Positions 1 to 36,050 of a DNA stretch of 36,050 nt are shown one piece after another; positions within the stretch are counted from its first letter, which is position 1, and each line of letters starts with the position of its first letter. The stretch comes from Methanosarcinaceae archaeon (GTDB lineage: Archaea; Halobacteriota; Methanosarcinia; Methanosarcinales; Methanosarcinaceae). Made by a program: the position numbers and the translations under genes. Where the stretch lies: the NCBI GenBank assembly GCA_020055655.1, contig JAIPUR010000027.1, forward strand, positions 1-36,050, read 5' to 3'. The notes beneath the pieces are model-generated. The model was not told where the DNA came from. It made no database searches and saw nothing but the letters and a program-made list of their open reading frames with translations.

Positions 1-425
1 CCTGAAATGATTTTTTTCTCTCCTTTCAGCAGAGGTGCATAATCGGTAACATCCACCACCCATTGCCAGCCGTTTTTGCCACCCAGGTCAAGGCCCTTTC
101 CATATGGCGTTACAAAGGCAGAGAGGTTAACATGCTCAACCGTATCGTTTTTGGGAATAAGTACATTTGTTTTTGTCAGGTAATCCCATTCGCCGCAGGG
201 AAAGCTATCAGCCCGGGTTCGTTCGTCGCATTTCAGGGTTTTTACCATCAGAATCTGACGCCACTGCCCGCTGTCCGGAAAATGAGCAGTTCCCTCGTAA
301 CTGGCATTCCAGCCTTCCGGCGATGGTTTGTTCCAGTCAAAAACATTAATGGTAATGGTATCTTCCTGTGCTGTGCTTAGCAACACCAGTAATGTAAAAA
401 TAAGGAGACTAAAAAGACGTTTCAT
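1..425 (-). CDS. PNGase F-related secreted protein, N-terminal part (bacterial, runs off window)
   Basis: This open frame begins at the ATG on the minus strand at 425-423 and is cut by the window edge, leaving about 141 residues. It starts with a signal peptide (MKRLFSLLIFTLLVLLSTAQ). Around residues 60-85 it carries TLKCDERTR followed by PCGEWDYLT, which I recognise as typical of the N-terminal domain of peptide-N-glycosidase F-type proteins of Bacteroidota. That family is exported and cleaves N-glycans from glycoproteins, but the catalytic residues cannot be checked because most of the protein is missing. The two cysteines seen could form a disulphide. It is transcribed away from the LolC/E remnant at 524. 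The family call rests on motif recall, and glycan activity is inference. Confidence 0.68.
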   Translation of the reverse strand, partial: MKRLFSLLIFTLLVLLSTAQEDTITINVFDWNKPSPEGWNASYEGTAHFPDSGQWRQILMVKTLKCDERTRADSFPCGEWDYLTKTNVLIPKNDTVEHVNLSAFVTPYGKGLDLGGKNGWQWVVDVTDYAPLLKGEKKIIS

Positions 426-523
426 ACATTGCAATTTTGACCAAAAATACAAAAAAGGCGCAGACCAAGGCAGCGGCTTTCAAATTCCACCTTTTAATGC
501 TACATTTGTAACCAACACAAGCA

Positions 524-748
524 ATGAATACGGAATTATACATAGCACGCCGCCTGTTAAAAGGCAAAAAAAACAAAAGCAATTACAGCCGGCCAATTGT
601 CAATATAGCCGTTACCGGGATTGCATTAGGACTGGTGGTGATGATACTTGCCGTGTCCATTCTGACTGGTTTTAAACGTGAAATCCGGGATAAGGTAAGC
701 GGCTTTGGCTCCCACCTATAGGTAACCAATTACGACATCAGGAAGTAG
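524..748 (+). pseudogene. LolC/LolE-type ABC permease, N-terminal remnant (bacterial)
   Basis: The frame opens with MNTELYIARRLLKGKK, then a hydrophobic first membrane helix (about residues 27-50) and GFKREIRDKVSGFGSH. This is the usual start of FtsX-like permeases of the lipoprotein-releasing LolCDE transporter, which are about 400 residues long. Here a TAG stop falls at 719-721, where family members usually have glutamine before V-T-N-Y-D. The frame after the stop still reads VTNYD, so one C-to-T change could explain it. A second stop follows at 746-748, and the 3' end of mutS, on the other strand, begins at 774. About five sixths of the gene is therefore missing. It is either a decayed gene or a local misassembly. 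Confidence 0.65.
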
Positions 749-773
749 ATGTTACAGCTAAAAGTGTAGCCAA

Positions 774-3452
774 TTACCTTTTATCCACCAGCTTCTTGAG
801 CTCAGAAACAAGCATCAGCGATTCGATGGGTGTCACGCGATTAGGATCGCTGGCTTCGAGCTTGTCAATAAGTTGCTCTACATGTGGATCGAGCTGAGTC
901 TGAAATAAGGATGGTTGCTGGATTTGCTGCTGCTTGTCGAGATCTTTCGCAGCCTTTTTGACGGCCGCTTTCTTTTTCTTTGCGCCTTCTTCAAGCGTGC
1001 CGTTACTGTCGGTGACATCCAGGCTGTGACTTTCCAGATTCTTGAGGATCTCCTTCGCTCGCTCAATCACGATGGAGGGCAACCCGGCCATATCAGCCAC
1101 CTTAATACCGTAACTGTGATCGGCCCCGCCGCGCACCAGCTTCCGCAAGAAAATCACTTTGTCGTCGTGCTCTTTTACTGACACATTGTAGTTTACAATA
1201 TGGTCGTACATATTTTCGAGCTCATTCAGCTCGTGGTAATGGGTAGCAAAAAGCGTCTTTGCAGCTACCGATGGTTGGTTATGTAGATACTCTGCCAGTG
1301 ACCAAGCAATACTGAGTCCATCAAAGGTGCTGGTCCCACGACCCACTTCATCGAGCAAAATCAGTGAATTGCGCGTGGCATTATTGAGGATATTGGCAGC
1401 TTCATTCATCTCAACCAAAAAAGTGCTTTCTCCCGCAGCCAAGTTATCCGAGGCACCCACGCGCGTAAAGATCTTGTCAACCAGCCCAATATGTGCTTCA
1501 TCCGCCGGTACGAAACAACCGATCTGCGCTAACAGCACAATCAGTCCCGTTTGACGAAGTATAATACTCTTACCCGCCATATTGGGACCGGTAATAATCA
1601 GAATCTGCTCGTCTTCATTCTCAACGTGGATATCATTGGGAATGAAGGGATCACCGGGCGGCAGTGTTTTCTCCACCACCGGATGACGTCCTTTAGTAAT
1701 ATCAATTTTCTGATCATCTGCGATAGCCGGCTTGCAATAATTATTATGGTAGGATACCTCGGCAAAACTCTGCAGACAATCGAGCTCAGCCAATGCCTCT
1801 GCTACCTGCTGAATTTCTTCGGCGAAACCGGCAATTTCTACACGCAGTTCTTCAAATAGATCGTATTCGAGCGACTTACTTTGCTCTTCGGATGACAGAA
1901 TTTTCTCTTCCACCTCTTTGAGTTCTGGCGTAATATAGCGCTCAGAATTCACCAGCGTCTGTTTACGAATAAAATGATCCGGCACTTTATCGGCATGGGT
2001 GTTGGTTACCTCAATATAATAGCCATAGACTTTGTTGTAACCGATCTTGAGCGAATCAATACCCGTTTCCGCAGCCAGTTCATCTTTGGTTTCGGCAATA
2101 TAATCCTTACCGTTCCGGGCGACATTGCGAAGCTCATCGAGCTCCTCATTGTAACCATCCTTGAAAATATCTCCATCGCGCAGGCTGGTCGGCGGATCTT
2201 CGGCAATAGCATTTTCGATCATTTCCTGCACTTCAATCAGCAGATTCAAACGCTCCAAAATATCAATAAGCAGAGGTTCTTCGAGCTGCTTAAACTGCAT
2301 TTTAATACGCGGGATCTGCGCCAGCGACTGTTTGAGGCTCACCAAATCACGGGGATTGGCCCGTCCTACACAAATCCGGGAAATCAGTCGTTCCAGATCT
2401 CCGACCTGTCCCAGTTCTTCGCTAAGCTTATCACGCACATCGTGATTAACATTCAGAGCTTCCACCGCATTGAGTCGCTCACGAATAGGCTTCATGCGTT
2501 TTAGCGGACGCATAATCCACTTGCGGAGCATGCGGCCACCCATGGCCGTGCTGGTCTCATCTAATATGGAAATTAGGGTTCCTTCACTGGCGCCCTCTTG
2601 GATTGTAGTCGTCAGCTCCAGGTTGCGCTTGGTTGAACCGTCCAACGCCATGTATTCATTGTTCTCAAACTTCTGCAGACGCTTAATATGTCCCAGCGAT
2701 GCCTTCTGTGTTTCTTGGATATAGTGCATCAGCGCACCGGCCGCTACTTGAGCCACCTCCCGATCTTCGACGCCAAATCCTTTTAACGAATGCGTTTCGA
2801 AATGATCAGTCAGCAGGTTGTATCCGTAATCGCCTTCATACACCCACTCCTCAATAAAGGTCATGTTGTAATCGAGCAGATACTCGGGCACATCATTTTT
2901 AAGATACTGTGGCAACAGCAGTTCCGCCGGTGTAATAGACTGCAACAGATCGTTCAGCTGTTCCTTGGGTACCTCACTGAGCGCAAATTCTCCGGTGGAT
3001 ACATCCGCAAAGCCAATACCCGCTTTATTCCCTTCCAAATAAATCGCTGCCGCATAGTTATTGCGCTTATGTTCCAGCAACTTTTCCGACATCGTCACGC
3101 CGGGTGTCGTAATCTCAGTCACTTCTCGATTTACAATTTTCCGGCCGCCCTTTTTGGCCTCGGATGGGGTTTCAACCTGATCACAAACGGCCACCCGGTA
3201 CCCTTTTTTAACCAGCTTGGGCAGGTATGTATCTAGTGCGTGATGAGGAAATCCCGCCATGGGGGTCTGATCACTACCATTATTCCGCTTGGTAAGGGTA
3301 ATGCCCAATTCTTTGCTCACCAGCTTAGCGTCATCAGCAAAGCATTCATAAAAATCGCCCACACGGAACAGCAAAATAGCGCCTTCGTGCTCTTCCTTAA
3401 TTTTATGATATTGCCGCATCAACGGCGTAAGCGATTTCGTTTTGGTACTCAT
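774..3452 (-). CDS. mutS: DNA mismatch repair protein MutS (bacterial)
   Basis: A complete MutS of about 892 residues, slightly longer than the E. coli protein. The mismatch-reading Phe-x-Glu is visible near the start (GDFYECF, about residues 32-38). The central lever and clamp domains follow. The ATPase has Walker A TGPNMAGKS near residue 615, then LLDEVGRGTSTFDG and the FATHYHEL signature. A lysine-rich linker (about residues 815-835) precedes the C-terminal dimerisation segment. I chose the ATG at 3452-3450 because the upstream in-frame TTG adds only two residues. There is no Shine-Dalgarno site, as is usual in Bacteroidota-like genomes. It acts with MutL in post-replicative mismatch repair. 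The sequence is bacterial, of Balneolota/Bacteroidota type, unlike everything downstream of 4150. Confidence 0.95.
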   Translation of the reverse strand: MSTKTKSLTPLMRQYHKIKEEHEGAILLFRVGDFYECFADDAKLVSKELGITLTKRNNGSDQTPMAGFPHHALDTYLPKLVKKGYRVAVCDQVETPSEAKKGGRKIVNREVTEITTPGVTMSEKLLEHKRNNYAAAIYLEGNKAGIGFADVSTGEFALSEVPKEQLNDLLQSITPAELLLPQYLKNDVPEYLLDYNMTFIEEWVYEGDYGYNLLTDHFETHSLKGFGVEDREVAQVAAGALMHYIQETQKASLGHIKRLQKFENNEYMALDGSTKRNLELTTTIQEGASEGTLISILDETSTAMGGRMLRKWIMRPLKRMKPIRERLNAVEALNVNHDVRDKLSEELGQVGDLERLISRICVGRANPRDLVSLKQSLAQIPRIKMQFKQLEEPLLIDILERLNLLIEVQEMIENAIAEDPPTSLRDGDIFKDGYNEELDELRNVARNGKDYIAETKDELAAETGIDSLKIGYNKVYGYYIEVTNTHADKVPDHFIRKQTLVNSERYITPELKEVEEKILSSEEQSKSLEYDLFEELRVEIAGFAEEIQQVAEALAELDCLQSFAEVSYHNNYCKPAIADDQKIDITKGRHPVVEKTLPPGDPFIPNDIHVENEDEQILIITGPNMAGKSIILRQTGLIVLLAQIGCFVPADEAHIGLVDKIFTRVGASDNLAAGESTFLVEMNEAANILNNATRNSLILLDEVGRGTSTFDGLSIAWSLAEYLHNQPSVAAKTLFATHYHELNELENMYDHIVNYNVSVKEHDDKVIFLRKLVRGGADHSYGIKVADMAGLPSIVIERAKEILKNLESHSLDVTDSNGTLEEGAKKKKAAVKKAAKDLDKQQQIQQPSLFQTQLDPHVEQLIDKLEASDPNRVTPIESLMLVSELKKLVDKR

Positions 3453-3564
3453 CGACAAGCAGTTATTTTATTATTAATTTTTCAGTACTATTAAGACGGA
3501 CCGTTCACAACATAAACTTCAGAAATGCCGGCCCAAAAAAATAACAAATCAGCATTCATTAACA

Positions 3565-4149
3565 GTGCAGAAGTATAAGAATTTCTGGCGGCTCATCGTA
3601 ACCTTGATAAAAAAGAAGGACGTTTTTTTTAGTGCGTCTGCCATCACCTTTAACCTGTTTATTTGTGCCATTCCCTTTATTCTGCTGATGATCTCTATCA
3701 TTGGTTATGTGCTCTCATATGAAGAGGCTTTTGCCGAAATTGTCCGCTATGGACAAGAGCTCTTCCCCAGCTTCACCTATGAATCAGAGTCCGGAGATGT
3801 GTATCGCGGCGCAATAACGCTCGAGTCGCTGCTGAACCCGCTGGTAGGGGCGCGCCAAATTTTTGGCATCATCGGTACCGTAATCCTGATATTCTTTTCA
3901 CTGGGATTTTTCCACAGTCTCAAACATGTCATTTTCGATATTTTTGAAATTGAAGATCGGCGGCATCCCATTCTCGAAATGGTCTACAACTTTTTCACTT
4001 TTGGATTAGTGGGAGGCGTCTTTCTTTTTTTCAGTCTAGCCATTTCGCTGCTATCCATCTTCTCTTTTGATCAGATTTCACTGCCCTATACCGAGATGGT
4101 ATTTCAGCTTTCATGGATATACGACCTGCTTAACCTGATCATTCCTATT
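3565..4149 (+). CDS. YihY/UPF0761-type membrane protein, 5' part only (bacterial)
   Basis: About 195 residues of a polytopic membrane protein. It has [19 protein letters not shown] near the N-terminus (compare the A-x-x-F and P-F/L motif of the YihY/virulence factor BrkB family), a soluble loop, and helices around residues 95-125 and 140-170. The last helix reads into I-I-P-I-I-F, after which the frame becomes prolyl-tRNA synthetase with no stop between. The true C-terminus is missing. The GTG at 3565 is used as start for want of an in-frame ATG, so it is uncertain. The gene is divergent from mutS, with 112 bases between them. The end given is approximate, since the junction lies within about 4141-4158. 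Confidence 0.72.
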
Positions 4150-4689
4150 ATATTCAAAGATTCAGGTGAGGTCCTTGAAGCATGTGAGAATGTAATGGCT
4201 CTGCTCGAAGGTGCAGGCATACGTGTGAAGATGGATGCAAGTGAAGGTCGTCCTGGTGCTAAGTACTATAAATGGGAGATGAAAGGTGTTCCTGTGAGGC
4301 TTGAGCTTGGCCCACGTGATCTTAAGAACAACGCAGCTATGCTTGCACGCCGTGATACTGGTGAGAAATCCCAGTTCTCTCTTGACAATATCAAGGATGA
4401 GGTTCTCTCTTTGCTGGATGCTGTGCAGGATGGCCTTTACAACAAAGCAAAAGATGAGCTGGAAGCACGTATATTTGATTGCTCAGATCTTGATGATGTA
4501 AAAGAGAAAACATCAAACGGTATCGCTCGTGTTTTCTGGTGCGGCGACAAGGGGTGTGGCCTGAAGCTCGAGGGGGAGATCGGTGCAGGTATTCTTGGAA
4601 TACCTACTGAACAGAATAATAGTTTTGGTAAATGTCCTGTATGTGGTGCAGATTCTGATACTCAGGTATACGTCGCCAGAACCTATTGA
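4150..4689 (+). CDS. proS: Prolyl-tRNA synthetase, C-terminal part only (archaeal)
   Basis: The last ~180 residues of an archaeal/eukaryal-type ProRS, the enzyme that charges tRNA-Pro. The anticodon-binding domain is clear: EVLEACENV, then [20 protein letters not shown] and ARRDTGEK. The C-terminal zinc domain of this ProRS class follows, with four cysteines (C-x4-C, then KCPVCG) and the characteristic terminal tyrosine. The catalytic domain with class II motifs is absent, because the frame upstream is a bacterial membrane protein fused in phase. A complete enzyme is about 480 residues. cobT follows after 53 bases. The 5' limit is approximate. This segment marks the beginning of the archaeal part of the window. 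Confidence 0.9.
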
Positions 4690-4742
4690 TATGAATTGGA
4701 AAATATAGATATATACTCTCGAAAATAAGGTAGGTGATTATT

Positions 4743-5810
4743 ATGGAATCATTATCTCCCGAAAATGCCAAGTTGCCGGGGAATCCTCTGTTCGTATGTG
4801 TGCTCGGAAATACGGCGACTGCTTATATTGAAGGTTTATCTGCAGCAGGAAAGACTGCAAAACTAACTGATCTTACTCCTGCGGGAGATTCCGAAGTTTT
4901 GGAAACTGGATGTATCATAGACATTCCAATTCTTCCAATGACTCCTCCTTATGATACTCCTACGCCTGCTCTCATTACGAGGGTGGCATTAAAAATGGCT
5001 GGTGTTCCTCATATGCTTGTGAATGCAGGCCTCAGGGTACTTCCTTCTGAGAAGGTTCCTCTTGTTGATCTGGGTGGATTGCCTGGGGATGATATCAGAG
5101 GTGAGCTTGCAGTTCATAATGTTGAAAAGGTCTTCAAAAATGCTTACAAGCTCGGTGAGGATCTTTCCAGAAAGCATGATCTTGTTGTTATTGGTGAAAG
5201 CATAGCTGCTGGAACAACTACTGCAAATGCTGTTTTGCAGTCTCTTGGATACGATGGGAATGTAAGTAGCAGTTCCTCATCCAATCCGCTCGATCTGAAA
5301 AAACAAGTTGTTTCTGAAGCTCTAAAAGTTTCAGGTATCACCCATGGCTCTATGCGCCATGATCCACTTGGGGCCATTGAATGTGTTGGCGACCCCATGA
5401 TGGTTGTAGTTGCAGGAATTGCTGCGGGTCTTGGTGATACAAGACTAATACTTGCAGGCGGTACTCAGATGGAGTCTATTTTTGCTGTGGTCAAACACCT
5501 TGGTTATACCACTGATAATATGACTATTATAACTACCAGTTATGTTTCAAATGATGAATCAGCAAGTTTCTGTAATATTGCAGATCAGCTTGGCGCAAAA
5601 TACTATGGTATCGATCCTGAATTTGGTAAATCAAAGTCACAGGGACTGCGTCAATATGAACTTGGTTTTGTTAAGGAAGGTGTAGGTGCCGGAGCTGCAA
5701 TTTATCTTACGCGCATGTTCGGCCATTCTCTTGAGGATCTGCGTACTGGGATTGAAGACCTTTGCCATGAATTATGCAAACTTGGGGATCTGCTTCGGGT
5801 TGAAGAATAA
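4743..5810 (+). CDS. cobT: Archaeal CobT-like nicotinate mononucleotide-dependent phosphoribosyltransferase
   Basis: About 355 residues of the archaeal CobT family (UPF0284/TIGR00303). These proteins are thought to activate the lower-ligand base of cobamides by transferring phosphoribosyl from nicotinate mononucleotide. Cobamides are essential to methylotrophic methanogens for methyl transfer to coenzyme M. Visible landmarks are the FVCVLGNTATAYIEGLS start, the glycine-rich GESIAAGTTTANAVLQSLGY segment near residue 150, and LAGGTQM near residue 240. The start is the ATG at 4743, five bases after an AGGTGA ribosome site (4732-4737). The in-frame GTG at 4734 lies inside that site. A T-rich tract after the stop (about 5843-5900) may terminate transcription. 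Confidence 0.88.
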   Translation: MESLSPENAKLPGNPLFVCVLGNTATAYIEGLSAAGKTAKLTDLTPAGDSEVLETGCIIDIPILPMTPPYDTPTPALITRVALKMAGVPHMLVNAGLRVLPSEKVPLVDLGGLPGDDIRGELAVHNVEKVFKNAYKLGEDLSRKHDLVVIGESIAAGTTTANAVLQSLGYDGNVSSSSSSNPLDLKKQVVSEALKVSGITHGSMRHDPLGAIECVGDPMMVVVAGIAAGLGDTRLILAGGTQMESIFAVVKHLGYTTDNMTIITTSYVSNDESASFCNIADQLGAKYYGIDPEFGKSKSQGLRQYELGFVKEGVGAGAAIYLTRMFGHSLEDLRTGIEDLCHELCKLGDLLRVEE

Positions 5811-6032
5811 GGGTAGAATTGGATAATATGCTGGGGGTATCCTATTGATTTATTATCACTTCTTTCTTTTTGAGTTTACAGCTTCTCTTTTTATTTTTGA
5901 TCATTAAGCTTTCATTTTATTTATTTTGCTGTTTTGTATTCTTTTTAGGTGATTATTGGATGATTACTTGAAAACTACCGCTAGGTATATCTTTGATAAG
6001 GTGTATTTTGGGGTGATTCCCTCTATTATCGA

Positions 6033-6232
6033 GGGGCTGTGGCCTAGCCTGGAATGGCGACGGGCTCCAACGGATAAATGATGAACAACGGGTCTACTGA
6101 GGCTCAACCCGACGGGGTTAGCCGGTGAGGAGCCGTTGGAGCACTGATATGTGCTCACTAACTTTCTACTGTGTTAATCCGCAGTAGTTCGGAGAGACCC
6201 GTCGATCGTGCGTTCGAATCGCACCAGCCCCA
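6033..6232 (+). tRNA. tRNA-Trp (CCA) with a 126-nt intron
   Basis: A full cloverleaf can be folded: acceptor GGGGCTG (6033-6039) with CAGCCCC (6225-6231), D arm, anticodon stem ACGGG (6060-6064) with CCCGT (6198-6202), T arm GTGCG-TTCGAAT-CGCAC, and discriminator A6232. The anticodon CCA is 6067-6069. The intron (6071-6196) lies between positions 37 and 38. Its boundaries form a bulge-helix-bulge for the archaeal splicing endonuclease: CTCC pairs with GGAG (6191-6194), flanked by the 3-nt bulges AAC (6069-6071... cut after 6070) and AGA (6195-6197, cut after 6196). The mature tRNA is 74 nt without encoded CCA end. A GTATATC box about 50 bases upstream may be its promoter. Confidence 0.95.
6071..6196 (+). 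ncRNA. tRNA-Trp intron acting as box C/D methylation guide RNA
   Basis: The intron has box C ATGATGA (6078-6084), D' CTGA (6097-6100), a C'-like GTGAGGA (6125-6131) and D CTGA (6144-6147). Guide 1 (6088-6095) pairs with 6195-6202. The fifth base upstream of D', G6092, faces C6198, which is tRNA position 39. Guide 2 (6133-6142) pairs with 6064-6073. The fifth base upstream of D, G6139, faces C6067, the wobble base C34. Both guides cross the exon-intron borders, so they act on the precursor. A GGCT/AGCC hairpin sits between D' and C'. This matches the arrangement known from Haloferax pre-tRNA-Trp, where C34 and U39 are 2'-O-methylated; here position 39 is C. Confidence 0.9.
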
Positions 6233-6270
6233 CGTTTTTATTTTATTTTGTAATCTTTTATTATATCTGA

Positions 6271-6370
6271 GAAACTTATATATGTGGATGTATCATATGG
6301 AGTATAATTAAAAATATTGATGCATTAATATATGCGATTTGCTTCGCATGACTTGGGTGGTTTTCAACCA
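6271..6370 (+). promoter_or_regulatory. Promoter and structured leader of the response regulator gene
   Basis: GAAAC plus TTATATATG (6271-6284) reads as BRE and TATA box, placing transcription start near 6306. The transcript would then carry two small hairpins: ATGCGA/TCGCAT (6332-6337 with 6344-6349) and TGGTT/AACCA (6358-6362 with 6366-6370). The leader is about 125 nt, long for an archaeal mRNA. A regulatory role is only inferred. Confidence 0.5.
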
Positions 6371-6431
6371 TCATGTTTATATTAAAATGCATTTATCTAT
6401 GATAATCGTGCAGTAAGGGAGTATATGGTGC

Positions 6432-7202
6432 ATGCAGAATAAAGATAAAGTACTCATTGTTGATGATGAAGTGGCTATTGTGGAGTTGATGGGACTCTAT
6501 CTTAAGTCTGATTATGAAATTCTCACTGCATATAATGGTCAGGAGGCACTTGATAAGGTCAAGTCCGATAAGCCTGATATAATTCTTCTTGATGTAATGA
6601 TGCCTGATATGAACGGGTATGAAGTTTGTCGTATTCTTAAAACATCAGTTGAAACCCAGTTCCTTCCTGTGATAATGGTTACTGCTCTTTCTGGCAAAGA
6701 TGATCGTATCAAAGGTATTGAAGTTGGTGCAGATGAATTCCTTGGTAAGCCAGTTAACAGGCTTGAATTAGTTACCAGGGTCAAGTCATTACTGCGAATC
6801 AAACACTTACAAGATAAGGTGTTGGCTGAAAGGAACGAGGTCATGAATTATTTTGATATTGCTAACTTTGCAATGATTGTGGTCGATGCTGATCTTCGGA
6901 TACATCTGGTTAACAAGAAATGTAATGACCTTTTTGGATTTGATGAATTTGAACTGATAGGTCGTGATCTTATGACGGCCCTTCTTGCGCCTGAGTGTCG
7001 TGAAGTTGTTAAGGAAAACCTTCAATCTGTAATCTCCGGTGTCAATGATGTTTCTACATTTGCAGAGCGTATAATTGTCTGTAAGGATGGTACTGAACTC
7101 TCTGTAAGGTGGTTTGATGCATTGTTGAAGGATTCAGAGGGTAATGTAACAGGAATGGTACTTTCCGGTCAGAATCTTAGTAGCTGTTATGGCGGGGAGT
7201 AA
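6432..7202 (+). CDS. Response regulator with receiver and PAS domains
   Basis: A 256-residue soluble signalling protein. Residues 5-120 form a receiver domain, with the acidic pair D11-D12, the phosphoacceptor D54 in ILLDVMMPD, a Thr in VMVTALSG near 84, and the Lys of LGKPV near 106. Residues about 138-250 form a PAS domain (FDIANFAMIVVDADLRIHLV, then KDGTELSVRWFDALL). There is no DNA-binding or kinase output domain, so the PAS domain may sense a ligand or serve as a protein contact. It stands alone: the nearest genes are tRNA-Trp upstream and a decayed gene downstream, and the partner histidine kinase is not in the window. The start ATG at 6432 follows AGGGAG by about nine bases. Confidence 0.85.
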   Translation: MQNKDKVLIVDDEVAIVELMGLYLKSDYEILTAYNGQEALDKVKSDKPDIILLDVMMPDMNGYEVCRILKTSVETQFLPVIMVTALSGKDDRIKGIEVGADEFLGKPVNRLELVTRVKSLLRIKHLQDKVLAERNEVMNYFDIANFAMIVVDADLRIHLVNKKCNDLFGFDEFELIGRDLMTALLAPECREVVKENLQSVISGVNDVSTFAERIIVCKDGTELSVRWFDALLKDSEGNVTGMVLSGQNLSSCYGGE

Positions 7203-7293
7203 TTCATTAATTTTCCCTTATTATCTATTGTTTCATATATGTTGCAGGAATTCTCTTCGCTTTTTCTTTTCAGTAAACTTGCTGTAACGCAAA

Positions 7294-7523
7294 TTATCCA
7301 TTTTTATGCAGAATCACATGCATTCCAATTGTTAGCAAAATGCTGGCCTTGTTGTGTATTAGTGTCCAAAGGGCCTTTATAATTCCCATATACTCCTGGT
7401 ATCTTCCACGTGATACCCTCTCTGGTATAAATAAATAGATAAAGAATCCTGTAAATGCAACTATTAGAAAAAGTAATGTTATGATTATGTCGATAAAAAA
7501 TAATTTAACTTTGTTTTATTCAT
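7294..7523 (-). pseudogene. DUF4405-like small membrane protein, frameshifted
   Basis: On the minus strand an ATG at 7523-7521 begins MNKTKLNYF, then runs out of frame in a six-base A/T run (7495-7500). In the shifted frame the reading continues as FIDIIITLLFLIVAFTGFF, IYLFIPERV, GRYQEYMGIIKALWTLIHN and SILLTIGMHVILH to a TAA at 7296-7294. One extra T in the run would restore a single frame of about 76 residues. The two hydrophobic helices, the P-E-x-V loop and the histidines resemble DUF4405 proteins, which are small membrane proteins suspected to bind haem. The last helix looks shortened. It may be a true pseudogene or a homopolymer sequencing error. Confidence 0.6.
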
Positions 7524-7690
7524 CTGATTTTGTATATGCATATTTGTGATTTTAAATATTTGCAATTTTCTATGCATCAAAAAGGTTTAAATCATATTAC
7601 TCGGTAGTACACCTGTTTCATTATCGGGATATGTCCCGTGGGAATGTAGCTTTTTGAAAGTTGAACCGTGAAACAATAAAATGAAACTAG
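7524..7690 (+). promoter_or_regulatory. Promoter region of the rpl15e operon
   Basis: The sequence AAAAAGGTTTAAATC (about 7579-7593) reads as BRE plus TATA box and would give a transcript starting near 7615. The leader of about 85 nt contains GGGATATGTCCC (7626-7637), which can form a short hairpin. The ribosome site AGGTGA lies at 7689-7694. I see no gene on either strand between the DUF4405 remnant and rpl15e. Confidence 0.5.
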
Positions 7691-7699
7691 GTGAATATT

Positions 7700-8290
7700 T
7701 TGTCTAAATCAGCATACGGATACATGAGAGATGCATGGAAAGACCCGGACAACACGGTTGTCAGGGAACTTAGATGGGAAAGACTTCAGGGATGGAGAAA
7801 AGAAGGCTCTGTAACAAGAGTAGAACGTCCAACCCGTATTGACAGAGCACGCTCCCTTGGATACAAGGCAAAGCAGGGTATCGTTGTAGCTCGTGTCAAG
7901 GTACGTAGAGGAAGTCTTAGAAAGTCAAGATTCATTGGTGGAAGACGTTCCCAGCGCATGGGTAAGAACAAGATCACTGCAGGTAAGAGCATCCAGAGGA
8001 TCGCAGAAGAGCGTGCAGGAAGAAAATACCCTAACATGGAAGTTTTGAATTCCTACTGGGTTGGCGAAGATGGTAAATTGAAGTGGTACGAAGTAATTCT
8101 CGTAGACCCAAGCCATCCTGTTATTAAAAGCGACAAGAATCTTAACTGGATTTGCGGCAATACTCACAAGGGCCGTGCAAACCGTGGTAAGACCAGTGCA
8201 GGTCGCAAGGGTAGAGGTATGATGTGCCGTGGAACTGGTACAGAAAAGACCAGACCAAGTATCAGATCAAACCATAACAGAGGCAAGTGA
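7700..8290 (+). CDS. rpl15e: 50S ribosomal protein L15e
   Basis: 196 residues, the usual length for archaeal L15e. It is strongly basic, beginning [16 protein letters not shown] and containing [21 protein letters not shown] and [16 protein letters not shown], all family signatures. I place the start at TTG 7700-7702: the AGGTGA ribosome site (7689-7694) ends five bases before it, whereas the in-frame GTG at 7691 lies inside that site. The resulting M-S-K-S-A-Y agrees with the family's short N-terminus. It is the first gene of a compact block in which the next three genes overlap by a few bases, suggesting cotranscription with RNase P subunits. Confidence 0.95.
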
Positions 8291-8733
8291 TCCACTATAT
8301 TAACTTGCGTGTGATCGCGCATTCAACTGAAGATCGATCCAGGGTATTAAAATCCCTGGAATTCTTTTTATCAAGTTTTTCCAATGGCAAGAATACTGAT
8401 GATCTTGTTGAAGCATTGGATGTTGAAGGTCATTATGGGAACTTGATTAAGATCTTTAGTGCTCAGGTCGCTCGTAAATCCGATTCTAAAGCTCTTGCAA
8501 ATTTCATCAGGGACAATATGTCTGATGAAGATGTTTTGCGTCTACGTGACGAGATGCCGGATCGTCTGGATGATGACCAAGTATTTCATATCAGAGTAGA
8601 CAAGCAAGCTGCTTTTCAAGAAAATGTAAAACTGACCTCTTCAGCAGATGCAATAACTGTAAAGGTCAAAATAGCCACATATCCGAAGGATCGGCTAAAA
8701 GCCGGACTGATCGTGGAGGAATTGTTTGGCTGA
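8287..8733 (+). CDS. RNA-binding protein of the DUF54 (PF01877) family
   Basis: 148 residues. Its start GTG at 8287 overlaps the rpl15e stop, with AGAGG (8278-8282) as ribosome site. The protein has the short alternating beta/alpha segments of the archaeal DUF54 RNA-binding family ([16 protein letters not shown] at the start, HFRVDKQAA-like [12 protein letters not shown] near residue 100, and [15 protein letters not shown] near the end). Members are usually encoded beside L15e and RNase P or exosome genes in Euryarchaeota, as here. A precise function is not established. By context it is likely to act in rRNA or tRNA maturation. Its stop overlaps the start of rnp3. Confidence 0.78.
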
Positions 8734-9463
8734 ACCTTTGTTTTACGATCTGAGCATTCATTTAAAATCCGAGGACCCTGTTGTTCTCAAAAAATTATCT
8801 AATCTTGCACAACATCTGGGTTATAGTGGTATAGCTATAAACAGTGTGGATAATTCATCAAAGCTTGTGCGATCTATGGAGATTGACACTATTAATTTAC
8901 TCTCATCCGTTGAACTTAAAATTAGTAACGCGTCAAAATTACATGGTCAGATTGGCAAATACCTCAACAAGGTAGATGTAATTACTGTAGTTGGTGGAAA
9001 CGAAAGTATTAATCGTGCAGCAGTGGAAAATCCTAATGTAGATGTTCTTACGAGGTTAGCCACACCAAAAGACAATGGCTTTAACCATGTGCTTGCAAAA
9101 GAAGCTGCTGACCATAATGTTGCAATTTCATTTGATCTTGGCGATATTATCCATTTGAGGGGCGGAAGAAGGGTACATTCACTAATGAATTTCCGAAAAA
9201 ATCTTCTACTCGTGAGAAAATACGATGTTCCTTTCATTTTAACAAGCAATGCAGTATCCATTTTTGATATGCGTGCTCCGAGGGAGATGATCGCATTGGC
9301 TGCTTTGTTTGGAATGACCCGCGAAGAGGCTATATCCGGACTTTCTGAAACACCGGGCGCTATAGCTTTAAAGAAGAATCATTCACCGGGCTACATTATG
9401 GAAGGTGTGCTGGAGTTAGATAGTTCATGTGTATCTGATGATCTCAGGGGTGAACATGTATGA
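8726..9463 (+). CDS. rnp3: RNase P protein component 3 (Rpp30 homologue)
   Basis: 245 residues with the TIM-barrel-like PHP-derived fold of Rpp30. It starts FYDLSIHL, contains VVGGNESINRAAVENPNVDVL (about residues 90-110, quoted in part), AISFDLGDIIHLRGGRR and SNAVSIFDMRAPREM, all conserved in archaeal Rnp3. It pairs with Pop5 (Rnp2), which is encoded next, to help the catalytic RNA remove tRNA 5' leaders. The start is TTG 8726, a few bases after GGAGGA (8715-8720) and overlapping the previous stop. The rnp2 start overlaps its own stop (ATGA), so translation of the two partner subunits is probably coupled. Confidence 0.92.
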   Translation: MAEPLFYDLSIHLKSEDPVVLKKLSNLAQHLGYSGIAINSVDNSSKLVRSMEIDTINLLSSVELKISNASKLHGQIGKYLNKVDVITVVGGNESINRAAVENPNVDVLTRLATPKDNGFNHVLAKEAADHNVAISFDLGDIIHLRGGRRVHSLMNFRKNLLLVRKYDVPFILTSNAVSIFDMRAPREMIALAALFGMTREEAISGLSETPGAIALKKNHSPGYIMEGVLELDSSCVSDDLRGEHV

Positions 9464-9825
9464 AAGTACTACCGCCAACACTGCGCCCTAAAAAAAGATA
9501 CCTTGCATTTGAATTAATTGCAGAGTCGCCCATTTCACGAGATGAATTGATACGGGAAATATTTTCCGCAGCATCTCATCTTCTCGGTGATGTGGGTGCA
9601 AGTGAATGTGCTATAAGACTGCTTGCATTTGAGGAGTCTAATGGTGTTGTCCGTTGTGAGTCCGATCGGACTGAAAACACACGTGCGGTACTTGCCAGTA
9701 TCACAAGTATAAAAGGAAAGAGAGTATTGTTCCACGTGCTTGGAATATCGGGTACAGTACTGGGTGCAACAAAAAAGTATTTAGAGGGTGCGGATGTATT
9801 TAGTCCGCAGAACAGTCACATATAA
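9460..9825 (+). CDS. rnp2: RNase P protein component 2 (Pop5 homologue)
   Basis: 121 residues, normal for archaeal Pop5. The start LPPTLRPKKRYLAFELI and the C-terminal VLGISGTVLGATKKYLEG match the family, an RRM-like alpha/beta sandwich. Pop5 forms a heterotetramer with Rpp30 and increases catalysis by RNase P RNA. Its gene overlaps rnp3 by four bases. The RNase P RNA itself is not in this window, nor are Rpp21 and Rpp29. A gap of 78 bases with AT-rich TATA-like sequence precedes psmA, so a second promoter may lie there. Confidence 0.9.
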   Translation: MKVLPPTLRPKKRYLAFELIAESPISRDELIREIFSAASHLLGDVGASECAIRLLAFEESNGVVRCESDRTENTRAVLASITSIKGKRVLFHVLGISGTVLGATKKYLEGADVFSPQNSHI

Positions 9826-9903
9826 ATGAATAGAAGATATAATTTATAGTGTATAGTATGATTTACTGTTATTATTTTATTATGAATTAGGAGATTAAGC
9901 GAT

Positions 9904-10707
9904 ATGCAAATGACACCACAGATGGGTTATGATCGGGCAATTACTGTATTCAGTCCCGACGGTCGTCTTTTCCAGGTAGAATACGCGAGAGAAGCAGTTA
10001 AAAGAGGTACTACCGCAGCAGGTGTAAAATCCAAGAACGGTGTAGTTCTACTTGTTGATAAAAGAATAACCAGCCGCCTCATAGAAGCAGAGTCTATTGA
10101 GAAAATATTCCAGATAGATGACCATATAGGCGTTGCTACTTCCGGACTGGTTGCAGACGCTCGTGCTCTGGTAGATAGGGCGAGAATAGAGGCTCAAGTG
10201 AATATGGTATCTTATGATGAGCCTATAGGAGTGGAAGTTATTGCAAAGAAGATCTGTGATCATAAGCAGACTTACACTCAATATGGGGGAGTCCGCCCTT
10301 ATGGTACCGCACTTCTAATAGCCGGTGTTGATGGCGACAGGCCAAGATTATTTGAGAGCGACCCAAGCGGTGCATTACTTGAATACAAGGCTACCGCTAT
10401 TGGTGCTGGTAGAAATACGTTCATGGAAACATTTGAATCTGATTATGATGAAAATATGGGAATGGACGATGCTATCATGCTAGGGCTCAAGGCTCTTTAC
10501 AGTTCAACAGAAGGTAAGATCGATCCGACAACCCTTGAGTTAGGTGTTGCCACTGTCGAAGACAAACAGTTCAGAAAACTGCCTGGGGATGAGGTCAAAG
10601 CATATGTTGATAAGGCACTTGAAGTACTCGATGTAGAAGCTGAGGAAGAAGAATCTGCAGAAAATGAGGATGATTCCGCTGAAGAGAAGGATGAATCTAC
10701 TGAATAA
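9904..10707 (+). CDS. psmA: 20S proteasome subunit alpha
   Basis: 267 residues. The alpha-type signature [20 protein letters not shown] is present at residues 8-27, with the N-terminal gate segment MQMTPQMG before it. Further landmarks are [25 protein letters not shown] (residues 79-93) and [12 protein letters not shown]. Alpha subunits form the outer rings of the 20S core and contact the PAN/Cdc48 unfoldases. The protein lacks the N-terminal catalytic threonine of beta subunits. The last ~30 residues are very acidic ([20 protein letters not shown]), which is longer than in many archaeal alpha subunits. The ribosome site AGGAGAT lies at 9889-9895. A second in-frame ATG at 9910 is a possible start. 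Confidence 0.95.
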
Positions 10708-10742
10708 ATAACTGAAATATCATAAAAATGAGGTGAATGAAC

Positions 10743-11435
10743 ATGGTATCTCTTGATAAATCTCTTATTGCAAGACTCAAGAAAGGAAAGAATCACTTTG
10801 AGGTCTTTGTTGATCCTGAGGGTGCTTTTGCTCTTAAAAGGGGTGAAACGGTTAATATTGAGGATATAATTGCTGTTGAATCGGTGTTTTCTGATGCGCA
10901 TCAAGGGGATCATGTTTCTGAATCCGACCTCGAGAGTACATTTAATACCACCGATGTAATGGAAATTGCAGAGCAGATCATATTGCATGGTGATATACAG
11001 CTAACTAAAGAGCAGAGGAAGCATATTCTAGAAGAGAAGACCAATCAGGTCATAACTATCATTGCGCAGAATGCTATAAATCCACAAACAAAGGCTCCGC
11101 ATCCTCCAGGAAGAATCTCAAAGGCAATGGAAGAAGCTAAAGTGCACATTGATCCTATCAAAGGTGTGGATGAGCAGGTCAACATTGTGATGAAAGCAAT
11201 ACGTCCTGTCATTCCTATAAGGTTTGAAGAGGTTGATGTCGCTGTAAGGATACCTGCAGATTATGCTGCAAAGGCATATGGTGACATAGCCAAATTCGGC
11301 AATCTTCTTAAAAATGAATGGCAAAATGATGGTTCCTGGGTAGCAGTCGTAAAGATACCTGCCGGACTTCAGAATGATTTCTATGGTCTGGTAAATCATC
11401 TGTCAAAAGGTGATGCCGAAACAAAACTTCTATGA
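10743..11435 (+). CDS. sdo1: Ribosome maturation protein SDO1 (SBDS homologue)
   Basis: 230 residues with the three-domain SBDS layout. The FYSH domain is first (SLDKSLIARLKKGKNHFEVFV, quoted in part, to about residue 90), then a helical domain containing ILHGDIQLTKEQRKH and HPPGRISKAMEEA, then a ferredoxin-like C-terminal domain with IRPVIPIRFEEVDVAVRIP. The SBDS family helps large-subunit maturation and release of the anti-association factor eIF6. In Euryarchaeota it is found between psmA and the exosome genes, as here. The ATG at 10743 is chosen: AGGTGA (10731-10736) is correctly spaced from it but abuts the ATG at 10737. Confidence 0.93.
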   Translation: MVSLDKSLIARLKKGKNHFEVFVDPEGAFALKRGETVNIEDIIAVESVFSDAHQGDHVSESDLESTFNTTDVMEIAEQIILHGDIQLTKEQRKHILEEKTNQVITIIAQNAINPQTKAPHPPGRISKAMEEAKVHIDPIKGVDEQVNIVMKAIRPVIPIRFEEVDVAVRIPADYAAKAYGDIAKFGNLLKNEWQNDGSWVAVVKIPAGLQNDFYGLVNHLSKGDAETKLL

Positions 11436-11444
11436 GGATGCATA

Positions 11445-12224
11445 ATGGAATGTAATATTGTAATCCCTGGCCAATTTTTATCTGATGATGCAGGTAAGTC
11501 CGGCCATGGGACTTATGTTAAAGACGGAAAGGTCTATTCTCTTCTGTATGGGATTATGAATGCAAAGAACAAGATGTCTGTAATCCCATTCTCAAGCAAA
11601 TATATACCTTCCCGCAAAGATTTTGTTGTTGGGACTGTAATCAATGTCACTCCTTCAAATTGGATTTTTGACATTGGTTCTCCTTATGATGGTTTGCTTC
11701 ATGTTTCAGAATATCCTCGACGTGTGGATTCTGACAAGATGTCTGGAATTATGGGCATATCGGATTCTGCATTACTTCGTGTAAAAGATGTAAGTTCATC
11801 CATGAAAGTTGAGCTGTCCATGCGTGAGCGTGGTTTAAGGGCTCTTAAGACGGGACGTATTTTAGAAGTGTCTCCTGCAAAGGTTCCGCGGGTCATAGGA
11901 CATGGTGGTTCTATGGTCTCAATGCTTAAAAAGGAAACAAATTGTGAAATATTCGTAGGTCAGAACGGAAGGATTTGGATCGATGGAACTGATGGTAATA
12001 TGGATCGTCTCGCTGAAGCTGTTGAGATGATCATGGAGCATTCACATTCCTCCGGATTGACTGATCGTGTATGTCGGTTTTTAAGAAATGTATCGGATGA
12101 TGATTCCGAGAATGATGAAAATACCCAGAAAGGCGACTTTGCAGAGGATGAAGAAGATGAATGCAAAGTCCATGGTGATGCCTGTAGAACGGTCGATGCT
12201 CTTTTGGATGCTGAAGATGAGTAA
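11445..12224 (+). CDS. rrp4: Exosome complex RNA-binding subunit Rrp4
   Basis: 259 residues. An N-terminal domain (VIPGQFLSDD..KSGHGTYV) is followed by an S1 domain (VVGTVINVTPSNWIFDIGSP..GLLHVSEYP, about residues 65-140) and a KH domain with VPRVIGHGGSMVSMLKKETN near residue 150. Rrp4 caps the archaeal exosome ring and feeds RNA to the Rrp41-Rrp42 chamber. The last ~50 residues are acidic (DDDSENDENTQ..AEDEEDE) and contain two cysteines (CKVHGDAC). That tail is not part of the core fold. The gene starts nine bases after sdo1, and rrp41 follows. Confidence 0.93.
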   Translation: MECNIVIPGQFLSDDAGKSGHGTYVKDGKVYSLLYGIMNAKNKMSVIPFSSKYIPSRKDFVVGTVINVTPSNWIFDIGSPYDGLLHVSEYPRRVDSDKMSGIMGISDSALLRVKDVSSSMKVELSMRERGLRALKTGRILEVSPAKVPRVIGHGGSMVSMLKKETNCEIFVGQNGRIWIDGTDGNMDRLAEAVEMIMEHSHSSGLTDRVCRFLRNVSDDDSENDENTQKGDFAEDEEDECKVHGDACRTVDALLDAEDE

Positions 12225-12274
12225 GGGTATTTTCTGGATATAAAAGCCAATTGTATGAATATTGGAGAATTAGT

Positions 12275-13225
12275 ATGAGTGATAAACCTGAAAAATTCAT
12301 TGATGAGAACGGTTTACGCCTTGATGGAAGGCAAGTTGATGAAATGAGGCCCATGAAGATGGAGCTTGGCGTCATTTCCAGAGCAGATGGTTCTTGCTAT
12401 TTGGAATGGGGCAAGAATAAGGTGATGGCTGCTGTTTATGGTCCAAGGGAACTTCATCCTAGGAGGATGCAGAAGGCAGACTCTGTTCTTATCAGATATA
12501 GATATAATATGGCAGCTTTCTCTGTGGAGGACCGCATAAGGCCTGGGCCCAACAGAAGAAGTATTGAGATATCAAAAGTAAGTAGGGAGGCATTTGAACC
12601 TGTTGTACTTACTCATTTGTATCCTGGTGCTGTGATCGATGTTTTTGCAGAAGTGCTCCAGGCAGATGCCGGTACAAGGACAGCTGCTATTAATGCAGCA
12701 TCAATGGCTCTTGCTGATGCCGGAATTCCGATGAAGGGTCTTGTTGCAGCATGTGCTGTGGGCAAAGTAGACGGTCAACTTGTTCTCGATCTTAACAAGG
12801 CAGAGGATAATTTTGGAGATGCTGACTTCCCAATGACATTTACTCAGGATGGCGAAGTCTCACTTGTCCAGATGGATGGTAATTTCACTCAGGAAGAGTT
12901 CAAACAGGCTGTTGAGATGTGTAAAGAGGGATGTCAGAAGATCCTTGGAATGCAGCAAGAAGCTCTCAGGAACAAATTCGCAGGTGAATTGTCAACTGAT
13001 GAAGTTGATGTAGAATTGATCGAAGAGGATGTAGTTGAAGCTGAATCCGATGATGTGGATGAAGGAGCTGCAGAACCAGAAGAAGTGGACGAAGATGTCG
13101 AAGAGTCTCAGGACGATGTAGAAGATGATTCTATGATCAAAGCTGATGAACCAGAGTTTGAAGAAGACGAACCTGAAGACGAGCCTGAGTCTGAAGAAGA
13201 CGAACCTGAAGAGGAAACTGCTTGA
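12275..13225 (+). CDS. rrp41: Exosome phosphorolytic subunit Rrp41 with acidic C-terminal extension
   Basis: 316 residues, of which about 245 make the RNase PH fold. Landmarks are GLRLDGRQVDEMRPMKMELG, ADGSCYLEWGKNKV, the RNA-contacting GPNRRS near residue 92, and DLNKAEDNFGDADFP near residue 180, holding the catalytic aspartates. Rrp41 is the active 3'-5' phosphorolytic subunit, and in reverse it adds A-rich tails. From about residue 243 to the end there is a ~75-residue tail made almost only of D, E, P, S and V, with repeats of the type EDEPEDEPE. Family members normally end near residue 245. I chose ATG 12275 (after TTGGAGAA). An in-frame ATG eight codons earlier lacks a ribosome site. Confidence 0.95.
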   Translation: MSDKPEKFIDENGLRLDGRQVDEMRPMKMELGVISRADGSCYLEWGKNKVMAAVYGPRELHPRRMQKADSVLIRYRYNMAAFSVEDRIRPGPNRRSIEISKVSREAFEPVVLTHLYPGAVIDVFAEVLQADAGTRTAAINAASMALADAGIPMKGLVAACAVGKVDGQLVLDLNKAEDNFGDADFPMTFTQDGEVSLVQMDGNFTQEEFKQAVEMCKEGCQKILGMQQEALRNKFAGELSTDEVDVELIEEDVVEAESDDVDEGAAEPEEVDEDVEESQDDVEDDSMIKADEPEFEEDEPEDEPESEEDEPEEETA

Positions 13226-13240
13226 TACGTGGTGAGATCA

Positions 13241-14023
13241 ATGAGCAATGAAGTAATGTCTGCGTTGAAAAAAGATTACATTTATAACCTGATCCTTAAG
13301 GGAGAGCGTTCTGATGGCCGTGCCTTTGACGAATTCAGGGATATTGAATTAAGAACAAATGTTATAGAGAAAGCAGAAGGTTCTGCCTGGCTTAAGTTGG
13401 GTAAGACCGAAGTTCTGGTTGGTGTGAAATTACAGGTGGGTAAACCATTCCCTGATTCTGCTGATCAGGGTGTTATTATCACAAGTCTTGAACTGAACCC
13501 GATCGCATCTCCTGATTTCGAAGCTGGTCCTCCAAGGGAGAATGCTATCGAAATGGCCCGTGTTGCTGACAGGGGTATCCGTGAGTCAGGCGCAATTGAT
13601 TTAACTAAGTTGTGTATTACGGAGGGAGAAGAAGTATGGATGGTATTCATTGACGTCCATGTTCTCAATAATTACGGTAATATTCAGGATGCAGCATCTT
13701 TAGGTGCAATTGCAGCACTGATGACTGCAACCATTCCAGCTGAACGTGAAGGCAAAGGCGAGGACAGTCCGTTGCCTATCAGGGATATGCCTCTGGCTGT
13801 AACTCTGGTAAACATTGGCGGCTCAATGCTCGTAGATCCCGGACTTGATGAAGAAGCAGTCTGTGGGACTCGAATAACCATTGTGTCTAATCAGGATGGT
13901 TCCATCTCAGGAATGCAAAAGAGTGGCGATGGTGCACTAACCGAAGAACAGTTGCTATCTGCTGTTGAGATGGCATGCAAGAAAGCGTCCCAGATTAGGG
14001 AAGCAAATCTCTTGAATATCTGA
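13241..14023 (+). CDS. rrp42: Exosome subunit Rrp42
   Basis: 260 residues, normal length. The RNase PH fold is seen in [39 protein letters not shown] and [21 protein letters not shown]. Rrp42 lacks catalytic residues and alternates with Rrp41 in the hexameric ring, contributing to RNA binding. Unlike its two operon partners it has no acidic tail. The start is ATG 13241, five bases after GGTGA (13231-13235). The GTG at 13229 overlaps that site. The rrp4-rrp41-rrp42 order is the standard archaeal one. Confidence 0.95.
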
Positions 14024-14070
14024 TAATAACGATTATACTCAAAATTATTCAATTTAAGGAGCTTACATTC

Positions 14071-14364
14071 ATGGGTAAAAAATATACAAGGAAAGGCCGT
14101 GTATCCCGATCCGCTGGTAGATTCGGTACACGCTATGGTAGAAGCGACCGTAAATTAGTAGCAGATCTTGAACAGAAGATGCGCATGCCACACAAATGTG
14201 CAAACTGTGCTCGTCCTAATGTAAACAGAGTAGGTACGGGTATATGGAAATGTACCAAATGTGGTTACACCTTTGCCGGTGGTACCTTCCTTCCGCAGAC
14301 AACTGTTGGTAATACAGTTGCACGTTCTGTAAAGAAGGCTACTGAGAAAGTCGAAATATATTGA
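14071..14364 (+). CDS. rpl37ae: 50S ribosomal protein L37Ae (eL43)
   Basis: 97 residues. It begins [21 protein letters not shown] and has a C4 zinc site, [23 protein letters not shown], at about residues 46-70, then AGGTFLPQT. This is the usual form of eL43. The gene follows rrp42 after 47 bases with AAGGAG as ribosome site (14057-14062) and is followed ten bases later by rpoP. The grouping of L37Ae, RpoP, a Brix protein, Pcc1 and prefoldin beta is common in Euryarchaeota. Confidence 0.95.
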
Positions 14365-14374
14365 GTAGGTGAGT

Positions 14375-14512
14375 ATGGACTACAAGTGCACACGTTGCAA
14401 AAGAAATGTTGAGATCGACTACGAGTATACTGGTGTACGCTGCCCTTATTGCGGACACCGTATCCTTGCTAAAGAACGTCCAACAACCATCAAGCGAATC
14501 AAAGCAGAGTAG
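14375..14512 (+). CDS. rpoP: DNA-directed RNA polymerase subunit P (Rpb12 homologue)
   Basis: A 45-residue protein, [16 protein letters not shown] then [13 protein letters not shown] and a basic C-terminus. The two C-x2-C pairs (C5/C8 and C23/C26) form the zinc ribbon of RNA polymerase subunit P, which joins the RpoD/RpoL/RpoN assembly platform. The start ATG at 14375 follows AGGTGAG (14367-14373) very closely. It is a full-length member, easy to miss because of its small size. Confidence 0.93.
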
Positions 14513-14519
14513 AAGCTAG

Positions 14520-14996
14520 ATGTTAATAACTTCTTCTCGCAAACCTTCAGCTAGTACTCGCATATTATGCAAGTACATGGCGGCTTTTTTTGGTTGTGAG
14601 TATTTCAACCGCGGTAAGATGAGCATGAATGGGGCTTTAGAGCTCTCTCATGGTTCTATCTTAATGATCCTGGGTGAGTATCATGGAAATCCTGGAAGCA
14701 TAACCGTATATGGTGCCGATGGTTTTTGCTTAATGTCCGCTTATATTTCATTATTACCACTTGAAAAAAGGACATATTCTATTTCAAAAAAGCTAGTTCC
14801 GGAAGTAGTTGGAAGCAGCGAGTTTGCTTCTGCTTTTTCCGACATTATTTCTTTAGCTCTTGTTAAAGAACCCTCTTCTTTACTAAGCATAGTCATAAAT
14901 GATGATCGGATTGATTTCATTCACGATTCAGAGGTCTTTTTTAGTCTGAAACTAAGGACATATCGTTTATATCGGGGTGATGATGATTGCAATTGA
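14520..14996 (+). CDS. Brix-domain ribosome biogenesis protein
   Basis: 158 residues. The opening MLITSSRKPSASTRILCKYM is typical of archaeal Brix (Imp4-like) proteins, and the rest alternates beta strands and helices as expected (GALELSHGSILMILGEY, PLEKRTYSISKKLVP). Brix proteins bind rRNA and assist early steps of ribosome assembly. In eukaryotes Imp4 belongs to the U3 snoRNP. The position between rpoP and pcc1 is the usual archaeal one and supports the call. The pcc1 start lies ten bases inside its 3' end, suggesting coupled translation. Confidence 0.82.
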   Translation: MLITSSRKPSASTRILCKYMAAFFGCEYFNRGKMSMNGALELSHGSILMILGEYHGNPGSITVYGADGFCLMSAYISLLPLEKRTYSISKKLVPEVVGSSEFASAFSDIISLALVKEPSSLLSIVINDDRIDFIHDSEVFFSLKLRTYRLYRGDDDCN

Positions 14997-15229
14997 TCGC
15001 AGAATCTGTCTTTGAAACAGATGGTGCAGATCCGATATATCTTTCACTCAGGCCTGAATTAGAAACTCCTGTTACTGACCGTTCCTCTATAAATCTTGAT
15101 TCAGATGGCTCCAGGCTGATACTAAAGGTTATAGCATTCGATATCATCTCAATGCGCTCTACCCTGAATACCTGGCTTCGTTTGATACAAGTTGCATCTG
15201 AGGTCTATGATTGCTCCATGGACTTTTAA
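14987..15229 (+). CDS. pcc1: KEOPS complex subunit Pcc1
   Basis: 80 residues with the short alpha/beta fold of Pcc1: RPELETPVTDRSSINLD, then LILKVIAFDIISMRSTLNTWLRLIQVA (about residues 44-70, quoted only to identify the helix region). The helix with R-S-T-L-N-T-W is the conserved part. Pcc1 forms the dimer at the core of KEOPS, which makes t6A on ANN-decoding tRNAs with Kae1 and Bud32. Start TTG 14987 is six bases from GGTGA (14976-14980) and overlaps the Brix gene. A second in-frame TTG at 14993 is an alternative. Confidence 0.83.
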   Translation: MQLIAESVFETDGADPIYLSLRPELETPVTDRSSINLDSDGSRLILKVIAFDIISMRSTLNTWLRLIQVASEVYDCSMDF

Positions 15230-15359
15230 ACGTGCATTATAATCTCTGATCATATCATCTCACATTTTCAAATCTCTCTATCCTCTTGCTCTTTTTGAAT
15301 CTTTGTTAATGGAAACATTAAAATCATTTCAGGTTTATTGGTATGCCAGGTGAAACCAA

Positions 15360-15713
15360 ATGAGTACACAATTACCCCCACAAATACAGAATCAGGTTGC
15401 TCAGTTGCAGCAAGTGCAGCAGCAAGCACAGTCTCTTGCTATGCAGAAAGCTCAGATGGACTCTTTGCAAAAAGAATCTGAAATGGCATTAGAAGAACTT
15501 GAAAAGGTAGAAGAAGATGCAGTTATCTATAGAACTGTAGGTGATCTGCAGGTCAAGTCAAACAAAGAAGAAGCAGTAGCTAAACTAAAAGACAAGATAG
15601 AGACCCTTTCACTTAGACTTCAGTCCGTAACCAGACAGGAAGAGCGCATCTCCAAACGTTTCACACAACTTCAGGAACAGATTGAGCAATCAATGGGGAA
15701 TCAGGCACAATAA
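15360..15713 (+). CDS. pfdB: Prefoldin subunit beta
   Basis: 117 residues: two long coiled-coil helices flanking a short beta hairpin. The first helix is LPPQIQNQVAQLQQVQQQAQ onward, the hairpin is VIYRTVGDLQVKSNK near residue 60, and the second helix ends in Q-rich sequence. This is the normal size of archaeal prefoldin beta, four of which combine with two alpha subunits to capture unfolded proteins for the thermosome. It has its own likely promoter (GAAACATTAAAATC, about 15311-15324). In many methanogens a small DUF3194 gene sits between pfdB and the DHH gene. None is seen here. Confidence 0.92.
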   Translation: MSTQLPPQIQNQVAQLQQVQQQAQSLAMQKAQMDSLQKESEMALEELEKVEEDAVIYRTVGDLQVKSNKEEAVAKLKDKIETLSLRLQSVTRQEERISKRFTQLQEQIEQSMGNQAQ

Positions 15714-15777
15714 CGCCTTTTTCCACTACTGACATTCCCTTTTTTTACTGAATTCAGGGTAGTTGTCAGGAGTTTCC

Positions 15778-16779
15778 ATGCAAGTTGAAGAAATGGAGTT
15801 TTACAATAGACTTCTGGATTATCAAAATATTCTTTACTTGTGTCATCGAAATGCTGATCCAGATGCGGTGAGCAGTGCTTTTGCATTATCTGAGGCTATA
15901 GGTGGGACTATAGGACTTGTGGATGGCTGCAATAGGGTTGCATCACTTCTAATTGATAAACTCGAAATAGATGTGGTGGATCATCCGGATCCATCTGAAT
16001 ATGATATTACACTAGTGGTTGATACCTCAACCAGTTCACAACTGAATGATATCCAGCTTGGGAAGTATTGTGTTATTGACCATCATGCAACCACGGCTCT
16101 CATAGAGAATGCTGAATTTTTCCTTCATCATCATGCTACCTCTACTGCAGAGATGGTATTTTCCATTCTAAATATAATGGGTGCTCCCATCATGCGCCGT
16201 GTGGCACTTGGTCTGCTGACTGGTATAGTTACAGACACAGGTCATTTCAAGCATGCAACCTATGATACCTTTCAGGCAGTTTCCGAGATAATCGAATTAA
16301 GTGGGGTGGAATATGCCGAAGTCCTTGAAATGATGGCTTCTACACCACAGGATATTTCTATGCGTATTGCCATGCTCAAATGTGCCACCAGGGCAAATAT
16401 CGAGCGTGTTGATAACTGGTTACTAGTTGATTCTCATGTAAATTCCTTTGGCGGTGCATCATCATCTATGTTCCTTAATATAGGTGCAGATGTCGCATTG
16501 ATAGGTACTTCAAGAGATGATGCTATCAGAGTGAGTGGCAGGGCCAAACGTGAGGCAGTGAACGCAGGTGTCAACCTTGGTAAAATAATGGAAGATGTTA
16601 GTTCTAATTATGAGGGTACGGGTGGTGGTCATGCAGGCGCAGCCGGAATAGATGTTGCTGCTGATATGAACATTATTCTTGAAGAATGCAAGGAAAAGGT
16701 TCGTGAAGTACTTCATGAAAAGAACAATCCATCTATTTGCAATAATATTCAGAACGATTCAAATAAATCAAATAAATGA
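15778..16779 (+). CDS. DHH/DHHA1 family phosphoesterase
   Basis: 333 residues. DHH motifs are HRNADPD (residues 23-29), DTS (82-84), DHHATT (101-106) and DTGHFKHAT near residue 160. The C-terminal DHHA1 domain has the GTGGGHAGAAG motif near residue 280. These residues bind two metals and cleave short oligonucleotides or related phosphoesters, as in NrnA and archaeal RecJ-like enzymes. The exact substrate cannot be read from the sequence. I chose ATG 15778, five bases after AGGAG (15768-15772), over the TTG at 15763. It lies just after prefoldin beta, a position conserved in related methanogens, and its stop overlaps the PaaK gene's upstream region. Confidence 0.85.
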   Translation: MQVEEMEFYNRLLDYQNILYLCHRNADPDAVSSAFALSEAIGGTIGLVDGCNRVASLLIDKLEIDVVDHPDPSEYDITLVVDTSTSSQLNDIQLGKYCVIDHHATTALIENAEFFLHHHATSTAEMVFSILNIMGAPIMRRVALGLLTGIVTDTGHFKHATYDTFQAVSEIIELSGVEYAEVLEMMASTPQDISMRIAMLKCATRANIERVDNWLLVDSHVNSFGGASSSMFLNIGADVALIGTSRDDAIRVSGRAKREAVNAGVNLGKIMEDVSSNYEGTGGGHAGAAGIDVAADMNIILEECKEKVREVLHEKNNPSICNNIQNDSNKSNK

Positions 16780-16790
16780 GGGTCTATCAA

Positions 16791-18095
16791 ATGATTGAGT
16801 ATTGGAATCCGCTGGTTGAGCGAATGCCGCTCGATGAGCTGGAAGTTATACAGGAAAAAAAGTTAAAAGATCTGGTGAAATATGTTTATCAGCATTCAGA
16901 GTTTTACAAAGAGAGGTTTGATGACTTTGGTGTAAAACCTGAAGATATTAAAAGTCTTGATGATCTGAAAAAGCTACCATTTACTTATAAATCAGATCTC
17001 AGGGACACATATCCTACTGGAATGTTCTGTGTTCCCAACGAGCAACTTGTACGCTTCCATGTATCTTCAGGTACAACAGGAAAACCTACAGTTGTCGGTT
17101 ATACTCAGAATGATATCGATGTATGGACCACATCTCTTGCAAGGGCAATGACCTCTATAGGCGTGGGAAGGGGTGATATTATGCAAATAGGGTATGGATA
17201 TGGTCTTTTCACTGGTGGTCTGGGCGCCCACTATGGTGCAGAAGAGGTTGGTGCCACCGTTCTTCCTACAAGCTCAGGTAATACAGACAGGCAGATAGAG
17301 CTGATACAGGATCTTGGATCAACTGTAATCGCCTGTACTCCTTCATATTTCCTCTTCATGAACGAAGTATCCGATGGTCTTGGTATCAGCATTAAAGATG
17401 ATACTACTCTCAGGGTCGGCATATTCGGCGCTGAACCATGGTCTGAAGAAATGAGGACAAGGATCGAGGAATCAACCGGTATCAAGGCTTATGACATTTA
17501 TGGAACTTCAGAACTCAGTGGTCCTTTGTTCACTGAATGCCATTGCCAGAATGGAATTCACATATGGGCTGATCAATTCTTAATTGAAATAATAGATCCT
17601 GAAACAGGTGAACAACTAACAGAAGGTGAACGTGGTGAACTTGTTATCACAACCCTTGCAAAAGAAGCTCTTCCTCTTATAAGGTATAGGATCGGTGACA
17701 TAACTGTAATTAGCAAAGAGGTTTGTAAATGTGGTAGGACTCATCCGCGTATAATGCGTGTTCTTGGCCGTGCAGACGATATGTTGATCGTCCGTGGTAT
17801 CAATGTGTTCCCAGGACAAGTCGAATCAGTTCTGATGCAGATACCTGAGGTCGGTGAGCACTTTATGATCCTTGTAGACAGGCTTAATGAGCTTGATATC
17901 ATGAAAGTGCAGATCGAGATGACTGATGAAGCTTTCAGCGATAAGGTCAATGACATTATCAAGCTTGAACAGAAGGTCGCATCTGATCTTAAGCACGTAT
18001 TAAACATTGCCGTTAAGGTTGAACTCGTGGAAAAAGGTACTATTCCTCGTTCAATGGGTAAGGCTAAGAAAGTAATTGATAACAGGAGCTTATAA
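16791..18095 (+). CDS. Phenylacetate-CoA ligase-like (PaaK-type) acyl-adenylate enzyme
   Basis: 434 residues of the ANL superfamily, PaaK branch. Landmarks are YWNPLVERMP at the start, the P-loop VSSGTTGKPTVVGYT (residues 88-102), YDIYGTSELSGP near 237, RYRIGDIT near 302, and GRADDMLIVRGINVFP near 325. The enzyme should join an aryl acid (phenylacetate, indoleacetate or similar) to CoA with ATP to AMP. Related genes in methanogens were once called coenzyme F390 synthetases, but that activity is not assured. An ACT protein follows 39 bases downstream. Together with an IorA-type enzyme this would suit aryl-acid or aromatic amino acid exchange. The start ATG 16791 follows GAGGG (16779-16783). 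Confidence 0.88.
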   Translation: MIEYWNPLVERMPLDELEVIQEKKLKDLVKYVYQHSEFYKERFDDFGVKPEDIKSLDDLKKLPFTYKSDLRDTYPTGMFCVPNEQLVRFHVSSGTTGKPTVVGYTQNDIDVWTTSLARAMTSIGVGRGDIMQIGYGYGLFTGGLGAHYGAEEVGATVLPTSSGNTDRQIELIQDLGSTVIACTPSYFLFMNEVSDGLGISIKDDTTLRVGIFGAEPWSEEMRTRIEESTGIKAYDIYGTSELSGPLFTECHCQNGIHIWADQFLIEIIDPETGEQLTEGERGELVITTLAKEALPLIRYRIGDITVISKEVCKCGRTHPRIMRVLGRADDMLIVRGINVFPGQVESVLMQIPEVGEHFMILVDRLNELDIMKVQIEMTDEAFSDKVNDIIKLEQKVASDLKHVLNIAVKVELVEKGTIPRSMGKAKKVIDNRSL

Positions 18096-18134
18096 TATTC
18101 TATACAGCGTATTCAATGTGTTACAGGTGGTTTA

Positions 18135-18572
18135 ATGGAAGATAAAATTATCAAACAGATATCTCTTTTTGCTGAGAACAAGCCGGGGCGTCTTGCTCAT
18201 ATTGCTGACAGTTTCAGGGAGGCTGGTATCAATATAAGAGCATTCACAATTGCTGAAGCAGGAGATTTCGGTATAATAAGGATGGTTGTTGATAAGCCAG
18301 ATGCAGCTCACAATGTTTTGCATGATTCTGGCTTCACTGTTTCAGAAACCGACGTTCTTGGTATTGGGATGGAAGATGTTCCTGGTGGTCTTGGAATGAT
18401 AGCTGATGTTCTGGGCAAACAGGATATCAATATTGATTATGCATATGCATTTGTGACCAAAACCGAAAAAGCGCTTTTGATACTTAGGGTAAATGATATC
18501 GAAGCTGCTATAGGAATACTCATGGACTCGAATTTAGAACTTATAGATATGTCTGATATCCAGGAGATCTGA
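18135..18572 (+). CDS. Tandem ACT-domain protein
   Basis: 145 residues with two ACT repeats. The first reads KQISLFAENKPGRLAHIADS and continues to residue ~70. The second begins near VLGIGMEDVPGGLGMIADVL (about residue 78). ACT pairs usually bind amino acids and control a partner enzyme. Free-standing ones of this length often sit beside PaaK-type ligases in methanogens, as here. The likely ligand is an aromatic or branched amino acid, which is inference. GGTGG (18127-18131) precedes the ATG. The 3' end of the gene carries a terminator hairpin. Confidence 0.82.
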   Translation: MEDKIIKQISLFAENKPGRLAHIADSFREAGINIRAFTIAEAGDFGIIRMVVDKPDAAHNVLHDSGFTVSETDVLGIGMEDVPGGLGMIADVLGKQDINIDYAYAFVTKTEKALLILRVNDIEAAIGILMDSNLELIDMSDIQEI

Positions 18573-18602
18573 TTTCTCCTGATATGTTTTATTTTTATTT
18601 TT
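18556..18602 (+). terminator. Hairpin and T-tract terminator after the ACT gene
   Basis: ATATC plus AGGAGA (18556-18567, one bulged C) pairs with TCTCCT plus GATAT (18575-18585), and a T-rich tract (18586-18602) follows. The stem includes the last codons of the ACT gene. It probably ends the DHH-PaaK-ACT transcript. Confidence 0.6.
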
Positions 18603-18646
18603 TCAACCATTAACACTTTATAGTTCATCCTTTATTTTTCCTTGAA

Positions 18647-18991
18647 ATGAGTGCTGATATATCTTCCAATGCTAGCAAGCTCAAAAATAAGCTTGGTGGT
18701 GCCCATACGACAATAATAGGTGGTCGTCATGGAAAGAAAATCGTAAGTCTTATCAGTCAGCACCCTGAAATAAAGAAGATCATTCCTTCTGTAATAACCG
18801 TAAAAGGGAAGGGCAACTCCGGAGGAGTTATTACAGGAAAGGTGCAGCGTCCGGATGATCGAGGCAATCTTCGTTTGCTTTTATCACATGGTACTTCATC
18901 TCAGGAGATTCGGATCATTACTACGGTTGGAGATGCTTCGGAAGGACTTCGTATAATGGATGAAATTAATTCAGTACTTGTAGATGATTGA
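18647..18991 (+). CDS. DUF2103-like protein
   Basis: 114 residues: KLGGAHTTIIGGRHGKKIV, then ISQHPEIKKIIPSVITVKGK, a glycine-rich turn, and RLLLSHGTSSQEIRIITTVG. The G-G-x-H-T-T start and the helix with H-P-x-I-K-K-I-x-P resemble DUF2103 proteins, found in methanogens and cyanobacteria. Some of those are annotated as metal-binding, but no cysteine cluster is present here. I cannot assign a function. No good ribosome site precedes the ATG at 18647, so it may be read from a short or leaderless transcript. Its stop lies 20 bases before the ATG of Mmp12, so the two may be cotranscribed. Confidence 0.62.
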   Translation: MSADISSNASKLKNKLGGAHTTIIGGRHGKKIVSLISQHPEIKKIIPSVITVKGKGNSGGVITGKVQRPDDRGNLRLLLSHGTSSQEIRIITTVGDASEGLRIMDEINSVLVDD

Positions 18992-19011
18992 TCATTAAAG
19001 GTTTGTACACT

Positions 19012-19989
19012 ATGTTTATCGGAGTAGATCATGGCACAACTGCAATGCGCTTTGTGGCAATAGATGATGATTTGGTAGAGCCGCTTCAGCTGGAAATATC
19101 AAGAGGTAAGGCTGCTTCAATGACTAAAGATGAGATCTTGTCATTGATATGTGATTCTTTTAGTGTTCACCTCAATGACATTAAAATGGTGGCTATGACA
19201 TATTCCATGGGTGATGGTATGACTTTTTTTGAGGATATGCATGCTGTTGAAGGTCGCGGTGTAAGGAGTATAGAAGGTGCTGGAAAGAAGACGGGTGGTG
19301 GAAGTCGCATATTTGATGCCATAAGTGATTCTGCAATTCCTGCAGTGCTTGTTCCCGGTATTCATGATATGAGCAACACAGATTCTCGTCTGAATATATT
19401 TTCACATTCAACAAGCCCTGAAAAACTGGGTATAGCTTATCATGCTATGTGCATGGGTTTTGAAGACTTCATTCTATCTGATATTAGCTCAAACACAGTT
19501 ACTCTTGCGGTTGCTAATAATAAGGTCATAGGCGCTATTGATGCATGTATATTTGCACCCGGGCTGCGTCATGGTCCTCTGGATGTCCAGGCTCTTCGTG
19601 ATGTTGATGCAGGGCAGATATCTGCAAATGATGCATTTATGAATGCAGGTGTCCTTAAACATACTTCTTTCTCGGACAGGCATGAATTGTTAAAAGCTTA
19701 CAAAAATGGTGATGAAAATGCTATTCTTGCTCTTGATACCATTGCGTTGTTTGCGGCCATGGAAATTTCAAGTATGCAGATATTGTTGAAAGACTATAAT
19801 ACTTTAGGCGAGATAATTCTTGAAGGGTCAATTGGTGAAATGCTTGCAGTAGTTGAAAAAATAAACAAACATCTTGATGTGAAATGTCATGTGCTTGACA
19901 GGTGGAGTGCGGCTGAAGGGTGCGCTGAGATTGCAAGGGATATTGCTGCAGGGCAAAAAGAAATACTTGGAATTCCTGTGAATCTTTAA
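19012..19989 (+). CDS. Methanogenesis marker protein 12
   Basis: 325 residues, beginning MFIGVDHGTTAMRFVAIDD, an ASKHA-type (actin/sugar kinase/Hsp70) phosphate-1 motif, with IEGAGKKTGGGSRIFDAI near residue 90 and ACIFAPGLRHGPLDVQALRD near residue 180. These match methanogenesis marker 12 (TIGR03281), conserved in methanogens and nearly absent elsewhere. Its role is not established. The fold suggests an ATP-dependent kinase or activator. I chose ATG 19012; an in-frame TTG at 18988 overlaps the DUF2103 gene. The gene ends in a strong terminator and is convergent with the IorA-like/Mmp11 operon. Confidence 0.88.
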   Translation: MFIGVDHGTTAMRFVAIDDDLVEPLQLEISRGKAASMTKDEILSLICDSFSVHLNDIKMVAMTYSMGDGMTFFEDMHAVEGRGVRSIEGAGKKTGGGSRIFDAISDSAIPAVLVPGIHDMSNTDSRLNIFSHSTSPEKLGIAYHAMCMGFEDFILSDISSNTVTLAVANNKVIGAIDACIFAPGLRHGPLDVQALRDVDAGQISANDAFMNAGVLKHTSFSDRHELLKAYKNGDENAILALDTIALFAAMEISSMQILLKDYNTLGEIILEGSIGEMLAVVEKINKHLDVKCHVLDRWSAAEGCAEIARDIAAGQKEILGIPVNL

Positions 19990-20012
19990 GTTTTCAAATT
20001 CCAAGTTTTTTT
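19966..20012 (+). terminator. Terminator after Mmp12
   Basis: CTTGGAATT (19966-19974) and AATTCCAAG (19997-20005) form a perfect 9-bp stem with a 22-base loop, followed by seven T (20006-20012). The stem overlaps the last codons of Mmp12. Confidence 0.7.
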
Positions 20013-20128
20013 ACATTTTCTTGTTTATTATTTGTTGTTTGTAATTTAAAACAATAAATTATAAACTGCAAACAATATATTTGGATAAATAAAAAGGTGT
20101 ATTTTGTATCTTCAGCTTTTTACAGAAT

Positions 20129-20224
20129 TCACATAAGGTCTTGCCATAGACCAATAACATTTCCTTCAGTATCCGCAACTTCAGCAAAAAGACCAAAATC
20201 TTCCACGGGCTCTACAGCTAAAAT
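20129..20224 (-). pseudogene. C-terminal remnant of a VOC/glyoxalase-family protein
   Basis: Reading the minus strand, the frame ends VEDFGLFAEVADTEGNVIGL and WQDLM before TGA at 20131-20129. D-x-E-G-N-x-I-G-L is the typical last strand of vicinal oxygen chelate proteins, with the glutamate that usually ligands metal. Going upstream, the frame meets a stop at 20227-20225, inside the 3' end of the IorA-like gene, so only about 30 residues survive. It has no start of its own and is probably a deletion scar where the IorA-like gene now ends. Confidence 0.55.
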
Positions 20225-21759
20225 TTAATGCACTTTCCCTTAATGTAGAGGACTGAAATACCATTTCCACTCATTTTTTCAAGAATGATATTCTTGAGTT
20301 CAATCTCGGTTTCAGTTATGTTCATATCATCGATCATCTTATCGATATCCAGGACAGATGTGTCTGATACAAGGGCTTTAACTGAATCGTATATGTTCGG
20401 TGTTGTCTGTCCACCTGTCATTGCAGCTACATCATTTTGCAAAACAATTATCAGGGCTTCGTTTTTGCAATTAATTGCATTAATAAGTCCGACTATTCCT
20501 GAATGTGCAAGCCCGAAATCACCAATCACTGCAATCCCCTTATCTTTAAATCCGCATGATGTTGATATGGCACCTCCAAGGGCAAATCCTGTATTTACTG
20601 CTCCAAGTGGTTCGGGTGCTGTGCGTATGGAACATCCCATGTCGCCTGCTACCATTACATCCACTTCCTTCAGTACTTTATAGAGGGGCACATAAGGACA
20701 TTCATCGCATATTGGGCGTGAACCTCTTTCTTTTATGGTCTGGATCTCGGTATATTTTACAATTCTATCTTTTGAGATGTTCTCAAGTGCAAATTCAATG
20801 TGTTCGGCCTTGATAATTCCGAATGGCAGATGCCCGCTGTCTTTTCCTTTCACCTTATCAATTATTTTTATGAATGATTCGATAAAATTCTCACTTTCTT
20901 CCACAACAAGTATCTTCCTGTGTTTTCCTATGAAATTGGATACTAGTTTGTATGGGAACGGTGAGACGATATTAAGGGATAAATGGGATACATTAGACCA
21001 TTTTTCATCCTGCAGGATTACTTCTCTTATGATATTACTGGGATATCCTGATGATATAATGCCTATCTCAGTGCCTTTTATCAGTGATCCATTCTGAGAA
21101 CATTCTTCGGCTGTGTTTTCAAGCAGTGGGTATGATCTTGTGTGGAAACGCTGATGTTTTCCATGCATGGTGAGTTTCCATATTGAACTGTCAAACTCAG
21201 TAGAGTTTGATCTTTCGGGCTCATTGTCTTTTCTTACAATTTCACACTCATCTTTTTCAAGTCTGTCTGTGACCCTTACAATCACGGGCACCTTTGCTTT
21301 TTCAGACAGCTCAAAGGCACTTAGGACAGATTCATATGCATTCTCCGGGCTGGATGGGTCATATACAGCAGTTTCTGATATTTGTCCGTAGTATCTGGAG
21401 TCCTGCTCATTCTGGGATGCCAGAGCTGCAGGGTCATCTCCTGCAAGAATTACAAGACCTGCACCAATTGTGTGGGTCATTGCAGTGAGAAGTGGGTCGG
21501 AAAGTACGTTCATCCCCACATGTTTAACAAGTACAAGGGTTCTCTGTCCTGAAACGGATGCACCAAGTGCTGTTTCCATGGCAGATTTCTCATTTGTTAT
21601 CCAGTGGATGTTATACTCATTATTTTCTTTTTCAAGAGTGAATTTATCCGCAACGGCAGTGATAGGAAAGCCTGCTACTGCAGTAATGAACTTGACATTA
21701 CTATCAATAGCTGCAAAAAAAAGTGCTTCAAGTCCAGTTGCAATAGTACTGCCACTCAT
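20218..21759 (-). CDS. IorA-like TPP-dependent 2-oxoacid oxidoreductase alpha subunit without ferredoxin domain
   Basis: 513 residues resembling the alpha subunit of indolepyruvate:ferredoxin oxidoreductase. The N-terminal part has TNEKSAMETALGASVSGQRT, LVKHVGMNVLSDPL and SQNEQDSRYYGQ (residues 55-145). The C-terminal TPP-binding part has CDECPYVPLY, GDMGCSIRTAPEPLGAVNTG and GDFGLAHSGIVGLINAINC. True IorA proteins are about 600 residues and end in two 4Fe-4S ferredoxin motifs. This one stops after the TPP domain with no such cysteines, and no beta subunit (IorB) lies nearby. It starts nine bases after Mmp11, so the two are surely cotranscribed. A different electron acceptor, or a link to Mmp11, is inference. 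Confidence 0.8.
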   Translation of the reverse strand: MSGSTIATGLEALFFAAIDSNVKFITAVAGFPITAVADKFTLEKENNEYNIHWITNEKSAMETALGASVSGQRTLVLVKHVGMNVLSDPLLTAMTHTIGAGLVILAGDDPAALASQNEQDSRYYGQISETAVYDPSSPENAYESVLSAFELSEKAKVPVIVRVTDRLEKDECEIVRKDNEPERSNSTEFDSSIWKLTMHGKHQRFHTRSYPLLENTAEECSQNGSLIKGTEIGIISSGYPSNIIREVILQDEKWSNVSHLSLNIVSPFPYKLVSNFIGKHRKILVVEESENFIESFIKIIDKVKGKDSGHLPFGIIKAEHIEFALENISKDRIVKYTEIQTIKERGSRPICDECPYVPLYKVLKEVDVMVAGDMGCSIRTAPEPLGAVNTGFALGGAISTSCGFKDKGIAVIGDFGLAHSGIVGLINAINCKNEALIIVLQNDVAAMTGGQTTPNIYDSVKALVSDTSVLDIDKMIDDMNITETEIELKNIILEKMSGNGISVLYIKGKCIKF

Positions 21760-21768
21760 TTTCTGATC

Positions 21769-22680
21769 TTATTCCAGTTTTGCACTAAGTTTTACAGATT
21801 CATCCGGTTGCGCGAACCATGCAAGTGCACCCAATGCACCTATCACACCATTTCCGTCAAGCCAGACATCAGCTCCACACTCCTGTGCATATTGAAGCGC
21901 GTAATCTCTGGTAAGCTCTCCACTGCGACATTCTCTGCTGTAAGTTTTAGTCATATCCGCATCAAAGCTATCAAGGACAATCATGCCCGTTTGGTCGGAT
22001 ACGCTGTATTTCAAAAGTGCTGCCTTGAGAGTCTCAAGTAATTCCTGTTTTGCTTTTTCGTTGATGCATCCAAATTCCAGTACTGTGGATACACAATTTT
22101 GGGTCTTTGCAGATACAGGGAAAAGCTGGACAAGGGTTTGTGATATGTAAACTGATTCAGGACAATTCAGTGCCTCTGCAATATTGTGGGTCATGGTCCA
22201 TGTGGCACCTTCTTCCTTTGTGTCGGTGTCATCAATTCCAATAAGAACTCTTTCTCTTCTTGGTACTATAATAGTTCCTTTAGCTGCCCTTCCACCACCT
22301 GATTCGCTACATTCATAACGATTCACTCCATCGGCAAGAGCCCTGCATTTTGTGGCGCCAACTCCGCCGCCTCCAAGTCCTGCATAGGTGATGTGTATAT
22401 CGTCTCCTTCCACAACAACAGATTCAATTCCGGCTGCTGCAGTTGAAGGTTTTAGCTCAAGGGTTGATGTGCCTGTTTTAACAAGATATCGAATCATATT
22501 TCCGATGGAACTTGTCTTTAGAATAAGTGGTGAATGCGAATAATGGAATTTTGACCAGGCTGCACCAGCATAGCAGTTAGTATGCTCAATGATCTCTGCA
22601 TGCTCATTGCTCTTGTCACATACTGCATATATTCCTTTATAAGGAATAGTGTACGGGTCTTTCAGTTCAATCTCTTTCAT
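21769..22680 (-). CDS. Methanogenesis marker protein 11
   Basis: 303 residues from ATG 22680. It has AGAAWSKFHYSHSPLILKTS near residue 40, a glycine-rich AGLGGGGVGATKCRALADG near residue 105, and IGIDDTDTKEEGATWTMTHN near residue 150. That D-D-T-D motif recalls the NTP site of TiaS, the tRNA-Ile2 agmatinylcytidine synthase, but the rest fits methanogenesis marker 11 (TIGR03280). The function is unknown, and the TiaS-like motif suggests ATP use. An upstream in-frame ATG (22746) would extend it by 22 residues into the radC 3' end, which I consider less likely. It is followed directly by the IorA-like gene. Confidence 0.85.
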   Translation of the reverse strand: MKEIELKDPYTIPYKGIYAVCDKSNEHAEIIEHTNCYAGAAWSKFHYSHSPLILKTSSIGNMIRYLVKTGTSTLELKPSTAAAGIESVVVEGDDIHITYAGLGGGGVGATKCRALADGVNRYECSESGGGRAAKGTIIVPRRERVLIGIDDTDTKEEGATWTMTHNIAEALNCPESVYISQTLVQLFPVSAKTQNCVSTVLEFGCINEKAKQELLETLKAALLKYSVSDQTGMIVLDSFDADMTKTYSRECRSGELTRDYALQYAQECGADVWLDGNGVIGALGALAWFAQPDESVKLSAKLE

Positions 22681-22726
22681 CTGAGTGCTAATTATCGGAT
22701 AAATCCTTAAAGGTTTTGTTAGGGAT

Positions 22727-23416
22727 CTACTCCACAAGTCCTTCATCCTTGAGGCTCACGTAGCGACCATCCCCAATTATCACATGGTCCAGTACATCAA
22801 TACCAAGCATTTTTCCACCTTCTACAAGTTTTTCTGTCACTGCGATATCTTCTCTGCTGGGTGTTGGGTCGCCGGATGGGTGGTTGTGTGAGATTATAAC
22901 AGACGCAGATGATTCCATAAGTGCTGCCTTAAAGACTTCTCGCGGGTGTACTATATTTGCATTGAGGCTGCCAATGGATACTGTTTCTTCACGTGTGACG
23001 TTGTTTTTTGTATCAAGAAGTAATGCCACCAGTTTTTCGCGCTTATGTTCCCGCATCTTTGGATAAAGCAACGAATAGACATCTGCAGGCGATCTTATTT
23101 TTCTTTTAGGCTCATCGGTAAAGCCTTCAAGCTTTCTGGCAAGTTCAAAAACAGCAGCTATCTGGCTGGCCTTTGCTGCTCCTATGCCGTGTATCTGGGT
23201 TAGCTTTGCCACATTTGCCTGACTCAATTGTTTGATGTTGTATTCTGATAATATGCGACTGGACATATTCACAACATTTTCCTTTCGGGAACCGGTTCTA
23301 AGGATTATGGCAAGCAATTCTGCATTTGAAAGTGCTTCAGGTCCGTATTTAACCAATCTTTCCCGTGGTCTTTCAGCCTCTGGTATATCATGAATACTGA
23401 TCTTATACTCGCTCAT
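22727..23416 (-). CDS. radC: RadC/JAB-domain protein
   Basis: 229 residues. The N-terminal third contains a helix-hairpin-helix (LTQIHGIGAAKASQIAAVFE, about residues 67-86). The JAB1/MPN-like domain holds the metal motif ISHNHPSGDPTPSREDIAVT (about residues 175-195). RadC (UPF0758) was named for DNA repair, but that role is doubtful, and its biochemical function is not known. The family is mainly bacterial with scattered presence in methanogens. It begins at ATG 23416, divergent from the MobB-MoaE gene, and ends 46 bases before Mmp11, so it may head that operon. Confidence 0.9.
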   Translation of the reverse strand: MSEYKISIHDIPEAERPRERLVKYGPEALSNAELLAIILRTGSRKENVVNMSSRILSEYNIKQLSQANVAKLTQIHGIGAAKASQIAAVFELARKLEGFTDEPKRKIRSPADVYSLLYPKMREHKREKLVALLLDTKNNVTREETVSIGSLNANIVHPREVFKAALMESSASVIISHNHPSGDPTPSREDIAVTEKLVEGGKMLGIDVLDHVIIGDGRYVSLKDEGLVE

Positions 23417-23544
23417 TGAAAAGTCTATACAAACGTGTAATATAAATTATTCGATATTTGTTAATTATAATTTTACTCTAATTTTAAAGAATTTTATTTA
23501 ATTTGCGCGGTGTGTTCTTATAATAAGTCCTCATAGGCAAATTC

Positions 23545-24393
23545 ATGAAAGTCATTTGCGTGTCAGGTTACAAGAATACGGGTAAAACAACACTGGTTAC
23601 ACGTCTGGTAAAAGCTCTTTCAGCTAAGGGTTCTGTGGGTACGGTCAAGCAGATGTTCCATCATCGCTTCAACCCTGAAGGCACAGATACCGGAAAGCAT
23701 TTTGATGCAGGGGCAGATGCCGTTGTTGCCATGACCGATTCAGAACTTGTAACAATAAAGCGTGACCATGATTCCTCAGTTCAGGAGGCACTGGATACTC
23801 TTGCAGATGCCGGAATGGATTTCGCTATTGTTGAGGGTGCTAAAAGTAGTACTCTTCCTAAGATATTCCTTGGTGATATCGAAGATGGTGCTGATATTTC
23901 CAATGTAGTAAAACAGTTGCCTGCAAAGGCTGATTGGGATGTCGATAGTCTTGTGGAGTTAGTTCTCATGCAGGACGAATGGGTGACTCTTACTATGCTT
24001 GTCAGAAAAATTCGATCAAACCCTGATATTAAAATGTCAGGGGGCATTGCAACATTCACCGGAGTAGTGCGCAAGATCACAGACAATGTAGAAACCACTG
24101 CCATCGACTTCGAAAAATATGAGGGTGTAGCTGATAAGGCCATTGAAAATATCTGCAATGAACTAAGGACAAGGGAAAATGTCATTGATGTTCTTATCCA
24201 TCATAAGAGTGGACTCATAAAAGTTGGAGGAGATATTGTATATATTGTGGTTGCAGCACAACGTCGGAAAGAGCTGTTTGCTACTTTGATCGATGCACTC
24301 GAAATGGTCAAGGATGATGTGCCTATCTGGAAGAAAGAGTATACTATCGATGGTGACTTCTGGGTACATGACCAGGAGCATGGCAGTATATAA
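23545..24393 (+). CDS. MobB-MoaE fusion protein (molybdopterin cofactor synthesis)
   Basis: 282 residues in two parts. Residues 1-140 are a MobB GTP-binding domain with P-loop GYKNTGKTTLVTRL (8-21), HHRFNPEGTDTGKHFDAGA and FAIVEGAKSS. Residues about 145-282 are MoaE, the large subunit of molybdopterin synthase: GIATFTGVVRKI, IDFEKYEGVADKAI, RRKELFATLIDALE, and the active-site lysines of VPIWKKEY near the end. MoaE inserts dithiolene sulphur with MoaD, and MobB assists guanine dinucleotide addition. In methanogens the product is used for molybdenum or tungsten formylmethanofuran dehydrogenase. Both steps on one chain would link cofactor synthesis to its maturation. Confidence 0.9.
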   Translation: MKVICVSGYKNTGKTTLVTRLVKALSAKGSVGTVKQMFHHRFNPEGTDTGKHFDAGADAVVAMTDSELVTIKRDHDSSVQEALDTLADAGMDFAIVEGAKSSTLPKIFLGDIEDGADISNVVKQLPAKADWDVDSLVELVLMQDEWVTLTMLVRKIRSNPDIKMSGGIATFTGVVRKITDNVETTAIDFEKYEGVADKAIENICNELRTRENVIDVLIHHKSGLIKVGGDIVYIVVAAQRRKELFATLIDALEMVKDDVPIWKKEYTIDGDFWVHDQEHGSI

Positions 24394-24445
24394 TTTGAAT
24401 CTATTATTCATGCTATATGTTTAAATAATAAGTACTGGTATTAGA

Positions 24446-24681
24446 GAATATAATATATGTTCAGATATGAACAAAACAATTTTATTACCGGAATTAACTT
24501 TGATATGGGTTGCAGTGTTATCTTAACACTCTTCACTCTTTCTCAATTAATAAAGTGATAAACAGACCAGGTCGTACGGGTCATGCTCAAAGGACTTGGC
24601 ATGAAAGACGTTGTTTGGGACTTTGCTATGCTATTCCCGATCATATGATCATCTGTATAATTTAAAATAATCGCTGATAAC
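24446..24681 (+). promoter_or_regulatory. Promoter and structured leader of the DEAD-box helicase gene
   Basis: An AATATAATATATG stretch (about 24446-24460) looks like a TATA region, giving a leader of roughly 200 nt. It can form GTGTTA/TAACAC (24515-24520 with 24524-24529), a 9-bp hairpin TCATGC-CAA/TTG-GCATGA with one bulged T (24581-24604), and a 12-base palindrome GATCATATGATC (24639-24650) before the ATG. A DEAD-box gene of Methanococcoides burtonii is known to be cold-regulated and to have a long leader. That this leader is equivalent is inference. No protein gene is visible here. The first hairpin could instead be a terminator for the MobB-MoaE gene. Confidence 0.5.
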
Positions 24682-26100
24682 ATGACATTCAAAAATTTAA
24701 ATCTCATAAGTCCTTTACTTGAGGCACTCGCTAAAGAAGGATATAATTCTCCGACTCCTATACAGGCAAAGGCTATTCCACACCTGCTCGAAGGCAAGGA
24801 TGTAATGGGAATTGCACAGACAGGTACTGGAAAAACAGCAGCATTCGTTCTACCTATGCTTCAGGAAATGGAAGCAAACAAAAAGACTCCTGCACCAGGG
24901 GCACCTCGTATGCTTGTACTTGCACCTACAAGGGAGCTTGCAGCACAGATAGGCCAGAGTGTTGAAGCTTATGGTAGATTCCTAAAATTCAGACATACAG
25001 TCATATTCGGTGGGGTAAATCAGGGTCATCAGGTAAGAGCACTTTCCAGAAGGGTGGATGTCCTTGTGGCAACACCTGGAAGACTTCTTGACCTTATGGG
25101 CCAGGGCTTTATCAGACTTGATGATGTTGATTTCTTCGTGCTAGATGAAGCTGACAGAATGCTTGACATGGGCTTTATCAATGATGTTAAAAAAGTGGTT
25201 TCAGAGCTCCCTATGAAACGCCAATCTCTCTTTTTCTCAGCTACCATGCTACCACCAATTGCTAAGCTTGCAAGGAATTTTCTCACAGATCCTGTGCATG
25301 TGGAAGTCACTCCACAGGCTACTACTGTGGAGCGTATCGATCAGGATGTATTCTTCGTGGATCAGGAGCATAAGAATGATCTTCTGTTAAGTCTTCTCAG
25401 AAAACGGGATCATAACTGCGTTCTTATATTCACGCGTACCAAGCATCGTGCCAACAAAGTTGCCCTAATGTTGAATAACAATAAGATATATGCAGGTGCT
25501 ATTCATGGTAATAAATCTCAAAATCAGCGCACTAAGGCTTTGAATGACTTTAAATCAGGATTTCTTTCTGTGCTGGTTGCAACTGATCTTGCTGCACGTG
25601 GTATTGATGTAGATGAGATCACTCATGTGATCAATTACGATCTTCCGCATGAGCATGAAGTTTATGTGCATAGGATCGGTAGAACTGCAAGGGCAGGTTC
25701 GGAAGGTATTGCATATTCATTCTGTGCAGCAGAAGAACGCGAAGACCATCGCGGGATAGAAAAGCTCACAGGCGTGAAAATGAATATCAGGAAACACCCG
25801 AACCACTCCAATACCGCACAGTTCGCAGAAGGCGCTGCAGCAAAACCTGCACCTCGTGCCCAGGGTAGGGGTCGCCCAGGTAATTCCAAAAAGTCAGGTC
25901 AAAAAGGCGCACATTCTCGTGGGTCTGGTGGATCTGGTCCTAAGGGCAGACAGTCCAACAAGCCTAAAAACTCTGATAATTCAGGCTCAAATGATGATCG
26001 TTCAGGTAGATCTAAAGGTACTTACAGAAAATCACACTCAAAAGGTGGACAATCCGGAAGCACTTCACATAAAAAAGGAAATCAGAGGTCACGTAAGTAA
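24682..26100 (+). CDS. DEAD-box ATP-dependent RNA helicase
   Basis: 472 residues. All core motifs are visible: Q motif (NSPTPIQAKAIP, about 23-34), AQTGTGKTAA (motif I), APTREL (Ia), TPGRLL (Ib), DEAD (II), SAT (III), then ARGIDVDEITHVINYDLP (V) and HRIGRTARAG (VI). From about residue 370 a low-complexity tail of ~100 residues is rich in Gly, Ser, Lys and Arg, useful for RNA binding. It should unwind structured RNA, for example in ribosome assembly or cold adaptation. A weak ribosome site precedes the ATG. The helicase core is close to bacterial RhlE/CsdA types. Confidence 0.93.
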   Translation: MTFKNLNLISPLLEALAKEGYNSPTPIQAKAIPHLLEGKDVMGIAQTGTGKTAAFVLPMLQEMEANKKTPAPGAPRMLVLAPTRELAAQIGQSVEAYGRFLKFRHTVIFGGVNQGHQVRALSRRVDVLVATPGRLLDLMGQGFIRLDDVDFFVLDEADRMLDMGFINDVKKVVSELPMKRQSLFFSATMLPPIAKLARNFLTDPVHVEVTPQATTVERIDQDVFFVDQEHKNDLLLSLLRKRDHNCVLIFTRTKHRANKVALMLNNNKIYAGAIHGNKSQNQRTKALNDFKSGFLSVLVATDLAARGIDVDEITHVINYDLPHEHEVYVHRIGRTARAGSEGIAYSFCAAEEREDHRGIEKLTGVKMNIRKHPNHSNTAQFAEGAAAKPAPRAQGRGRPGNSKKSGQKGAHSRGSGGSGPKGRQSNKPKNSDNSGSNDDRSGRSKGTYRKSHSKGGQSGSTSHKKGNQRSRK

Positions 26101-26112
26101 TTCTGGCTGTTT

Positions 26113-26135
26113 GGGGTTATCTATTCTTTAACCCC
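26113..26135. terminator. Shared hairpin between helicase and ArsR-like gene
   Basis: GGGGTTA (26113-26119) pairs perfectly with TAACCCC (26129-26135). The hairpin lies just past the helicase stop and across the stop of the convergent regulator gene. T-rich flanks are weak on both sides, so this is a possible bidirectional terminator. Confidence 0.45.
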
Positions 26136-26527
26136 ATTTCCTTATCCACTTCTTCAGCTATTGCTTCAAGTTCATCAAATATCCGCTGTGAATCTTTTCT
26201 CATTTCCTGAATTGCCGACTTCATACTTCCGCCGCGAATGTAGAGGGCTCTTTTCTTTCTGTACAGTATTCCTGATTTGATCAGGTTCCTAATGTGATGG
26301 TTCACTCTTGAGATGTTCACATCCAGATTTTGTGCTATCATCTCTGAAGAAATACGTTCTTCGTTTGCAGCCATCTGGTTTAAAAGGTCAAGCATTATTT
26401 TTGTAGAAATGTTTTCAGTATCGCGTCCTGTTGATAATCCGAAGCTATTGCATAGCCAATGAATATCATGCTCTATTATTTTCTCTCTGGGTTTTTCCAG
26501 ATCGAGGAGAATTATCTGTTGTGGCAT
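26117..26527 (-). CDS. ArsR-like winged-helix transcription regulator
   Basis: 136 residues. A winged helix covers residues 40-95 (STKIMLDLLNQMAANEERIS, then SEMIAQNLDVNISRVNHHIR and LIKSGILYRKKRALYIRGG), followed by an acidic helical C-terminus suited to dimerisation. The gene is divergent from clpB, and an inverted repeat lies between them. Archaeal heat-shock regulators such as Phr of Pyrococcus and HSR1 of Archaeoglobus have this kind of fold and position, so control of clpB is a reasonable inference. ATG 26527 is chosen. A TATA-like AATTATAAG about 30 bases upstream would make the mRNA nearly leaderless. Confidence 0.75.
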   Translation of the reverse strand: MPQQIILLDLEKPREKIIEHDIHWLCNSFGLSTGRDTENISTKIMLDLLNQMAANEERISSEMIAQNLDVNISRVNHHIRNLIKSGILYRKKRALYIRGGSMKSAIQEMRKDSQRIFDELEAIAEEVDKEMGLKNR

Positions 26528-26570
26528 GTTCAATCATATCTTTTGTATCTACTTATAATTTTGCATAAAA

Positions 26571-26589
26571 TATCGATATTGTTTCGATA
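26571..26589. promoter_or_regulatory. Inverted repeat between the regulator gene and clpB
   Basis: TATCGA (26571-26576) and TCGATA (26584-26589) are perfect inverted repeats seven bases apart. They lie between the TATA-like box of the divergent regulator and the clpB promoter. This makes a good operator for the ArsR-like protein, though binding is not shown. Confidence 0.45.
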
Positions 26590-26613
26590 AAACTCAATTA
26601 AATGCTATTTTTT

Positions 26614-26789
26614 ACAAAAGGTTTATATGTTCAAACGACAATAATGAAGCGTAATAAAAAATCGTCTACAAATTATTTTGATCATGTAGATGCTATATTA
26701 TCAAAACCTACTTATGTATCGTTCATAGAAACTAAATGGGAGTTTACAATCTGTAACTGATTCACAGTTACGTGAAAGGAGGTTAGTTT
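26614..26789 (+). promoter_or_regulatory. clpB promoter and leader with possible ribosome-site sequestration
   Basis: ACAAAAGG plus TTTATATG (26613-26629) reads as BRE and TATA, so the mRNA should start near 26650 and carry a ~140-nt leader. In it AACCTACTT (26705-26713) is complementary to the ribosome site AAGGAGGTT (26776-26784) at eight of nine positions. Between them lie two further hairpins, AAACT/AGTTT and GTAACTG/CAGTTAC (26753-26759 with 26765-26771). This fold would hide the ribosome site at low temperature. No protein gene is seen in the gap. Confidence 0.5.
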
Positions 26790-29411
26790 ATGGATATTGA
26801 TCGTTTTACTCAGAAAGCCCAGGAGGCCATACAAAGTTCCACTACAATCGCAGCAAGGTACAGCAACCAGCAGATCGAATGTGAACATCTTTTCCTTGCA
26901 CTTATTGAACAAAGTGGTGGTTTAGTTCCTACTTTACTTTCAAATATGGATGTTTCCGCAGATCATTTTATTCAAAAAGTTGGATCTTACTTAAATGGGC
27001 TTCCAAAAGTTTCAGGTCCTGGTGGAGAGCAGGTCTATATGACTCAGACTATGAGGCGTGTTCTTGACTCAGCTGTACAGGAAGCCGGAAAAATGCAGGA
27101 TGAATATGTTAGTGTTGAACATCTTCTTCTTGCCATTATCGATGAAAGCTCTTGTGAATCAGGCAAGATGCTTGCAAGTGAGGGAGTTACAAGAGACAGG
27201 CTCCTACAGGCTATCAAACAAATAAGGGGGAATAGAAGAATTACTTCAGATAATCCGGAAGATACTATGGAACCTCTCAAGAAATATGGTATCGACTTTA
27301 CGGAACTGGCATCACAGGGTAAACTCGATCCTGTGATCGGTAGGGACGCAGAGATCAGGCATGCAATTGAGATCCTTACCCGACGCAGAAAGAATAACCC
27401 TGTGCTCATTGGTGAGGCTGGTGTTGGTAAAACGGCTATTGTTGAAGGACTTGCACAGCGTATTGCAAAGAGGGATATGCCTGAAGCAATGAAAGATAAG
27501 CGTATCATAGCTCTTGATATGGGTGCACTTGTCGCAGGTGCGAAATTCAGGGGTGAATTCGAGGAGAGATTAAAGGCAGTACTCAAGGAAGTTTCTGATT
27601 CTGAAGGCCAGATAATTCTGTTCATAGATGAACTCCATACCATTGTGGGTGCAGGCGCCACAGAAGGTGCAATGGATGCGGGAAACCTGCTAAAGCCAAT
27701 GCTTGCACGTGGTGAACTACATTGTATTGGTGCTACTACTCTTGATGAGTATCGTAAGTATATTGAAAAGGATGCTGCACTTGAACGCCGTTTTCTTCCT
27801 GTTAATGTGGAGCAACCAACAGTGGAAGATACTATTTCCATATTGCGTGGACTGAAAGAAAAATATGAGGTCCACCACGGTGTTCGCTTGAAGGATTCCT
27901 CACTTGTGGCTGCAGCTGTCATGAGTAATCGTTATATTGCAGACCGTTTCCTTCCAGATAAGGCTATAGACCTTGTGGATGAGGCTGCTGCAAAGAAAAG
28001 GACTGCTATTGACAGTAAACCTGCTGAACTTGATGAGGCTGACCGTAAGATCATGCAGCTTGAGATCGAGCGTGAGGCATTGAAGAAGGAAACGGATGCA
28101 GCTTCAAAGGAAAGACTTTCCGACCTTGAAAAGGAACTTGCAGACATCAGGGCTGAATCTGATGCCATGCGTGCAAGATGGGATATGGAAAAAGAGGTCA
28201 TTTCAAAACTTGGTGCTCTCAAAGAGGAAATGGAAGATACAAAGGTTCAATTGGAACTTGCTGAGAATGACAATAATCTTGAACTTGCATCAAAGTTGAA
28301 ATACGGTACACTCATTCCACTTCAACATCATTATGCCGAAGAAGAAAATCGCCTAAAGGATATGCAGGGTGAGATGCTCCTCAATGAGGAGGTGGGAGAA
28401 GAGGATATTGCAGAAGTTGTCAGCCACTGGACTCGTATCCCTGTGACTCGTTTGCTTGAAGGACAGCGTGAGAAGCTAATGCACTTTGAGGAAAATCTTC
28501 ATAATCGTATCATTGGGCAGGATGAGGCAGTAAAAGCTGTGGCAGATGCTGTTATTCGTAATTATGCCGGAATCAAGGACCCCAAGCGCCCAATTGGTAG
28601 TTTTATATTCCTTGGTCCTACCGGTGTTGGTAAAACAGAACTTGTAAAGGCACTGGCTGCTGAAATGTTCGATGATGAAAGCAATATGGTTCGGATCGAT
28701 ATGTCTGAGTATATGGAAAAGCATACTGTTGCACGTATGATCGGTGCTCCTCCTGGTTACATCGGACATGATGAAGGAGGGCAGCTTACAGAGGCAGTCC
28801 GCAGGAGGCCCTATTCAGTTGTTCTCTTCGATGAGATCGAAAAAGCACATCCTGATGTGTTCAATATCATGCTTCAGATACTTGATGATGGCAGACTGAC
28901 GGATTCCAAAGGCAGGACTGTGGATTTCAAGAACACTCTGATCATCATGACCTCTAATATATTTGCAGGTGATATAACTGAGGTTCTAATGGAGCAAGGT
29001 GGCGGTGACCTTGATTATTATCAACTTCAGCTTCAGGCGTTGGATGAGCTTGCCAAATATTTCAAGCCCGAATTCCTGAATCGTATTGATGAAGTTGCAT
29101 TGTTCCATGCACTAAAGCCGGAACAACTGGCACACATAGTTGATATTAAAGCTGCCGATCTTATTGAGAGGCTGAAAGGAAAGAGGATCCATCTTGAAAT
29201 AACTGATGATGCCAAAGTCTACCTTGGAACTATGGGTTACAGTGAAACCTTCGGTGCAAGGCCACTTAAAAGAGTAATTCAGAATGAGGTTGAAACCCTG
29301 ATCGCCAAATATATAGTTGCAGGTGAGATTCCTGAAGGGTCTACAGTGCTGGTCGGGTTTGATGGAGAGAATATTTCCGTCACAGTTGAAGAAAAGCTAA
29401 CTGACAATTAA
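26790..29411 (+). CDS. clpB: ATP-dependent chaperone ClpB
   Basis: 873 residues, full length. The Clp_N domain covers 1-145 ([13 protein letters not shown] at the start, two repeats). AAA-1 begins near 155, with Walker [14 protein letters not shown] near 210 and the FIDELHT Walker B. The coiled-coil middle domain that marks ClpB runs about 405-525. AAA-2 has [15 protein letters not shown] near 610, [14 protein letters not shown], and the sensor-2 [11 protein letters not shown]. ClpB pulls proteins out of aggregates with DnaK. Among archaea it is mostly found in methanogens and halophiles, probably by old transfer from bacteria. Its ribosome site AAAGGAGGT is very strong. A terminator follows the stop. 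Confidence 0.97.
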
Positions 29412-29430
29412 AATGGTAAAAATATAAAGG

Positions 29431-29459
29431 ATAGATGAGTATTACCCATCTATTTTTTT
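29431..29459. terminator. Terminator between clpB and the convergent unknown gene
   Basis: ATAGATG (29431-29437) pairs with CATCTAT (29447-29453), and a run of seven T follows (29453-29459). It lies 20 bases past the clpB stop and 12 before the end of the convergent gene. It acts best for clpB. Confidence 0.7.
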
Positions 29460-29470
29460 AATATTTCAAT

Positions 29471-31141
29471 TTATATGCCAAAGGCCATTCTGATAAGTAC
29501 TAACAATCCGAAAAAGAGATTTAGGGCTAAGAGTCCGCCAACTACCATTGCTCCAAGCTTGATATATTTTGTATCAAAGTCGAGGATCGAAAGGGCATTG
29601 CTGATGGAATCCATGGTATCGTTTGCTTTTGAAACGGTTCCCTGTGCTTCCTCAAGCGTTGCATTAACATTGTCCAGAACCTTATCGATACGTGGTTGTT
29701 CCTCTGTCCTGACATTTTTGAGGACTCCGTGCATTTCATCCAGTGTTTTAGGAATGATGCCTGGAGTTTCTTCCCATCTGTTTGCCAGTTTTTCATATTT
29801 TCTTTCAAGTTTCAACCCTTTTCTGAAGTAGAAGACCTTTTGTGCATTCATAAGGTCGAAACTTCTTTGGTATCCATCGAACTTAGTGCTTACAGATGCA
29901 GATATCTTCGCTCCGTGTGGCTGTATTGCCATCTTGGAAAATGCCGGCAGATTATTTATGGCAAAATTATTTTTAGAAATATTAGCAATTGCCGATACGT
30001 CTGATGCTCTAGCTCTTATTCTGTTATCTGATGAAATAGTTGTAGTGTCAGGTTGATTTGCAGATATATTTCTGTCAGTTTCTATATTAGCTGAAGTTTC
30101 CGTTCTTCTTCTTTCAGCAATTACATCTGCAATGTTTATAGTTCTTGGAGTATCGATATCTCTTTCAACACTGATATTTCTGTCAGAATCAGTAGGTTCT
30201 CTGACTCTAATGTCATCTCTGCTGTCACGTATGGTATCTCGTATATCATCGCGTACGGTATCACCAATATCCTCCCGCACAATTCCACCAACATCAGGAG
30301 TTTCAAGATCAAGATCCTTGATGTTAAGTCCTGCCATTGCAACAGAGCTATTACTTATCTCAAATTCATTCGCAGGGAACGTCTTTATTACATCTGCAAA
30401 TTGGGCAGTGATGGGTTCCTTTCTCTCAATAAGGCCTGCATAATATTGCTTATTGTTCTGTATCAGATTTAGATGATCCTGTATCGATGGGCTAAGTTCC
30501 GCTATTGATATGGGTATCTTCTTCTTGACAACAAAAAGCTTCTTTGCTTCCTGTAGAACTTCCTCGCTGACATCCAGATTATCGTCCAGGGAATCCAGAA
30601 TGTCCTCTATCATCGGTTGCTCGATGGTATTGAAGCGTTCAAGTGTCTCTTTAGCGTTGTAGATGGTATTTGTCAGAACTCCAGGTTCCTGGTAATATAT
30701 GTCGTGAATCTCTTTTTTTACAGCAGCAAGCCTTGCCATAAGCTCGAAATTTTCGATAACATCTTCAAAATCAGATAGGATGTCCCAGAAGTTGAAGTTA
30801 AAGTTGCCGGTATTATCGATACCGTTGTCTTTTAGTTTGTCTTCGAGCCTTTTCTTTTCAGCTCTCAGAGCTTTTAGTCTGTCTTTTTCTTCATCCCAGA
30901 GATCATCTTCACTTCTTGGTGTCAGCCTTTTTATTGTTAGCAGTTCCTCAGCTTCCTGCAGTGTGGATTCCAATTGTTCTCCAAGAGATTGCAATGTGGA
31001 TCCAATCACTGCAATTGCCAGACCTGCCTCTTCTGCAGCACCTCCAACATCATCTGCTGCGTTACCTGCCTGATAGATTGCTTTTCCAGCGGTGTACAAA
31101 CCGCCTGTAGCAACACCCAAAACTACGTCATACCATGCCAT
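29471..31141 (-). CDS. Membrane-anchored helical protein with internal duplication, unknown function
   Basis: 556 residues; I do not recognise a family. Residues 5-50 are weakly hydrophobic and rich in Ala and Gly. Residues 55-110 form a charged coiled coil. Two similar modules follow at about 145-200 and 452-507: each has P-G, then exactly 23 residues from that proline to the proline of T-x-E-Q-P, then I-x-x-(I/V)-L-D. Between them, residues 287-360 are disordered and rich in Arg and Asp (RDDIRDTIRDSRDDIR). A single hydrophobic helix ends the protein (residues 529-555), so it is probably tail-anchored with the bulk in the cytoplasm. The ATG at 31141 has a strong GGAGAGGAGA site. A TrmB-type regulator lies upstream on the same strand. 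Confidence 0.8.
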   Translation of the reverse strand: MAWYDVVLGVATGGLYTAGKAIYQAGNAADDVGGAAEEAGLAIAVIGSTLQSLGEQLESTLQEAEELLTIKRLTPRSEDDLWDEEKDRLKALRAEKKRLEDKLKDNGIDNTGNFNFNFWDILSDFEDVIENFELMARLAAVKKEIHDIYYQEPGVLTNTIYNAKETLERFNTIEQPMIEDILDSLDDNLDVSEEVLQEAKKLFVVKKKIPISIAELSPSIQDHLNLIQNNKQYYAGLIERKEPITAQFADVIKTFPANEFEISNSSVAMAGLNIKDLDLETPDVGGIVREDIGDTVRDDIRDTIRDSRDDIRVREPTDSDRNISVERDIDTPRTINIADVIAERRRTETSANIETDRNISANQPDTTTISSDNRIRARASDVSAIANISKNNFAINNLPAFSKMAIQPHGAKISASVSTKFDGYQRSFDLMNAQKVFYFRKGLKLERKYEKLANRWEETPGIIPKTLDEMHGVLKNVRTEEQPRIDKVLDNVNATLEEAQGTVSKANDTMDSISNALSILDFDTKYIKLGAMVVGGLLALNLFFGLLVLIRMAFGI

Positions 31142-31240
31142 ATTCTCTCCTCTCCTTTTTTGCCACATGATGGGGGATATTTGTTTCTAGTTTCACTTCT
31201 TCATGTATTTTGCATCACTAGATAGTACCCTTTCACTCCC

Positions 31241-31257
31241 ACTGTGGAATACACAGT
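31241..31257. promoter_or_regulatory. Perfect inverted repeat upstream of the unknown helical protein
   Basis: ACTGTG (31241-31246) and CACAGT (31252-31257) are separated by five bases. On the minus strand a TATA-like TTTATTAATAG lies about 25 bases upstream (near 31273-31285), so the repeat would overlap the transcription start of the gene at 31141. It is a plausible operator, perhaps for the adjacent TrmB-type regulator. Confidence 0.4.
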
Positions 31258-31347
31258 TTATTTTTAGTGTGCACTATTAATAAATGGTGTGCTATAATTT
31301 GTAAATTAAAAAAGTAACACGTAAAGTTAAAATTTAAAAGGGGTATT

Positions 31348-32196
31348 TTATTCAAATACCACTTTTTCTCCTCTGGACCAGAGCTCGACAAATCTCATTT
31401 TCAGTTTTTGCGCATATTCCCTATCATACATCTTCATCTCTCCAAACATCCTGCCCGGATCAAGTGGGTCCGGGATGGGTACATAGACAAGATATTCATC
31501 AATGATGGTAAAATCATAGTCACAGTCTAGTATGCGGCTGTCTATGTTTTCAACGATCTTTTGCTTTGTATCGATATCTTCTATCTCTCTGAACTTCTTC
31601 TTCATCGCATTAGCAAATATGTTTCCGGGGATTATGGCTTTTATTTTTATATCCATTTTTGCAGCTTTAATAAATTCATCGAGAATGACTGGTATGATTT
31701 TGTCAGCATTGAAGCATTCTCCTGTCTTTATCTTTTCCATTGCTTTTGATGGTTTCACATGTAATATTTCAGACTCGATTTCCGATATCATATTTTTCAT
31801 ATCTTTGATGATATCTTCATCTCCCATTTTCGTTGACCAGAATTTTACTTCTGTATGGTCTGGATGGGCAATGTTTGAAAATTTATCCTCTATTTCGGAG
31901 ATTTTCAATCGGAACTCTTCAAGTTCTCTTTTAGTTTCTTCCTCTCTTTTAGAATAAAGGTTACTTAATGCAACATTAGGTTTTATTGCCTTGTATTTCC
32001 GTGGTCTTGATCTCTGAAATTCCACAAGACCCATATTATTAAGGTTTGAAAGTACCTCGTATATTTTACCAACAGGCACTGTTGATTTGCGGGATAGCTC
32101 CTGTGCGCCTGTTACACCTTCTTTTAGTAAAGATGCATAAGCTGTGGATTCGTATTTCGTTAACCCGAGATCTTGCAGTAATTTTTCACTTTCCAT
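31348..32196 (-). CDS. TrmB-family transcription regulator
   Basis: 282 residues. The N-terminal winged helix is typical of TrmB: LLQDLGLTKYESTAYASLLK, then GAQELSRKSTVPVGKIYEVL and MGLVEFQRSRPRKYKAIKP (residues 5-75). A short coiled coil (about 85-115) leads into a C-terminal effector domain of about 160 residues. This differs from sugar-binding TrmB proteins and resembles the PLD-like regulatory domain of many archaeal members. The ligand is unknown. ATG 32196 is taken as start; the ATG four codons earlier is equally possible. A TATA-like AAATATATTTAAAAC on the minus strand (about 32267-32281) is a likely promoter. It may control the helical protein gene downstream or the exporter on the other side. 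Confidence 0.85.
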   Translation of the reverse strand: MESEKLLQDLGLTKYESTAYASLLKEGVTGAQELSRKSTVPVGKIYEVLSNLNNMGLVEFQRSRPRKYKAIKPNVALSNLYSKREEETKRELEEFRLKISEIEDKFSNIAHPDHTEVKFWSTKMGDEDIIKDMKNMISEIESEILHVKPSKAMEKIKTGECFNADKIIPVILDEFIKAAKMDIKIKAIIPGNIFANAMKKKFREIEDIDTKQKIVENIDSRILDCDYDFTIIDEYLVYVPIPDPLDPGRMFGEMKMYDREYAQKLKMRFVELWSRGEKVVFE

Positions 32197-32357
32197 TTTA
32201 ACTCTCATTCAGTTTTTTACGTATGGAACAGTTATTAATTTCTATTTTTATCAAGTGCTGAGTTGTTTTAAATATATTTTCCGTAAATCTGTCCATACTT
32301 AAATATTTATCGACAAGTAATATTTAAAATAGTCAAACAAATCTTTAATTAGTTAGA

Positions 32358-32480
32358 TTTATATATCAATAATTATTATTATTATTACTTGTACTATCAG
32401 AAATATCGTTTGTCTGAAGCGTACCACCATATTCAATCACGCCCTTTGGATGCCTTTACAAAAGGTATCCTATTTTTCTA
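32358..32480 (+). ncRNA. Candidate small RNA gene with its own promoter and terminator
   Basis: In the 500-base gap between the TrmB-type gene and the exporter, TTTATATATC (32358-32367) is a good TATA box. About 90 bases on, GGATGCCTTT (32448-32457) and AAAGGTATCC (32461-32470) make a 10-bp stem (one G-T pair) with a 3-base loop, followed by a T-rich tract. The transcript would run from about 32388 to 32478 and could also form TCAGA/TCTGA (32397-32401 with 32413-32417). No protein frame of any length is present. I do not recognise a known RNA family. Confidence 0.45.
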
Positions 32481-32624
32481 TTTTATTTGAAGATGCACAG
32501 TTACACTTTAGTGGTATTTTTGAGTCGTGTAACTAGAAATAAATTTATGTATTTCTCTGTGATGCTAAGAATTGATATATTGTGCAGATATAATTGTATT
32601 TCACTGACTTTAAGTTTTTTTAGG

Positions 32625-32709
32625 GGTGAAATACTTATATATGAAACCCTGCTTTAAAACAACCACGCAATAGTTTTATTATTAAAATCAAAAATAGGGA
32701 GAGTCTGAA
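32625..32709 (+). promoter_or_regulatory. Promoter and ribosome site of the HAE3 exporter gene
   Basis: GGTGAAATAC plus TTATATATG (32625-32643) reads as BRE and TATA, with start of transcription near 32668. AGGGAGAG (32696-32703) is the ribosome site. The first codon at proper distance and in frame is ATT at 32710. The stretch 32480-32625 holds nothing that I can identify. Confidence 0.6.
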
Positions 32710-35055
32710 ATTAAAAATATCTTTGAAAAGCTGGGTGTTTTTATTGAGAACAATACCATTCCTACCCTCATAATTGCATTTCTATTTGTGGTTATCTCGC
32801 TTCAGGGTGCACAGTACATAGAGAATGCATCAGGAACAGATACATTTGTAGATAAGAACTCTCAGTTGTATCAGGACTACGATCACCTTTACCTGAATCT
32901 TTTTAGTACGGAATCCATTGTGATAATGGTAGAAGGTAGTGACGTTACAGATCCTCATCTTCTCAAGGCGATGGAAAGGGCTCATAGTTCTGCATTGAAT
33001 ATACCTGGCGTTATAGGGGTAGATTCTCCCGCATACATCATTAAAGACGCAAACTACGAGATGACAGGCAGAAGTGAGATTCCTGATGATAGGGAACTTA
33101 TCAGGGAACTTATCGACATATGGATGCCAGCATATTTTGTGCCGGATTCAACTCATGCTACAATGTCTGTGAATATTGAAGGTACAACATCTGACTCGCA
33201 ACAGGAAGAGATTCTCAGGGAAACAGAAAAAACAATAGAGCTTGCAAACTTCCCTGGAGACTATACCATAATTGTGACTGGGAATCCTGCATTTAATGCT
33301 GGAATGAACAATGCAATGAACTCAAGTATGGGCCTTTTGCTCATGATCTCCGTGTTATTGATGGTTGTTGTTCTATATCTTGTTTTCAAGCATGTAAGGT
33401 GGAGATTGCTTCCACTTCCTATTGTTATCCTTGGTATTGTCTTTACATTTGGTGCCATGGGCTACCTTGGCATCCCTATGACAATGGTTTCCATGTCCGC
33501 TTTCCCTGTACTTATCGGACTTGGAATAGACTATGCTATCCAGTTCCACAACCGTATAGAGGAAGAACTCGAACATGGAGAAAGTGATGAAGAAGCAGTA
33601 ATTGCAACTATAAAACACACTGGTCCAGCTGTTCTTATTGCACTCATTATTACAGCCCTTGGTTTCTTCTCGCTGTTCACATCCACGGTCCCAATGATCC
33701 AGGATTTTGGAAAACTCCTGATGATCGGAATCGTAATGTGTTTTTTATCTTCCCTGTTTGTGGGAGTTACTGTACTATATGGATTCCATAAGCTCTCAGA
33801 AAAGAACATTCTCTCAAAGCTGGGAATTACAAGAGCGTCTAAAAATAATAAAAAAGCATCTGATGCTCCTATAAACCATGACCCTGATCATCTGGAAAAG
33901 TTTCTCAAGGCTATCTCTACATTTTCAATGAGGCACCCTATAATTATCATAGGAATTGCCGGATCCCTTTGTCTTACCGGTCTTTTCGTAGATACCATGA
34001 CCGATATCCAGACTGATACGGAAACTTTTGTACCTCAGGATCTTCCTGCATTGATCGCAATAAATCATATGAGTGAGATTCTTGGTGGGGAGGATGAACT
34101 AAATCTTATTATTAAAACCGAAAATAATGCCGATCCTGAGATTCTTGAATGGATCGATGATTTTTCAGACCATGAAGTGGAAGGGAGGAGTAACATATAT
34201 GCTTCTGCCAGTGTAGTGGACGTTGTCAAATCCCATAATGGTGGTATTATACCATCCAGCTCTGGGGAGGTCAGGATGCTCTATGAGCAGATGCCTGATT
34301 ATCAGAAGGATATGTATCTGCATGGAAACTCCATCATGATGGTCAACCTCAATATCGGTAATGCAATGGGAGAACTTGGACTTGAAGGCATTGGGAATCT
34401 TGCTGAAATTGTAAAAGATGATCTCCTGTGGATGACACCTCCACCTGGAACAGAGGTAACTATTACTGGCCATTCTATGGTTTTCGTAGAGGTCATTGAT
34501 GCATTAACTTCCGGCAGGGCAATGATGACCATGCTGGGTATCGTGCTTGTCTTCTTTGGGCTTGTGGCAATCTATCGTGATCTGGTGAAGGCGCTTGCAC
34601 CTGTCATAACCATGTTCATGGTTGTAGGTTGGTCGGGAGGTATCATGTTCTTCACAGGACTTGAGTATACTCCAATGACAGCAACCCTTGGTGCATTGAT
34701 CCTTGGTGTAGGCTCTGAGTATGCTATCCTTATGATGGAGCGATACTTTGAGGAAAAGGAAAAAGGTGCATCGCCCGAAGAGGCTATGCAGGAAGCAGGT
34801 GTGAAGATCGGAAAAGCCATAGCTACATCCGGTGCAACTACTGTATTTGGATTCTCTGCACTGATTGCATCGCCTTTCAGTATTACAAGTAATTTTGGCT
34901 TGATAACTGTACTTGATGTATTCCTGGCTTTGATGGCAACATTTGTGATTTTCCCTCCTGTGATTGTCTCACTTGACAAGTTCAGGGATAAGAGAAAATC
35001 AAACATCACTGTAACGAATGATTCTAACAATATTCCGGAGGTAGTTACTCCATGA
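32710..35055 (+). CDS. RND/MMPL superfamily exporter (HAE3 type)
   Basis: About 781 residues from a proposed ATT start. The first helix (TLIIAFLFVVISLQGAQ) is followed by an extracellular domain. Then come a block of helices with FPVLIGLGIDYAIQFHNRIEEEL and TGPAVLIALIITALGFFSLF (near 255-310), a second external domain after residue 400, and a second helix block with LGALILGVGSEYAILMMERYFEEKE and SGATTVFGFSALIAS. The G-x-x-x-D/E-Y-A-I pairs are typical proton-relay helices of RND proteins; in the second half Asp is replaced by Glu. HAE3 members move hydrophobic compounds or lipids. A secreted COG1361 protein gene overlaps its stop, so it probably supplies the external partner. The internal GTG at 32788 would delete most of the first helix. 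Confidence 0.88.
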   Translation: MKNIFEKLGVFIENNTIPTLIIAFLFVVISLQGAQYIENASGTDTFVDKNSQLYQDYDHLYLNLFSTESIVIMVEGSDVTDPHLLKAMERAHSSALNIPGVIGVDSPAYIIKDANYEMTGRSEIPDDRELIRELIDIWMPAYFVPDSTHATMSVNIEGTTSDSQQEEILRETEKTIELANFPGDYTIIVTGNPAFNAGMNNAMNSSMGLLLMISVLLMVVVLYLVFKHVRWRLLPLPIVILGIVFTFGAMGYLGIPMTMVSMSAFPVLIGLGIDYAIQFHNRIEEELEHGESDEEAVIATIKHTGPAVLIALIITALGFFSLFTSTVPMIQDFGKLLMIGIVMCFLSSLFVGVTVLYGFHKLSEKNILSKLGITRASKNNKKASDAPINHDPDHLEKFLKAISTFSMRHPIIIIGIAGSLCLTGLFVDTMTDIQTDTETFVPQDLPALIAINHMSEILGGEDELNLIIKTENNADPEILEWIDDFSDHEVEGRSNIYASASVVDVVKSHNGGIIPSSSGEVRMLYEQMPDYQKDMYLHGNSIMMVNLNIGNAMGELGLEGIGNLAEIVKDDLLWMTPPPGTEVTITGHSMVFVEVIDALTSGRAMMTMLGIVLVFFGLVAIYRDLVKALAPVITMFMVVGWSGGIMFFTGLEYTPMTATLGALILGVGSEYAILMMERYFEEKEKGASPEEAMQEAGVKIGKAIATSGATTVFGFSALIASPFSITSNFGLITVLDVFLALMATFVIFPPVIVSLDKFRDKRKSNITVTNDSNNIPEVVTP

Positions 35056-36050
35056 AAGAGACTTCCAAAAAGACGAATAGATACAAAGTGTCATTTATCC
35101 TTTTACTGGCATGTGTTCTTTCAGTTTCCATTTTTATGTCTGTACCTATGGCAGCTGCAAAGGATTACCTTCCTCCTGGATATGAGTACACAAATAATTA
35201 TTACAAGACATATGGTGAGCCTGATATCTATGCATCAGTTATTGGGGACACTGAATTTGAACGTGGTGAAACTGCTCAGATCAGGGTATCACTATCCAAC
35301 AAAGGTGTATTGTATGGCTTTAAAGCTGTGAAAATGATCAACAATTCAGAAGCTGAACATCAGTTGGCAATTCAGGAGATGGAATATGAGAAATTGAAGA
35401 CCACTGCATATGGTATCAAGGCCAGTCTTGTATCTCCCAGTGAATTGATAGAGGTTGACACTGCTACAAATAGCCAGTATATGCAGGAACTTTTGCCTGG
35501 TGCTGTTTCAGAGAATCCTTTGGTATTTATAGTGACTATTTCGGACAATGCACCTGCAGGTGCATACATGCTTGAAATACCAATGACATATGAGTATCAG
35601 AGTGATGTAAGGATGACAGCAGGTGAGTCTGGAAGACTTGGTTTACCATCTCTGGATCATGCAAGCTACTATGAAACTGCAAATCGCACAATTCAGATAC
35701 CTGTTATTGTTCAACCGGAGGCTAAATTCGATGTGACCGATGTTTCAGGCACTTTGGTCAAAGGCAGTGAAAGTGAAGTAAATGTAACTTATACAAATAC
35801 TGGTGAACTACCGGCATTTGATGCTGTTGCAAGGCTTATTGTCATGAAACCCCTAAGCTCTACTCACTCTATCAGATCAATTGGGGATATTCAGCCGGGT
35901 GAGAGCAAAACCGTGTCGTTCGTAATATCTTCTGAGCTTCTGGCAGTTGAGAAGGCATATGGTATTGACAGCGAGATCAAGTACAAAGATGTTGATGATG
36001 AAGACCAGTTTTCCAAGAGCATGAAAGTTCATGTGGATCTCAAAGACCCT
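35052..36050 (+). CDS. Secreted COG1361 (S-layer-type) protein, N-terminal 333 residues
   Basis: The start ATG overlaps the exporter stop (ATGA), with GGAGG (35037-35041) as ribosome site. A signal peptide is clear: basic KETSKKTNRYK, hydrophobic VSFILLLACVLSVSIFMSV, then the cleavage-type AAA near residue 38. The mature part is beta-rich and repeats the CARDB/COG1361-like pattern: residues ~60-110 (FERGETAQIRVSLSNKG) and ~235-300 (LVKGSESEVNVTYTNTGELPAFDAVARL, of which the first part is the signature). Such proteins are often found beside HAE3 exporters in methanogens. The window ends before the C-terminus, so a membrane anchor cannot be checked. N-x-S/T sites suggest glycosylation. Confidence 0.82.
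   Translation, partial: MKETSKKTNRYKVSFILLLACVLSVSIFMSVPMAAAKDYLPPGYEYTNNYYKTYGEPDIYASVIGDTEFERGETAQIRVSLSNKGVLYGFKAVKMINNSEAEHQLAIQEMEYEKLKTTAYGIKASLVSPSELIEVDTATNSQYMQELLPGAVSENPLVFIVTISDNAPAGAYMLEIPMTYEYQSDVRMTAGESGRLGLPSLDHASYYETANRTIQIPVIVQPEAKFDVTDVSGTLVKGSESEVNVTYTNTGELPAFDAVARLIVMKPLSSTHSIRSIGDIQPGESKTVSFVISSELLAVEKAYGIDSEIKYKDVDDEDQFSKSMKVHVDLKDP

Follow-up and report, generated by a model that had tools for sequence, protein, structure and literature searches.

Does the open reading frame at positions 3565-4689 encode a genuine fusion of a bacterial membrane protein with an archaeal tRNA synthetase, or does it reflect an error in the contig that carries it? This forward-strand frame of 374 residues is open through the join of its two parts: its first 192-197 residues are those of a Balneolaceae (Fodinibius-type) YihY membrane protein, and its last ~183 residues are, in frame, those of an archaeal prolyl-tRNA synthetase (ProRS). 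The stretch of DNA analysed here (the window, 36,050 bases) is contig C19 in its entirety. The assembly to which C19 belongs has 48 contigs totalling 2,476,202 bases and is rated as 99.91% complete and 0.9% contaminated. From the evidence set out below, we regard it as almost certain that the 374-residue frame is an artefact and that contig C19 is chimeric, the chimera having arisen in assembly or, less likely, in the laboratory. The features of the window are collected in Table 1.

Table 1. Features of the window and domains of its 374-residue reading frame.
Feature	Position	Strand	Basis
Left-end piece, probably from a third source	1-736		PNGase F-like gene start and LolC-type permease N-terminus
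PNGase F-like gene start	3-452	-	Match to PNGase F in PDB, E 7.7e-8
LolC-type permease N-terminus, 65 aa	524-718, stop codon 719-721	+	Similarity to LolC proteins
Probable second switch within bacterial DNA	737-776		Ends of LolC and mutS similarity
mutS, complete, Fodinibius-like, 892 aa	774-3452	-	MutS domains I-V (Pfam)
yihY (BrkB family), cut short after residue 192-197 of about 300	3565-4156	+	Pfam; Balneolaceae loci
Virul_fac_BrkB (YihY) domain	residues 17-196 of the 374-aa protein		Pfam, profile positions 2-170 of 259, E 5.6e-12
HGTP_anticodon domain	residues 192-281 of the 374-aa protein		Pfam, E 1e-18
ProRS-C_1 domain	residues 310-374 of the 374-aa protein		Pfam, E 8.1e-15
Join; both parents fit over no more than 21 bp, including IPIIF (4141-4155)	4136-4156	+	Start of identity to contig C16; end of bacterial match
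Archaeal proS C-terminal part (anticodon-binding and C-terminal domains)	4136-4689	+	Pfam; lies within the C16-matching stretch 4136-5962
cobT-like gene	4734-5810	+	Second gene of the stretch also found on C16
Remaining archaeal chromosome	5963-36050	+	Gene order as in relatives

The domain content of the 374-residue protein was examined by using Pfam. As shown in Table 1, the YihY/BrkB family domain is incomplete in this protein, and no class II ProRS catalytic domain was detected in it by Pfam. When compared with the YihY/BrkB proteins (PF03631) of Fodinibius, the frame shares residues 1-192, encoded beside a divergent mutS, but is without the last third; when compared with prolyl-tRNA synthetases (PF03129, PF09180), it shares the C-terminal ~183 residues, which are near-identical to those of an intact protein encoded on another contig of the same assembly (C16), but is without the catalytic domain. 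That the frame might be a functional YihY-ProRS fusion gene could be argued from its being open and from its start codon, which lies at the same position as in Fodinibius yihY genes. However, such a gene would make a synthetase with no catalytic domain and a membrane protein cut off partway through the family profile, and the fusion was absent both in 39 relatives and among the Balneolaceae matches listed. With both domain sets incomplete and the fusion not seen in the relatives searched, we rejected this interpretation, whose probability we consider to be negligible. The initial annotation, made from the window's letters, had likewise found neither a ProRS catalytic domain nor a complete YihY, and had judged a functional fusion unlikely.

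A search of the same assembly revealed that part of the archaeal side exists twice. Positions 29675-31501 of C16 correspond to positions 4136-5962 of the window, with 99.67% identity, 6 mismatches, and no gaps. This match starts exactly at the join, and leftward of it C16 carries the rest of an intact proS of 480 residues. The cobT-like gene that follows proS matched PF02277 only below threshold (15.8 of 22.6 bits, E 0.0089). Five of the 6 differences between the two copies lie within 161 bp of proS (4465-4625), and 4 change a residue; when these 4 were compared with 19 relatives, the C19 residue was unseen at three (A, G, and F) and that of C16 at one (N). The 6 mismatches may represent either two strains or consensus errors; C19 has more odd residues. 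When window positions 5963-25900 were searched elsewhere in the assembly, only short matches (68-86%) were obtained; as far as this search extends, the doubled stretch is limited to proS-cobT.

The order of genes around this locus was then compared with that in relatives. In all four genus relatives examined (G003, G002, G009, and G016, out of 24), the genes found to the left on C16 are followed by full-length proS, cobT, and the genes of the window, the last being counted from 6432 on. Synteny with G003 reaches about 35 kb, and synteny with G002, G009, and G016 covers shorter stretches. A 255-aa open reading frame of C16 just before proS (C16 27847-28614) had no match at the locus in these four relatives. 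Moreover, proS is complete in all 19 relative loci compared, extending from residue 1 or 4 through residue 480, and when window positions 3565-6400 were searched against 39 relatives, the yihY part was matched in none of them; all their matches begin at query position 572 or later, which is window position 4136 or later. Given the conserved gene order, the complete proS, and the lack of a yihY match in these relatives, the most plausible reading is that the left part of C16 and the right part of C19 together make up a single locus, with the left 4.1 kb of the window misplaced. These results agree with the initial annotation, which had placed the C-terminal part of an archaeal ProRS downstream of the join (here the HGTP_anticodon and ProRS-C_1 domains, within a stretch 99.67% identical to C16), and which had warned that annotation as a novel fusion would be wrong (proS is intact on C16, and none of the 39 relatives has the fusion). 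As for its description of the remainder as 32 kb of methanogen genes, the archaeal gene order is confirmed by the four genus relatives, and the label "methanogen", like the names of most downstream genes, derives from that annotation and from reading by eye only.

On the other side of the join, the closest relatives are different ones. The mutS protein of the window is 85-93% identical to those of 12 Balneolaceae loci and 71% identical to that of a 13th, and the YihY part is 63-84% identical, at the protein level, to those of nine Balneolaceae loci. Seven of these nine belong to Fodinibius/Aliifodinibius, with near-identical or close organisation; the other two are an additional Fodinibius and a Balneolaceae bacterium. 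A single nucleotide alignment covers both mutS and yihY (about 780-4154, 78-79%) in five of these loci. The yihY genes of all nine continue to a length of about 300 residues; in L028, for instance, it is residues 1-197 of the 300-residue protein that match the window. The initial annotation had suggested searching the two halves separately for their intact parents, and both were recovered in this way: proS in the same assembly and in the relative loci, and a yihY of ~300 residues near mutS in Balneolaceae. When window positions 1-4300 were searched against 12 genus and 92 family genomes, some match was obtained in all 12 of the former and at least 90 of the latter. The bacterial parent species was not found in these genomes, the closest having ~79% nucleotide identity among the matches listed, and none of the matches listed starts before 770 or passes 4156. 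In the assembly itself, the bacterial 4.1 kb has no second copy, the only matches being two short ones (66% and 73%) on contig C33, and the missing end of YihY is absent. The bacterial DNA runs to the left end of contig C19, so that archaeal sequence is present on one side only.

Composition was measured through codon usage and tetranucleotide analyses. AGA and AGG make up 1 of the 45 arginine codons in mutS and the yihY part. Among nine archaeal genes in the window, they account for 102 of 178, and the intact proS has 7 of 22. When codons were scored as log-odds of archaeal versus Fodinibius usage, with proS and cobT excluded from the archaeal reference, mutS and yihY scored below zero, and the proS part and cobT above it, the sign thus flipping between yihY and the proS part. 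For positions 780-4135, the tetranucleotide distance came to 0.30 when measured against the archaeal part and to 0.18-0.23 against five Fodinibius-type loci; because the Fodinibius references for codons and tetranucleotides include homologues of mutS and yihY, the bacterial half of both tests is partly circular. The intact proS, the gene order in relatives, and this difference in composition together bear out the proposal of the initial annotation that bacterial and archaeal DNA were joined here as an artefact.

We also considered that Fodinibius-like mutS-yihY DNA might have been transferred recently into the archaeon in a shared habitat, the 3′ end of proS and cobT being duplicated and the tail of ProRS being placed in frame behind YihY. 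A real event of this kind would fit the frame open across the join and the two copies of the proS 3′ end and cobT, which have 6 differences and of which one has an insertion sequence (DDE transposase) behind it; in addition, one study (PMC8201837) calls misassembly rare. However, the bacterial DNA reaches the contig end and retains bacterial codon usage, the join falls at the register where the two genes agree best, and a second foreign source is probable at the left end (both points are detailed below). The truncated copy carries the usual downstream genes and the intact copy the usual upstream genes, as in one locus that has been split. Because the two proS/cobT copies divide one conserved locus, lateral transfer is considered to be very unlikely.

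The join itself was located by comparison with both parents. The window and C16 differ at 4135 and agree from 4136, and nucleotide matches to the nine Balneolaceae loci end at 4133-4156 (eight of the nine at 4148-4156), which is within the interval 4120-4165 given by the initial annotation. Agreement of the window with 14 bacterial relatives was 62% over 4100-4135, 66% over 4136-4156, and 14% over 4157-4200. Over the 21 bases of the shared stretch, these 14 relatives match the window at 10-16 bases; the window's base at 4138 occurs in one of the 14, and that at 4150 in none. Given these rare bases, the true overlap may be shorter than 21 bp.

To place this resemblance in context, 13 bacterial yihY genes (the 14 relatives with L034 left out) were set against C16's intact proS at all possible registers, without the letters of the window being used. 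At a word length of 21 bp, the join register gave the highest mean agreement of 1,252,240 placements, with 13.85 of 21 bases for the average of the 13 relatives, compared with a mean of 5.34 over all registers. When words of 15, 18, or 25 bp were used, 6, 9, or 12 registers, respectively, were as good, the join register included; with 11 or 31 bp, 98 or 292 registers, respectively, were as good or better. Taken singly, the 13 relatives had between 3 and 30,774 registers as good. With two other archaeal genes, 2 of 930,160 and 24 of 2,263,360 registers were as good. This test bears on where the join fell within the gene pair, not on why this pair was joined. Judging from these comparisons, a random join in this gene pair would hardly fall at that register, and a join on a short shared word would. 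By simple arithmetic with equal base frequencies, about 4.5 shared 21-mers would be expected by chance between genomes of 2.5 and 4 Mb; 21 bp is also a usual smallest word of short-read assemblers. The motif IPIIF had been said to suit both protein families, and an IP..F resemblance was indeed present in both, at what is the best 21-bp register for the 13 relatives averaged. The accompanying proposal of joining on short shared sequence would fit that register, less well for single relatives and for some word lengths; exact identity on the side of the bacterial parent is presumed, the 14 relatives matching at 10-16 of the 21 bases.

A junction on the same short shared stretch would also be expected if the chimeric molecule had been formed during library preparation or DNA amplification rather than by the assembler; this would also suit an overlap that possibly falls short of the word length an assembler uses. 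However, a molecule of this kind would be rare and should be outvoted by normal reads, and here the chimeric path became the contig, ran on through 4.1 kb of bacterial DNA, and then probably changed source once more. We thus consider a laboratory origin of the join to be improbable.

Evidence for that further switch came from the left end of the window. The initial annotation had reported a PNGase F-like gene and a LolC/E remnant in this region, and both were recovered, the former through its match in PDB and the latter as a LolC-type N-terminus that runs to a stop codon (Table 1). The PNGase F-like piece had no Pfam match, and the LolC-type fragment matched only MacB_PCD, below threshold (E 0.015). 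In all eight Balneolaceae genomes compared, the lolC fragment was 42-43% identical to its best counterpart, the counterparts being 86-100% identical to each other, whereas mutS of the same eight genomes was 85-93% identical to that of the window. Given the low lolC identity against the high mutS identity in the same genomes, the left end, from 1 to ~736, probably derives from a third organism, or else it would be a stretch peculiar to an unsampled bacterium. Accordingly, of the claim that all upstream genes are of Bacteroidota/Balneolota type, the assignment of YihY and mutS (both Balneolaceae) is retained, but positions 1 to ~736 seem to have another source. The LolC similarity seems to pass the stop codon by a few residues and to end at about 736, and nucleotide matches to the mutS relatives begin at 770-781, i.e., 34-45 bases beyond that end. 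When the ~16.5-kb regions surrounding yihY in nine Balneolaceae were searched at E up to 0.01, neither lolC nor PNGase F was matched, and the source of the left-end piece was not found in 394 genomes of the phylum, the best match being 57% over 65 aa.

The second copy with an intact proS, the identity that starts at the join, the gene order in relatives, the difference in composition, and the exceptional local resemblance are all direct observations, and they make it almost certain that the join is an artefact. In a chimeric C19, what truly lies to the left of the archaeal part would be found on C16, namely the remainder of proS and the genes before it. Their place in C19 would have been taken by mutS-yihY DNA, about 3.4 kb long, of a Fodinibius-like member of the Balneolaceae, and this piece seems in turn to have been joined to a third bacterium's DNA near 737-776. 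Most likely, the assembler made the join on a short word (21 bp or less, within 4136-4156) shared by the two genes, where two versions of proS-cobT, one of them with an insertion sequence behind it, would have created a branch point. We infer that the assembler rather than library preparation made the join, that the branch point was of this kind, and that the bacterial parent carried the full word. Misassembly into chimeric contigs is described in the GUNC paper (PMC8201837) as a known and relatively rare error of metagenome genomes, and another report (PMC7111523) likewise treats chimeric contigs as a known error type and calls them rare. In a third (PMC8171044), sequence that two species share gives rise to chimeric nodes, and the de Bruijn graph must be split there.

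Like other interspecies chimeric contigs from metagenomes or mixed cultures, C19 differs across its join in nearest relatives, codon usage, and synteny; the join lies where both genes resemble each other, and the intact parent gene is present elsewhere in the bin. It differs from them in that the join keeps the frame and a plausible hydrophobic motif, and in that three sources are possibly involved. Because frame and motif are kept, a gene caller would report a fusion protein. With C19 almost certainly chimeric, the 374-aa fusion protein most likely does not exist as a gene. These findings are relevant to quality control only: annotation of the 374-aa protein as a fusion should be avoided, the bacterial mutS of C19 is to be taken neither for an archaeal gene nor for an instance of gene transfer, and C16 and C19 are to be treated as halves of one locus. 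An assembly at 99.91% completeness and 0.9% contamination can still include a contig of mixed origin.

Past window position 5962, the two archaeal copies part. C16 has an insertion sequence with a DDE transposase, then rsgA, and the window proceeds to a tRNA gene. The insertion sequence occupies C16:31502-32781 (L003:11503-12782), its ends being judged by eye. In the assembly it was represented by one full-length copy and 18 partial matches of 67-96% (19 in all), and identical copies may have been collapsed. In three of four relatives, those in which rsgA was matched, rsgA is far from proS; thus, C16 beyond cobT holds either a strain rearrangement or another misjoin.

Several other features of the archaeal part were also recorded. 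The tRNA gene follows cobT in the window, as in relatives, at the place where C16 has the insertion sequence. This gene (6033-6233) has a long intron and was read by ARAGORN as Trp (CCA) when introns were allowed and as Asn (GTT) in another setting; without introns, ARAGORN detected no tRNA in the window. A C/D-box guide RNA, sR3, lies inside this gene at 6074-6149 (Rfam, 60.4 bits), and 23 of the 24 genus relatives retain the window sequence between 5976 and about 6232 at 80-84% conservation. A helicase-like gene at 24682-26100 (DEAD-box by eye) had no match at the syntenic position in G003 and may be a lineage-specific insertion. Finally, an eL15-Euryarchaeota ribosomal protein leader (Rfam RF03144, 37.1 bits) was detected at 7625-7672, before the open reading frame that begins at 7691.

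Follow-up and report, generated by a model that had tools for sequence, protein, structure and literature searches.

A conserved tail-anchored protein of methane-producing archaea containing two copies of a proline-marked helical module

In this work, we present a computational analysis of a 556-residue protein, which is a real, conserved and previously undescribed protein of methane-producing archaea. It is built on an old helical module marked by prolines and present twice, and the two copies differ in a way that was previously unreported: the first is fixed in length, while the side of the second grows in tandem 33-residue units. We consider it possible, with a probability of roughly 40%, that this single gene encodes a non-enzymatic helical scaffold or tether which is anchored by its tail in the cytoplasmic membrane and carries an adjustable stalk.

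The gene and the regions of its product

The window, i.e. the whole analysed stretch of DNA of 36,050 nucleotides, is part of contig 19 of a 2.48-Mb genome. The initial annotation placed the gene at 29471-31141, and these coordinates proved correct, the gene being encoded on the minus strand. Its ATG start codon (M) at 31141 is preceded by a ribosome-binding site (GGAGAGGAGAGAAT-ATG), homologues align from this start, and the stop codon occupies 29471-29473. A longer open reading frame of 565 aa with a start at 31168 was rejected as the gene start, because this position is not conserved among homologues. Searches of the own genome gave no paralogues at E up to 10. The gene and the regions of its product are listed below.

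29471..31141, minus strand: whole gene, 556 aa, stop codon included (open frame, full-length homologues in many genomes)
30917..31141, minus strand: residues 1-75, conserved Ala/Gly-rich N-terminal region, MxWxDVVxGVxTGGLYxxGKxxYxAGxAA...
30812..30916, minus strand: residues 76-110, helix with LWDEE motif in the better-predicted core (35 aa in every member, pLDDT 69-82)
30533..30694, minus strand: residues 150-203, module 1 (EPG...RFNTxEQP...IxxILDS), most conserved part, length constant
30356..30532, minus strand: residues 204-262, predicted strand 1 (204-210) and core helix (218-254), pLDDT up to 83
29930..30355, minus strand: residues 263-404, variable linker, Arg-Asp-Ile-rich at about 285-352, pLDDT mostly 26-40
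29759..29929, minus strand: residues 405-461, QP-x-GA motif, predicted core helix (409-453) and strand 2 (454-460), conserved in homologues
29612..29773, minus strand: residues 457-510, module 2 (TPG...VRTEEQPRID...LDN), profile match to module 1
29492..29554, minus strand: residues 530-550, single transmembrane helix (19-residue windows with hydropathy of 2.3-2.7), then RxAxG and the C-terminus, ending conserved in the family

The N-terminal region measures 72-79 aa across the family, with a mean top-residue frequency of 0.79, and it probably forms two helices, predicted by AlphaFold at low confidence at residues 2-31 and 36-68. The linker between the halves is 52-208 aa long in relatives and has a mean top-residue frequency of only 0.27. 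Its Arg-Asp segment had been described as a disordered-looking repeat; the linker does look disordered, but the repeat is not conserved and represents one version of a variable stretch.

Profile searches of Pfam, NCBIfam, PHROG, PADLOC and PDB gave no family matching the 556-aa protein, in agreement with the initial annotation, which recognised none. There was no match to solved structures by sequence, no Pfam match to PspA/Vipp1/ESCRT-III, and a literature search found no paper on the protein. Several Pfam coiled-coil families (DUF948, DUF1664, Laminin_II, YPEB_N), helical like the 556-aa protein, matched weakly, DUF948 in the module 2 stretch, but all remained far under the curated cut-offs and share no common module with it. 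DUF948 (PF06103) reached 15.5 bits, under the Pfam cut-off of 37.2 bits, and matched at E 0.05 in only 2 of 9 members, and the best-matching coiled-coil family varies from member to member. A phage or plasmid origin was rejected, as no match was obtained among phages, plasmids and viral contigs. Close matches with named loci occur in Methanolobus, Methanococcoides and Methanohalophilus, which marks the analysed genome as one of Methanosarcinaceae type. These uncharacterised Methanosarcinaceae proteins belong to the same full-length family (about 47-66% identity, same spacing and tail), but their linker is longer or shorter, and up to two additional 33-aa units are present on their module 2 side.

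Duplication and unequal evolution of the modules

A gap-free alignment at an offset of 307 pairs residues 145-200 with 452-507; of its 56 positions, 13 are identical and 31 score as positives. The best ungapped off-diagonal score was 70, whereas 300 global shuffles never exceeded 50 and 300 local shuffles never exceeded 60, and this score rises to 115-118 in more distant homologues. When family profiles of the N- and C-terminal halves were compared, 151-200 matched 458-507 with a probability of 97.8% and E 9.4e-13. The old duplication proposed from the single sequence was confirmed. In the distant archaeal member L103, module 1 is EPGVLPTTIYNVKEVIERFNTIEQPKIEDILDSVDDNL and module 2 is EPGVIPKTLANFEDILKRFNTEEQPRIEAILDSVNDNL. 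The proline-to-proline distance of 23 residues, noticed in the initial annotation, recurs in 39/39 copies of module 1 and in 27/27 copies of module 2, the latter count covering only the sequences in which a simple pattern finds this module. The offset of 307, by comparison, is true of the 556-aa protein and is not general, since the QP-to-QP distance ranges from 220 to 431 in relatives.

The two copies evolved unequally. Module 1 is exactly 54 aa long in all 38 full-length rows of the alignment and shows the highest conservation of all regions (mean top-residue frequency 0.86). The module 2 side, by contrast, consists of two parts which vary between 22 and 88 aa and between 36 and 97 aa among relatives. 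Added length on this side is mostly composed of tandem 33-residue units, EEQPRIDxLLDNLNxxVPxTLEELxxVLxxVRT, which show in several relatives as consecutive QP motifs 33 residues apart; other step sizes occur occasionally (29 in L017, 22 in L102). As these additions sit between the core and the membrane anchor, the pattern is the one expected of a stalk of variable length.

Membrane tail and predicted structure

The best 19-residue hydropathy windows begin at residues 529-538, with a peak of 2.7 at the tail versus only 1.1 in the N-terminal part. The tail is 34-35 residues long in every member, and nearly all members end with K-x-G...GGLxVLxLxxGLIVLxRxAxG and one further residue, which upholds the earlier assignment of the C-terminal helix as the anchor. 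The N-terminus has no basic start and its acidic residue 5 is invariant in one of the alignments, so it does not appear to resemble a signal peptide, and the remainder of the protein would thus be cytoplasmic. With a lone membrane helix lying within about 30 residues of its C-terminal end, and an N-terminus that is not signal-like, the protein is similar to tail-anchored membrane proteins (Get3 clients), a topological class rather than a family, to which it is assigned by sequence features.

Two AlphaFold runs were carried out, for the 556-aa protein and for its Anaerolineae homologue L038; the two are about 38% identical and were modelled with the same nine sequences. Overall confidence was low (pLDDT 45.8 and 45.9, pTM 0.26-0.27). 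Better-predicted elements common to both models are the helices at about 78-105, 125-150, 218-254 and 409-453 (556-aa numbering), strand 1 and its core helix included. The strands 204-210 and 454-460 are likewise present in both, and as each model contains only these two, they must pair, joining the halves in one chain. This suggests that in the predicted fold the halves meet via their flanks rather than via the modules, which are low-confidence parts of both models (pLDDT 30-40). Within the modules, helix breaks fall at matching positions, 172/174 and 480/482, which in models of such low confidence is weakly consistent with duplication. A fold search with the low-confidence model gave no match to solved structures below E 0.5, and Foldseek listed Vipp1 only at E above 5.

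Distribution, gene neighbourhood and possible function

Among near genomes, 23 of 60 carry a relative; in the class the count is 46 of 238 genomes, and in a draw from the phylum it is 38 of 393, four more distant archaea being among the last. In Anaerolineae they are rare (1/396 genomes in one survey and 2 clear cases in 201 genomes in another). The Chloroflexota copies cluster in the tree with archaeal copies from outside Methanosarcinaceae, so it is likely, judging by this grouping, that the gene moved between anaerobes, in either direction. Binning error was rejected as a source of the Anaerolineae copies, because genes of bacterial appearance lie on their contigs and L038 and L105 have neighbours in common; these copies are probably genuine. 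One metagenome-assembled genome labelled Methanohalophilus (L032) has a copy which clusters within those of Methanococcoides type, away from the remaining g8 copies, the result of either transfer or a mislabelled bin. In a distant archaeal genome (L104, about 7190-7540, minus strand) we noticed a decayed copy, in which the membrane tail and about 60 residues from the N-terminus persist mutually out of frame and the middle is lost.

A neighbouring gene in the window is the following.

26790..29411, plus strand: clpB, convergent neighbour, adjoining the gene in genus carriers and not in other genera

The gene lies tail-to-tail with clpB in all genus carriers whose neighbourhood was read, and hsp20, groEL and groES often come next beyond clpB. 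Upstream, the genus has a gene of a TrmB-type regulator or, in one subgroup, other genes. In eight genus genomes the gene is missing: seven of them have clpB directly after the TrmB gene, and the eighth has other genes at this position. The best clpB tree implies at least six changes of presence, and well-supported branches force three of these. This agrees with repeated loss of an ancestral gene, the alternative being its regain at an unchanged position. Outside the genus the gene neighbours differ. A survey of companion genes, advised in the initial annotation, thus found clpB adjoining within the genus but no conserved partner gene beyond it. A partnership with ClpB was rejected on these grounds, and clpB is a stable address within the genus and probably not a functional partner. 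The upstream block of the gene is conserved, which suggests a promoter of its own. In the subgroup L052-L055 a conserved inverted-repeat-like block, about TGTGTGAAAAACATACACA, precedes the start and could be an operator.

In the scaffold or tether that we propose, all but the C-terminal membrane helix would lie in the cytoplasm. The two halves would fold back on each other via the flanking helices and the strand pair into one core, module 1 would be the constant face that contacts a partner or mediates self-assembly, and the repeats of module 2 would form a helical stalk, the length of which sets the distance between core and membrane. The duplication, repeats and tail come from sequence and core formation from low-confidence models, while contact, stalk and tether are what we infer. 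In favour of this reading are the invariant tail, the duplication, the fixed module 1 versus the variable module 2 side with its tandem 33-aa steps, the core elements that recur in both AlphaFold models (from a shared sequence set), and profile searches which gave no catalytic family. Against it stand the pLDDT of 46, in both cases from the same nine sequences, and the finding of no conserved partner gene outside the genus; absence from eight genus genomes also indicates that the gene is dispensable. It is rather doubtful, though conceivable, that the proteins constitute an undescribed archaeal membrane-tether family with an invariant docking module and a repeat stalk, in which species tune the reach by 33-residue units.

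A membrane-active effector, which would make its own cell permeable during stress or viral attack when the core opens and the Gly/Ala-rich hydrophobic N-terminus inserts, as in HeLo/MLKL-type or Bax-type proteins, is an unlikely alternative. The N-terminus is indeed conserved and hydrophobic, presence is scattered at one fixed site across the genus, and one full protein matched SesA at E 0.11 and MLKL_N at E 0.21, both under the cut-off and the latter not in the N-terminal part. However, the N-terminal domains of ten members scanned alone gave no SesA, HeLo or MLKL match, PADLOC gave none for the 556-aa protein and only weak ZorA coil matches in two members, and no defence genes were recognised beside the gene. 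Nearly all genomes of the Methanococcoides group retain it, unlike a typical defence gene. A glycine zipper in the N-terminus was rejected as well, since small residues at i,i+4 are no commoner than in shuffles (p 0.2-0.5), i.e. than composition gives.

We regard it as quite improbable that the protein is a membrane-bound stress or chaperone adaptor working with the neighbouring ClpB, Hsp20 and GroEL. The described arrangement beside clpB and the chaperone genes speaks for it, but a convergent gene with its own conserved upstream region does not belong to the clpB operon, other neighbours are found outside the genus, and the clpB group is intact where the gene is missing. The least credible option is a tether or fusion protein of SNARE-like layout bridging two membranes through a tail anchor, a helical membrane-proximal stretch and a folded N-terminal part, for although the tail anchor does lie beside a long helical stretch and the N-terminus might make a second membrane contact, Pfam SNARE/syntaxin profiles gave no match (Sec20 in 2 of 9 members, E 0.043 at best) and sequence analysis gave no sign of internal membranes in the host organisms.

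The family is conserved, unmatched in the libraries searched and present in cultured methanogens, e.g. Methanococcoides strains, and a natural experiment is available in close relatives that either carry or lack the gene at one and the same position. If the stalk part of the scaffold or tether reading is true, the protein would be a simple archaeal example of repeat number setting a membrane distance.

Elsewhere in the window, one open frame at 3565-4689 (plus strand) begins as a YihY/BrkB-type membrane protein and ends as the C-terminal portion of prolyl-tRNA synthetase. As another ProRS C-terminal domain lies on contig 16, in a 492-aa frame, a deletion may have fused two genes here, or the join may stem from the assembly.
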